DNA of 64,000 bases from Pogonophryne albipinna (taxonomy: Eukaryota; Chordata; Actinopteri; Perciformes; Artedidraconidae), in NCBI GenBank assembly GCA_028583405.1, contig JAPTMU010000117.1:253001-317000 (forward strand), written 5' to 3'. The notes beneath the pieces were generated by a model, which made no database searches, had not been told where the DNA came from, and saw only the letters and a program-made list of their open reading frames with translations. Below are positions 1 through 64,000 of this stretch, one piece after another. Each line of letters begins with the position of its first letter. Within the stretch, counting starts at the first letter, position 1. A program made the position numbers and the translations under genes.

Positions 1-123
1 TTTAACGTTTTTTAAAAATAGTTCTGTGTTTTTTTAATTTTTGTTTTACTTTTATGTACGCACCATGACACCAAGTCAAATTCCTCGTACGTGTCAACCT
101 ACCTGGTGAAAAACCTGTTTCTG

Positions 124-790
124 ATTCTGATAACAAATAGTACTCTGTTACAAGTAAAAGTGTACTCAAGTATCTGCATCAAAATATACTTAAAAGTACC
201 AAAAGTGCTTGTTATGTGCAATGGCCCATTTCAGAGTCATATATATTAAATGACTTGATTTTCATTAATTATGCATTAATGTTCATCCCAGCTGTTGAGA
301 AAGAGCTCATTTTGAAACCGCTGATGGATATTTTAACCTATATTATATGCCATTGTTTATTTCTTAGTTGATTTCTATTTTATATTAGTTAATAACCTGA
401 ATGGAGATGGTCTATTTTCTTGAAGGGTGCGTTTTAAATGTGTCTGTTTACTTACAGCGGTGGGAGAAGATATCTTACTTAAGTAAAAGTAGAGATAACA
501 AATAGTACTCTGTAACAAGTGAAAGTCATGCATTCAAAATACTTAAGGGCAAAGATATCTGCAGCATCAAAATAAACTTAAAAGTACCAAAAGTAGAAGT
601 GCTTATGATGTCAGAGTCATATATATTAAATGACTTGATTTTGATTATTTATGCATTAATGTGTTCATCCCAGCTGTTAAGAGCTCATTTTAATGACCTT
701 TAAAACGGCTGATGTATATTTTAACCTATATTATATATGTCATTGTTGATTTATTTTTTATGTTAGCTAATAACCTGAATCTGTAAAGTA
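124..790. repeat. Duplicated AT-rich dispersed-repeat segment
   Basis: Two related blocks of about 300 bp (124-420 and 493-790) share the same order of short motifs: ACAAATAGTACTCTGT, a TTAAAAGTACCAAAAGTG stretch, a CATATATATTAAATGACTTG stretch and ATAACCTGAAT. The second block follows a CAGCGGTGGGAGAAG-type sequence that resembles the end of fish hAT MITEs rich in AAGTA motifs. No gene is seen in 1-1,620; the open frames there are short and unsupported. Confidence 0.55.
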
Positions 791-1623
791 CTTATGTGTG
801 ACAATTAATGAAATTAGACTTCCAAAATGTAGTATAGTTGATATAAAGTATCAAAAAACTAGAATACCAAGGTGAATTACGTCGACTTTAAGCACAGTAC
901 TTCATTACATGTCCCCATTCCTTTGTGCACCATAAAGCATGAACACCGTGTCCACAGGAAGAAGACGGAGAACACACGAGTTGAGCAATCTGTGTGTGAG
1001 GAATTATTAGCTTATCGTTGCCGTTGGTTCAAAAGTCAAGGGTGAGTCCTCCGCTCAAAGTGTAACAGCGAGAGCTAGCTAGTATCGTGTACGAACCTCT
1101 GTAGTAAATATGAACACACATTAGAGCAGGCTCTGCCCCTCAGCAGAAATATTAACAATCTGCAGATGTTTCTCTCCTTTCTGTGAATAATGCAGGCGGC
1201 TAACTTCTGAAGGACACTCAGATGATTAGGCTTCAGTTAGACAGGTTGCTGTGCTGATGTACAACTTATCAGGAGCTGTGAGTAAAAGCAGCATTAGCCT
1301 CGCTGTAGGAGAGTTAATGATAATGATCATTTTGAGGTCACTTTGCAAAGTCAATAACATGCCAAAAATAGTGACAAATGCCTGCTTTAAAAAAAAAGAC
1401 CAAACTGACGATTTGAAGTTTTTATTTCCACATAAACTTCTTGTGTTTATATGTACTCACTGTATGGTGTTACAATTTAAACAAGATATCCCAGTGAATT
1501 AAGTTTTGTACACTTAACTGTGTACATATTTAACATTTTGGTTGCAATTGACTTTTACCTTACTTAAGGGAGACCTAAATATCTTTATAAAAACTAAATA
1601 ACCCACTGTATATGTTGTAATTA

Positions 1624-2872
1624 GGGCTGCTCAATTAATCGTATTTTAATCGCGATTATGGCTTAGAACGATTACGAAAACAACGTAATCGAAATAAAAC
1701 GATTTTTTTTTTATTATTATTACTTATTCAGTTGAATTCTACTTAAAGTTCAGGGTCATCAACTGTTAAAAACATACTGTTCAAATGTTTTCATCCAATA
1801 AATTGATGTTTTCAAAGTCAATGAATAATCACATTTAATAATCGTAATTATAATTATTGTTTTAATATACATAATTCTAGATTTGTATCGTTGTTATATA
1901 CTTTACAATGTGCACATTTGTACTATATATATATATTTGTATTCAATTTCTTTATCTTTTCACCCTACATTTTTATTTCACCCCATTTTTTGCAAATGTT
2001 TCCGTAAACTTCATGTTTTTATAAATTATTTTATTTTAAAGTAACTGTGACAAACTGAATTTTCCTCCTTCATGAATTTCGTATTTTAATACTGAAAAGT
2101 AGAAGTAAGGAGTTAAAAGTCGGCCTCAAAACATTTTCCTTTGCAACCACTGGACTAAAATAACGGATTACATTTTCTCGTTTCGTAACTAGGCAGAAAA
2201 ATAAGTTTTCTTAAGTGTCCAATAGAAACAAGCACAGCTTAAATGTATTGGAAAGTGATTATGTAGAGCTTTTCTGAAACCCAAACTCACTCCTGGTATA
2301 ATAATCTCAGTGATCTGTCCGTTCATATTAACCCACTCTGAGCCCCCCCCCCCCCCCCTCCCGTCACTCTGGCCCGTTAAAGCGATCAGTGCTTAATGCC
2401 CTCTCCGAAATGAGCTTTGATCTCGTTAGCGCGACACAAAGCCTCTTTACTGCCAACGATAGGACAAATCGGCTCTGAGAGAGAGAGAGAGAGAGTTATC
2501 AACTGTACACAGAGTGGACCGCACCGCTGCCTCCGGGGGAAGAAGCATCCATACTACAGAGAGACGGGAAAGATAGGAGGAGGAGACAGGAAGGAGACGA
2601 GGAAGGAAAACAAGAGATGACACAGAGGTGGATCTGGGGGGGGGGTGACAGAAGCATTGAAATCGAAATAAGCTCAATATTTCTTAAAGGGGCCGTATGA
2701 TGATCATTCTCAGGATGACATTAGTGATAAGTGTCTCCACTGAGACAGGTTTATTTGCTTAAAGGACCATGTGTCTTGAAAAACACACATTATTCTGCAT
2801 TAGAGAGACAGAGAATATATGAAACGGAATAACACTAAAGTTGAATGAAGTATATTTATTCAAATACTGTTC
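1624..2872. other. Non-genic AT-rich stretch with a MITE end and simple repeats
   Basis: At 1,624 a TAGGGCTGCTCAATTAATCG sequence followed by AATCGCGATTATGG resembles the end of a known type of fish hAT MITE; its other end was not located. The rest holds poly(T), a C-run at 2,343-2,358, a (GA)n run near 2,477-2,495 and a G-run near 2,635-2,645. 2,752-2,872 is homologous, in inverse orientation, to 38,258-38,370, so it is old flank shared by two copies of the next element. No gene is supported. Confidence 0.4.
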
Positions 2873-2876
2873 TTAA

Positions 2877-5440
2877 AGAGTCCTTTCCTGCTGATGTTCA
2901 GGTGTATATCAGTATGTAGTGTCTCTACTTTAAAGAGTCCTCTCCTGCTGATGTTCAGGTGTATATCAGTATGTAGTGTCTCTACTTTAAAGAGTCCTCT
3001 CCTGCTGATGTTCAGGTGTATATCAGTATGTAGTGTCTCTACTTTAAAGAGTCCTCTCCTGCTGATGTCCAGGTGTATATCAGTATGTAGTGTCTCTACT
3101 TTAAAGAGTACTCTCCTGCTGATGTTCAGGTGTATATCAGTATGTAGTGTCTCTACTTTAAAGAGTCCTCTCCTGCTGATGTTCAGGTGTATATCAGTAT
3201 GTAGTGTCTCTACTTTAAAGAGTCCTTTCCTGCTGATGTCCAGGTGTATATCAGTATGTAGTGTCTCTACTTTAAAGAGTCCTCTCCTGCTGATGTTCAG
3301 GTGTATATCAGTATGTAGTGTCTCTACTTTAAAGAGTCCTCTCCTGCTGATGTTCAGGTGTATATCAGTATGTAGTGTCTCTACTTTAAAGAGTCCTCTC
3401 CTTCTGATGTTCAGGTGTATATCAGTATGTAGTGTCTCTACTTTAAAGAGTCCTCTCCTGCTGATGTTCAGGTGTATATCAGTATGTAGTGTCTCTACTT
3501 TAAAGAGTCCTCTCCTTCTGATGTTCAGGTGTATATCAGTATGTAGTGACTCTACTTTAAAGAGTCCTCTCCTGCTGATCTTCAGGTGTATATCAGTATG
3601 TAGTGTCTCTACTTTAAAGAGTCCTCTCCTGCTGATGTTCAGGTGTATATCAGTATGTAGTGACTCTACTTTAAAGAGTCCTCTCCTGCTGATGTTCAGG
3701 TGTATATCAGTATGTAGTGTCTCTACTTTAAAGAGTTCTCTCCTGCTGATGTTCAGGGGTATATCAGTATGTAGTGTCTCTACTTTAAAGAGTCCTCTCC
3801 TGCTGATGTTCAGGTGTATATCAGTATGTAGTGTCTCTACTTTAAAGAGTCCTCTCCTTCTGATGTTCAGGTGTATATCAGTATGTAGTGTCTCTACTTT
3901 AAAGAGTCCTCTCCTGCTGATGTTCAGGTGTATATCAGTATGTAGTGTCTCTACTTTAAAGAGTCCTCTTCTGCTGATGTTCAGGTGTATATCAGTATGT
4001 AGTGTCTCTACTTTAAAGAGTCCTCTCCTGCTGATGTTCAGGTGTATATCAGTATGTAGTGTCTCTACTTTAAAGAGTCCTCTTCTGCTGATGTTCAGGT
4101 GTATATCAGTATGTAGTGTCTCTACTTTAAAGAGTCCTCTCCTGCTGATGTCCAGGTGTATATCAGTATGTAGTGTCTCTACTTTAAAGAGTCCTCTCCT
4201 GCTGATGTTCAGGTGTATATCAGTATGTAGTGTCTCTACTTTAAAGAGTCCTCTCCTGCTGATGTTCAGGTGTATATCAGTATGTAGTGTCTCTACTTTA
4301 AAGAGTCCTCTCCTGCTGATGTCCAGGTGTATATCAGTATGTAGTGTCTCTACTTTAAAGAGTCCTCTCCTTCTGATGTTCAGGTGTATATCAGTATGTA
4401 GTGTCTCTACTTTAAAGAGTCCTCTCCTGCTGATGTTCAGGTGTATATCAGTATGTAGTGTCTCTACTTTAAAGAGTCCTTTCCTGCTGATGTCCAGGTG
4501 TATATCAGTATGTAGTGTCTCTACTTTAAAGAGTCCTCTCCTGCTGATGTTCAGGTGTATATCAGTATGTAGTGTCTCTACTTTAAAGAGTCCTCTCCTG
4601 CTGATGTTCAGGTGTATATCAGTATGTAGTGTCTCTACTTTAAAGAGTCCTCTCCTTCTGATGTTCAGGTGTATATCAGTATGTAGTGTCTCTACTTTAA
4701 AGAGTCCTCTCCTGCTGATGTTCAGGTGTATATCAGTATGTAGTGTCTCTACTTTAAAGAGTCCTCTCCTTCTGATGTTCAGGTGTATATCAGTATGTAG
4801 TGACTCTACTTTAAAGAGTCCTCTCCTGCTGATCTTCAGGTGTATATCAGTATGTAGTGTCTCTACTTTAAAGAGTCCTCTCCTGCTGATGTTCAGGTGT
4901 ATATCAGTATGTAGTGACTCTACTTTAAAGAGTCCTCTCCTGCTGATGTTCAGGTGTATATCAGTATGTAGTGTCTCTACTTTAAAGAGTTCTCTCCTGC
5001 TGATGTTCAGGGGTATATCAGTATGTAGTGTCTCTACTTTAAAGAGTCCTCTCCTGCTGATGTTCAGGTGTATATCAGTATGTAGTGTCTCTACTTTAAA
5101 GAGTCCTCTCCTTCTGATGTTCAGGTGTATATCAGTATGTAGTGTCTCTACTTTAAAGAGTCCTCTTCTGCTGATGTTCAGGTGTATATCAGTATGTAGT
5201 GTCTCTACTTTAAAGAGTCCTCTCCTGCTGATGTTCAGGTGTATATCAGTATGTAGTGTCTCTACTTTAAAGAGTCCTCTCCTGCTGATGTTCAGGTGTA
5301 TATCAGTATGTAGTGTCTCTACTTTAAAGAGTCCTCTCCTGCTGATGTTCAGGTGTATATCAGTATGTAGTGTCTCTACTTTAAAGAGTCCTCTCCTGCT
5401 GATATTCAGGTGTATATCAGTATGTAGTGTCTCTACATGT
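2877..5440. repeat. 57-bp minisatellite array, about 45 copies, with higher-order structure
   Basis: The unit is 57 bp, starting TTAAAGAGTCC and containing TGCTGATGTTCAGG and GTATATCAGTATGTAG. Because 57 is 19 codons and the unit lacks stops in one frame on each strand, both strands show spurious frames of about 870 codons. Variant units (a TGACTCTAC variant at 3,547 and 4,801; GATCTTCAGG; a TTCAGGGGTA variant) recur in the same order at an offset of 1,254 bp, which is 22 units, so part of the array has been duplicated as a block. Confidence 0.93.
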
Positions 5441-5824
5441 CTCCATGCTTTAATGTTCAAAAAGCTCTTTATCATTCTCATACTGCCTGTGCTGCAGCAC
5501 CTCTTTTCACCCTCTGTCTGAAACCAGAGCCCAGTCTGCTCTGATTGGTTAGCTAGCCGGCTCTGTTGTGATTGGTCAACTGCTTAGATATGTCCCGCAT
5601 CCTTAGCCTATCACGTACAATGTGTTGGACCACTAGCCAATAGGTGCGTGACTGTTACATAGTGATGTCATTATGGTCCAAAACTTTAAGGATTTAAGCC
5701 TTTGCAGACCATTTACATGTCAAATAAAACTATATAACTCACCACATGAAAGGAGAGCCATGGGCCTACATATAGTATACTACAAACTTAACAAAAGAAA
5801 AAAAAAAATTGGTACAGGCCCTCT
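2877..5824 (+). mobile_element. TTAA-flanked MITE with internally amplified terminus
   Basis: The element lies between TTAA at 2,873-2,876 and TTAA at 5,825-5,828. It starts AGAG(T) and ends GGCCCTCT, as in TTAA-targeting (piggyBac/Kolobok-type) non-autonomous transposons. The right part (5,480-5,680), with the GCTGCAGCACCTCTTTTCACC motif block and repeated ATTGG motifs, is matched in reverse by 36,302-36,467 plus 38,212-38,253. The left part is replaced by a 57-bp tandem array that resembles the element's own first 57 bp. It has no coding capacity. Confidence 0.7.
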
Positions 5825-5828
5825 TTAA

Positions 5829-6676
5829 AAATGACCATTTAAACATATTTTTAATCAAAATGAGATGAATGCAAAAATGTCCACATCCTTCCAATATCGT
5901 AATCAAGATATCAGTCGTAAAATCGCAATCAGGGTTTTTTCACCACATCTTTCAGCTCTATTTGAGTGGATTGAAAAAGAGGAAGATAATCAAAGATGGC
6001 AGGAGAGGGAGGGGGGGGGGGGGAGAGAGCTGGGACAGTAGAGAGAAAGAGTGGAAGGGGGGGGGAGGGGTCTATATCACTAAAAAAGCCTGTGAACCGG
6101 AGTCAATTAGCAATCTGGAAAAACGCTTGGGGGAGACATCAGAGGACAGCTAGAGGGTACTGGGGTGTGTGTGTGTGTGTGTGTGTGTGTTGGAGGGGGG
6201 AATCTGCGGTTTGTATGAGGCACGAGCAACAAAAGGGGGAGGAGGCTGCACTCATTTATTATTACAGTCCTGATTTACAGTCAGACAGGAAGGTCGGCAA
6301 TCTACAGCTCTCAATGGAGATAGTATGGTAATAGGGGTGGAGTGGGAATGAGTCCTAGAACACGGGAATGAGTTAGCATTTTAGCGCTTCATAAAGTTAA
6401 CCTGTCACAAAGTCAAAATGTGTTTTTTGTTAACTGCCTGAAATAGAATCTGTGGTTAACACAAGCTGAAGATATTTCACATTTTGTTCTACAATAACAA
6501 AAGCTTATTTTTCTACAATATTCCAAAATCCAATTGGCTTTTTGTCAAGAGAGCGCTTGCAAAACTACCTTACTTCATCCCTGCATATCTCTATTGTTGC
6601 GTTGCATTAAACTATAAGGAGCATCCCATTTACATGACATGTTATTTAGTTGATGATTCTATCCAAAGTGACTTAT
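5829..6676. other. Non-genic stretch with G-rich and (GT)n runs
   Basis: This stretch contains purine-rich and poly(G) runs at 6,005-6,070 and a (GT)n run at 6,164-6,190. No splice-consistent exon or RNA gene was seen. 6,600-6,676 (ACATGACATGTTATTTAGTTGATG and ATCCAAAGTGACTTA) matches the first half of a common fish dispersed repeat whose second half resumes at 7,372. Confidence 0.4.
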
Positions 6677-6680
6677 TTAA

Positions 6681-7367
6681 AGTGGACCTATCATGCTATA
6701 TTTGAAACATATATTGTAGGGCCATACCTATACAAAACATGTCTCAAGTTTTTTGCTTAAAATACCAAACAGTTCCCCCGTTGTAGCCACGCCTCATACT
6801 GCTCACACCCCTCTGTTCCAGCCCTGTTAGAGAAACACGGATCTTGGGTCCTTAGCTTGAAAAAAAAAAAAAGAGGAGGCGGAGCTAATGCCTGATCAGA
6901 ATTCTACCGGAGATAAAGTTAAATTCTGCTGTTATAAAACGCCATCCTGTTCTAAACCACATCAAGGATTATTTCTGAAACAGTATGGAGCTCAAATGCT
7001 TTTTCTCAGGTTTATCACAAGGTGAGTTCCTTTTTTTATTTCCTGCTTTTTAAACACATGTGCTCTCCAGTACAGGTTAGCTCTGAGTGTTAGCAAGGCT
7101 TGCTAATGTAAACAAAGACGAGATTACATCCAAAACACGTCAGACATTGTTTCTGATAGCAACTTTCTGTGGGTCCGCCGCCGATTTGACGTCAGATAGG
7201 CAGCAAATCTGTATCCACTCGTTGTACACCCGTTTTTAAAAGATTTGGGTACGGAGGAAAAGAGAAGAGGGTTTTATTTTCTGACGCTGCGTGAGTTCCC
7301 CGACGCACCGGGGACATATTTATGTATAAAAGACATCACAAAGTGCATTTTGCATGATAGGTCCCCT
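6681..7367. mobile_element. TTAA MITE family 1, copy 1
   Basis: This 687-bp element is flanked by TTAA (6,677-6,680 and 7,368-7,371). Its ends are inverted: AGTGGACCTATCATGC on the left, GCATGATAGGTCCCCT on the right. It shares its interior with 23,352-24,004 and 58,653-59,303. It interrupts an older dispersed repeat (6,600-6,676 joined to 7,372-7,447), so it is the younger insertion. Non-coding. Confidence 0.85.
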
Positions 7368-7371
7368 TTAA

Positions 7372-7447
7372 ATGCCTCCGGGAGCAACTTGGGGTCAAGT
7401 ATTTTGCCCGAGGACACTTCAACATATGGGGATCAAACCACAAAAAC
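7372..7447. repeat. Second half of a dispersed fish repeat split by the MITE
   Basis: GGAGCAACTTGGGGTCAAG, TTGCCCGAGGACACTTC and GGATCAAACCAC are the usual order of motifs in a widespread fish repeat. The preceding half ends at 6,676. Recognition is from memory of the family. Confidence 0.5.
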
Positions 7448-7855
7448 TCTCATTGTTAGTATACAACAATACCCCAAGCCACAATCGCCCCAGAAACCAC
7501 ATCCCCTGAACTCCTCTTCCTCATCTCGAGCAAAGCAGCGAGACATTTCCATGTGACTACCGCGACTGCATCAGCCCTCAATGTCATCTTCTATTTTATT
7601 TACCCTTTTGCCTTAAGTGTTATTCCACCATTCAGAGCCTACCTCCCCCCCCCCCCCCCACCCCAGTCAACTGATGGTGTCATCTCCCCCATCCATCACT
7701 TCCCTCTCCTCCGTTATCACTCTCCCTGATGGATGCAAAGTAATCCTTCTGATTCCCTTTTCTTGTCCCCTATCTCCTTGCTTCCATCCTTCATTCCTCC
7801 TCACATGAATCCATCAAGCCCGCCACATATTCCTGGTATGTTGTCCCTACTGTAC

Positions 7856-8152
7856 TTAGTGCTGCAAAATGAATCAAATCTTTATCCAAATCGCAGTTAG
7901 TGCAGTATTTTATAAATGCTAAACATTTGAAAATATCTGAATGAAGTATTGTGGAGCTGCAGAGAAGCCCTGGTAGTCTACAGACTTGTTTAAGACAGAT
8001 TCTCTTCACACCATGATATTTTTTTATACATTTTTTGATAAAAAATATCGATATTATATTGATAATTTCAATAACAATAACTCCTAATATCCCGAATGAA
8101 ATCACAAATGCAATATCCATTAACATCCTCACAATTTCCAAATCCAGCAGCC
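7856..8152. mobile_element. Probable hAT MITE with TAGKGCTGC ends
   Basis: The left end reads TAGTGCTGCAAAATGAATC and the right end CCAGCAGCCCTA, an imperfect inverted repeat, with the ATATCGATATTATATTGATA-like interior typical of a fish MITE family. Boundaries are approximate and no target duplication was proven. Confidence 0.5.
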
Positions 8153-9414
8153 CTACATATTATCCCTCAAGGCCATATGTCCGAGTCTCTTCCTTTTCCA
8201 TAGGAAACTCAAATATGGTCCTCTTTGTCCTGCACCTCCTCCCCCCTTTTCTCCTATGTGCATCACCTTCCATCCATCAACTCTCCCCCCATCTCCCTGC
8301 ACAATCCTCCCCCTCATATTTCCACCGTGACCCCCCGATGCCCAGCGATCAATACGGCTGATGGGCAGCGAGATCCCCCCCCCGTGCCACGCTGCTCATT
8401 GTCACATCATCTTTGCTGGTGGGCTGTAACCTTTCCCCATCATCAGCATCCACCCCAAGCTGAGCATTATACCAGGGACCCTTTTTTGTGTGTGTCATTG
8501 CAGTAGGTCAGCCTCACAGCCAATTAAAAGCATTTCCCCAGTTCCCTCTGGATTCAATTACCTGCAGATGACCTCAAACCGTGCCCTTCCTCTACTGTAA
8601 GCGCCGTTTTCCCTGCACTAAAAACACCAAACGTCAGCTAAAATGTTCCCTTTTCGTGCTGCTGGATTAAGGACACTTGAAAGCATGTGTAGGTGTAGGA
8701 ATGATGCGCGCCGTGTGAGGAATAAAAAGCGATGGATCCAGTCAACGGGTTTACTGTAATACACACAGATTAGTACGGTGGAGGCGGTTGACGCTGCCTC
8801 AGCAGTCGAGTCATGAAAGCAGGGGAGACCTGTGTTAAGGAGGGCCCCCCTAGAGCCCCCTTCCCCAAAAAAGGCTCTGTTCTTTGTCTTTCACGTGGGG
8901 TGACCCCTCCCCCAATCCATGTCTGCCTCTCTTTTTAACACCTAGCGACAATCAAAGAAGGAGGGGGGGGCCATAGGTAGATAGATTCAAAGGCAGTGTG
9001 AATTATCATCACAAGTCTGGGTGATTTCATACATAAGAATGAAAGAAAAACACCAAGAGAAGGAGAGGGCTTACTTTCTGGAAGACATGCATGATGAATG
9101 GTCTGTCATGGCAATGGAGCCTGTATCATATTACCTTTGTCTGGCTTCTAGCAACTGCAGCCTCACACTTTGTACGTGTGTTGTTCAGAATCTATCACAA
9201 TTAAAGGATTTTCCATTTGCTGCAATGATGCATGATTACGTTGTTGATGAGTGGGGGAAAGAAAAGGACGTGGGGGGGGCTGTCAAAACATTATCATCAC
9301 TCCCATGCTGATGCCTGGGAACAAAAGCTTTGACTGGAGAAGGAGAAAGGGGAGGGTAGATGATACTTTGGGGGAATAAATGCACACATGGAAGCTTAAT
9401 AATTGCACTCTTAC
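8153..9414. other. Presumed first intron/intergenic DNA, no feature recognised
   Basis: Apart from C-rich and G-rich short runs (8,378-8,385; 8,966-8,974; 9,270-9,280) nothing is recognised. If the exon at 9,415-9,624 is real, this stretch belongs to its first intron on the minus strand. No second exon of that gene was identified between 1 and 9,400. Confidence 0.35.
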
Positions 9415-9624
9415 CTGCCCAATGTCGACCACAGTGGTGCCGTCTATCCTGGGTCTTTTGCACTCCGCACCCGGTAGGTCCGTCAGGGCAGCCGCTGTCT
9501 GGGCGTCGGGCTCCGGGTCTCCTCGCTTCATCCCCCGGACAGAAGCTCCCGGACCCCCGGTCGTGTTAGCGAGGGTCCCGGCTGCTGTATCAATGTCTCT
9601 CTCCATTACCCCCCGACTAACGGG
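9415..9624 (-). CDS. Unidentified first coding exon (nuclear-type N-terminus)
   Basis: On the minus strand an open frame in GC-rich DNA ends at a strong donor, CAG|GTAAGAG (exon end 9,415), after codons for VVDIGQ. I put the start at the ATG with the best context (G at -3 and G at +4), which begins MERDIDTAAG at about 9,606-9,624; upstream in-frame ATGs up to 9,687 are possible. The peptide of about 64 residues is Ala/Gly/Asp-rich and has the basic cluster ECKRPRIDG, which looks like a nuclear localisation signal. I do not recognise the protein. The exon ends in phase 0 and later exons must lie upstream of coordinate 9,400 or outside the window; repeats fill that stretch. Confidence 0.45.
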
Positions 9625-9689
9625 CAGCATTATAGAAGCAACGTCGGTCGACATTAACATTGGACGGCAAGACAGTCCTCCAGTCAAAA

Positions 9690-10440
9690 AACAAACAAAC
9701 GTGTATTTCTATACCTTGATATAATCACAATGGATCCCCCTAATTTACATCAATAATAATAAGCAGCTGGTTCTTCTTTTTTTTAATTCCCAACTTCAAT
9801 GCTGAACATTATGACTCTGGCGCATTAAGTAGAAAAAAGAGTTTAAATAAAAAAAACGACGTGACCTATTTTTGAATATATGATCACACGTCTTACTCTT
9901 GGATGCCTGACAAGCTAATTAGCTAGCTAACTAGCATGCTAGCATTACATTCCGCTAGCTCCCTTTATAAATGTAGCACCGTTGCCAAAGATAGAAAACG
10001 TTGGGAATTAGCTTAGCGGGATACTTCTCCTTAAGCGAAGTAAAGCAGTCGTTTTTCCTCCTCTTCGTCGATCAATTAATGTGTTTTTTTGTTGGTAATA
10101 AACCCCTCTGTTGTTCCTTGGTCTCCAGTCCCTTCTTATCGCACCGTGGTCTGCTCTGGATGTGTCTTCTTGGCTGCGGACGAACACCGTTTCCTCTGCT
10201 CTCTGAGTCCCCGGTTGGTTGTGTGAGGGAGCCCCGGTGAGCTGTTCCAGGGTCAGTTTGTCGGCGGAGGCTCTGAGCAGAGAGGCGGGCGGTGAGAGGA
10301 GGCGGGCTGATCTGAGGTCTGTGTTTCCTCCGTCTCCTTCTCCTACTTTTTTTTCCACGATTCCCAGAGAGACGCCCCCCTCCTCTTCCTTTATTCTCAC
10401 GTATTTCAACATGTTAGTATTTTTCTGTTCATAACACAGC
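9690..10440 (-). promoter_or_regulatory. GC-rich 5' region of the minus-strand gene (putative promoter/5'UTR)
   Basis: 10,130-10,400 is locally rich in G+C and CpG in otherwise AT-rich DNA and lies 0.5-0.8 kb upstream of the unidentified first coding exon. This fits a promoter or an untranslated first exon. No TATA box was identified. The short open frames inside are not supported as genes. Confidence 0.3.
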
Positions 10441-11438
<998 letters not shown>

Positions 11439-12229
11439 GAGGTGTCTTACATTTTTTTGAAGTGCAGTAAAGCAAGGCAAGTTTATTTCCATAGCACATT
11501 TCAACGAGGCAATTCAAAATGCTTTACAAAAATAAATATTAAGACTAAGTGCAACAGAAACACATTATAAAATACATTAAAAACAGTCATTAAAAAGCCA
11601 AGATATTCAACTAGAACACATATTTTGTCTGATTTTAAAGACATGTATTGTTGTAGTTGTATAGGATTTCCCGTTCCATCGGCCTACATCCTGGTAACAT
11701 AGATGAATATTGTGCAGACACGGTTTTACAGTTTGCTAGCTAATTTAATTACCCGGAGCCTCTGCTGGCACGTTGTGTTTTCACATGACAGCTCATGTGT
11801 TAACTCTGTTTTCTGGGGAACACCCACTCGATCAAAGAGCATTAATAAGGTGTGAGGGTGACCTGTGTCATGTGTTCATCGCACCAACACACTGCTGGAG
11901 AAACACACCTCTTAAGTGTTCACACCTACAGGAGATATGAATAGATGTAGGGGGAAAATACAAGTGTTTTACAAGTCTATACTTTCTAAAAACATAAATA
12001 CCATCCCATGTATTTTGGCATTTACATTTCATGTAGTTTTGCACACTCTTTATTTACTTAACCCTTGTGTGGTGTTCATATTTTTGTTACTCAGCCAGTG
12101 TTCGTGGGTCGCTGCCTTTTTGGGCTTCAATTCAACACAATCAAACTATTTGATGTTAAAATAGCATATATGGTTAATATTTGCCCTTTTACATTTCTTA
12201 GATCACATTAATGAATTAAAGTGCTACTT

Positions 12230-13041
12230 GTTTTTTGCCCGCTGACCGGCTGGTCCGGTGGCTCGTCTTTTTTTTGCTGATGCTCAATCTCATCCTCTTC
12301 TTCAAATCACTGTCAGACTCAGAATTCTCAGAAATGTGATCTTCACATTCTGAAACACCTTCCTCTTCCTCTACATCAGGGGTGTCAAACTCAAATACAC
12401 AGTGGGCCAAAATAAAAAAATGGGTACTAGTGGAGGGCCGGACTGGTTCAATGTTTATTGCAGAACTTATTGAAATGAACTTATTGCACATATTAAACCT
12501 GGAACTAACAAAGCTTAAATGATTGCCTATAAAAACAACATTAAACATTAAATAATCAGTTGCATTCATTTCTTATGGCTCTATCTGCAGCTTTTCCAGA
12601 GTCAGTTCTTATGATTACATTTTCCCACAGGCCAACAACAGCTTCAACAAAACTATTTCCCTCAAAGAACAAACCAAACATGCCCTGTTGTCGTGAGAAA
12701 GAAAGTGCAGAAGGAAGCATCCATTAAAGTCAGTGTGCTGCTCTGTGATGCTAGTTCAGATACTTGGCATCTCATCTTGGGTGCAAGGTCATCAATGTTT
12801 GGGCTCAGGCTCTGAGCTGAGGAGACCCTCAGGATGGAGTGAAGGTGTGCGTGCAATATACCGGCGGGCCAGATCTAATAGGAATTAGAAATTATCCTGC
12901 GGGCCGAAATTAAATCCACCAAGGGCCTGATTTGGCCCCCGGGCCTTGAGGTTGACACATGTGCTCAACATCATCATCAAATGGTTCTCTCTCTTCCAAA
13001 ACCATTTGCAAGGCCCTCTGAGCAGAGAATATTTTGGCCAT
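12230..13041 (-). pseudogene. piggyBac-type transposase N-terminal fragment, interrupted
   Basis: On the minus strand an ATG at 13,041 opens MAKIFSAQRALQMVLEE followed by an acidic stretch ending DDDVE. After a nested hAT MITE the acidic region resumes (VEEEEGVSECED, then SENSESDSD) and runs into basic SISKKKTSHR. An acidic, Ser-rich N-terminus after a short helical start is usual in piggyBac/PGBD transposases. The frame then stops and the DDD catalytic domain is missing. Assignment rests on this N-terminus and on the TTAA-flanked inverted ends. Confidence 0.65.
12377..12963. mobile_element. hAT MITE nested in the piggyBac element
   Basis: 587 bp. It begins CAGGGGTGTCAAACTCAAA and ends in the inverse (CTTGAGGTTGACACATGTG). 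The flanking 8-mers CTCTACAT (12,369-12,376) and CTCAACAT (12,964-12,971) match at 7 of 8 bases, as expected of a hAT target-site duplication. GGGCCGGAC and GGCGGGCCAGAT blocks inside are typical of this fish family. It splits the acidic domain of the transposase fragment. Confidence 0.85.
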
Positions 13042-13256
13042 CTTGATCAGTTGTGATAAGGACCCAAACTGGTGAAGCTTTATTTATTGTGTCTCGCCCC
13101 AAATGTACAGTTGGGCTAGAGTGTGAAAAAAAAAATTGGTTCAAGCAAAACATAATGCGGGAATGTGAGAGCAGACAGGTGTCCTGCATGAATTTATCAA
13201 CAATGTTGCAACCTTGTTGAATGGCAGGGGCAGAAACACAAAGGTCTCACAGTCTC

Positions 13257-13373
<117 letters not shown>

Positions 13374-13637
13374 GTCTACACTTTTGTTAGCCCCGGGTCA
13401 TCCTGTATGTAATATAAATGTGTGGGGGGGGTACAGTGGGTGGTCATTGTGTTCTGATATATGTTCTTCATAGAAAATGAGCCAAGGCCATTGAGTGTGT
13501 GTTTGAAAAGCAAATTTATCATATCATTTTTCTTTAGCTAAATAATGAAAACAGGTCCCACAGACCCGAACACCATACAAGGGTTAAACACATTTTCTGT
13601 TGTTGCTTTCAGTGGTATAAACATACATATATTTGAC

Positions 13638-13800
13638 TTAAAGAGTCCCTATTATACTTTTTGGGGGTTTCACTAGTGTGTTATATAGGTTTTAGTGCAT
13701 GTAAATGGTCTAATAATGGTCTAATAGTTTTGTTCCGTTTCATATATTCTCTGTCTCTCTAATGCAGGATATTGTGTGTTTTTCAAGTCACATGGTCGAG
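13638..13800. mobile_element. Terminal fragment of a TTAA MITE
   Basis: It starts at TTAA with AGAGTCCCTATTATAC. It shares AATGGTCT and ACATGTAAATGGTC-type motifs with the right end of the 2,877-5,824 element (inverse) and the ATATATTCTCTGTCTCTCTAATGCA motif with its left flank. The other end is not seen; the gypsy remnant follows. Confidence 0.5.
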
Positions 13801-13924
13801 GAAATGCTACAAACAGAGGTTGTGTTGTTGCACATTCGTTTTTTTTAACATTTTTACAGGAACAGTGTGTGTGTGTGAAATTGAACGAAAGGGGGAGGAG
13901 GCTATCAAAGAGGGGGGCCATCGC

Positions 13925-16712
13925 AGGTGTTCTTCAACCTGTCGAAGCTGTACAGACAGCCTGCAGCCACTACAGATCAGCCGGGGAAGACTGTCATTGG
14001 TCCCACGGTCCCAAAGCACCTGCAACAGCTCTACGCCCAGAGCTCTACTGAGCTGAAAGCTGAAGAGCAGCTCCAGCTTGCAAAGCTACTGCACACATAT
14101 GAAAGTGTGTTCTCTACTGGCCCTGATGACCTCGGCCGCACTAGCCTGGTGCAGCATGACATCCTAACCAGGTCAGGTGCCCCAGTCAAGCAAACGCCTC
14201 AGAGAAGCAAGAAAGTGCCAACCAGCAGATACAACAGAGCCTGGAGGTAGGACTGGCCCGCCGCAGTAACAGCAGCTGGGTGTCACCTTTAGCTATGGTG
14301 CGCAAAAAGGACGGCACCTACCGCCTCTGCATAGACTATAGAGCCCTAAATGACAGCACTACCACCTCCGTGGCTGAGCCTCTCCACGCCCTGATAAAGA
14401 AGTATGCCCGTTTTCACTGGAGTGAAGAATGCCAGGAATCATTCAACAAGCTCAAGCGTCTGCTAACCACAGCACCAGTTTTGGGTTATCCACTCGACCA
14501 AGGCAGCATGATACTGGACAGATGCAAGTGATGTGGGCATTGGCGCTGTCCTCAGGTTCAGCAGGGCAGAGAGCTTGTGCTGGCCTATGGGAGTCGCAAA
14601 CTATCCAAAACTGAACAGAATTACTGCACTAAACGCAACCCAGTCTCGCGGCATTTCGTGTTATAGTCACGACATTTAATCTATTGATTCGTGTTCACCA
14701 ACACGATTTTCCCCTTCTTTTCGTGTCACACAGAACGATTTTAAAAGCAATGTATTTCTATTGGTAGTGTGTTTCGTGCCTGCAACACGTCTTTTTGTCC
14801 GTTCAGGTCTTGGAAGACCGGAAGCTGTGTCTTCCAACCACCTGACAGCTTGCCAGGTGGTTGGAGAGACTGGGTGAATACAACTTTGAGATTGTTCATC
14901 GGCCTGGCCGGCTACACAGCAACGCAGACAGCCTCTCAAGGAGGCCCTGCCGCGAGTCTTGTCCATGTAAGCTGCCATGCCCCTCCCCTCAGCCAGTGAG
15001 CTTTAGTGATCAGGCGGTGCAGTGCCAGTTGGACTCTGACATCAACCAGGCGATGGTGAGTCCAGTGGGGGTAGAGAGACCCTCAGCTTCCAGAGCAGTG
15101 AGTCCAGAGAAGCTTCACCTGCTGAGGTTGACAATGTAAATTCTGGAATAATCTACCGGACTACGACCAACAACACTACTGGGCTGTTGCAGGCTCAGGA
15201 TGCTGATCCAGACATGCAGCCCAGCTACAAAAACATATTGGAACCAGTGGAAGCGTCTCTACTTCAAAGAAGGAATTCTGGTTAGGCGGTTCTACTGCCT
15301 AGATGACACACAGTTTTATCCACAAGTGGTGCTGCCTCGAGTCTTCCGCCCTGATGTCATGAAACAAATGCATGACGGCCAAATAGGTGGACATTTTGGT
15401 GTGGAGCGCACAGTGGCCCGGCTGCAGACCCGATACTTCTGGTACAGAATGAGAGAAGACGTTGCCCTCTGGTGCCCACCTGTACCAGCTGCACATCCAA
15501 AGCCAGGCCCCGTAAGACACCACAAGCTCCAATGGGCACTGTCAGGGTAGGAGCCCCCATGGAGCGCATCGCCTTGGACATCATGGGGCCCCTGAACGAG
15601 ACAGATCGCAAAAACTGTTATGTGTTTGTGGTACAGGACTATTTTACCAAGTGGGTGGAAGCTTACCCCCTTCCCAACCAGCAGGCTGTACCTGTGGCTG
15701 AAGTGCTGGTTTCAGGGTGGGTGTGTCGTTATGGAGCACCACAGACGCTGCACGGTGATCAAGGCCGAAACTTGGAATCCGAAGTGTTTCAGGAAATGTG
15801 TAAGCTGTTTGGCATTGAGAAAACACGCACAACACCTTTCAGACCTCAATCTGATGGCCCAGTCGAAAGATTTAATGCCACACTACAAAAGATACTGGTC
15901 ACAACAGCTGAGCGCTGCCACTGGGACTGGGACCTCATGATCCCCTATGCTGTTATGGCTTACAGAGCAACCAAGCAGAGTTCAACTGGTTTCACCCCCA
16001 ACTTCATGATGTTTGGCCGGGAAGTGAGCGAGCCGGTGGACCTGGTAGCTGGTCTACCCCAAGACTCTGGCACACTCCCTTCAGCCCCTGAATATGTCCA
16101 GCAGACCCGACAACGCCTGGAGCTGGAGAGGCCCTTGGTGAGTCTGTAAAACGTAGAGACAATACGAAAGAAAAACTGCTGTCGCACACAGTACCATATT
16201 GGTGATGGTGTGTGGTACCTGATTAAAGGAACACGGAGAGACAAAAACAAAGTCAGGAGGTTTCTCCCGTCGTACGAAGGACCATACTTCATTCTAGGAC
16301 ACTTGGATGATCTGGTGTATCGCATCCAGAAAGGTCCAAAGACTAAAGTGAAAGAAGTTCACCATGATCAGCTGAAACACTACCGCTGCCGTGATCCACT
16401 GGACAACGCCTGGGCTGTGGAGCACGCCCCGAGATGGACACCTACGGAGGTTTCGGGCCCTGCCTTGGACATGGATCCTACAGATCCTACCCTGGGTCTA
16501 TCTCAACTGTTCACCGACACTGACACCGCAGCTGAGGAAGGCTCCAGCTTCCAGGAGTGGACACTGCCCTTTCAGTCCCCTCCACTCCTCCGGACTCTTC
16601 TGCCCCTGAGGACATTCAGGTTAGTGGGGGTGGTGTGGCAGAGCAGCACCATCGGAGCCATCATGTTCCTGGGCCACGGACGGGCCGCAATAGAGTATGG
16701 TATGGTATGGTG
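13925..16712 (+). pseudogene. Ty3/gypsy retrotransposon pol remnant
   Basis: Several plus-strand frames, in pol order, show a broken Ty3/gypsy polyprotein. 13,950-14,250: linker ahead of reverse transcriptase. 14,280-14,350: start of RT with VRKKDGTYRLCIDYRALND. 14,375-14,510: an RNase H-side segment (FHWSEECQESFNKLK). 14,860-14,950: the RNase H-integrase linker (FEIVHRPGRLHSNADSLSR). 15,350-15,480: integrase zinc region (GGHFGVERTVARLQTRYFW). 15,556-16,140: integrase core with DIMGPL, HGDQGRN and PVERFNATLQ. 16,210-16,380: GPY/F-type tail (SYEGPYFI). The polymerase centre with the YxDD box is deleted between RALND and SVAEP, gag and protease are absent, and stops and frameshifts separate the parts. 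It is inactive. Confidence 0.88.
14641..14805. mobile_element. Short unclassified insertion inside the gypsy remnant
   Basis: Between two gypsy segments lies a block beginning CAGTCTCGCGGCATTTCGTG and containing ACGACATTTAATC, ACACGATTTTCCCC and TTTCGTGCCTGCAACACG. It has no homology to pol and carries repeated TTTCGTG motifs. I take it for a short non-autonomous element. Ends are not exact; a gypsy-like segment near 14,836-14,872 also appears locally duplicated. Confidence 0.45.
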
Positions 16713-16984
16713 AGTGGGTGAGGAAATAAGCCCCACAGTTAAAGGACTGTTCATGCACCGTTATGTTGTTTACTAATGTTCAAGCTAAATGTTATTGTTT
16801 CATATGTTCATACATAAAAAGAAAAAAAATACTTGAGGAGAGCAGGTTGATAACCATATGGGACTAAAGTTATATTTCTGTCTTTGATATTTCCATTTAA
16901 AGTTGTCATTTTAATGGAGAATTTAAGTTTTGAATGCCTTCTGACTGCTATTTTAGAGCTCAGCTATTAATGCCCTTTTCAGGG

Positions 16985-17592
16985 TTTCCTTATGCTCCAT
17001 AGTCTGACTACTGCAATAGCATCCTCTACGCACGGCATACCATCCAACCTCCTGAATAAACTCCAACATATCCAGAACTCTGCTGCCCGCCTCCTCACCC
17101 ACACCCGCTCCCGAGACCACATCACTCCCGTCCTCCAGAACCTCCACTGGCTCCCCGTCCGTCAAAGAATCGACTTCAAAGTCCTCCTCATTACTCACAA
17201 AGCCCTCAACAACCAGGCCCCCCCCCCCCCTACCTCACAGACCTGCTGCACCACCACACCCCTTCCCGCTGCCTCCGCTCATCAGAAGCCAACCTCCTAT
17301 CCATCCCCACCCACATCAATCACCGGACCTGGGGGGACAGAGCTTTCTCCGTCGCTGCCCCCTCCCTCTGGAACTCACTCCCACAACCCATCAGAGACTG
17401 CACTGACCTCACCACCTTCAAAAACTCACCTCTTCAATCTGGCTTTTAATGTGTGATTATTTTTGTATTATTTGACTTTAACTTTAACTATATATTTATT
17501 TGTTGTTCCTTTCTTTTCTTTTCACTATATCTGTAAAGCGTCTTTGAGCACCTGTAAAAGCGCTAACAAATTAAATCTATTATTATTATTAT
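16985..17592 (+). mobile_element. LINE 3' fragment, L2/Rex1-like
   Basis: The frame contains the typical end of L2-type LINE ORF2: IPSNLLNKLQHIQNSAARLL, then SRDHITPVLQNLHWLPVRQR and FKVLLITHKALN. It ends in a short (ATT)n tail at 17,576-17,592, as these LINEs do. Only the region after the reverse transcriptase is kept; it is 5' truncated. A C-run at 17,219-17,230 shifts the frame. Confidence 0.8.
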
Positions 17593-17885
17593 AATCTATT
17601 ATAGTGATATGTGCACACAAAGACTGCTATATAACTGCATATCTGCACTGAAATGTTGTACCCTTTTTCTATCGCTCACTTGTAAATGGATTTAATGCAA
17701 ATGTGGATGTTTATCGGTATGCATTTTAGGCAAGGGTCATGTAATTTACTGTGCTGGATTAGAATTGTGTGCAATTGCCATCCAGAGTGGGGGTAGTGTT
17801 ATGATATTAGGGTCATGCAGAGTGAGATCGCTATCCCTTTAAGAGAGAGAGAGAGAGAGGGGTGTGGCGCGTGCATGTGTGTGGG
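17593..17885. other. Possible LTR-like segment, interrupted by the hAT element
   Basis: 17,790-17,885 (GGGGGTAGTGTTATG, then a (GA)n run) together with 20,686-20,890 (containing AATAAAGCCCCGCCCC) could be one ancestral sequence, perhaps the LTR of the gypsy remnant, split by the hAT insertion. No second LTR was found, so this is only a suggestion. Confidence 0.25.
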
Positions 17886-20685
17886 CAGGCCCGGTTCCAG
17901 AACAAAATGACTGAGGGTGCATCTGAGATTAGAGAGGGTGCAGTGGTAAAGTGCTATTTTTATAAGTGGTGAGTGGACCTAACATCCTCCAGGGGGGTCT
18001 TCACCTCCTCTAGGGGGGGTCCTTACCTCCTCTAGGGGGGGTCCTCATCTCCTCTAGGGGGTCCGGGGGCATGCTCCCCCGGGAAGATTTTTTTTAAATA
18101 TTGAAGTTAAAAGCATCAATCTGGTGCACTTTGAGAGCAAAATGAAGAGATCTATGGATACATCTCAACACCCAGATGAAACAGAACTGTAAACAGATTT
18201 ACTTTTTCTTTATGGATATTTTACAAATCACTCCCCTTTTAAACAATTCTTGTTTTACTGTCATATAGTATTTCATTATTAGTGAGTGAGTTACTCAGAT
18301 GAGTACCATTTAATTTAGTATTATTAAAACCATGTACATCATCACCTTGGTCCCATCATATACTCTGGGAAGAGAATTGACTGTGCTTGAAAACTGGTAT
18401 CACATCATGATGTGAAGATGGCTTTGTGACGTGGAGAACATTTCAGCTGCAACATTAGCTTGTTGATAAGCTTGGGATACGAGATAAGATTTTGATATGT
18501 GTGAGGTGTAAAACAGAACAGTATTCTATACTAAAAAAAAACACTTTTGACTAGAGTGCAACACAACCCACTTTTTAATAACATGTGGCAGAAGATTTGA
18601 ACTAGATTTGAGAGGTATTTTTTAAATTCTCATTCACATTGTAACGTAGCAGCCATTTTCTTAAAAGATCTCATGTTGTCCGATTTTTCTTGTAGGAGCT
18701 TCAAAGATAGTGGCACACTGGAACCACCAGGGAGCACAGGATCCTTATTGGACAGAGTCAGAGGTCAAAGGTTAAACCCATAATAAATTGTACATAATTA
18801 GATTTTCAATAGATAAACTCAGTACAATAGTATTACTTACATTAGCCAACAACTTCAACAGCTTAAATAATCATGTAAAAATAAATATATAATTGATACA
18901 ATAAAATAACTAAAGTGATACAACAATATTTCTTACCCTCAGAAGAGCTGTAGCCTCCTGGAAGCTGTGTTGAATCTTCTCAGCAGTCTCTCCTTCCACT
19001 CTCCAGTGAACTTTTTGGTAAGGTCCTTCTCAACAGCGATCTGGATGAGACAGGCTTTTCTTTTGTGCAGCATGCTCCTTCTGTGTTCACTGAACACATT
19101 TTTCAGAGTTGAGAAGGAATTTTCACATGTTGCAGTTGATGCACCGAAGGTTAAGCTGAGCTTCAGTGTTTCTAACACAGTAGGCATGGCTGCCAGAGGC
19201 TCGCAGTATCTTCTCAAAAATGTCCTGTGTTGTCCAGTTTTTGTCTGATTGGGACATTTCCTCCTGCAGAAACTGCCTTGCCACAGCAAACTCAGCTTCC
19301 TTCATCTATGTCCCTGTTAAGTCAAGCAGTGGTCTCACTTTATTTGCATCCAGGAAATATTCACTCCCTGGGTGTAAGGTGCACAGGGCCTCTACTAGTT
19401 TGCTGTTTCTTTCACCAAATCTAGCTGTCATTTCTCCCACTACAGAATCCAGAGTACTGAAATACAGTATTTTACACTCTGTCTTTTCTCCCAATCCTTC
19501 CGGACGGTGACCAACTGTGGTGTCTACCACATAGTCTCTCAAGTGAGACATTACTCTGCCTCGTTTCTTCGGAGGGGCTGCTGCAAGAGGTTCTATGGTC
19601 TCTCTGTCTTTTGTGAATTTCTCCCAAAGTGTGTCAAACTGACTGTCACATCTCAATTCCTCCACACAAACCAGGGCACTTTGGACCAGTCTGACACCAG
19701 TGTAGAGCTCAGTGGATTTAGCTTGGAGTGCAGTGTTGGGAGGATCCAGCAAACTCAATATTTGATACATCATGCAGGCAATGAACTGGAAGCTGGGCTG
19801 GGTAATGGCCTTCAAAATCCCTGTGGACTCGATTCGCACCTCTGCAGCACTGGTTTGGTTGTCTTCAATCTCACGAAGCAGGTGGACAATGTGCTCAAGG
19901 GATTTCATGATCACTGTCACTGTGGCCAGGTGGCCTGTCCACCGTTGATCAAGCAAACGCTTCAACTTCTCTCCTGTGTAGACTGCAGCCACTGTAGGTT
20001 TCCTGAAGAACTTGTAGAGAGAGTTGCATACACTAAAAAAGTTCTCCAAAGTGTTGTCAGATGACATGGCATGCACTACTACTAGATGCAACTGGTGATT
20101 AAAACAGTGCACATACGGCACCTCTCTCTTTAATTCTTCCTGCAGGATTTTCTGCATCCCTCCATGTACTCCAGACATGACATTTGCCCCATCGTCGGGC
20201 GGGAGGACGTTAGTATCCTCGACAGTGGCCGCGGCGGGCAACGTAATAATGTCCCCATGATCTGAACTGTTAGATGCAGTGTTACTGCTGGCGATTAGGG
20301 CTGGTTGTTTTAACCATTTTCTGATGTCCATGATCATTGACTGGTGCTGCGTAAGCAAGCACCTTGCAGATGAGATGACGAACGCGCAGCGGCACAGGTC
20401 ACGCGTACCTGACATAATAACGTTACTTACCGTTTAAATTGACCAAATAAATGCAGCAGACAATGTTATTTAACCACAATTACAATTTATTTTATTTCAA
20501 CTATATTCTTCTTCTTATTACTATTATTATTATTATTATTATTAATGTAATATTTTTCACTTTTATCTTTTTTTTCACTTTAATTATTATTATTTTTTTT
20601 CACTTTTCATTTTTCAAATGAGGGTGCATAACGACTCAACTGAGGGTGCAATGCACCCTTATGCACCCCCGTAGAACCGGGCCTG
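17886..20685 (-). mobile_element. hAT DNA transposon with recognisable termini
   Basis: 2,800 bp. The left end CAGGCCCGGTTCCAGAAC and right end GTAGAACCGGGCCTG are inverted repeats. GAGGGTGCA motifs repeat just inside both ends, and a CTCCTCTAGGGGG motif repeats three to four times at 17,990-18,062. The flanks TGTGTGGG and TGTGGCCC are only a partial 8-bp match. The minus strand carries a damaged transposase (18,939-20,415). Confidence 0.85.
18939..20415 (-). pseudogene. hAT transposase, disrupted (ZMYM1-like/TTF-type group)
   Basis: A 369-codon frame (20,415-19,306) holds DDGANVMSGVHGG, HCFNHQLHLVVVHA and QRWTGHLATV, which are hAT RNase H-fold landmarks. A second segment down to 18,939 holds the C-terminal hAT dimerisation region (FGASTATCENSFSTLKNVF). 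Between them are an in-frame TAG near 19,307 and a frame change near 19,205. The start region (IRKWLKQP) runs almost directly into the RNase H fold, so the usual TTF/BED-like zinc finger part is missing. Catalysis is therefore unlikely. Family placement is by recognition of motifs. Confidence 0.8.
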
Positions 20686-20894
20686 TGTGGCCCCCACCCT
20701 TCTTTCACATAATGGTATGATCCTAGTGTGTCCTCGCATATGATTGGCCGCATGGTGGCTCAGCTAAATAAAGCCCCGCCCCTGCCTGCATGGATTCACA
20801 GCAAGAGTAGTTGCGGCTGAAGATTCTGCTCTCCCCGACGGGAGGCTGCTCTTCTAGCGGCAGCTCGCGATCGGCGTGTTGGAGACCTCTGAAT

Positions 20895-21065
20895 TAAATG
20901 ATCAAGTCACCTCAAGTCAGAAGGCTCAAGTCCAAGTCAAGTCCCGAGTCATTGGTGTTCAAGTCCAAGTCGAGTCGCAAGTGTTTTGTGATTTTGTCAA
21001 GTCGAGTCTCAAGTCATCAAATTGGTGACTCGAGTCCAAGTCATGTGACTCGAGTCCACACCTCT
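20895..21065. mobile_element. Half of a hAT MITE (CAGAGGTGTGGACTCGAG type)
   Basis: The sequence is made of CAAGTC/GAGTCCAAGTC motifs and ends GACTCGAGTCCACACCTCTG, which is the end of a very common fish MITE. The opposite end is missing. It abuts the inverted 57-bp array directly, so the junction probably marks a rearrangement. Confidence 0.75.
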
Positions 21066-21542
21066 GCTACATACTGATATACACCTGAACATCAGCAGGA
21101 GAGAACTCTTTAAAGTAGAGACACTACATACTGATATACACCTGAACATCAGCAGGAGAGAACTCTTTAAAGTAGAGACACTACATACTGATATACACCT
21201 GAACATCAGCAGGAGAGGACTCTTTAAAGTAGAGACACTACATACTGATATACACCTGAACATCAGCAGGAGAGGACTCTTTAAAGTAGAGACACTACAT
21301 ACTGATATACACCTGAACATCAGCAGGAGAGGACTCTTTAAAGTAGAGACACTACATACTGATATACACCTGAACATCAGCAGGAGAGGACTCTTTAAAG
21401 TAGAGACACTACATACTGATATACACCTGAACATCAGCAGGAGAGGACTCTTTAAAGTAGAGACACTACATACTGATATACACCTGAACATCAGCTGGAG
21501 AGGACTCTTTAAAGTAGAGACACTACATACTGATATACACCT
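21066..21542 (-). repeat. Second 57-bp array, inverted, about 8 copies
   Basis: The unit is the reverse complement of that at 2,877-5,440, with almost no variants (AGAGAACTC versus AGAGGACTC, CAGCTGG versus CAGCAGG). It lies between the broken hAT MITE and the start of duplication unit A, whose first bases CCTGTCCTTTGTTTCC are also the first bases of unit B. Confidence 0.92.
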
Positions 21543-21979
21543 GTCCTTTGTTTCCAATTTTGTTATGTATGATTATACATTTCACATTTACACCAATTAA
21601 AAAATATCCACTAGTTTTTCATTTATTATTCTGCATTATAAATGATTGCAGTTGAAATGCAATGGGTGTTTGAATCCCTGTGATATTTGTGGAAATAAAA
21701 TAACAATAAATAACAATAAAATAAAAAGCAAATGCAGAAAAGTGCTAGGACTTTTTTTAAACATGTAAATCAAATATTTCTATAATACAGAACAATTAAG
21801 TTGTATTCTTATTTATTTATAGTAGGAAAAAACTCACAAAATGCACTAAATCAACATTCACTGTCATTCCATGAGATCTCATTTCCTTAACTTTCACTCC
21901 AACCGTCATGTTGATATAGCCCCGCCTACTTTGTACGCCTACGCCTGCTTATAGGTTGTCTCTCATGTCCGTCACTCCT

Positions 21980-22118
21980 TTCAGCCAATCAAATGAGAAG
22001 AGGCGGGACATGACGCACCTTGGGGTATTAAATAAAGGCACGCTGCGTTGACTGTGTTAATCCTGTTGTGTTTTCTGTTTGATAGCAGCAAGGATTAAAG
22101 TCGTCAAAAGATATCCAG
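21980..22118 (+). promoter_or_regulatory. Promoter and untranslated exon 1 of tetraspanin A
   Basis: A CCAAT box (CAGCCAATCAAATG) near 21,981, a GC-type GAGGCGGGAC, and a TATA-like TATTAAATAAAGG at 22,026 precede a short untranslated exon ending ATATCCAG|GTATTT (22,118). The same elements at the same spacing occur in unit B at 38,940-39,078. The transcription start is inferred. Confidence 0.6.
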
Positions 22119-22367
22119 GTATTTATAACATTTTAAAGCTTATGTTGTTTTTTTGGCTGCATTACTTTGATATATTAACAGGAAGAAGCAATGATTTAAA
22201 CGTATTAAAACTGGTGTAATATGGCATTTACACGTAAAATATAACACAAAGTGGTTGTTATTTATATGTGTGTATTTGTTTAATAGGTAGAAGCTTGCGT
22301 TGGAAAAGGTTTGCATAAGTCAGGAAATAATTTGTTTTTTTCTTATATTTACAGTAAAATAAGCATC

Positions 22368-25300
22368 ATGGATGATTGTGGCCGTCTCTGCAAATACACG
22401 CTGTTTATTTTAAACCTCATCTTTGCAGTAAGTGTGTTAAAAATGATGATCCTTCCTATTTTAATTCTTCACTTTTTTTTTTACTTTATTGTGTTCTGAA
22501 GTTTTAAAGCTGTGCAAAACTAATGGTTGTAGGTTTTTCTGAATGTGTTAGGAAGGTAACATCACTTGGAGTTCATCTCAATTGAATATTTCACCTCCTC
22601 CTTTCCCTCACTCGCGTCCCTTCCTTCCGTCTTAGCTCCGCCAGATGCAAGCGAGAGACACGAGGAAGAGACGCGAGGACAGAGGAGTCCTCAGGTATTA
22701 ATTGGGATGTCCTCGTTCACTCCAGCGTCACCATGAACCACGCCCTTTACTTCTGGTGCGCACAGTTTTATCACCTGTCACTGCACTTCCCTCCACATAA
22801 ATCCCTTCAAACCTGATTTAGTTTGAAATGATTTCGTCCATCTCTTTTATTATAGTTTTCTATGTAATATTTTCGGTCCCGTATTTGTTTTTCCAGGTAT
22901 AACATTTCATTTAAGTTATAATTATAATCACAACAATAATAATAATTGATGGATTCATTTCATTATGGTAGGCTATTTGAACTTGTTTCAGATCAACTTT
23001 TGTATTGGATGTTGTTATTTAATTTGTCCTACAGAAGAGAGACACAAATCACTAAAATATGTATTAGTTATGCTACCCGTATTTGTATATATCCTAAATG
23101 TTTGACTTTCTGTGGGTGTACCACACATGCATCAAAAACCACAAGTAAGAACTGTAAGTTATTCTTTTATAATCAAACATTATTATTGAATTTGTAAGTA
23201 TATTTCACACACTTTAATGTTTTTATAGAGTATGATATGATCTCTAATATATTTTACTCTTAATGAAGCACTGTAGGAGTCGAGGAGGGACATTGAGATG
23301 AACCTTTGGACTCAAATGCACGAGTTCGCTGTTCGAAAGGTCTTTACTTAAAGGTCACCTATCATGCTATTTTTAGGCAATAGCATAGGTCTCAGATAAT
23401 ATATAGAAATATATAAAAAACATGTCTATGAAGTGTTTTGCTCAAAATACCAAACAGGTCACCCATTATAGCCATGCCTCATATCCCTCTATTTCACTTC
23501 CTGTTTCAAAAGTGCTGGTTCTGGGTATAAAGCTTTAAAAAAACAATGTATATCATCGCCATATCATGTTCCAAACCACTTCAAGGATTATTTCTTAAAC
23601 AGTATGAAGCTCAAATACTTTTTCTCTCTCAGGTTTACCACAAGGTGAGTTCTTTTTTATTTCCTGCTTCTTCACACACATGCTCTCTCCAGTACAGGTT
23701 AGCTCTGAGTGTTAGCGATGCTTGCTAATGTAAACAAAGACTATATTACGTCCAAAACAGTCGGGCATTGTTTCTGATAGCAACGTTTCTGATAGTGGCG
23801 AGGGTCTGCAGCATTGCCGATATGACGTCAAATCGGACGCAAATCTGGATCAGCTCCGTTGTTCCCCCGTTTTTAGAGATTTGGGTACGGAGGAAAAGAG
23901 AGAGGGTTTTATTTTCTGACGCTGCGTGAGTTCCCTGACGCACCAGGGACACATGTTGATGTATACAAGACATCAAAAACTGCATTTTGCATGATAGGTC
24001 CCCTTTAAGATAAAGATAAATTACAAAAAAAACCACTCATGACGTAAAAAAGCAAACTGCAAACATGGGAACAAATAAACTCGACTGAATACTAGCAACA
24101 AAAGTCTCTTGGCGTGAGAAGCTGGCTCTCTTGTTGACACAAGGCACAAGACGAACTGGCACAGGATAAAGGGAGACGAGGACTATATATAAACGAGGTA
24201 ATGGGACACGGGTGGCCACAATCAAGGGAGGGGCTGACAACCACACGGGGAGGAAGACACACAAGGGCAGGAGAGCTCTGAAACGAGAGAGAAAGGTAAG
24301 TACAAAATAGATCAGGAAGTGCAGTGAAAGGACTAGACAGGTGAACAAAGAGACTTGATAAACATAAATCAAACATGAAACAAATAACATGAACCTGATT
24401 AACTAAACATGACATAAATTAGCAGACATGACGGGATGTTACAGAATGTCGTGTTAAAGTTGTTGGTGTGGTTAATATATTTAAAGATAAAATGTTGCCT
24501 TGTGGTTGTGAGTATTTTGTGGTTTGACAGGTGTTAGTGTGCCTCTACGTCCCTGCTGGTTTCATTCTGCACTTTTACATGACACCTTTTATACCACACA
24601 GCGTGAACTAACCTGGAAATACAGCAGCGGCCGAAACCATAAATCTGAATGTGAAACCGTGTGAAGCTTTGTGTCTGATGCACATTCACACTGTGGTTGT
24701 TCTTTGTGTTTTTCTGTGGTTGTGCAGCTGGTGGGGTTTGTGTTCCTGGGTCTGGGCCTGTGGCTGAGGTTCAGCGATAGCACCAGAGCTTTCTTTGAAA
24801 TTGAGGAATTCAACTCAAGCGCATTCGTTATTGGTCAGTACATATGTGGCATGATTTCTCCAGAATAAACATATTGTCTGTCTGAAACATATTTAATCAC
24901 AGATCTTTATATATTTTTTAAAGCGGTGACTGTCCTGATTATCACGGGCTTGGTGATGCTGATCGTCGTCGTGTTTGGATTTTACGGCGCCTGCAACGAG
25001 AAACGATGCGCTCTGCTAACGGTGAGACTTCTTAACACAGTGACTTCTGTGTACACAGCCATTTCATGTGATTGCAAAAGCCTGCCTTACACAACTGGCT
25101 TACTGTAACTAGTGCAGAACTCACTTTTTGATATGGTGTTTCCTTTGTCTAATATGCAAACATAACAACCTGAAAAGGAGCATTATGTTCTCAGTTTCCT
25201 ATTGAGAAAGTTCCACATGCGAGCGAGGAACGGAGAATGTATAAATATCCTTCAGTTTCTCAAGAAGTCGGCTGGGTTTACTAACGGCTTCCTCTCTGTG

Positions 25301-28300
25301 TAGTTTTCGGTCCTGGTGTCCATCCTGGCAGTTGCTCTGGTTGTTTTTGGAGTGATTGCTTATTCCATCAAAGAGGAGGTAAGATGGAAGGAAAACAAAC
25401 AAGAGAAGAATAAATGTTTAAAATGCAAATACTTTATGTATGTTCATGAAATTGTGTTTTATTTTTCAGATTGGATTGAGAGTTGCAGAGTTCTACTCGA
25501 GCATATATTTGCTGTATGTTGCTAACAGCGACCCAGTTCTTGCTGTCACTCTCACATTCATCCAAAAACTGGTAAGCACTTTATTGTATTTGTAATCTTA
25601 ATCATTGGAATTGGAAGAAGATTACAATTGTAATTCAAAATTGTTGTTTGTCTTATATTGTTTCAGACTTGAGATGGCAACATGAATTACTCCTCACACC
25701 GAACCAGAGTATTTTTTTATAAAATGTAAAATAAAAGACAGTATGAAATAAATGATTAAAATGTAATAAATTGTGTAAATACACAAATGAACCAACATTT
25801 TCTTTAAATAATTGATTTGAAAAATAATTTAATTTAATTTAAAAGTGCTATTTCACTAATAAATAACCCCAACAAAAACATATGTTATCAATAAAAACTC
25901 TCCAAAAATATAACTAAAATGAGTATCTAATAATATATTTTGAGTTTAAAAAATCTCTTAATTCATTGCCTTATTTATATAATTGAAAATGTGTCCAAAT
26001 GACAGTATATTTTCTTATTACTCATGTCTTTATTTACTTCTACATTGATTATATAATGTGAGATGTAAAATATGTGGTTGTGATTCTTATTTATTTAATT
26101 GTCAGTGTTTTAAATCTCCCTTCATCTCGTTCCTCTGTAGCTTCAGTGCTGTGGATTGACCGGGGTGACGTTGTTAAACGTTGCTAAGGAAACCTGTCCC
26201 GACCCAGACTCCTTTTGGGAACACATCAAGATGGATGTAAGTTACTGTAATGCCACTTAGCAGTTTACTGTCGTAATTTACCCTGTTGGCATGCTAATTT
26301 ACTAGGACAAATCCAAGCTTGTATATGTGTCCAGTATTGTATGAATTTGAGTTACGACATAAAGACACAATGTGGGTTAACTTGTGTTTAGTTAAGCCCC
26401 AAAGACTTTAAAGGGTTAGGGTTAGGGTAATGTTGTGAATTGAGTGGCCCATGGTGGTGGTGGGGTTATGGTATGGGCAGGCGTATGTTATGGACGACAA
26501 ACACAGGTCACTCGATTCACAACATTACCCTACCCCTACCCCTACCCCTACCCCTCACACCAGATACTGACTGGTTTTCGGACCCCCCCAGACCCCCCCA
26601 ATAAAGCAAAACTGCACGTTTCAGAGTGGCCTTTTATTGTGGCCAGCCTAAGGCACACCTGTGCAATAATCATGCTGTCTAATCAGCATCTTGATATGCC
26701 ACACCTGTGAGGTGGGATGGATTATCTCGGCAAAGGAGAAGTGCTCACTATCACAGATTTTTTCAGATTTGTGAACAATATTTGAGAGAAATGGTTATTT
26801 TGTGTATATAGAAAATGTTTTAGATCTTTGAGTTCATCTCATGAAAAATGGGAGCAAAAACAAAAGTGTTGCGTTTATATTTTTGTTCAGTGTACAAACA
26901 TAGTTAGCATGCTAGCAGTTAACTATGACAAAACTAAGTTTGTATATCCCTCTAGTATTGTAGGATTTTGAGTTATTATGTGTTCACTTAAAACACTATT
27001 ACAATGTAGGTTAACGTGTGTGTAAACTGACCAATAATTAACATCTATTTTTCATATTTTCCTTCTAATATTCGCCACGTTTACTATAATAATTATTCTT
27101 GTTAGCATGCTAGCAGTTAACTGTGACAAAACTAAGTTTGTATATCTTTCAAGTATCGTTTGATTTTGAGTTATTATGTGTTCACTTAAAGACACATATG
27201 TTTACGTGTGTTTGAAACGGATACAAAAAACACCCCTTTCCTCCTTCTCTTAGAATATTTAGTTTTAACCCATATTACATTACCATTGACTGTTAGCAGG
27301 CTCAATGTCGAGTCAAGGCAACATAATAAAGGAGACGGTAGCCGAAGTAATCAAAAGTAAGAATTTAATCAATAATTACCACCAGGGTTGAACAAAGGGA
27401 ATATCAAGTAAGAACAGACAAGAACACATACTGCACAGACAGGATCAGCCCCAGACAAAGGGGAAGGCAGAATACTTATACATGAGGAAATGACGAGACA
27501 AGACACACCTGGGTTAATTACAAATGGGTACACCTGGAGGGGAAACGATAAGGACTACAAAACCATAACAGGAAACTACAGCTAGACATGACACATCACA
27601 CTAGGAGCGCCTGATCAGGGCACAAACACATAACACCCCCACACCCAACTTTATGTCCATAACCCCAAGGCGAAATGGGGGAATGAACATAAACAGAAGA
27701 GGGAAACACGAAACAATAATACTGTCAATAGGATTCACCAGAGGCTCCCTCACATAATATGGCTTAATCCTATTAACATGACACAAGCGAGTCTTCCGCT
27801 CACGATCCGGTGTCTCGATCAGGTAGTCCAAATCCCCTACTTTCTCCTTTGCATTGTGATCTCTCTGTAGCATTTTCACGTCTCCGTTCTCGGTCTTTGT
27901 ATGGCAGCTAGCACGGTCCCTGACCATGGAGGAAATGGAGGCAGAGGTAGCGGGATCCGGGTGTGGATGTGGTGCTGTGGTGTTGTGGAGTAGACTGCTG
28001 CTGCTGTTTCCATTGATCCGACCGAGGAACTCAGGCGGAGACAGAGACCCTCCTGAACACACCGTCTGGCTGGAGCGATGGTACATCTTGGGTCTCTCCT
28101 TCACCCACTCGCCATCTTTGTGCTTCTTCTTCTTCTTCTTCTTGAGTTTTTCCAGGAGGAGTTCTTCATCAGAAACAGCTTTTGGCTTCTCGTTAGATTC
28201 TTTCTCTGGGGAAATCACTTCTCCGTTTTCTCGTTCAATGTCATGTACAGGTGGCAGTTTGTGATTGTTGCACTCTTTGCCCTTTTCCTTCTTCTTTTCT

Positions 28301-31195
28301 CTGTCTTTCTCCTTTATGTGGCCTTTTTTACCATAATGGAAACACTCACGCATTTCTCCCCTCATTCCCCGCTCAGCAACCTCGCCCACACTGCCACCGC
28401 CAGAGGCCACAGGCCCGTCACCCAAGCCCCACCTCGGTCTACTCTTCACACTGCGCACGGGATAATTAGGTCTGTCAAAGAGCACTTTGTGCGTCAACAC
28501 GAACTCATCCGCAAGACTCGCAGCCACCGAGCACTCAGTCACCTTATGTTCATTAATGTACATCGCCACATTATTGGGCAAACAATAGGACTTAAACTCC
28601 TCCAGAAGCACGAGTTCCCGCATCCTAGCCAAAGTGTCCACCTTCTCCGACGCGCACCAACGATCAAACACCAGCTCCTTCTCGTAAGCAAACTCCACGT
28701 AGGTCTGCGCATTGTTCTTTCTAAGGGCGCGAAACCTCTGCCTATACGCCTCCGGCACAAGCTCGTAAGCCCTAAGGATAGCAGCCTTCACCATGGCGTA
28801 ATCCTGGGTGTTTGGGCAAAGTGACGCGTAAACGTGTTGTGCTTTCCCGGTGAGTGCGCTCTGGAGAAGTAATGTCCACTGGTCATTAGGCCATTTCAGA
28901 GTTGTGGCTATATTTTCGAACATAGAAAAATATTTGTCAACATCCTTCTCTGAAAATTGCGGGACCAGACGTAGGTGCCTAGTAACATCGAACCTAGCTT
29001 CAAGATGCACTGCCCGCGCCTCTACCCCAAGCCTTCCAAGCTCAAGCTCATGCACACGCCTACGTTCTGCCTCCTCCGCTTCCCGAGCGTGCCTACGTTC
29101 TGCCTCCTCCGCTTCCCGAGCGTGCCTACGTTCTGCCTCCTCCGCTTCCCGAGCGCATAACCGCTCTGCATGTCTCAGCTGCTCGAATTCAAACTCTAGT
29201 TCCATCTTCCTCAGCAAAACCTGGTTCTCCGAAACCGGGTCACATGTGACTACCTCCTCCTCCTCAGGTTTGCCCACAGAGCACTCCATAATCTCCTTGG
29301 CGGTCAAAGCCTCCACCAGCGCTAACCGCTGCTGCTGCTTTTTCATGCTCGGGGCAAGCCTGACACCGTAATGCTCTGCTATCCCCGATAATTCCTCCTT
29401 AGTGCACAAGCCCAACAAGTCGACCGTTGGCCTAGCCACAAAATCATCTACCCTCCCAGGCATACCTGCCCTAGTACCGTCGCCCCGGGGAGGAAGAAAC
29501 TAAAGAGCCAACTCCGCTTCCACCAGCATATACGACCAACCAATTAACATATCCACAAAACCAAACAACACCGGCTTCCCCCTACACGTCTGTACAGTCT
29601 GTTCTTAATAACTCTGGCCATCTTTATATTTATATTTAGTCTCTTTGTTGCTATCTTAGACTGTTAGCATGCTAGCAGTTAGCTATTACGAAACTAAGTT
29701 TGTTTATCTGTTCAGTGTTGTAAGATTTTGAGTTATCTTTTTTAAGACACTATAACATGTGGGTTTACATGTCTGGCAACAAATAAACATATTCTTTCCC
29801 TCTTTTTCTTAGATTATTTGCCCCATTGAATATCTTAGTTAGCCTATCTTAGCCTGTTAGCATGCTAGCAATTAACTCTTATCTCGCCAGTGTTGTGGGA
29901 TTTTGAGTTACGATCTGTATTAACTTTAGAAATAAGTACATTCTAGGTTTATATCTGTTAAACCGACAATAATTCCCTTTTTTCTTGGTGCTACAGGCTT
30001 GTCCTGGGGTGATTGTTGATGTCTTCAACAGAAATTCACCGGTGGTGATTGGCCTGTTCGTCGGAACTGGAGTTATATTGGTAAGCAGATGTGTTGCTGC
30101 TGTTGCATGCTTCAAAATGTAAATGCAGTAAATACATTGCTAAAATAGGCTGGTGAATAACATTTACCCAAAAAATGTAAATATATATCACCTTTCTTTT
30201 TGTATTTACTGTATAGTCACATGTTTACTTAAAAAACATGTTAACTAATACAGTTAAGCACAAAGGACAACAATATGCAAATGACAGCACAGTGTACTCT
30301 ACCTTAAAACAATTAATATAAAGGCTTTTTGTTTATTTATTATTAAAAAAATTATCAAACAATTACATATTAGAATTTTCGCCACGTTTACTGTCTCAGT
30401 TTAGCCTGTTAGCATCTTAGCACTTAACTATGACATGAATCGGTTTATTTGCAAAGACATAAGTTACAAGAGAAATAAAAATAATTTCTAATAAATATTT
30501 AAATTAACCTTTGATTGGACTGTCTAAGAACCCTGAAATAACCTTACTTTTATTGCATACAGGATATCTTAAATGATAATTGTATGTCGATGTTTATTTT
30601 TGATTCGACTTATGTTCTGTAATAGCATACAATCTGAATCTGCAAAGTAACGAAAGCTGTTGAACAGTTCCTCAAAATTGTACACAGGTACAGTACCTTA
30701 ATGTATTTTATAACAGTCCACTGCACTCTACACTTCACACAAAGCAGTATAACGAGTATCTAGCATTGAATTAGCATTAACTGTTACGCAATTAGCAAAT
30801 CGTGGACACAATAAAGAGTAGCGAGTCTTGTGTATCTTGTTGAATAAAACAGCTCCATACATTTTCAACATGCTTCATTTTGTCGTCTCTCGTTGTTCAT
30901 AAAGTTATTACTTGTGGTCTAACCTATTCCCTCCTTTCTCTCTTTTAAAAAAAACTCACTTTTCACTCTCTTCATCAATGCTCCCCAAAAGCTCCTGGCT
31001 TTGATTTGTAGCTCAATCCTTACAAACAAGCTCAAGACCCCACCCACTCCTCAGTACATCATCCGGACTCAGCCTCCACCATCTCAGCTTGAATGTATCC
31101 CCACTTCCACCTCCATTTCCTACTCGTACCCCGAACAGAAGCCGGTGGTCTTGACCCCTCTGACTGTGGCCTACAACCCAGTGGTTATAACTTAG
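22368..31195 (+). CDS. CD9-like tetraspanin, copy A (8 coding exons, 274 aa)
   Basis: Coding exons: 22,368-22,427; 24,728-24,833; 24,924-25,021; 25,304-25,378; 25,470-25,571; 26,141-26,236; 29,997-30,080; 30,992-31,195. All introns are GT-AG and phases agree. The product is a four-pass membrane protein: TM1 about residues 11-33, small loop with sequon NSS, TM2 about 57-78, CNEKRC loop, TM3 about 86-109, large loop about 110-194, TM4 about 195-216. The large loop has the tetraspanin CCG motif (QCCGLTG, residue 150) and two further cysteines (TCPD 166, ACPG 181), the four-cysteine pattern of the CD9/CD81/TSPAN2 group; LWLRF, EFYSSIY and CPGVIVDVF fit CD9. Tetraspanins organise partner proteins in membrane microdomains. 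The cytoplasmic tail of about 58 residues is Pro/Ser/Tyr-rich, much longer than in CD9. ATG context is good (A at -3, G at +4). Confidence 0.9.
22546..24443 (-). mobile_element. LTR-type element in intron of tetraspanin A, TSD GAATG
   Basis: 1,898 bp starting TGTTAGGAAGG and ending GGATGTTACA, flanked by GAATG at 22,541-22,545 and 24,444-24,448. Unit B is uninterrupted at this point (TTTCTGAGGTCGTGTTAAAG, 39,564). TG...CA ends with a 5-bp target duplication indicate an LTR retrotransposon or derivative. The minus orientation contains a TATATATAG motif near 24,185-24,195. No protein-coding domain is seen; a TTAA MITE is nested in it. Confidence 0.75.
23352..24004. mobile_element. TTAA MITE family 1, copy 2
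   Basis: 653 bp between TTAA at 23,348-23,351 and 24,005-24,008, with AGGTCACCTATCATGC and GCATGATAGGTCCCCT ends. It lies inside the LTR-type element of unit A and is absent from unit B. Confidence 0.85.
26405..26896. mobile_element. Tc1/mariner-like remnant with telomere-like repeats
   Basis: A short frame reads HGGGGVMVWAGVCYG, the VMVW motif region of Tc1/mariner transposases. The 3' part ends TTTTTGTTCAGTGTA, the usual end of this fish element. AGGGTTAGGGTA at 26,414 and (CCCTAC)n at 26,527-26,556 bracket the remnant. Most of the transposase is gone. Specific to unit A. Confidence 0.65.
26897..27298. repeat. Intronic tandem repeat with TTAGCATGCTAGC core, unit A (part 1)
   Basis: Segments beginning GTTAGCATGCTAGCAGTTAAC recur about every 160-200 bp, each followed by AAAACTAAGTTTGTATAT, TTTTGAGTTATTATGTGTTCAC and GCCACGTTTACT. 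They continue at 29,609-29,960 after the gypsy element and match the same intron in unit B, so they predate the duplication. Confidence 0.75.
27601..29463 (-). CDS. SCAN-type Gag fused to an RSBN1/RSBN1L-like segment and an integrase tail (620 aa)
   Basis: An unbroken frame. Residues 1-90: N-terminal Gag region. 101-136: charged coiled coil made of a repeated REAEEAERRHA unit. About 165-330: a capsid-like domain matching Gmr1-like gypsy Gag, the ancestor of SCAN domains (VPEAYRQRFR; ELVLLEEFKSYCLP). 374-387: a damaged CCHC knuckle (C374, Tyr in place of the second Cys, H382, Asp in place of the last). About 385-541: a segment unlike gypsy but like RSBN1/RSBN1L (EKLKKKKKKKHKDGE and RPKMYHRSSQTVCSG). 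About 543-570: the end of gypsy integrase (DYLIETPDRERKTRLCHVNR). The rest has no recognised domain. The frame is antisense to the tetraspanin gene. It may be a chimeric non-autonomous retroelement protein; expression is unknown. Confidence 0.75.
   Translation of the reverse strand: MPGRVDDFVARPTVDLLGLCTKEELSGIAEHYGVRLAPSMKKQQQRLALVEALTAKEIMECSVGKPEEEEVVTCDPVSENQVLLRKMELEFEFEQLRHAERLCAREAEEAERRHAREAEEAERRHAREAEEAERRRVHELELGRLGVEARAVHLEARFDVTRHLRLVPQFSEKDVDKYFSMFENIATTLKWPNDQWTLLLQSALTGKAQHVYASLCPNTQDYAMVKAAILRAYELVPEAYRQRFRALRKNNAQTYVEFAYEKELVFDRWCASEKVDTLARMRELVLLEEFKSYCLPNNVAMYINEHKVTECSVAASLADEFVLTHKVLFDRPNYPVRSVKSRPRWGLGDGPVASGGGSVGEVAERGMRGEMRECFHYGKKGHIKEKDREKKKEKGKECNNHKLPPVHDIERENGEVISPEKESNEKPKAVSDEELLLEKLKKKKKKKHKDGEWVKERPKMYHRSSQTVCSGGSLSPPEFLGRINGNSSSSLLHNTTAPHPHPDPATSASISSMVRDRASCHTKTENGDVKMLQRDHNAKEKVGDLDYLIETPDRERKTRLCHVNRIKPYYVREPLVNPIDSIIVSCFPLLFMFIPPFRLGVMDIKLGVGVLCVCALIRRS
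27840..28315 (-). other. Captured host-gene segment (RSBN1L-like) between 11-bp direct repeats
   Basis: The segment not explained by gypsy lies between two identical 11-mers, CTTTCTCCTTT on the plus strand, at 27,840-27,850 and 28,305-28,315, spaced 465 bp (155 codons). The order of its parts seems permuted: in RSBN1L, as I recall it, the ENGxVK...RD part precedes the KEKxREKKK part and the poly-Lys/KMY part. Here ENGDVKMLQRDHNAKEK comes last and EKDREKKKEK first. Confidence 0.6.
29609..29960. repeat. Intronic TTAGCATGCTAGC repeat, unit A (part 2)
   Basis: Continuation of the repeat at 26,897-27,298 on the far side of the gypsy insertion, with cores at about 29,666 and 29,857, up to the last-but-one tetraspanin exon. 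Confidence 0.7.
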
Positions 31196-31559
31196 AGTGG
31201 GTTTTTCACTTTTACCACAATGCTCAGGCATAGAGGATACAGATCTGGGTTTATTTTCACATTCACTTTACTTCATATTTATCTCTTCTGTGCATGCTCA
31301 CTGTGGGGTCTCTTCAGCTCCCTTTAAAGGAAAAATCCACCCTTAAAGGCACAAATATAACGGCACTTAAGTTATTGGATCTTTTATGTTGTTTTACGTT
31401 TATATTCCATTAGATAATGGAAAAATGCTTATCTGCAAATATTTTCCAAGCACTACTAAAGAAGGGGAATGATAAATATTTAAGCAAAAGAGCAATTCTT
31501 TTTCAATAAGTGTTTTTATTTATTTTTTATTATATAAATACTGCACATATTTACCCAAA

Positions 31560-33482
31560 AAACCCGGTGCTGTTGGAGCTGATCTGAACAATAACAAGTC
31601 CATCTCCAACCTATCCTTCATCTCCAAAACTCTTGAAAGAGTGGTCGCCAGTCAACTTCAGTCCCACCTCGACACAAACAACCTCCATGAACCATTCCAA
31701 TCCGGTTTCCGCCCAAAACACAGTTCTGAAACAGCCCTCGTCAAAATCACAAACGATCTCCTCCGTGCGGCTGACTCTGGACTGCTCACCATCCTCATCC
31801 TCCTCGACCTCACATCTGCCTTTGACACCATCTCCCACCCACTGCTCATCAAACGTCTGGCAGACATTGGGATCACTGGTGCTGCACTCTCCTGGTTTAC
31901 ATCCTACCTTACAGACAGAAAACAGTATATACAACTCAATAATCACAAGTCCAGCTGCTCCACTGTTTCACATGGTGTCCCCCAGGGGTCAGATTTGGTT
32001 CCACTCCTCTTCATCATTTACCTCCTCCCCCCTGGCTCCATCCTCCGTCACCATGAGGTCCAATTTCACTGTTATGCTGACGACACACAGGTCTACATAT
32101 CCACCAAACCCAATACTGTCCTGCCCCCCACCTCTCTCACCACCTGCCTCCAGGACATCCGGAGCAGGATGAGCCGTAACTTCCTCAAGCTCAACGGGAG
32201 CAAAACTGAGGCCCTGTTTGTTGGCTCCAAATCCACCCTCTCCAAAGCTCCACCCCCCTCTGCCCCAGACCTACTCTACCCAGGTCAAGAGCCTTGGTGT
32301 CATTCTGGACTGCTCCTTCTCATTTGCACCCCACATAAAAAAATCACCCGGACTGCATTCTTTCATATACGAAACATCTCCTGACTCCGCCCACACCTTA
32401 CTCAATCCAGTACTGAAGTCCTGGTTCATGCATTCGTCACATCCCGTATTGACTACTGTAATACCATCCTCAGGCCTTCCCATCAAACTCCTCAATAAAC
32501 TCCAAATCATTGAGAACTCTGCCGTCCGGATCATGACCCGTACCAAATCCTCTGACCACATCACCCCCATCATCCTCTGACCACATCAGCCCCATCCTCT
32601 AACCACATCAGCCCCATCCTCTGACCACATCAGCCCCATCATCCTCTGACCACATCAGCCCCATCCTCTAACCACATCAGCCCCATCCTCTGACCACATC
32701 AGCCCCATCCTCTAACCACATCACCCCCATCCTCTGACCACATCAGCCCCATCCTCTGACTACATCACCCTCATCCTCTGACCACATCAGCCCCATTGTC
32801 TGACCACATCAGCCCCATCCTCTGACATCAGCCCCATCCTCTGACTACATCACCCTCATCCTCTGACCACATCAGCCCCATCCTCTGACCACATCAGCCC
32901 CATCCTCTGACCACATCACCCCCATCCTCTGACCACATCACCCCCATCCTCTGACCACATCACCCCCATCCTCTGACCACATCACCCCCATCCTCTGACC
33001 ACATCACCCCCATCCTCATCCATCTGCATTGGCTACCTGTAAAATACCGGAGAGACTTCAAAACCCTCCTGCTCACATTCAAAGCCGTCCACAACCTGGC
33101 CCCCACCTATCTGGCTGACCTCCTACACCCCCTCTCGCTCCCTCCGCTCCGCCTCTGCTGGCCTGCTAACTGTCCCGACCCCACGCCTAGTCACGATGGG
33201 GGCTCGGGCTTTTAGCTGCACTGCTCCCAAACTATGGAACCCTCTCCCCCTTCACATCCGACAGTCTGACACAATCACCACATTCAAGTCCCTCCTTAAA
33301 AAACACCTGTTCAGATCAGCCTACTCACTGAAGTACTACATGTTCCCTGTTTCCCAACATGTCCCCTGTTACGGTCCTTTTGTACTGTCTTAAACCTTTC
33401 CTTATAATATTTTATGAATTGTAAGGTGTCCTTGGGTGCTTTGAAAGGCGCCTCTAAATATAATGAATTATTATTTATTATT
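31560..33482 (+). mobile_element. 5'-truncated L2-like LINE with reverse transcriptase remnant
   Basis: 31,600-32,240 encodes an RT: SKTLERVVASQL, PFQSGFRPKHSSETALVK, LDLTSAFDTISH, GVPQGS and the active-site CYADDTQVYI. The C-terminal part follows in other frames (VKSLGVILDCSFSF; LPIKLLNKLQIIENSAVRI; LHWLPVKYRRDFKTLL). It ends in an ATT-rich tail near 33,465-33,482. Endonuclease is missing, frames shift several times, and a 22-bp array has expanded inside. Located downstream of the tetraspanin A stop and absent from unit B. Confidence 0.88.
32560..33016. repeat. 22-bp array, about 20 copies, inside the LINE
   Basis: The unit is CATCCTCTGACCACATCACC plus two C, with CAGCC and TAACC variants. 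It is the LINE's own codons for SSDHITPI, normally present once before LHWLP, amplified in place. Confidence 0.9.
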
Positions 33483-34086
33483 CTTCATCATCGTGGACAT
33501 AGATAATGTGACACATCCGTTTAATAACAAAACTGTGAGGAAGAGCATGGGATACTGTAGGATTGGATAAAATTCCATACCATTGTTACACTTTTTTTTA
33601 GCCATGTTTATCGTAATAAGCATCGTCTTTTTTCCTCTAATGCTTTTTACGTTTTTGTGGAAGAGTTAAATACAAACTGAACCACTGGAAATATTGTTTT
33701 TAAATGAATAATGTATGCATAGATGAGAAAGGCATCATGTTCTGTATAATCAATTTAGATGATATGAAATGTTTACGTAAGGTCGGGTCGTACACGTCCC
33801 TGTCGACACCTTAAAGTGGGAATTGTTTTGCAATAGATGGGATTTTTCCATAGTTTTGCATTCCATAACATTTCTTTTTTACATCATTGTGGATCAGGAG
33901 GACCACAGGATTCAACTTAAATAAAGTAAAGGACCTTTTTGAGTGTGACAATAATATTGTGTATCAGTCATCAGGTACTGTAAGAGGCTGTTAATCTTAC
34001 TGTATAAACTGAGTGTAAATTCTGCCTTCCTGTAAACACTGCTTTGGTTCAAAAGGAAACACCATGCCATTAATGACAATTATATT
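33483..34086 (+). other. Putative 3' UTR of tetraspanin A with poly(A) signal
   Basis: Collinear with 47,850-48,412 in unit B, including GTAAGGTCGGGTCGTA and ACGTCCCTGTCGACACC. AATAAA lies at 33,920-33,925 and at the corresponding place in B (48,267-48,272). The LINE separates it from the stop codon, which may affect 3' end formation in copy A. Confidence 0.45.
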
Positions 34087-34510
34087 TGTGGTGGAAATTC
34101 GTCAATAAAGGGAACCAACAAATGAGACTTGTCTATGTAAGTTTATTAGGCTTCTGCACAGAAGGATCGAACTCAGCAAGTCACTTCCCAAGGATCGACC
34201 CCGAGCACACTTTCATCAGGTTTTTATATGTATTAGTACAAAGGAACAACAGTTTCAAAGATGAAACCATATCACAGGGAACAACAAGTACAGAGAACTC
34301 ATTATTCAAAGTAAAGAACAGAGAGCCAACAGTACTCGCCTTAAGGGGCTTTCCATAAAATAAAGGCCCACTCTTGTCATAGTACACAGGAAAACAAATC
34401 TTCTGACGATTAGTAATGCACAATTATGTATTCGTTGAAACAGAGGAAAAATTCATCCAATGTCATACACAAGACTACAAGGAGCAACAGTCAACACATC
34501 AACCACCACA
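34087..34510 (-). mobile_element. Solo LTR, TSD ATATT
   Basis: 424 bp with inverted ends TGTGGTGG and CCACCACA, flanked by ATATT at 34,082-34,086 and 34,511-34,515. Unit B has the uninterrupted site (CAATTATATTCTAATG near 48,400). This is the pattern left by recombination between two LTRs. Confidence 0.85.
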
Positions 34511-34619
34511 ATATTCACATTTGTATTCCTTCATGCTCTTGCAATCTAATTGTTGTGATCAAATGCATCAAGTGTCTTGTTTAGTATTGCTTGTCCTTCT
34601 CTTTGCCCTGTCGTTTTTG

Positions 34620-35952
34620 TATGGGCTCAGAACAGTCTCATAATACACACATGCACACAGAAGGATTCACACTTGTATTTCCGGATCCACACTTGTGTTT
34701 TTCAATGCACACACAAATGTGTTCCGTTTCATACACATGCAAATAAAATCCAAATACAGAAAAAAGTTTTGCATATGTATTTTTGATCCACACATATTTG
34801 TTTTCCGTTTAAAACCTCTGCACCTGCAAACACAAACCGCTTTCTGTGCATGGATCGCGGTGCATTCGTGTGTGGGTTTTTTGAGACTCCCCTGACGGTC
34901 AGCCGATTCGTACTTGTAATTTTTTCTATCTATAGCCAATCAGATGTCTCCTCAATTCTAAGCCAATCACATGAGCGCGCTCCCACGAGGGTAGATTTCT
35001 TGCGTTCATGACGTAGCGCTAATCTCAGGACACCTCCACTCTCAGTACATTGCCACTTTCCGAACAGGAAATGCACGCAAATACAATCTTATATATTATT
35101 AAGGTACAGCGCCACTTTCCGAACCATTGATGAATGCTTGTGTACACAAAAACGGTAGGAAAAACTGTTTTAAATGTGTGTTTCCTGTATGGCGAATACA
35201 GCTGCTTTATTTATGTCTGTATGAACTTGTTGTGAGTGTGGAGGGAGCAGCTACAGGTTAGCTTAGCCTAATCGATCAGTGCACTACGAAGCCAGTGCTA
35301 GACAGTGAACTGTCAACGGGGGGAGCCCTGCCGGTCATTATCGGCCGATATTCACTCTTAATAGTTTGATCGGTGCTCTCTATAAAGGCCGATCAGGAGA
35401 GCTGGATCTGATCGATATGGACATAAACGCGAGTGAAGTATAGCAGATCAGCTGCTGAGACTGACGGAGACACGCAGCTCTGCAGTGCATGATCACCTGA
35501 AGCTCCGCCCTCTGTTTAGCGAGCTGACCGGACAGCGCAAAATGCGTACATGAAGCGCTACGTTATGAATGCAAGAAAATACCCTCGTGGGGGCGCGCTC
35601 ATGTGATTGGCTTAGAATGGAGGAGACATCTGATTGGCTATAGATAGAAAAAATTACAAGTACGAATCGGCTGACCGTCAGGGGAGTCTCAAAAACCCAC
35701 ACACGAATGCACAGCGATCCGTGCACAGAAAGCGGTTTGTGTTTGCAGGTGCAGAGGTTTTAAACGGAAAACAAATATTTGAGGATCAAAAATACATATG
35801 CAAAACTTTTTTCTGTATTTGGATTTTATTTACATGTGTATGAAACGGAACACATTTGTGTGTGCATTGAAAAACACAAGTGTGGATCCGGAAATACAAG
35901 TGTGAATCCTTCTGTGTGCATGTGTGTATTATGAGACTGTTCTGAGCCCATA
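34620..35952. mobile_element. Long-inverted-repeat (foldback-type) element, TSD TTTTTG
   Basis: 1,333 bp with ends TATGGGCTCAGAACAGTCTC and its inverse, extending as inverted arms of about 400 bp (34,620-35,020 and 35,535-35,952). It is flanked by TTTTTG at 34,614-34,619 and 35,953-35,958; unit B has a single TTTTTTGTACTATAC at this site. The middle (35,190-35,290) resembles 45,060-45,150 in unit B. Open frames in the arms mirror each other and are not genes. Confidence 0.88.
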
Positions 35953-36467
35953 TTTTTGCACTATACATTTTCTAATAAATATTCCATACTGGGCTTTTCT
36001 TCACCAAGACTTGTGTGTTTTTGTTATTTCCATGAAACAAAACCAGAGTCCAGGTGTGTAAAAGTGTTTATTTCATTGCGCACATGTCACTCTCAGGACC
36101 TTTGAGGGAAAAACACAAGTTTCTGTCGTGATAAACGAGTCCACATATATTCGTTGGTTATCACATATTTGATTTTTCTATAGTCTTGAATTGTGCTTTA
36201 GAAAGGCATGTTTGTAAAGCCCTTTGGAATGATGCAATACTAAGTGAAACATAATTACTTAATTGGGTAATGGGAATGCAAGCAGACACAGATAAGAAAC
36301 AAGTGACATCACTATGTAACACTCAAGCTTCTATTGGTTATCGCGTGATAGGCTAAGGGGCGGGACATCTCTAAGAGGTTGACCAATCACAACAGAGCCG
36401 GCCAGCTAACCAATCAGAGCAGACTGGGCTCTGGTTTCAGACAGAGGGTGAAAAGAGGTGCTGCAGC

Positions 36468-38211
36468 CAGTGGCGTTTTTTATATGTACAAAAGTGGTGG
36501 GGCACAAAAAACTTAGATGTTCATATTATTATATATAAGCTTCTGGTGCTTTTTTAAACACGTAAACAAATAGCTGGCTATCCATGGTTCCGATAGGATA
36601 GAGAGGGGGGGGCGGGTGTCGCTCTATGCAAGTCAATGGGACTCCCTGATAGTTGAAAATCGACGCTAAAGGGCCCAGCACTGCGTTGATAGTGACGCCA
36701 AGGGATCCTGACGTATAGGACGAGTTGGGAGTGAGAATGTTTGGAGAGTGACGAGAGAACTCATTTCCGGCAGCGAGAGCTGCGTCCCTAGCAACCACGT
36801 TACTATGAAAACGCTGACACGGGAAATACTGTTTTCACGCCAAGAGATGACGATAACTTCACATGGATACTGGCCAATCTAAAACCTCTTTAGTAACATA
36901 CGTAGCACATATACATTTGCTTGACTAGAACTGAAAAAATCTTCGTATTCTCCACAAAAATGTGTGTTATAGTGAACCAAAAGTCGTGATAGAGGCTTGC
37001 TTGTCAACATCCGGGTATTCCTGCACTGGTGGGCCATGCTAACAATACCGTGTCACAATATCAATCGATCCAGCAGAGCAATTAGGCAATACACAGAAGA
37101 TCAACAAAATATATGACATAAAATGAATTTAACAAAAGTTGAAGTAGATGGTAAACTTTATTCATTTTCTTTCCGTTTTACTGATTGTTATCACTATATG
37201 CTGCTCTCTCTCGTCTCTCTCGTCTCCTCTTCGTTCACAACTACTATTTTCGCTGCACACATACTTACAGCCAATCAGCTCTGAATTATGTGAGATTACG
37301 TTTTGGTGGGGATGGCAGCACAGTCCCCCTATAGTGATTATTTATTTGCCGCACACATTGGCCGTTTCTCAATCGCGAGGATGCTGGCTTGGTAGTCGCG
37401 TACTTCCAAGTCACTTCCTTCAGAAACGAAGCAAGTATACTTCCAAGCCACGGCTTCGGAAAACGAAGAAGAATGGAACGGGCTAACAAGAGTGCCACTC
37501 TCTCTAACGGTTTTCAACATAAACTGTATCGAAAATAAATACCTCACGATGTCTATCTAATTATGAAGTTGCTTTACTTTCACGGAACACATTTTTGGTG
37601 ATAACAAATTTAACAAAGTAACACATTTACCAACACATGTTCTACGCCACTACACACTTACATTTAAATGTGTGCTGCGTCGGTTCAGCCATTCTCCGCA
37701 AGGGTTTTTGAAATTGGTCCGTGAGCAAAGCATTGTGGGGATTTTAAGGACGCGAAGTCTACCCATGTGCAGCCTCGAAATTTCCCCCAAACCAAGGACG
37801 CGGCCTCTTCCAAGCATGCTGGAGATTGGAACAGTATTTCGGCGGCACTCCATGACGTAGCATCCTTGAAATATTGGCTTGGAAGCCAGTATCCTCGAGA
37901 TTGAGAAACGGCCATTGAATAGAACAAGACTCTGAGCATGCGCAGTGTAGTTTTTACAATACACGTTCATTTTGACAGCAGAGAGAGGGGCTAGACCGCG
38001 GCTTGCCCCTCGCCTCATCGCTCAACACAGCTCAATAGGCACACTGTGGACACTAATTAGAAGAACGCAGACTAAAACAGCAATCTACAGACGAATCAGA
38101 TGATTAAACATGAATTTGTTTTGCATTCCTTTGGAATTATTATTTGAATTAATTTCTGCTGACACTAGATGGTGCCGTGCCCCACCTACCCCGAATGACC
38201 AGTCACCACTG
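36468..38211. mobile_element. Non-autonomous hAT element with perfect 8-bp TSD GCTGCAGC
   Basis: 1,744 bp. It starts CAGTGGCGTTTT and ends GTCACCACTG, with subterminal GGTGGGGCAC / GTGCCCCACC. GCTGCAGC occurs at 36,460-36,467 and 38,212-38,219. The empty site is visible in the related element at about 5,488-5,510 (GTGCTGCAGCACC in reverse). No transposase frame. A second short element is nested inside. Confidence 0.93.
37361..37912. mobile_element. Nested inverted-repeat element, TSD CATTG
   Basis: 552 bp with ends GCCGTTTCTCAATCGCGAGG and GATTGAGAAACGGC; CATTG at 37,356-37,360 and 37,913-37,917 looks like a 5-bp target duplication. The inner arms contain GGCTTGGA motifs in both orientations. 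Superfamily not determined. Confidence 0.75.
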
Positions 38212-38939
38212 GCTGCAGCACAGGCAACCTGAAATGAGCAGAATATGACCTCTTTAAGTCCAGTATTTGAGTAGATCTACTTAATTCAACTTTAGTTTTC
38301 ATATATTCTCTGTTTCTTTATGGGTGAATAATGCGTGTTTTACAGGAAAATACGTGTGGTTTATTATTATTGTATGAGCCAAAGGCAAATATAAAAATCA
38401 TCAAAGCCAGGAGGAAAATATTTGCATGAAGGTCCCTGAGATAAAATCAGGGTTTGACAGACAAAAACACATTGTGTCAGATGTCATTACCTGTCCTTTG
38501 TTTCCAATTGTGTTATGATTATATATTTCACATTTACACCAATTAAAAAATATCCACTACTAGTTTTTCATTTACTATTCTTGCATTATAAATTGTTTGA
38601 ATACCTGTGATATTTGTGTAAATTAAATACAAAATCAAACAGACAAGACATCAAAAAAAGTAAAATAAATAACAATAAAATAAAAAGTAAATGCATAAAA
38701 GTGCTATGGCTTGTTTTAAACATGTAAATCATATATTTCTTTAATTAAGAACAATTAAGTTGTATTCTTATTTATTTATAGTAGGAAAAAACTCTTAAAA
38801 TGCACAAAATCAACATTCACTGTCATTCCATGAGATCCCATTTCCTTAACTTTCACTCCAACCGTCATGTTCATATAGCCCCGCCTACTTTGTACGCCTA
38901 CGCCTGCTTATAGGTTGTCTCTCATATCCCTCACTCCTT

Positions 38940-39078
38940 TCAGCCAATCAAATGAGAAGAGGCGGGACATGACGCACGTTGGGGGTATTAAATAAAGTCA
39001 CGCTGCGTCGACTGTGTTAATCCTGTTGTGTTTTCTGTTTGATAGCAGCAAGGATTAAAGTCGTCAAAAGATATCCAG
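38940..39078 (+). promoter_or_regulatory. Promoter and untranslated exon 1 of tetraspanin B
   Basis: CAGCCAATCAAATG at 38,941, GAGGCGGGAC, and TATTAAATAAAG at 38,986, with an untranslated exon ending ATATCCAG|GTATTT at 39,078. Nearly identical to copy A over the whole stretch. Confidence 0.6.
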
Positions 39079-39225
39079 GTATTTATAACATTTTAAAGCT
39101 CATGCCGTTTTTTTGGCTGCATTACTTTGATATATTAATAAGATAAAACGCTGTTGTAATGATTTAAACGTGTTAAAACGTAATATGGCATCTAGACGTA
39201 AAATGTAACACTAACTGGTTGTTAT

Positions 39226-39290
39226 TTGTATGTATGTATGTATGTATGTATGTATGTCTGTATGTATGTACGTATGTATGTATGTATGTG
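39226..39290. repeat. (TATG)n microsatellite in intron 1 of tetraspanin B
   Basis: Tetranucleotide run with CTG and ACG interruptions; copy A has only one or two units at this point. Confidence 0.9.
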
Positions 39291-39385
39291 TGTGTTAGTT
39301 ATATAGGTAGAAGCTTGCATTAGAAAAGGCATGCATAAGTGAGAAAATAACGTGCTTTTCTTGTATTTACAGTAAAATAAGCATC

Positions 39386-42300
39386 ATGGCTCTGGACGGA
39401 TGTGGCCTCCTCTGCAAATACACGCTGTTCATTTTCAACCTCATCTTTGCGGTAAGTGGTTTAATAATTATGATACTTCATATTTAATTCTTCCCTTTTT
39501 TTGTTTACTTTATAGTGTTCTGTGCACGTTTTAACGCTGTGAATAACTAATGGTTTGTAAGTGTTTCTGAGGTCGTGTTAAAGTTGTTGTTGTGTTTGGG
39601 TCGGCACACTTTGGTTTCGTTTCTGCGGAATACCAGCTTGCTGAGACTTTCATTTCCTGAGTTCTTGCAGGTATAGCGCCTCTGTGGTCACATCCAGGAA
39701 GGAGAAAGGAAAACAACATCTTTTAAAAAAGGCGTGTCCAAACATTTCCCCCGAGGGCCACATCAAGAAACATATACTAATGGCTGGGCCCCTCACTAGA
39801 AGTTCATTGAGCAAAATCAATCAAATGTAGGTCAATTAGGCCTGATAATTGAATATGCTTTAAGAAACAAACCGCCTACACCACAGGGTTTCATTTATGT
39901 AATTACAGAAAGTGTTGGCAGCTCATTCCTTAAAACAGAAGCCTCAGACTGCTCATAAGGGGAAATATAACAGATTTGTTAGAAGATGTTTTCAACTATA
40001 GAATGAATCTATTGGAAAAGTGGGCTTAGTCACACATAATATATGTTTACATTTATATTTAAGAAGTACACTATAAGAAAAGCACAAATTTCATGTGTGG
40101 GCCGTATTTAATTATACTTTTAGAATTTGATTTTTTTTACATGAAGGTTTATGTACAAATTAACTGTATATTAAAGGTGGGGTATGTCATTTATTTCAGA
40201 AACACTTTTTGTTATATCCCATGGAATGCTCTTAACATCCTGATAGCAATGAATATCTGAAGTGCTTTGACAATAAATACATGAAAAAATATCATCTGTG
40301 GAAGCTGTGGCGCTGTAAAAAGCACGACCAATCATCTGAGCCGGCTAAAGTAACTGGATGGCCTACCTGCCTGTCAGCCTTCCATCTGTGCACAAACTGA
40401 TCTCGTGCCCTCATTGGTCATGTGCGCGTTCGTGTGTGTTGGAGGCGGGGCTCTGTGAGGAAGTGGCAGATTTTTTCCGGTTAAGTATTTTCAGATTTTA
40501 GCGCACTCGAGCTGCTTTCTCCAAAATGACCTACCCCACCTTTAATAACACATTTAGGAATTAAATTAAAACTGTGCACATAGTAATATAATATATAACG
40601 ACAATAAAACTGTTAACATGTGTTTACCACAATATAAGCATTAGTGTATTGGTATTAATAAAGATATTAATGATAAAAAAATGGATTATTGATCTTTTTT
40701 TATTCAAATCTATATCCCTATGCAAGTATTTTTTTTAATTACTTTTTTACATTTTTAAATTGCACTGCTGTAAGTAAAATAACATAGCGATTAAGCATGG
40801 TATTCTCTGTTTAGCACAATTATTCATATCAATTCAGATCTAATTGTGTCACAGTTTGTGTAGAAGCTGGGCCCAGCAGTCAGAACAAGATCTCAGTACT
40901 TTTATTTTGTTTGTCTGTGCTTTTTCTCTGCTATCATGTTGCCTTGTGGTTGTGAGTATTTTGTGGTCTGACAGGTGTTAGTGCGCCTCTACGTCCCTGC
41001 TGGTTTCATTCTGTACTTTTACATAACACCTTTTATACCACACAGCGTGAACTAACCTGGAAATACAGCAGCGGCTGAAACCATAAATCTGAATGTGAAA
41101 CCGTGTGAAGCTTCCTGTCTGATGCACATTCACACTGTGGTTGTTCTTTGTGTTTTTCTGTGGTTGTGCAGCTGGTGGGGTTTGTGTTCCTGGGTCTGGG
41201 CCTGTGGCTGAGGTTCAGCAATAGCACCAGAGCTATCTTTCAATTCGAGACCCTCAACTCAAGCGCATTCGTTATTGGTCAGTACATATGTGGCATGATT
41301 TCACCTGAATACACATATTGTGTGTCTGAAACATGTTTACTCACAGATTTTTATATCTTTTTTTAAAGCGGTGATTGTCCTGATTATCACGGGGTCGGTG
41401 ATGCTGATCGTGGTCGTGTTTGGAGACTACGGCGCCTGCAACGAGAAACGATGCGCTCTGCAAATAGTGAGATTTCCGTGTATACAGCCATATAGTATAT
41501 CGAATATACAGCCATTTTATGTGATTGCAAAAGCCTGCCTTACACAACTGGCTTACTGTTGTATAAGTGCAGAACTCACTGTGTGATTGAGTTCTTTGTA
41601 ACCAAATGTCTCTCAGAGGGGCGTGGGGAGGGGCTCCTTATTTTCATCTAAAGTAACAGACAGAGAATCAGCACTTTGGAAACAGGGCTGAAACAGAGGG
41701 GATTATGGGTAATGCTGCAATGATCTGTTTGGTGTTTCGAGCCAAACACTTCAGAGACATGTTTTGTATATATCTGAGACCTGTAATATATTGATGAAAA
41801 ACAGTGGAATAGGGACCTCTAAATGATCTATTCTCTGCTGCAATTTCATCGTTATTACTTCACTTCCTGACACCTGCTGGAAGACAGATATTTTCTGCAA
41901 ATGTAGAACCACAAAGTATCATTACTCAGTTTCCTATTTAGAAAGTTCCACATGCGAGCGAGGAACGGAGAATGTATAAATATCCTTCAGTTTCTCAAGA
42001 AATCAGCTGGGTTTACTAACGGCTTCCTCTCTGTGTAGTTTTCAGTCCTGGTGTCCATCCTCGCAGGAGCTGTGGTTGTTTTTGGAGTGATTGCTTATTC
42101 CAAGAAGGTGGAGGTAAGATGGAAGGAAAACAAACAAGAGAAGAATAAATGTTTAAAATGAATACTTTATGTATGTTCATGAATTTGTTTTATTTTTCAG
42201 ATTGGATTGAGAATGGGGGAATTCTACTCGAGCATATATTTGCTGTATGTTGCTCACGGCGACCCAGTTCTTGCTGTCACTCTCACATTCATCCAAAAAC

Positions 42301-45300
42301 TGGTAATACTTTATTTCCTTCTTCCATTTGTTAAACATTTCTAATTTCAAAATTGTAATTCAAAATTGTTGTTTGTCTTATATTGTTTCAGACTTGAGAT
42401 GGAAACATGACCCTTACACCAAACCAGTGTTTTTAATATATTATCAAATAAAAGACAGTATGAAATAAATGATTAAATTGTGTATATACACAAATGAACC
42501 AACATTTTCTTTAAATAATTGATTTGAACAATTATTTAATTTAATTTAAAAGTGCTATTTAACTAATAAATAACATCAACAAAGCCATATGTTATCAATA
42601 AAAACTCTCCAAAAATATAACTAAAATGAGTATCTAATAATATATTTTGAGTCCGTTTATATTCTAAAAAGTCTCTTAATTCATTGCCTTATTTACATAT
42701 TTGAAAATGTGTTTAAATGAGAGTAGAGTTGCTTATTACTCATGTCTTTATTTACTTCCACATTGATTATATAATGTGAGATGTAAAATATGTGGTTGTG
42801 ATTCTTACTTATTTAATTGTCAGTGTTTTAAATCTCCCTTCATCTCGTTCCTCTGTAGCTTCACTGCTGTGGAGCGACCGGGATACCGTCGTTAGACTTT
42901 GCTAAGGAAACCTGTCCCGACCCAGACTCCATTTGGGAACACATCAAGATGGATGTAAGTTAATGCCAATTAGCATTTTACTGTCGTACTTAACCCTGTT
43001 GGCATGCTAATTTACTAGGACAAATCTAAGCTTGTATATGTGTCCAGTATTGTATGAATTTGAGTTACGATATTTTTTTAAGACACTTACAATGTGGGTT
43101 TACTTGTGTTACTAACACAAAATTAAGGCTGCCCCCTAATAGTCGATTAATCACTAGTCGACTAATAAAGTCTTAATCAAGCAATTTTTCATTAGTCGAT
43201 TAGTTCAAAAAATATATTATAAAAAAAAGAGCTCCGTGCGCTGCATGTGCTATGACGCGTCACCTGGAAACCCTCAGCCTTCATTCAGAGCGGAGCCTGG
43301 TCATTAAGTTAATTTGGTGAGGCAGGACATTGAAAGTGTGGATCTTTCTGAGCGAGTAAAGGACGAGTCCCACAAGGTGACAAACTACGACGTGTAAAAG
43401 TCTCCTCCATACCCACCATCAGAGCGCAGCTTCCTGAATGCCGGCTTCATAACAAAACACGGAGCTTAATTATTGCGACAACGTGTGTTACTTTCTCAGA
43501 CTCTGAGGAAAACGGCAGCAGTGAGTCAGCCTAACTTTGTATCAACATAGACCTATAATATATCATCTTTCTGACCTCAGAAAACGATAAAGCTTTCATT
43601 TCATGAGGGATTTTTGCAGACGCTCATATTTTCAGTGTTTCCGTTTCCTCTGTAGTATTTATTGGCTTTTTTTATATTATTCAGATATGAATAATAGAAA
43701 CTAGAACTTAATGTTCCGTGTGTGTCCTCGCTGCTTGTTCACACACACACACAATAATAATCCTTCTGCTGTTTGAACCGCTGCGTCCGTGCGCTGTGAC
43801 TCTCAGGCTTTCATTTATATTTCAAAGGTTCATTATTACAGTTTTATTTTATATTTTAACACACGATTAGTATATCTGTCAGGTATCGTTTGATTTTAGT
43901 TATTATATATGTTCACTTAAGACAGTATTACAATGTTGGTTAACCTGTATTTGAAACTGACAAATAAATAAACACATTTTTTCATATAATATTCGCCACG
44001 TTTACTAACAGAGTTTTGCCCGTTAGCATGCTAGCAGTTAACTATGACAAAACTAAGTTTGTATATCCCTCCAGTATTGTAGGATGTTGAGTTATTATGT
44101 GTTCACTTAAAACACTATTACAATGTAAGTTTACGTGTGTTTAAACTGACCAAAAATTACACATTTATTTTTCCTATTTTCCTTCTAATATTCGCCACGT
44201 TTACTATAATAATTATTCTTGTTAGCATGCTAGCAGTTAGCTATTACGAAACTATTAACTAAGTGTGTCTATCTTTCAAGTTTCGTTTGATTTTGAGTTA
44301 TTATGTGTTCACTAAAAGACACTTACAATGTAGGTTTACGTGTGTTTGAAACGGATACAAAAAACACCCCTTTCCTTATACTGTTAGCATGCTAGCAGTT
44401 AGCTATTACAAAACTACATTTGTTCAGGGTTGTAAGATTTTGAGTTATCTTTTTTTAAGACACTATAACATGTGTGTTTACATGTCTGACAACAAATAAA
44501 CCTATTAATTCCCTCTTTCTTATATTTTTGGCCACAATTAATATCTTAGTTAGCCTATCTTAGCCTGTTAGCATGCTAGCCGTTAACTATAAAAAAACTA
44601 ATGTTGTTTATCTTTCCAGTGTTGTAGGATTTTGAGTCACGATCTGTATTCACTTTGAAATTAGTTGATTCTAGGTTTATATGTGTTTAAAACTGACAAT
44701 AATCCCCTTTTTTCTTGGTGCTGCAGGCTTGTCCTGGGGCGATCATTGATGTCTTCAACAGAAATGCACCGCTGGTGATGGGCGTGTTCGTCGGAACTGG
44801 AGCTCTTCTGGTAAGCAGATGTGTTGCATGCTTCAAAATTGAAATGCAGTAAATAGATTTTTTTTCAGCTAAAATAGGACGGTGAACAAAATGTACCCAT
44901 TTTTGTATTTTCTGTATAGTCACATGTTTAATTTAAAAATGAGATACCTAAAACAGTTAAGCACACAAATGACATCATCTTCAATGTGAACACAGCTCCT
45001 CATATCTGTTCAGAAACTAGACAAAAGTTAAAAAAGTACAAACCACAGACTGTCTGTGTCATGGCGAATACAGTCGCTGGTTTATTTATGTCTGTAGGCC
45101 GTTGTTGTGAGTGTGGACGGAGCATATACAAGGTTCGCTTAGCCTGATCGACCCGATCTCCATTCAGAAAACACATTTTAAAAGGTTTTTCGCCTGCCGT
45201 CTTGTCTGCAGACCGGCATCTTTTTGAATCGTGTATTACAATTAAATCACGTTCATTTTGTTGTAGCTCCCTTGCCAGCGATTCTCTCTGACCAATCAGC

Positions 45301-46163
45301 AGTCGAGAGTGTTTACGTCACTAGTTTAGCATATTCAGCCCGGTTGTTGGCCCGGTAAGAACCTCGATTTTGGAGGGCCAGAAAAAAGGTGAAAAAGTAG
45401 CCCTGAGCCGGAACTACCCCTAGTGGAAAAGCAATAAAGTAATACGTGCTGCAGTGGTCCATAAAAAAAAAAAATGGCCTTACTTTTACTGCATACAGAA
45501 TATCTTAAATAATTGTATATCAATGTTTATTTTTGATTCGACTTATGTTTTGTAATTGCATAAAATCTGAATCTGCAAAGTAACTAAAGCTGTTGAACAG
45601 TTCCTCACAATTGTACACAGGTACAGTACCTTAATGTATTTTATAACAGTCCACTACTGCACTCAACACTTCACAAACAACAATTAAGTATTTAGCATTG
45701 AATTAGCATTAGCCGTTACGCAATTAGCAAATCGTGGACACAATCGAGAGTAGTGGGTCTTGTATATCTTGTTGAAAAAAACAGCTCCATTCCTTTTCAA
45801 CATGCTTCATTTTGTCATCTCTCGTTGTTCATAAAGTTATTGCTTGTGGTCTAACCTATGCCCTCCTTTCTCTCTTTAAAAAAACTCCTCCCCCTGTCTT
45901 GATTCAAACTAATAATTTTCACAATATATTTCACTCTCTTCACCAATGCTCCCCAAAAGCTCCTGGCTTTGATTTGCAGCTCAACCCTTGCTAAAAAGCT
46001 CAAGACCCCATCCTCTCCTCAGTACATCATCCTGACTCAGACTCCAACATCTCAGCTTGAATATATCCCCACCTCCACCTCCATTTCCTACTCTTTCCCC
46101 GACCAGGAGCCGGTGGTCTTCTCCCCTCTGACTGTGGCCAACATCCCCATAGTTATGACTTAG
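39386..46163 (+). CDS. CD9-like tetraspanin, copy B (8 coding exons, 276 aa)
   Basis: Coding exons: 39,386-39,451; 41,172-41,277; 41,369-41,466; 42,039-42,113; 42,201-42,302; 42,859-42,954; 44,727-44,810; 45,960-46,163, with the same lengths and phases as copy A except two extra N-terminal codons (MALDGCGLL). Four membrane segments, the CNEKRC loop, CCGATG and the TCPD and ACPG cysteines are all present. The small loop has two sequons (NST, NSS) where copy A has only NSS. Charged substitutions occur near TM2-TM3 (FGDYGA for FGFYGA; YSKKVE for YSIKEE). The tail keeps the Pro/Ser/Tyr-rich character. No stops or splice defects are seen, so both copies look functional. It is convergent with the ZP gene about 3 kb downstream. 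Confidence 0.9.
40175..40541. mobile_element. TTAA MITE family 2, copy 1
   Basis: 367 bp, TTAA at 40,171-40,174 and 40,542-40,545, ends AGGTGGGGTATGTCA and TGACCTACCCCACCT. Interior shared with 59,356-59,735 (CCATGGAATGCTCTTAACATC; TCTCGTGCCCTCATTGGTC). Located in an intron of tetraspanin B. Confidence 0.88.
41575..41830. other. Unit-B-specific intronic insertion
   Basis: Between flanks shared with copy A lies about 250 bp with GAGGGGCGTGGGGAGGGGCTCC and AATAGGGACCTCTAAATG, reminiscent of TTAA MITE interiors. Clear ends were not found. Confidence 0.4.
43128..43860. mobile_element. hAT MITE-like insertion in intron of tetraspanin B
   Basis: It starts AAGGCTGCCCCCTAATAGTCG with ATTAATCACTAGTCGACTAA, the start of a known type of fish hAT MITE. 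It ends indistinctly before the intronic repeat resumes. Copy A lacks it. A CpG-richer part at 43,230-43,460 is not supported as an exon. Confidence 0.55.
43861..44640. repeat. Intronic TTAGCATGCTAGC repeat, unit B
   Basis: Cores at about 44,022, 44,221, 44,383 and 44,567, spacing 160-200 bp, same flanking motifs as in unit A. A related diverged piece follows exon 6 at 42,990. Confidence 0.75.
44990..45470. mobile_element. Unit-B-specific insertion related to the unit A foldback element
   Basis: This block is absent from copy A at the equivalent place. ATGGCGAATACAG, TTTATTTATGTCTGTA and TTGTTGTGAGTGTGGA are shared with the centre of the 34,620-35,952 element. Ends not resolved. Confidence 0.5.
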
Positions 46164-46233
46164 AGAGCACTTTTACCACAATGCTCGGGCATAGATACAG
46201 ATCTGGGTTTATTTTCACATTAATTCATGTTCA

Positions 46234-46386
46234 TCTCTTCTGTGCATGCTCACTGTGGGGTCTCTTCTGTGCATGCTCACTGTGGGGTCTCTTCTGTGCA
46301 TGCTCACTGTGGGGTCTCTTCTGTGCATGCTCACTGTGGGGTCTCTTCTGTGCATGCTCACTGTGGGGTCTCTTCTGCTCCCTTTA
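46234..46386. repeat. 27-bp minisatellite, about 5.5 copies, copy-B specific expansion
   Basis: The unit contains TCTTCTGTGCATGCTCACTG followed by TGGGGTC. Copy A has a single unit at 31,284-31,312. The array lies just after the tetraspanin B stop, so it is likely 3' UTR or intron if the alternative exon is used. Confidence 0.92.
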
Positions 46387-46793
46387 AAGGAAAAATCCAC
46401 CCGTAAGTAAAATGTATTGTTAAAGCGCTTTTCCCAGACAGTCACAAAGTGCTTGACAAAGCATTAAATCATAAAAGCTTAAATGAACACAAAGCCACGG
46501 TTAAGAAGTGCTAAAAACACAATACAAAAATATTATTTCAACCTCAGTTTTTTATTTCTCATCTGCCTGTATTCAAAAAATACATATATAAAGGGTTGGA
46601 TTTTTCCTTAAAGTGTCTTCATATCTCATTTTGCCTTCTCTTTGTGTAGCTGCATGCTAATTGCTAGCCTGTGCTGGTACCCGTCTTACATCGAAACTCA
46701 TTCTGTGGCTGGTGTGACCCGGGTGAGGAAGCCTGGCTCTTATTCCCATCCCTCCTCTTTACCTCCCCTCCTCCCTCTGTGTCTGAATGACAG

Positions 46794-46883
46794 GTTGTTG
46801 CCCTGGTCTGCAGCATTGTCCTCCTGACACAGACCAAGAAAGCGCAGCAGGAGATCACTGCGCGATACACAACCGTGTACTAA
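46794..46883 (+). CDS. Alternative last exon of tetraspanin B
   Basis: A consensus acceptor (CCTCCCTCTGTGTCTGAATGACAG) precedes an in-phase frame of 29 codons plus TAA: VVALVCSIVLLTQTKKAQQE followed by ITARYTTVY. It would replace the usual last exon (LLALICSSTLAKKL...), completing TM4 with the same hydrophobic pattern and Cys-Ser pair and giving a short tail instead of the Pro-rich one. Both exons can join the phase 0 donor at 44,810. Copy A has no equivalent because its region between 31,330 and 33,482 is replaced by LINE sequence. Use of this exon is inferred from phase, acceptor and similarity only; it could also be a relic of the ancestral end. Confidence 0.55.
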   Translation, partial: VVALVCSIVLLTQTKKAQQEITARYTTVY

Positions 46884-47024
46884 CAGGAGTTCAACCCTCA
46901 TCAGCGAAGACACAGCACTGGATTTCAAGCTTGAAAAACATTACAAACATGTGTCTCAACTCCAAACTGATCCCGACACACTCTCCCCACTTCGACTGTT
47001 TCCAAAACCCTCCAACATTAAGTC

Positions 47025-47290
47025 ATCAAACCCTTCGACCGGAAGTTATCAAACCCTCCAACATTAAGTTATCAAACCCTTCGACAGGAAGTTATCAAAC
47101 CCTTCGACAGGAAGTTATCAAACCCTTCGACAGGAAGTTATCAAACCCTTCGACAGGAAGTTATCAAACCCTTCGACAGGAAGTTATCAAACCCTTCAAC
47201 AGGAAGTTATCAAACCCTTCACAGGAAGTTATCAAACCCTTCAACAGGAAGTTATTAAACCCTTCAACAGGAAGTTATCAAACCCCCAAG
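47025..47290. repeat. 23-bp minisatellite, about 11 copies
   Basis: The unit is TTATCAAACCCTTCGACAGG plus AAG, with CAAC and ATTAAG variants. An open frame through it is incidental. Confidence 0.88.
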
Positions 47291-47364
47291 AAGCATGTTT
47301 TTGAAACCCTCAAACGGGAAGTAGGTAAAGCCTCAAGCAGGAAGCAATTAAAGATAGGATGAAA

Positions 47365-47460
47365 CCCTCTTTAATCGTCAAACATGCAGAGCACTGCACA
47401 GTGAAATGTGACCTCTGCATTTAACCCATCCTAGTACTATGAGCAGTGGGCGGCTATTTT
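47365..47460. repeat. Dispersed fish repeat fragment
   Basis: CTCTTTAATCGTC, ATGCAGAGCACTGCACA, CTCTGCATTTAACCCATCCTAG and GAGCAGTGGGCGGC are in the usual order of a very common fish dispersed repeat; recognised from memory, class uncertain. Confidence 0.5.
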
Positions 47461-47829
47461 ACAGCCATTTTAATGATAGAGGTTTAATAAAAGGAAATAA
47501 ACGCCAGGGATTTTTATTATAATTACTATTTTCTGTCAGAGATGCTGATTCCAATCTCTGGTTATGAAAACTTACGACAGTTCCCGTTTCCTGTGACTGA
47601 GAGTTTTTCCCAAGTCTCTCCATTTGCCCCTCCAGTGGAAGTGTGTTGGGTTGGGATTTGGGTCTGTATGTGAAACCTCACATTGTGCTTATCATCGGAC
47701 CTATTGTAAGCAGAAAACGGATTTCTTTTCCTAGCTGTTGACAATTATCAATATTTTATTGTGCCCTTTTCTTTTTGTATTTTCATGCAGTAGCTTAGTG
47801 GAATGGATGTTGAGTATAATAAATTATTC

Positions 47830-48560
47830 ATCTAGCTATGAACGGACAGGCCTCTTCATCATCGTGGACATACGATAAATAATGTGACACATCCGTTTAA
47901 TAACTAACTGTGAGGGAGAGTATGGGATACTGTTGGAGGAGAGAGATTTCATACCTGTTACACTTTGTTTATCGTCTTTTTTTCCTAATGCTTTTAACGT
48001 TTTTGTGGAAGAGGTAATTACTCACTGAGCCGCTGGGAATATTGTTTTTAATGAATATTGTATGCATAAATGAGAAAGGGAGCATGTTCTGTAAAATCCA
48101 TTCAGATAATATGAAATGTTTATGTAAGGTCGGGTCGTATACGTCCCTGTCGACACCTTAAAGTGGGAATTGTTTTGCTATAGAAGGGATTTTTCCATAG
48201 TTTTGTATTCCATTTAATTTCCTTTTTACGTGATTGTGCATCAAGAGGACCACAGGATTCAACTTGAATAAAGTAAAGGACCTGTTTGAGTAGTCAGGTA
48301 CTGTCAGAGGCTGTTCATCGTACTGCATAAACTAAGTGTGTATGCTGCCTTCCTGTAAACACTGCTTTGGTTCAAAGGGAAACGCCATGCCATTAATGAC
48401 AATTATATTCTAATGTTGTATTCCGTCAAGTTCCTGCAAACACATTTTTGTGATCAAATGCATCGAGTGTCTTGTTTAGTATTGCTTGTCCTTCTCTTTG
48501 CACAGTAGTTTTTTGTACTATACGTTTTCTAATAAATATTCCATACTGGGCTTTTCCACT
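47830..48560 (+). other. Putative 3' UTR of tetraspanin B with poly(A) signals
   Basis: Collinear with the 3' region of unit A. AATAAA at 48,267-48,272 and again near 48,531-48,536. Conservation between copies is even and no frame is kept, as expected of UTR or spacer. The convergent ZP gene stops about 570 bp further on. Confidence 0.4.
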
Positions 48561-49125
48561 TTTCTTCACCAAGACTTGTGTGTTTGTTATTTCCATGAAA
48601 CAAAACCAGAGTGCAGGTGTGTAAAAGTGTTTATTTCATTTCTCACACGTCACTGTCAAGACCTGTGAGGGAAAAACAAAAGTTAGTGTCGTGATAAACG
48701 AGTCCTCGAGACACTTTTGTTTTCTCTAGTCTTGTATTGTGCTTTAGGAAGGTGTGTTTGTAAAGTCCTTGGAAAATAACCAATACTAAGTGAGACGTAA
48801 TTTCTTAATTGGGTAATGGGAATGCTAGCAGACACATAAGAGCAATAGATTCTTCATAAGCAATTCTTAGGCAGTTTAAGTAGCCCTCATTTTCAGGAAC
48901 TTCTGGATTTTAGCATTTGCACACAAACCTAGATAACACACTACAGGAAAGGGAAAACCACAAAAAGTACACCAGGCCCATGTTTAAAATATCATTATTT
49001 TTCACTGGGCATTTGAAAGGTAAATTATGTAGCCCCATTTCACTTATTTTAAGTCTTAGGAACCCTTCTGAATATGTTTCCAATTAATATACTACTACAA
49101 TCTTGTGAGAAGGCTATAGCAGTCC

Positions 49126-49233
49126 TCAGTTTCTCTTGGGTGTTTCCTGTGTGTTGAACTTACTGTTGATGCAGCTTATGGTGCAGTCAACATCTGCAGC
49201 ATAGCACACCTCTGTCAAACACATGAAGTAGAT
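49126..49233 (-). CDS. ZP gene last exon
   Basis: Acceptor TTTCCTCAG at 49,234. It encodes 35 residues with the conserved FMCLTEVC...DVDCTISCIN cysteine cluster of the ZP-C half and ends TPKRN-stop. It completes DPE|IYFMC with the preceding exon. Confidence 0.85.
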   Translation of the reverse strand: MYFMCLTEVCYAADVDCTISCINSKFNTQETPKRN

Positions 49234-52200
49234 CTGAGGAAACAAACACATTGAAACCGTTTTACTAAAAGTAAAGCCAGTATCATGCATTATCTGTTTA
49301 GCGTTTTAAGAGACAGGCAAAAAAACGTTTTCTCGCATACTTTTAAGAGTTCTGGCTGTTTCATATAATCAGAGATGGCAAAAGTACACTCATCCTTTAC
49401 TCAAGTAGAAGTACAGATACTTGTGTTTAAAAATACTCTAGTAAAAGTAGAAGTACTGACTAAACTTCTTTACTCAAGTAAAAGTAAAAAGTACCCATAA
49501 CTAGCAGCTGCTTTAAAGAGTACCTGACCTCCCTTTATATTAATAGAACAATAATGTCATTGTTAGCTAATGAATGTTTCCATGCTGAACAACGGCAACA
49601 TGACAACGTTTCCATTGGTCCCTCTTCTTTAGAGAAGAGCAGGAAATGATGGATACACGGATCGTGTTCAAATCAATAGGCACGCAATGACTAAAGAATA
49701 ATGATCACGCCACCAAACACACATTCAGACTAAAGGAACCAGCTGTTTGGGAAATGAGAGAAGTAGAAAGTTCAGGTATTTGGGTTCAACATGTAAGAAG
49801 TAGAAAGTACAGGTATTTGGGTTCAACATGTAAGAAGTAGAAAGTACAGGTATTTGGGTTCAACATGTAAGAAGTAGAAAGTACAGGTATTTGGGTTCAA
49901 CATGTAAGAAGTAGAAAGTACAGGTATTTGTATTCAACATGTAAGAAGTAGAAAGTACAGGTATTTGTGTTCAACATGTAAGAAGTAGAAAGTACAGGTA
50001 TTTGAGTTCAACATGTAAGAAGTAGAAAGTACAGGTATTTGTGTTCAACATGTAAGAAGTAGAAAGTTCAGGTATTTGAGTTCAACATGTAAGAAGTAGA
50101 AAGTACAGGTATTTGAGTTCAACATGTAAGTAGAAAGTACAGGTATTTGGGTTCAACATGTAAGAAGTAGAAAGTACAGGTATTTGTGTTCAACATGTAA
50201 GAAGTAGAAAGTTCAGGTATTTGAGTTCAACATGTAAGAAGTAGAAAGTACAGGTATTTGAGTTCAACATGTAAGAAGTAGAAAGTACAGGTATTTGTGT
50301 TCAACATTTAAGAAGTAGAAAGTACAGGTATTTGAGTTCAACATGTAAGAAGTAGAAAGTACAGGTATTTGTGTTCAACATTTAAGAAGTAGAAAGTACA
50401 GGTATTTGAGTTCAACATGTAAGAAGTAGAAAGTTCAGGTATTTGGGTTCAACATGTAAGAAGTAGAAAGTTCAGGTATTTGGGTTCAACATGGAAGAAG
50501 TAGAAAGTACAGGTATTTGAGTTCAACATGTAAGAAGTAGAAAGTACAGGTATTTGGGTTCAACATGTAAGAAGTAGAAAGTACAGGTATTTGGGTTCAA
50601 CATGTAAGAAGTAGAAAGTACAGGTATTTGTGTTCAACATGTAAGTAGAAAGTACAGGTATTTGTGTTCAACATGTAAGAAGTAGAAAGTACAGGTATTT
50701 GAGTTCAACATGTAAGAAGTAGAAAGTACAGGTATTTGAGTTCAACATTTAAGAAGTAGAAAGTACAGGTATTTGAGTTCAACATGTAAGAAGTAGAAAG
50801 TACAGGTATTTGAGTTCAACATGTAAGAAGTAGAAAGTACAGGTATTTGAGTTCAACATGTAAGAAGTAGAAAGTACAGGTATTTGAGTTCAACATGTAA
50901 GAAGTAGAAAGTACAGGTATTTGAGTTCAACATGTAAGAAGTAGAAAGTACAGGTATTTGAGTTCAACATGTAAGAAGTAGAAAGTACAGGTATTTGTGT
51001 TCAACATGTAAGAAGTAGAAAGTACAGGTATTTGAGTTCAACATGTAAGAAGTAGAAAGTACAGGTATTTGAGTTCAACATGTAAGAAGTAGAAAGTACA
51101 GGTATTTGAGTTCAACATGTAAGAAGTAGAAAGTACAGGTATTTGTGTTCAACATGTAAGAAGTAGAAAGTACAGGTATTTGGGTTCAACATGTAAGAAG
51201 TAGAAAGTACAGGTATTTGTGTTCAACATGTAAGAAGTAGAAAGTACAGGTATTTGAGTTCAACATGTAAGAAGTAGAAAGTACAGGTATTTGAGTTCAA
51301 CATGTAAGAAGTAGAAAGTACAGGTATTTGAGTTCAACATGTAAGAAGTAGAAAGTACAGGTATTTGTGTTCAACATGTAAGAAGTAGAAAGTTCAGGTA
51401 TTTGAGTTCAACATGTAAGAAGTAGAAAGTACAGGTATTTGGGTTCAACATGTAAGAAGTAGAAAGTACAGGTATTTGTGTTCAACATGTAAGAAGTAGA
51501 AAGTACAGGTATTTGAGTTCAACATTTAAGAAGTAGAAAGTACAGGTATTTGAGTTCAACATGTAAGAAGTAGAAAGTACAGGTATTTGGGTTCAACATG
51601 GAAGAAGTAGAAAGTACAGGTATTTGAGTTCAACATGTAAGAAGTAGAAAGTACAGGTATTGGTGTTCAACATGTAAGAAGTAGAAAGTACAGGTATTTG
51701 TGTTCAACATGTAAGAAGTAGAAAGTACAGGTATTTGGGTTCAACATGTAAGAAGTAGAAAGTACAGGTATTTGTGTTCAACATGTAAGAAGTAGAAAGT
51801 ACAGGTATTTGTGTTCAACATGTAAGAAGTAGAAAGTACAGGTATTTGAGTTCAACATGTAAGAAGTAGAAAGTACAGGTATTTGAGTTCAACATGTAAG
51901 AAGTAGAAAGTACAGGTATTTGTGTTCAACATGTAAGAAGTAGAAAGTACAGGTATTTGTGTTCAAAATGTAAGAAGTAGAAAGTACAGGTATTTGAGTT
52001 CAACATGTAAGAAGTAGAAAGTACAGGTATTTGTGTTCAACATGTAAGAAGTAGAAAGTACAGGCATTTGGGTTCAACATGTAAGAAGTAGAAAGTACAG
52101 GTATTTGTGTTCAACATTTAAGAAGTAGAAAGTTCAGGTATTTGAGTTCAACATGTAAGAAGTAGAAAGTACAGGTATTTGGGTTCAACATGTAAGAAGT

Positions 52201-55200
52201 AGAAAGTACAGGTATTTGAGTTCAACATGTAAGAAGTAGAAAGTACAGGTATTTGAGTTCAACATGTAAGAAGTAGAAAGTACAGGTATTTGTGTTCAAC
52301 ATGTAAGAAGTAGAAAGTACAGGTATTTGTGTTCAACATGTAAGAAGTAGAAAGTTCAGGTATTTGAGTTCAACATGTAAGAAGTAGAAAGTACAGGTAT
52401 TTGAGTTCAACATGTAAGAAGTAGAAAGTACAGGTATTTGGGTTCAACATGGAAGAAGTAGAAAGTACAGGTATTTGAGTTCAACATGTAAGAAGTAGAA
52501 AGTACAGGTATTGGTGTTCAACATGTAAGAAGTAGAAAGTACAGGTATTTGGGTTCAACATGTAAGAAGTAGAAAGTACAGGTATTTGTGTTCAACATGT
52601 AAGTAGAAAGTACAGGTATTTGTGTTCAACATGTAAGAAGTAGAAAGTACAGGTATTTGAGTTCAACATGTAAGAAGTAGAAAGTTCAGGTATTTGAGTT
52701 CAACATGTAAGAAGTAGAAAGTACAGGTATTTGTGTTCAACATGTAAGAAGTAGAAAGTACAGGTATTTGAGTTCAACATGTAAGAAGTAGAAAGTTCAG
52801 GTATTTGAGTTCAACATGTAAGAAGTAGAAAGTACAGGTATTTGAGTTCAACATGTAAGAAGTAGAAAGTACAGGTATTTGAGTTCAACATGTAAGAAGT
52901 AGAAAGTACAGGTATTTGTGTTCAACATGTAAGAAGTAGAAAGTTCAGGTATTTGAGTTCAACATGTAAGAAGTAGAAAGTACAGGTATTTGAGTTCAAC
53001 ATGTAAGAAGTAGAAAGTACAGGTATTTGTGTTCAACATGTAAGAAGTAGAAAGTACAGGTATTTGAGTTCAACATGTAAGAAGTAGAAAATACAGGTAT
53101 TTGTGTTCAACATGTAAGAAGTAGAAAGTACAGGTATTTGAGTTCAACATGTAAGAAGTAGAAAGTACAGGTATTTGGGTTCAACATGTAAGAAGTAGAA
53201 AGTTCAGGTATTTGTGTTCAACATGTAAGAAGTAGAAAGTACAGGTATTTGAGTTCAACATGTAAGAAGTAGAAAGTACAGGTATTTGAGTTCAACATGT
53301 AAGAAGTAGAAAGTACAGGTATTTGGGTTCAACATGGAAGAAGTAGAAAGTACAGGTATTTGAGTTCAACATGTAAGAAGTAGAAAGTACAGGTATTGGT
53401 GTTCAACATGTAAGAAGTAGAAAGTACAGGTATTTGGGTTCAACATGTAAGAAGTAGAAAGTACAGGTATTTGTGTTCAACATGTAAGTAGAAAGTACAG
53501 GTATTTGTGTTCAACATGTAAGAAGTAGAAAGTACAGGTATTTGAGTTCAACATGTAAGAAGTAGAAAGTACAGGTATTTGAGTTCAACATGTAAGAAGT
53601 AGAAAGTACAGGTATTTGTGTTCAACATGTAAGAAGTAGAAAGTTCAGGTATTTGAGTTCAACATGTAAGAAGTAGAAAGTACAGGTATTTGGGTTCAAC
53701 ATGTAAGAAGTAGAAAGTACAGGTATTTGTGTTCAACATGTAAGAAGTAGAAAGTACAGGTATTTGAGTTCAACATGTAAGAAGTAGAAAGTACAGGTAT
53801 TTGGGTTCAACATGTAAGAAGTAGAAAGTACAGGTATTTGTGTTCAACATGTAAGAAGTAGAAAGTACAGGTATTTGAGTTCAACATTTAAGAAGTAGAA
53901 AGTACAGGTATTTGAGTTCAACATGTAAGAAGTAGAAAGTACAGGTATTTGGGTTCAACATGTAAGAAGTAGAAAGTACAGGTATTTGAGTTCAACATGT
54001 AAGAAGTAGAAAGTACAGGTATTTGTGTTCAACATGTAAGAAGTAGAAAGTACAGGTATTTGGGTTCAACATGTAAGAAGTAGAAAGTACAGGTATTTGT
54101 GTTCAACATGTAAGAAGTAGAAAGTACAGGTATTTGAGTTCAACATTTAAGAAGTAGAAAGTACAGGTATTTGAGTTCAACATGTAAGAAGTAGAAAGTA
54201 CAGGTATTTGGGTTCAACATGTAAGAAGTAGAAAGTACAGGTATTTGAGTTCAACATGTAAGAAGTAGAAAGTACAGGTATTTGTGTTCAACATGTAAGA
54301 AGTAGAAAGTACAGGTATTTGGGTTCAACATGTAAGAAGTAGAAAGTACAGGTATTTATGTTCAACATGTAAGAAGTAGAAAGTACAGGTATTTGTGTTC
54401 AACATGTAAGAAGTAGAAAGTACAGGTATTTGGGTTCAACATGTAAGAAGTAGAAAGTACAGGTATTTGAGTTCAACATGTAAGAAGTAGAAAGTACAGG
54501 TATTTGAGTTCAACATGTAAGAAGTAGAAAGTACAGGTATTTGGGTTCAACATGTAAGAAGTAGAAAGTACAGGTATTTGAGTTCAACATGTAAGAAGTA
54601 GAAAGTACAGGTATTTGAGTTCAACATGTAAGAAGTAGAAAGTACAGGTATTTGTGTTCAACATGTAAGAAGTAGAAAGTACAGGTATTTGTGTTCAAAA
54701 TGTAAGAAGTAGAAAGTACAGGTATTTGAGTTCAACATGTAAGAAGTAGAAAGTACAGGTATTTGTGTTCAACATGTAAGAAGTAGAAAGTACAGGCATT
54801 TGGGTTCAACATGTAAGAAGTAGAAAGTACAGGTATTTGTGTTCAAAATGTAAGAAGTAGAAAGTACAGGTATTTGAGTTCAACATGTAAGAAGTAGAAA
54901 GTACAGGTATTTGTGTTCAACATCTAAGAAGTAGAAAGTACAGGTATTTGTGTTCAACATGTAAGAAGTAGAAAGTACAGGTATTTGAGTTCAAAATGTA
55001 AGAAGTAGAAAGTACAGGTATTAGTGTTCAAATGTAAGAAGTCAAAGTAAAAAGTCGTTCGAAAAATAAGTAGTGGAGTAAAGTACTGATACCAGAAACA
55101 TGTACTTAAGTACAGTAACAAAGTATTTGTACTCCACTACTTCCCACCTCTGTGTAATTATGTACTTTTCATAATTATTGTCCTGTATGAGCATGTTAGT

Positions 55201-58200
55201 TCAGAGGGAGTTACCTCGGGGTCCTGCAGGTGAGAGGATCCTCCTTCAGTCAGGGGGGGGGGGCTCTCAGAGGGCGGAGACGGGAGGGCAGGGATCAGGA
55301 TCCTCTGGGTGGGGGGGGGGTTGGAGTGAGAGAGCAGCTGGGAATCACCGCAACTGAACAGAAAAGAAATGACATGTAGAAAGCAGGAAATGCTCCTTTA
55401 AAAAACACTTTTAAACTTTGCAATACGGACAAAACTTGTAAATATATAATTTAACTGCAATACTCAATATACTCTATTACAGTGAAAAAGTAATGCAAAT
55501 ATCTGGTTATCAGCATCAAGCATCTTTACTAACATTACACCACTTTTTATTTTTCAATAGACATTTTTGCTTTTGACTTCTTGCATAAATCTTATTGATA
55601 ATTTTGTATATATATATTTGTATATATTCTATCATAACGGAATAACCCCTCGGGGATGATTTAAGTTTTCTGATTTACAGGCAATAGTTTGACCCAACAA
55701 TACAAAAACACAATTCACACTAAAATATCAAAAGGGGGAAAGAGTGATTTTTATTTTATTGGTGTGTTTGCCAAAATATGTAATGTCTGCTCTTTCTATC
55801 TGCACCGTGTCATCGCTGTAACAAAACAATGCATCCACTGTGGGAAGCATGAAGGATTTCAGATGTCCGACTGTTGAGTTATTAGAGATGAATCCGTTTA
55901 TACTCTTACACTAAAAGTCACTTCCTGTATTGCCGTGATAAAATGGACATGCGCAATAAACGTGTCACTTCCGGTTGAAGCAATGCCGACGGGGTGTGTG
56001 TGTGTGCTAGTGTTAGTGTGTGTGTATTTCTTCCTATGTCATTTGTGGTAAACTATGTTCACGGTATTCCTAAGATTGACACTCCTGTGCTCCAGTCGAT
56101 CCTCTCAGTAAACAGAGCTGAATCCAGATCAGATGCACGCTGAAGGCTCTTTGAGCAGGTTTCCTCTCACTGATCCTGCTGTTATGTTAAATGTTTGTTG
56201 TTTGTTTTTCATGTGTTGTGTCTTGATATTTGTCTGTTGATGTTACACATGGAGCTGCTGTGATGCAAGCAGCATTTCAGACTTGATCTGACCATTAAAG
56301 TATTATCGTATCGTAAGATGGCAAAGTCAACACCTACCCATCGTAGACCAGCCTCCAGCTGCTGTACGGTGTGTGTGTGAACGCCAGGCAGGAGTGAACC
56401 AGCAGCAGCAGGTGGGGGGCGGGGGGGTCCTGAAGGCTCAGCTGCAGGTAAACAGATCCTCCTCCAATCACGCTGAGAGGAAGGTGAGCCTCAGGGTGGA
56501 AGCTGCTGAACGACTCGTCTGTGTACAAAAAAAAAAATCTGAAACTCAAAATTGTGCTTCCATTGAATTTCTCCACATTCAAAATGTTCAGTTACTTTGA
56601 AGATTCTGATTAATAATACAAAATATATCAGATTTTTATCCAACAGGTATAACATTAATGCATCAATCATTTTAAACACAATAATAATATATATTTTTAG
56701 TGAAATAGGCGATACGATAACAGGTAAGATTTTGATGCAGGACTTTTACTTGTAACTGAGTTTTCATACTGTATTGTAGTATTCAGGGTATATGCAGGAA
56801 TCCTGAAGTCAAATGTAAGACCCTTTAAAGACCCTTTCCATACATTTTAAGTCCTCATCGCCACTTGGAGTTCTAACCGGTTACCTTGGCGACACACTTT
56901 ACCTCACATTGACTATATACAGTATTGATTGTCCTTCCTCCTTATCTTCCAACCATTTGGACGCAGACTTGCATTTCCCCATAACGATGTTGTTTAACAA
57001 CCGGCGTAAACGGAGCTTCGCGCTATCAAGCAGTGAGCGTGCGATGTCCTGTTCAGATGACGTCAAACCCAACGGGATGCCATCAATAAACTACACAGAA
57101 TCACACTGCACACCTACGCCATGATTACATTCAGGCAGACTGTAGAATACAACCTCTTTGGACAATTTATAGACTTATTGAAAACAAGCTACAAAATGTA
57201 ATACCTTGGGTAATGCCGTTTAATAGCCTTCATTTTCACTAAATTGATTCATCAACTTCTAATACTTTTTAAGACTCCGCGGACACCCTGGAATTTCTAC
57301 TTTTAATTTTAGTAAAATATATGTATAGTACTTATTCAACCTCTTGTTATATACAGAGAATACAGTGCAGACGATCACCTGTGGCGATTCTCAGCTGCAC
57401 AGTGACGGTGGAGACTGGAAACAGAACAGGAGGAGGACGATACATCACGTGGAGCCTCTCTTCACCTGGAGACCCCGGAGAGGAACTACACTGCACCCTC
57501 AACCTGAGGACCAGCAGAGGAACGTGGAATGTGTTTTATTCATTCAACAGGGACAGTGCACATTAATCAACATTTCTGTAAATGTGACAGTTTGCCAAGA
57601 GGCTATTTTCCATCTGTAGTCCCTGGACAGATTCTGTAAGTCAACCTAAAGACACATTTCATTTTAAACAAGTAAATACAATAACGTAAAAACATGCAAC
57701 ATACAGTAGTGGAATACTTAATACCAAAATCCTCATTCTCTGTCACCTTTGTCACAGTAACTTCAATAATGTTTATTAAACCTCACAATCAGCAGCCACA
57801 TCCTTTTAACACTTATTATTATTTTTATGTTCCTGCTGTGGGAAAAATGAAGGACTTCTGATTCAAGTAAAAGCAGCATGTGTTGGAATCAGAGCATGCT
57901 ACCCCTCTCCCAGCCAAATGCCATTTAAAAAAGCTTAAACACCAAAAACAGATCTGACAATACTCATTATTTGAAATGTTTAAAAGAGCCAGATGACTGT
58001 CTTGTGATGTGTGTAAATCCTCCGTGAAGGAACTCTTTCTAGTGTTTTCTGTGTGAAGAATTAAAAAGGATAACACATTTGATATAAAAGGAAATAAAAC
58101 TGTTAAACGCAGAATAAGTAATTAACATAACACCGACCTGACAAGGGAGATCTCAGATCTGTGGTCCAACACAGAGTCCAGCACCACGAAGCTCAAAAGC

Positions 58201-61200
58201 TGCCCCGATGTGCAGTCTGTCGGAAAACACACGGAAATTAAATATACTCAAGAACTGTGATGTAAAATGTCAGATTATTTCGTTCATATCCTAATTTCTA
58301 CTTTACTTCATCTCAAAGGAAATGTTTTATCTTTTACATCTTAAGGTATTAGTTACTTTGCAAATTTAGATAACAAAATAAACAAATTAAGATGCATTAT
58401 TATGGATTAGGCTACCCAGCTGTGGTTTGAATGATTTCCACCTTTAGATTTAGATAAATATTTGTATTCCATTGCACACTATTTTTATTTTATCCTTTTA
58501 TTGCATTCTTGATTTAACTTCTTATTTTTATTTAAAACTTTGACATTTTAGTTATTTATTCTAAAACGGGGTAACTCATGAAACTGAGTTTTGCCCAGGA
58601 TAAATAAAGCATTCTGATTTACAAAAGCAACATTAAATTAATGAATATTTAAAGTGGACCTATTATGCTATATTGGAAACATATACATATATACAAAACA
58701 TGTCACAGATCCCCCATTGTAGCCATGCCTCATATCCCTCTATTCCGGCCCTATAGAGAAATGCAGATTTTGGGTCCTTGGCTTTAAAAAAAAACCAATA
58801 AAAAAAAGGAGGCGGAGCTAATGCCTGATCAGAATTCTACCGGAGATAAAGTGAAATTCTGCTGTGATAAAACGCCATCCTGTTCTAAACCACATCAAGG
58901 ATTATTTCTGAAACAGTATGGAGCTCAAATGCTTTTTCTCTTGCAGGTTTATCACAAGGAGAGTTCCTTTTTTTATTTCCTGCTTTTTAAACACATGTGC
59001 TCTTCAGTACAGGTTAGCTCTGAGTGTTAGCGAGGCTTGCTAATGTAAACAAAGACGAGATTACGTGCAAAACACGTCGGGCATTGTTTCTGATAGCAAT
59101 TTTCTGTGGGTCCGCTGCCGATTTGACGTCAGATCGGCAGCAAATCTGTATCCACTCGTTGTACCCCCGCTTTTAAAAGATTTGGGTACGGAGGAAAAGA
59201 GAAAGGGTTTTATTTTCTGACGCTGCGTGAGTTCCCCGACGCACCGGGGACACAGTTATGTACAAAAGACATCAAAAAGCGCATTTTGCATGATAGGTCC
59301 CCTTTAAATAAAGTGATGTTCGCATAAGTGCAACATTAATACCTTTCTACTTTAAAGGTGGGGTAGGTACGTTTGAGAAACCGGCTCGAGATACACTTTT
59401 TGTTATATTCCATGGAATGCTCTTAACATCCCGATAGCAATGAATATCTTGAGTGCTTTTGACAAAAAAGTCATCTGTGGAAGCCGTAGCGCTGTAAAAA
59501 GCAGAACCAATCATCTGAGCCGGCCGGCTAAAGTAACTGGATGGTCTACCTGCCTGTCAGCCTTCCATCTGTGCACAAACTTATCTCGTGCCCTCATTGG
59601 TCATGTGCGCGTTCGTGTGTGTTGGAGGGGGGGCTCTGTAAGGAAGTCTGAAGGAAGAGGCAGACTTGTTCCGGCTGTGTATTTTCAAATTCTAGCGCAC
59701 TCAAGCTGGTTTCTCTAAAATTACCTACCCCACCTTTAACTTCACATATTTATGTGTAAAAGACATCAAAAAGCACATTTTGCATGATAGGTCCCCTTTT
59801 TTTTTTTTTATGGCAAAAAAAATAACGCTGGGCCAAACTGAGTATGTGTAATCAAGAGCAATACTACTGGAGATTTTACAGCTTTGAGTATTTTTACATC
59901 ACCTTTCATTTCACCATCCATCCTCTTCCCCACTTCATCATGAGGAAGCCCAAAAGCATCTACTTGCTGTTGATGAGTGACATAATGTGAATTGAGGCTA
60001 CGAAGCTGCTGAGGCATGCTGGGAAATCCTGCTTCAGCGGCATGATCCAACCCACTGAGGTCAGAGGGAAGCTGAGGCTCTGAATTTGAAGCTTTTTCAA
60101 AGTTCATATTGCCCGCAGGATGCATCTCCTGAGGGTCTACGAACGCTTCAGGCTCTCCCCAAGCAATGTGAGGGAAGTAATAGTGCGGGTATGGATAGGG
60201 ATATGGAGGATAAGGTGCCTCAGGTGCAGATTTCAGAGGACTTTCTGAAGGGCTTGAAGTAAAAGAAGCAACATCAGAGTTCTCTGAGAATTCATAGCTT
60301 AGAGGAGGATTAGTTTGAGACCATTCTTGAGGATCAGGGTCTTGAGTTGGACCAGTTTGAGGGATTTTAAGGTGGTTATAGTAGTAGTATTGATGGTATG
60401 GATTGAAGGAGTTGTGTTCATCATGGACTTGTGACGAGCGAGGATGAACAGAGGCATCAGACTTTTGATCTTCGGACAAATCTGGATTTGCTTCCAGACT
60501 TAGAGGGGGCAATCCTTGAACATCGCCCCGAGCAATATGTGGAAAGTAATAGTACGGGAATGGATAAGGATGTGGAGGAGGGGGTGCATCAGTTGCAGAT
60601 GCTTTTGGAGGACTTTCTGGAGGGCTAGAAGTCAAAGTTGCTGACTCAGGTCCAGACTGAAGAAGTTGAGGAAGATTAGTTAAAGAGAGTTCTCCAGGCT
60701 CTTCAGGACCTGGATCGGTGTCTTGAGGTTTGCCAGGAAGAGGGATTTTAAGGTGTTGGTCGTGATAGTATGGATGAACGGAGTTGTCCGGTCCTGTTTC
60801 TGGATCGGGAGGAGCCGTTCTTTTAACATCTCCTCTAGCGATATGCATGGAGTAATGGTATGGAAATGGATAAGGATGTGGAGGAGGAAGTGCATCTTGT
60901 GCAGATGTTTTTGGAGGAGTCTCTGGAAGACTAGAAGTAAAAGAGGCCGCCTCAGGTGCAGGCTGAAGGAACTGGTGTGATTTCTCTAGGAATTCAGGGT
61001 TTTGAGTAAAATGAGTAAAAGACCGTTCTCCAGGTACTTCAGGGCCTGAATCAGGGTCTTGAGGTGGACCAGGTTGAGGGATTTCAGGGTGGTGGAAGTA
61101 TTGATAGTATGGATTGAAGGGGTTGTGTCCGTCGAGAACTTGTGATGAACGAGGATGAATAGAGGTGTCCGACTTCTGATCTTCCAACAAATTTGGAGGA

Positions 61201-62945
61201 GGCAATCCTTTGTCCTCGTCCGGAGCCATATGTGGGAAGTAATAGTATGGGAATGGATAAGGATGTGTAGGAAAAGGTGCAGATGTTTTTGGAAGACTCT
61301 CTGGAAGACTAGAAGTAAAAGAGGCCGCCTCAGGTGCAGGCTGAAGGAACTGGTGAGATTTCTCTAGGAATTCAGGGTTTTGAGTAAAATTAGTTAAAGA
61401 TTGTTCTCCAGGTACTTCAGGGCCTGAATCAGGGTGTTGAGGTGGACCAGGTTGAGGGATTTCAGGGTGGTGGAAGTAGTGATAGTATGGATTGAAGGGG
61501 TTGTGTTCGTTGTGGACTTGTGATGAACGAGGATGAACGGAGGTGTCCGACTTCTGATCTTCTGACGAATTTAGAGTCATTTCAGGATCGAGAGGCGGCA
61601 ATACTTTGTCCTCGCCAAGAGCAATATGAGGGAAGTAATAGTACGGGAATGGATAAGGATGTGGAGGATAAGGTACATCAGGTGAATTCATTTTTGGAGG
61701 ACTTTCTAGAGGACTAGAAGTTAAAGAAGTTGCCTCAGCATCAGATGAGCGAGGATGAATGGATGTGCCAGAATTCTGATCTACTGACAAATTTGGAGTC
61801 GTTTCGGGATCTAAAGAAGGCAACCTTTGGGCCTCTTCCGGACCAATGTGTGGGAAGTAATGGAAGGGGAATGGATAGGGATGTGGAGGATGTGAGGGTG
61901 TAGAGGTTTTTGGAGGAAGGGTGGAAATAAGAGAGGCAGCTTCTGTGACAGGCTGAAGAAACTGTTGTGAGTCCTGTGGGAATTCAGGGTTTTGAGGTAG
62001 ATCCAAAGGCTCCTCGGGACGCAGATCTGGGTATTGAGGTGGACCAGGTTGAGGGATTTTAGGGTGGTAGTAGTGATAGTATGGATTCAAGGGGTTGTGT
62101 TCATCGTAGACTTGTGACGAGCGAGGATGAACGGAGGTGTCCGACTTCTGATCTTCGGACAAATTTGGAGTCATTTCGGGATCGAGAGGCGGCAATATTT
62201 TGGCCTCGCCGCTAGCGATGTGTGGGAAGTAATGGTATGGGAATGGATAAGGATGTGGAGGATGAGGTGCAGATGTTGGAAGGTTGGAAATTGGCAGAAA
62301 AGCAGCCTCTGTCACTGGCTGAAGAAAGTGGGAGTTCTCTAGGAATCCCGGGTTTTGAGGAGGATTGGTAAAAGATTGTTTTCCAGGCTCCTCAGGACCT
62401 GGATCGGGGTTTTGAGTTGTGTCAGGAAGAGGTACTTTAGGGTGGTGGTAGTAGTGATAATAGGAATTGAAGCCGTGGCTCGAAGGCTGCAGAGAAGGTG
62501 CTACATCTTGAACGGTTACTGGGGAAGGAGCAGCACGCAGCTTAATCGAGACGCCCATCACATGAGTTTCTTGCGGATCCGGATACACTGGATGTACATT
62601 TTCTACATTTTCTGGAGATGACTGAGGAGTGGGGATATTGAAATGTGCAGGAATCTGGTGGGGGTCGTCTGGAGGCGAATCAACAGGAGGAGCTAATGAA
62701 AGCTCAGCAGTGGAAGATGATTCATCAGGAGGATGGTACTTGTGGTGGTATGTAGGGTGGGGGTAGTTAAGAGGGGCCAAGAGGAAAGGTTGGGCCCATG
62801 GAAAAGACTCCAGGGATTCAGGAATGTTCCCTGTTTGAAGACGAGGAGGATGATGGGAAGGTCTGAGTTCTTCAGGGGGAGACACAGGACAGGCCAGTTT
62901 GAAGGTGTTTTCTTCTATCTGAAGAGACAGACTGTGTTTTCCATC
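49126..62945 (-). CDS. ZP-domain egg-envelope protein with a giant repeat exon (5' incomplete)
   Basis: Minus-strand exons: 62,945-59,903; 58,216-58,138; 57,503-57,379; 56,518-56,338; 55,353-55,215; 49,233-49,126 (stop TGA 49,128-49,126). Every join is GT-AG and phase-consistent. The last five exons read as a ZP module: CTSGQLLSFVVLDSV, VSTVTVQLRIATDESF, VYLQLSLQDPPAPHL, HSCLAFTHTPYSSWRLVYDG, DPEIYFMCLTEVC and DVDCTISCINS. Such proteins polymerise through the ZP module to form the fish chorion. The first visible exon starts at an acceptor with DGKHSLSLQIEENTFKLACP, like the end of an N-terminal ZP-N repeat, and then carries about 950 residues of Pro/Tyr/His-rich repeats. No transmembrane anchor follows the module, as in many fish ZP proteins. 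Signal peptide and upstream exons are not in view. The exact ZP subfamily is not assigned. Confidence 0.85.
49370..55152. mobile_element. hAT MITE (AAGTA-rich type) carrying a giant internal array
   Basis: The left end CAGAGATGGCAAAAGTACAC and right end TACTTCCCACCTCTG are the inverted ends of a common fish MITE; the AAGTACTTAAGTACA-type interior is normal for it. The element lies in the ZP gene's last intron. Flanking 8-mers (CATATAAT / TGTAATTA) do not match well, so the target duplication is decayed or misplaced. About 5.3 kb of the middle is a 37-bp array. Confidence 0.8.
49757..55045. repeat. 37-bp minisatellite, about 142 copies
   Basis: The unit is AGAAGTAGAAAGTACAGGTA followed by TTTGAGTTCAACATGTA; GAG, GGG and GTG variants alternate, several units lack four bases (ATGTAAGTAG), and ATTTAAG and ATGGAAG variants recur in blocks, so groups of units have been duplicated together. 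Only stop-rich frames; no spacers, hence not a CRISPR array. Confidence 0.97.
55215..55353 (-). CDS. ZP gene exon (ZP-C, Pro/Ser-rich loop)
   Basis: 139 nt, acceptor TTCTGTTCAG, donor GAG|GTAACT. It encodes CGDSQLLSHSNPPPTQR, ILIPALPSPPSESPPPL and HLQDPE. Two C-runs of 10 and 11 bases are coding and in frame; length change in either would break the protein, so they are likely hot spots for polymorphism or sequencing error. Confidence 0.82.
55354..56337. other. ZP gene intron, no further feature
   Basis: AT-rich with a GT-rich stretch at 55,993-56,030; no supported exon, RNA or transposon end. Confidence 0.4.
56338..56518 (-). CDS. ZP gene exon (start of ZP-C)
   Basis: 181 nt, acceptor GTACACAG, donor GATGG|GTAGGTG. 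It encodes ESFSSFHPEAHLPLSV, VYLQLSLQDPPAPHLLLLVH and SCLAFTHTPYSSWRLVYD, the most recognisable ZP segment. The preceding exon's final G completes ATD|ESF. Confidence 0.88.
57379..57503 (-). CDS. ZP gene exon (ZP-N end to linker)
   Basis: 125 nt; pyrimidine-rich acceptor CCTCTGCTGGTCCTCAG, donor ACAG|GTGATC. It encodes LRVQCSSSPGSPGEERLHVM, then YRPPPVLFPVSTVTVQLRIA and T. Plus-strand open frames over this place are antisense shadows. Confidence 0.78.
58138..58216 (-). CDS. ZP gene exon (start of ZP module)
   Basis: 79 nt; acceptor TTTTCCGACAG, donor TCAG|GTCGGT. With the last G of the giant exon it reads DCTSGQLLSFVVLDSVLD, then HRSEISLV. Compared with ZP1/ZP4-type modules, about 50 residues with the middle cysteines of ZP-N appear to be missing between this exon and the next; no exon for them was found in 57,504-58,137. 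Confidence 0.72.
58653..59303. mobile_element. TTAA MITE family 1, copy 3
   Basis: 651 bp, TTAA at 58,649-58,652 and 59,304-59,307, ends AGTGGACCTATTATGC and GCATGATAGGTCCCCT. Intronic in the ZP gene. A second, partial right end of the same family lies at 59,756-59,799. Confidence 0.88.
59356..59735. mobile_element. TTAA MITE family 2, copy 2
   Basis: 380 bp, TTAA at 59,352-59,355 and 59,736-59,739, ends AGGTGGGGTAGGTACG and TTACCTACCCCACCT. Related to 40,175-40,541. It sits between the complete family 1 copy and a family 1 end fragment, in the ZP gene intron. Confidence 0.88.
59903..62945 (-). CDS. ZP gene giant repeat exon (1,014 codons)
   Basis: Acceptor CTTTCTCTTTTTCAG at 62,946, donor AAAG|GTGATG at 59,902. 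After about 40 residues of ordinary sequence (SLSLQIEENTFKLACPVSPP) the exon encodes imperfect repeats of roughly 75-140 residues. Each ends in PHPYPFPYYYFPHIA (seen near plus coordinates 60,170, 60,540, 60,850, 61,235, 61,635, 61,855 and 62,230), with SVHPRSSQV, NPFNPYYHYYH and PQPGPPQDPD in between. The repeats are Pro, Tyr, His, Ser and Glu rich and nearly free of Cys. The frame is open throughout despite the repeats, so it is probably under selection. The last 70 residues (LPSDLSGLDHAAEAGFPSMP) are not repetitive. Tyr- and Gln-containing repeats could serve cross-linking during chorion hardening; that is inference. Confidence 0.85.
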
Positions 62946-63534
62946 CTGAAAAAGAGAAAGTTTACAGAAAATGAAAAAAACTTCATTTAAGTCACATTTA
63001 CTAAAATCTCGAAAGGTGGTTTGGGTCAAACTGAGTAATGTGATTAATACAAGTGATTTTTCAACATTTTATATAATATATCGTTTCCAGATTAATCACA
63101 ATCAAGTATTAAAGGTCCCTGTCATGTCATGGCCATTTCTACTGATCATAATTCCATTGTTCTCATACTGATATTCTGAACAAACTGCTGTTGCATTTGC
63201 TGTAAAGTGTCTCTACTGTAGGCTATTTATTATTATCTGTACAGCACTTTGGCTCCACCAAAAATCGTTTATAAATGTGCTATATAAATAAAACTTGATT
63301 TGATTGTTGAGGTCTACTAGAATAGATTTAAATTGTGCAATTTTCCAAACTCACATTGGTTTCTCATACAGCATCTCTGTATAGTATGTGTATTCACTCT
63401 GTCCTAAACGGCTTGTTGGAGATCCTGCCCCCCCCCTCCCTGTGAGCCCAGTGGCCGTCTGCGAGACACAGCGAAACCCAGCCCGAAACACACACACACC
63501 CGCAGCCTGGCTGGGAGTTTGTGTGTGTGCCCAG
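62946..63534. other. Upstream intron of the ZP gene, no exon recognised
   Basis: 62,946-63,370 is AT-rich intron-like DNA. 63,420-63,534 is GC-richer, with a C-run and (CA)n, and no supported exon. Confidence 0.35.
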
Positions 63535-63843
63535 CAGTGTTGGGACTAACTGTAACGAGTTACAAAGTAACGCGTTACTGTAACGCAACTACTTTTTGCG
63601 GTAACTAATAGCGTTACTAGTTACCTATTCCCATTAAGTAACGCCGTTATAGTTACTGTGATTTAAATGGGTGCGTTTACAACACACAAACTTGTATTTT
63701 TATTGTTATTATTTTTAAAGTAAAGGAACTTGTTACTAGTTACTTTTATAATTTAGTAACTAATAAAGTAACTAGTTACTTTTTTGAGAGCAGTAACTAT
63801 AACTATTACTAGTTACTTTTTAAAAGTAACTTGCCCAACACTG
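63535..63843. mobile_element. hAT MITE with perfect 8-bp TSD GTGCCCAG
   Basis: 309 bp from CAGTGTTGGGACTAACTGTA to AAGTAACTTGCCCAACACTG, with GTAACGAGTTACAAAGTAAC-type interior known from fish. GTGCCCAG occurs at 63,527-63,534 and 63,844-63,851. Confidence 0.93.
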
Positions 63844-64000
63844 GTGCCCAGGCTGAGTTCCGCGGTGTCTCGCCGACCCCACACCAGTGAGCCAGCTCAC
63901 AGTGTCCCACTCCTCGCAGCAGCGAGCCTCGCAACGTCCCGCCGAGTGTGTGTGTGTGAGGAAGTGGTCCAAACGTAACGGCTCCGCGGACGTACCGTCA
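63844..64000. other. GC-rich end of window, possible exon or promoter
   Basis: CpG-rich sequence continuous with 63,420-63,534 before the MITE inserted. On the minus strand one frame stays open with a Cys-rich GRCEARCCEEWD stretch, but no splice sites or homology can be tied to it. It could be an upstream exon of the ZP gene or the start of a neighbouring gene. Confidence 0.25.

Follow-up and report, generated by a model that had tools for sequence, protein, structure and literature searches.

In acute transforming retroviruses, a host segment is fused to Gag in place of pol, and these viruses are defective and helper-dependent. Gmr1-like gypsy elements are linked with the origin of SCAN. Reverse transcriptases are known to make blunt end-to-end jumps, and a permuted order of host exons is expected from the copying of a circle. 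According to excerpts of two articles, the LTR element Bs1 of maize contains a hybrid ORF with host gene segments and has captured several host genes (PMC13317346, PMC5408686). Excerpts of the same articles describe LTR-mediated retroposition in animals, including zebrafish, by template switching between element RNA and mRNA at microsimilarities (PMC5408686, PMC13317346). An intronless host segment between LTRs in metazoans is credited to Tan et al. 2016 in passages of PMC5408686, PMC8232201, and PMC8854603, and circRNA-derived retrocopies or pseudogenes are credited to Dong et al. 2016 in a passage of PMC5408686. In the portions of the literature examined, host gene capture by animal LTR elements is described through retrocopies. 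Searches of the open-access literature yielded no capture of RSBN1L or of a golgin, no amplified capsid–host hybrid family in fish, and no permuted LTR-element capture; within this open-access scope such absence is weak evidence.

The window (the whole 64,000-nucleotide stretch of DNA that was analyzed) contains a 620-codon ORF that spans exactly positions 27601–29463 of the minus strand, as given in a preliminary description, with its stop codon within the 3′ LTR. The order of its parts is a SCAN-type gypsy Gag, an RSBN1L segment, and an integrase C-terminus. The Gag part (residues 1–382; 28318–29463, minus strand) consists of an N-terminal helical domain, a long coiled coil with a 33-nt tandem repeat, and a capsid. 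The SCAN or capsid C-terminal domain (residues 237–325; 28489–28755, minus strand) matches Pfam PF02023 with an E value of 1.4e-13, in agreement with the SCAN-type start that had been proposed for the frame. The integrase C-terminal tail (VGDLDYLIETPDRERKTRLCHVNRIKP...) is found at 27760–27839 (minus strand), and PF22938 is matched in the ORF and in the parental piece L064. The Pfam match to Integrase_p58_C at residues 540–568 has an E value of 7e-6 and a score of 26.5 bits, slightly below the cutoff of 27; together with the tail shared with L064, it bears out the suggested return to the end of integrase. Protease, reverse transcriptase (RT), and most of integrase are missing from the chimeras; the preliminary description has them as replaced.

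Ray-finned RSBN1L proteins matched ORF residues 383–545 in a database search (84 proteins at E ≤ 0.01, best E value 2e-56). The best match is 75% identical across 72% of this region, and the names shown for the 84 proteins are either RSBN1-family names or "hypothetical", "uncharacterized", or "unnamed". The middle of the frame had been described as RSBN1/RSBN1L-like; the similarity lies far above low-complexity background, and residues 383–541 are RSBN1L and not gypsy Pol. A low-complexity match is ruled out by the E value of 2e-56 and by a DNA identity of about 98% with the donor exons in most copies. The conserved C-terminal domain of the RSBN1/KDM9 histone demethylase family is absent from the ORF, which holds donor cDNA 438–914 only; the downstream donor exons, found by genome search, are not in the ORF. 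A comparison of the ORF with PDB sequences gave two matches, the better with an E value of 0.13.

The same genome (1.07 Gb in 861 contigs) contains the donor, an RSBN1L-like gene on C9, which is one of the contigs (C9, C22, and C81) on which loci matched the C-terminal part of an RSBN1L protein. In the C9 gene, introns separate exon 1, with 490 coding nt, from exon 2, with 126 nt, and exon 2 from exon 3. The insert carries the exon 1–exon 2 and exon 2–exon 3 joins, both without an intron, and because two donor introns are missing from the element, the source of the insert is identified as RNA (mRNA). The insert is 96.0–99.3% identical to the donor exons, gaps not counted, in 31 copies (the window copy, 20 fetched copies, and 10 probes). 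Six probes of an older subfamily (L046, L050, L055, L057, L060, and L061; 381–479 nt each) are 98.5–99.3% identical to the donor and retain host-like features that the modern copies have lost.

ORF residues 383–517 align with host residues ~166–309, and residues 518–541 (ASCHTKTENGDV...) align with host residues ~142–165. The second stretch lies upstream of the first in the host protein, and the insert is therefore permuted. In donor cDNA coordinates, the order within the element is 501–914 followed by 438–511, that is, exon 2, exon 3, the end of exon 1, and the start of exon 2. The first piece (27914–28315, minus strand; cDNA 501–914) extends from AAAGGAG in exon 2 to GGACCG in exon 3, with the intronless exon 2–exon 3 join at 28200/28199. 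The second piece (27840–27913, minus strand; cDNA 438–511) contains the end of exon 1 and exon 2 as far as GAGAAAG, with the exon 1–exon 2 join at 27861/27860. The insert spans a single 477-nt lap and an additional 11-nt overlap, AAAGGAGAAAG; since 477 nt equals 159 codons, it is in frame.

The 5′ junction (28307–28315, minus strand) shows a 9-nt microhomology, AAAGGAGAA, that occurs both in the zinc-knuckle sequence of the parental Gag and in exon 2 of the host gene. This microhomology was foretold from an insert-free icefish Gag (P0086, Chaenocephalus aceratus), and the uninterrupted parental zinc-knuckle motif was then found at 48 sites in the genome (reversed control, 0). The 3′ junction (27840–27846, minus strand) shows a 7-nt microhomology, GAGAAAG, that is common to host exon 2 and the parental integrase. 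Random breakpoints attain 9 nt at a frequency of 4e-5 and 7 nt at a frequency of 6e-4. The inner junction (27913–27914, minus strand) joins GGACCG of exon 3 to TGCTAGC of exon 1 with 0 nt of homology. It is blunt, it lies within both exons, and it has the dinucleotides GC/CC in place of GT/AG. A canonical back-splice is ruled out at this position, since there are no splice dinucleotides and the join is not at exon ends. As a 33-nt pattern, the inner junction occurs at 99 genome sites, which take in tandemly duplicated segments (96 exact; reversed control, 0), and this number rules out a single-copy artifact.

The insert begins and ends in the same 11-nt tract of exon 2, and the permuted exon order with a single lap that is expected of a circRNA-derived insert is present. 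The donor may have been a circular 477-nt RNA of RSBN1L exons 1–3, closed by a blunt, non-canonical event such as RNA ligation or a cryptic reaction. RT would have entered at the purine tract of exon 2, gone around once, met its own start, and left at the same tract. If entry and exit were independent and uniform, the chance of their coincidence over exactly one lap would be about 22/477, or 0.05. Within the lap, the two exon joins are those of normal splicing, and the contrast of a blunt inner join with outer joins that show homology points to events of two kinds. Such a donor is nevertheless held to be the less probable of two sources, as the inner join within exons 3 and 1 is no canonical back-splice and one purine tract that matches both Gag and integrase can explain the coincidence without a circle.

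The other source is linear. Starting in exon 2, RT would have copied one mRNA fragment as far as exon 1 and then jumped end-to-end, without homology, to another RSBN1L fragment, whose 3′ end was a break in exon 3. From exon 2 of this second fragment it would have passed into Gag, and the three switches would have produced the permuted order by accident. Blunt jumps of this kind are known, and switching between LTR elements and mRNA led by microsimilarity is a published mechanism according to an excerpt of PMC5408686. Matches of the required length are not rare, since 17 7-mers are shared with the integrase piece and 11 9-mer positions with the Gag-PR piece, 8 of them in one CAG run. The coincidence of entry and exit must in this case have come about by chance or via the common purine tract. 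The linear three-switch account has slightly better than even odds and is somewhat more likely than a circular donor: it needs no unusual RNA, whereas a circle accounts for the coinciding entry and exit.

With either donor, the switch would have taken place during minus-strand synthesis by the RT of a gypsy element with a SCAN-type Gag (Gmr1-like). Having reached GAGAAAG in the integrase RNA, this enzyme would have changed over to a spliced RSBN1L RNA, gone through a single 477-nt lap of it, and returned to the element at AAAGGAGAA, within the zinc knuckle of Gag. The part between the junctions, with protease and most of integrase, would have been lost, and RT was probably removed by a further 3′ deletion. 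The reading frame of the hybrid remained open, and the LTRs, the primer-binding site (PBS) leader, and the purine tract, which it would need in cis, were retained. Parental enzymes would presumably have moved the hybrid in trans, giving the 99 detectable junction sites. We infer the order of these template switches, the mobilization in trans, and current activity. Transduction of host mRNA by an LTR element is indicated by the loss of introns, the junction microhomology, and the existence of an uninterrupted parental-type lineage; the same features, with an intron-bearing donor in the same genome, uphold the host gene capture proposed in the preliminary description. Four features go beyond that description: the order is permuted, there are approximately 100 copies, the zinc knuckle is broken, and GOLGA4 was captured as well. 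We assign a probability of about 0.87 to an origin of the chimera by template-switch transduction of host mRNA into a SCAN-Gag gypsy element followed by spread in trans.

The copy in the window is a 5′-truncated chimeric LTR element (27273–29620, minus strand) without the 5′ LTR and the leader of ~454 nt. In BLASTN comparisons with 20 fetched copies, the homology begins at 29620 in all 20 and ends at 27256–27273, and no second match within the window was obtained with the 5′ LTR and leader taken from a complete copy. The 3′ LTR (TGTTATGT...GTAATA; 363 nt) was located at 27273–27635 (minus strand) by comparison with the fetched copies. It is directly preceded by a purine-rich tract (27636–27652, minus strand) that resembles a polypurine tract and probably functions as one. 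The fetched copies correspond to ranks 2–23 among 71 scored places, minus rank 19 (which has a stop) and rank 22. They are 3.07–3.19 kb long with LTRs of 362–364 nt (one 3′ LTR has 8 additional nt), and all 20 contain two LTRs and a PBS beginning with TGGGGGCTCG, which we take to resemble a tRNA-Pro site. The leader aligned as a single piece in 18 of the 20. The LTR pairs differ by 11 substitutions summed over the 20 pairs; 13 pairs have none, one of these with an 8-nt gap. The 5-bp target-site duplications are perfect in 19 copies and have one mismatch in the other. At an assumed neutral rate of ~3e-9 per site per year, the insertions would be a few hundred thousand years old on average. The chimera is a young, non-autonomous, Gag-only LTR retrotransposon.

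The open frame and the confident helical model of Gag, with capsids as the first structural matches, are also what would be seen if the fusion had become a new host gene like the SCAN or PEG10 genes and were no longer mobile. This explanation is very improbable in light of the 99 junction sites, the LTRs, the target-site duplications, and the near-identical LTR pairs, and as a general explanation a domesticated gene is contradicted by these hallmarks of a mobile element. Some hybrid copies lie in duplicated segments. At C1:5144138–5171313, four RSBN1L-hybrid copies ~8.35 kb apart form a tandem array of an element-containing segment. Another segmental duplication is found at C13:20332855–20401878, where there are five primer sites, several of them 12.2 kb apart, and three hybrids with identical match scores.

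Other repetitive sequences are present in the window. Arrays of a 57-bp minisatellite are located at 2860–5521 and 20953–21636; the first is open on both strands (873 and 875 aa), and its Pfam matches to Lipoprotein_3 and TetR_C_29 are probably due to chance. A gypsy-type integrase remnant at 15472–16713 (PF00665, E value 1.6e-11) has a C-terminal reading unlike that of the chimeric ORF, and a reverse transcriptase fragment at 31641–32384 (PF00078, E value 2.6e-28) is LINE-like by eye. Direct repeat blocks at 21694–22498 and 38653–39522 are 82–93% identical and ~17 kb apart. A proline-rich repetitive ORF of 1073 aa with HPYPFPYYYFPHI units at 59808–63029 (minus strand) has no Pfam match at E ≤ 0.01. 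No tRNA was found in a scan of the window.

The parental piece L045 reads Gag, PR, and the zinc-binding region of integrase with no RT between them; RT was seen in a separate copy (L054). RT-bearing relatives were recognized by translation (L047) or by translation and Pfam (L054). A close relative of L045 is an Antarctic icefish Gag, with 95% identity across 441 aa. The parental integrase tail VREKVGDLDYL was read in all three fetched pieces, with the DNA taken from L064. Three of the 18 GOLGA4-free zinc-knuckle sites were read further, and all three run into integrase. There are 139 matches to the primer site in the genome. Among the 100 listed, 48 adjoin an RSBN1L hybrid, 31 adjoin an uninterrupted knuckle, and 21 adjoin neither. 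Short probes were used for 18 of these 21; the other three are in the C1 tandem array. Among the 18 places probed are ten hybrids with RSBN1L, one with GOLGA4 (L062), the two RT-bearing relatives (L047 and L054), a Gag stretch (L052) that is a hybrid place by the inner-junction count, an integrase-tail stretch (L063), two places without similarity (L049 and L051), and one that is largely N (L058). No third captured gene was seen among these 18 places. On these figures, there are more RSBN1L hybrids (99) than GOLGA4 hybrids (33, a lower bound) or uninterrupted copies (18, counted by the zinc-knuckle motif, so that copies with a decayed motif would escape).

Four loci were fetched at the parental zinc-knuckle motif, and in three of them (L042, L043, and L044) an intact knuckle is followed by a coiled-coil segment. 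The 10 proteins that match this segment (best E value 8e-55) each contain a GRIP domain, and both of the specifically named matches are Golgin subfamily A member 4; a comparison with PDB sequences gave no match at E ≤ 0.01. The segment occurs at no fewer than 34 distinct places in its own genome, 33 of them outside the host gene and some of them fragments, with 150 of 239 candidates scored. In the host GOLGA4 gene on C1 the match is broken into exons, and the one host intron that was read is missing from the element. Judged from these sequences, the insert is a capture of spliced GOLGA4 (golgin-245) mRNA by the same lineage. At its 5′ join, the only common sequence is GCT. The insert is present at 30 of the 48 zinc-knuckle sites and absent from 18, and in the copies read the RSBN1L and GOLGA4 captures sit in separate sublineages. 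Places of this sister family include C1:34108888, C7:43606485, and C12:4121186, in addition to L042–L044 and L062. The inserts seem longer and more host-like in some GOLGA4 copies, for instance on C491 and at C12:4121672, whose open frames measure 802 and 817 aa. The best reading of both captures is repeated template-switch transduction of host mRNAs (RSBN1L and GOLGA4) by one LTR lineage.

The ORF is open in all 21 copies examined, which were drawn from the best-scoring ones, and encodes 597–625 aa. The 33-nt tandem repeat in the Gag coiled coil (29058–29155) varies in copy number among otherwise near-identical copies, and despite this variation the 21 ORFs stay in frame. The search for ORF copies gave 97 match rows, 8 of them with an in-frame stop. 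This sample favors intact copies because 71 of 5195 candidates were scored and the fetched copies were of the top ranks. The values of pN/pS are 0.59, 0.42, and 0.31 for the Gag, insert, and tail portions, respectively. Purifying selection was not detected in the 21 ORFs, for which the counts of changes are not significantly different from neutral (p = 0.24, 0.07, and 0.32, in the same order).

The host sequence had been said to begin after the zinc knuckle. RSBN1L sequence is found there; the knuckle itself is broken, and this had been overlooked. In all 21 ORFs the second Cys is changed to Tyr and the last Cys is replaced at the junction, and the older-subfamily copy L050 retains the second Cys. 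The insert has a net charge of +8 and contains KLKKKKKKKHK, versus −9 for Gag residues 1–370. AlphaFold predicted confident helices over most of residues 1–325 and disorder in the insert and tail. The first five Foldseek matches are to Arc, PNMA2, and MLV capsids (probabilities of 0.77–0.99, none at E ≤ 0.001), and the predicted structure is only suggestive of a capsid. The RSBN1L segment could have been selected for better packaging of RNA by Gag or for nuclear access, and the lost knuckle, the basic and disordered insert, and the excess of RSBN1L hybrids (99 sites) over parental knuckle motifs (48 sites) are in keeping with selection of this kind. It is considered unlikely, as purifying selection on the insert is not significant (p 0.07) and GOLGA4 hybrids have spread too. 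The RSBN1L residues need not be functional, because in the sister family that carries GOLGA4 the knuckle is intact and the insert quite unlike this one, and that family spread as well. That the Lys-rich disordered segment replaces the destroyed knuckle as a basic tail for nucleic-acid binding or nuclear targeting is weakly inferred and rather doubtful; the alternative is a tolerated in-frame passenger.

For the family as a whole, it can be proposed tentatively that a circular host RNA was copied exactly once, that the capsid–RSBN1L hybrid then became the most numerous member, and that the lineage is a serial transducer of vertebrate host mRNAs (RSBN1L and GOLGA4). A single genome shows the capture together with its parental lineage, the donor gene, an intermediate subfamily, and recent spread, with breakpoints that are readable to the base. 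Together these provide a natural record of template switching by RT, and possibly of RT copying a circle. The family shows that a Gag hybrid can become more numerous than the element from which it arose, and it makes testable whether a basic segment of host origin can take over the role of the nucleocapsid zinc knuckle of a retroelement.

The chimeras share the SCAN-type Gag of Gmr1-like gypsy elements, and the parental piece L045 has the Gag-PR-integrase order without RT in between; unlike those elements, the chimeras are devoid of PR, RT, and most of integrase. As in acute transforming retroviruses, a Gag–host fusion replaces pol, and dependence on a helper is probable. The lineage differs from these viruses in being that of a retrotransposon, and what was captured comes from a demethylase-family gene, as a part that is predicted to be disordered and lacks the C-terminal domain. 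The permuted order of host exons is a likeness to circRNA-derived pseudogenes, whereas here the junction is away from exon ends and splice dinucleotides and the copy resides inside a mobile LTR element. As in Bs1, a segment of spliced host mRNA is found inside an element while the donor is retained with its introns, for RSBN1L (C9) and for GOLGA4 (C1). In contrast to maize Bs1, the element is a SCAN-Gag gypsy of a fish, the insert is a permuted full lap, the near-identical hybrid is present at 99 sites, and the two captured genes belong to separate sublineages in the copies read. With LTR-mediated retroposition, as described in the excerpts cited above, the RSBN1L capture has in common the switching at microsimilarities and the intronless host segment between LTRs; what resulted here is itself a mobile family of many copies, in which the host segment is rotated and the fusion to Gag is in frame.
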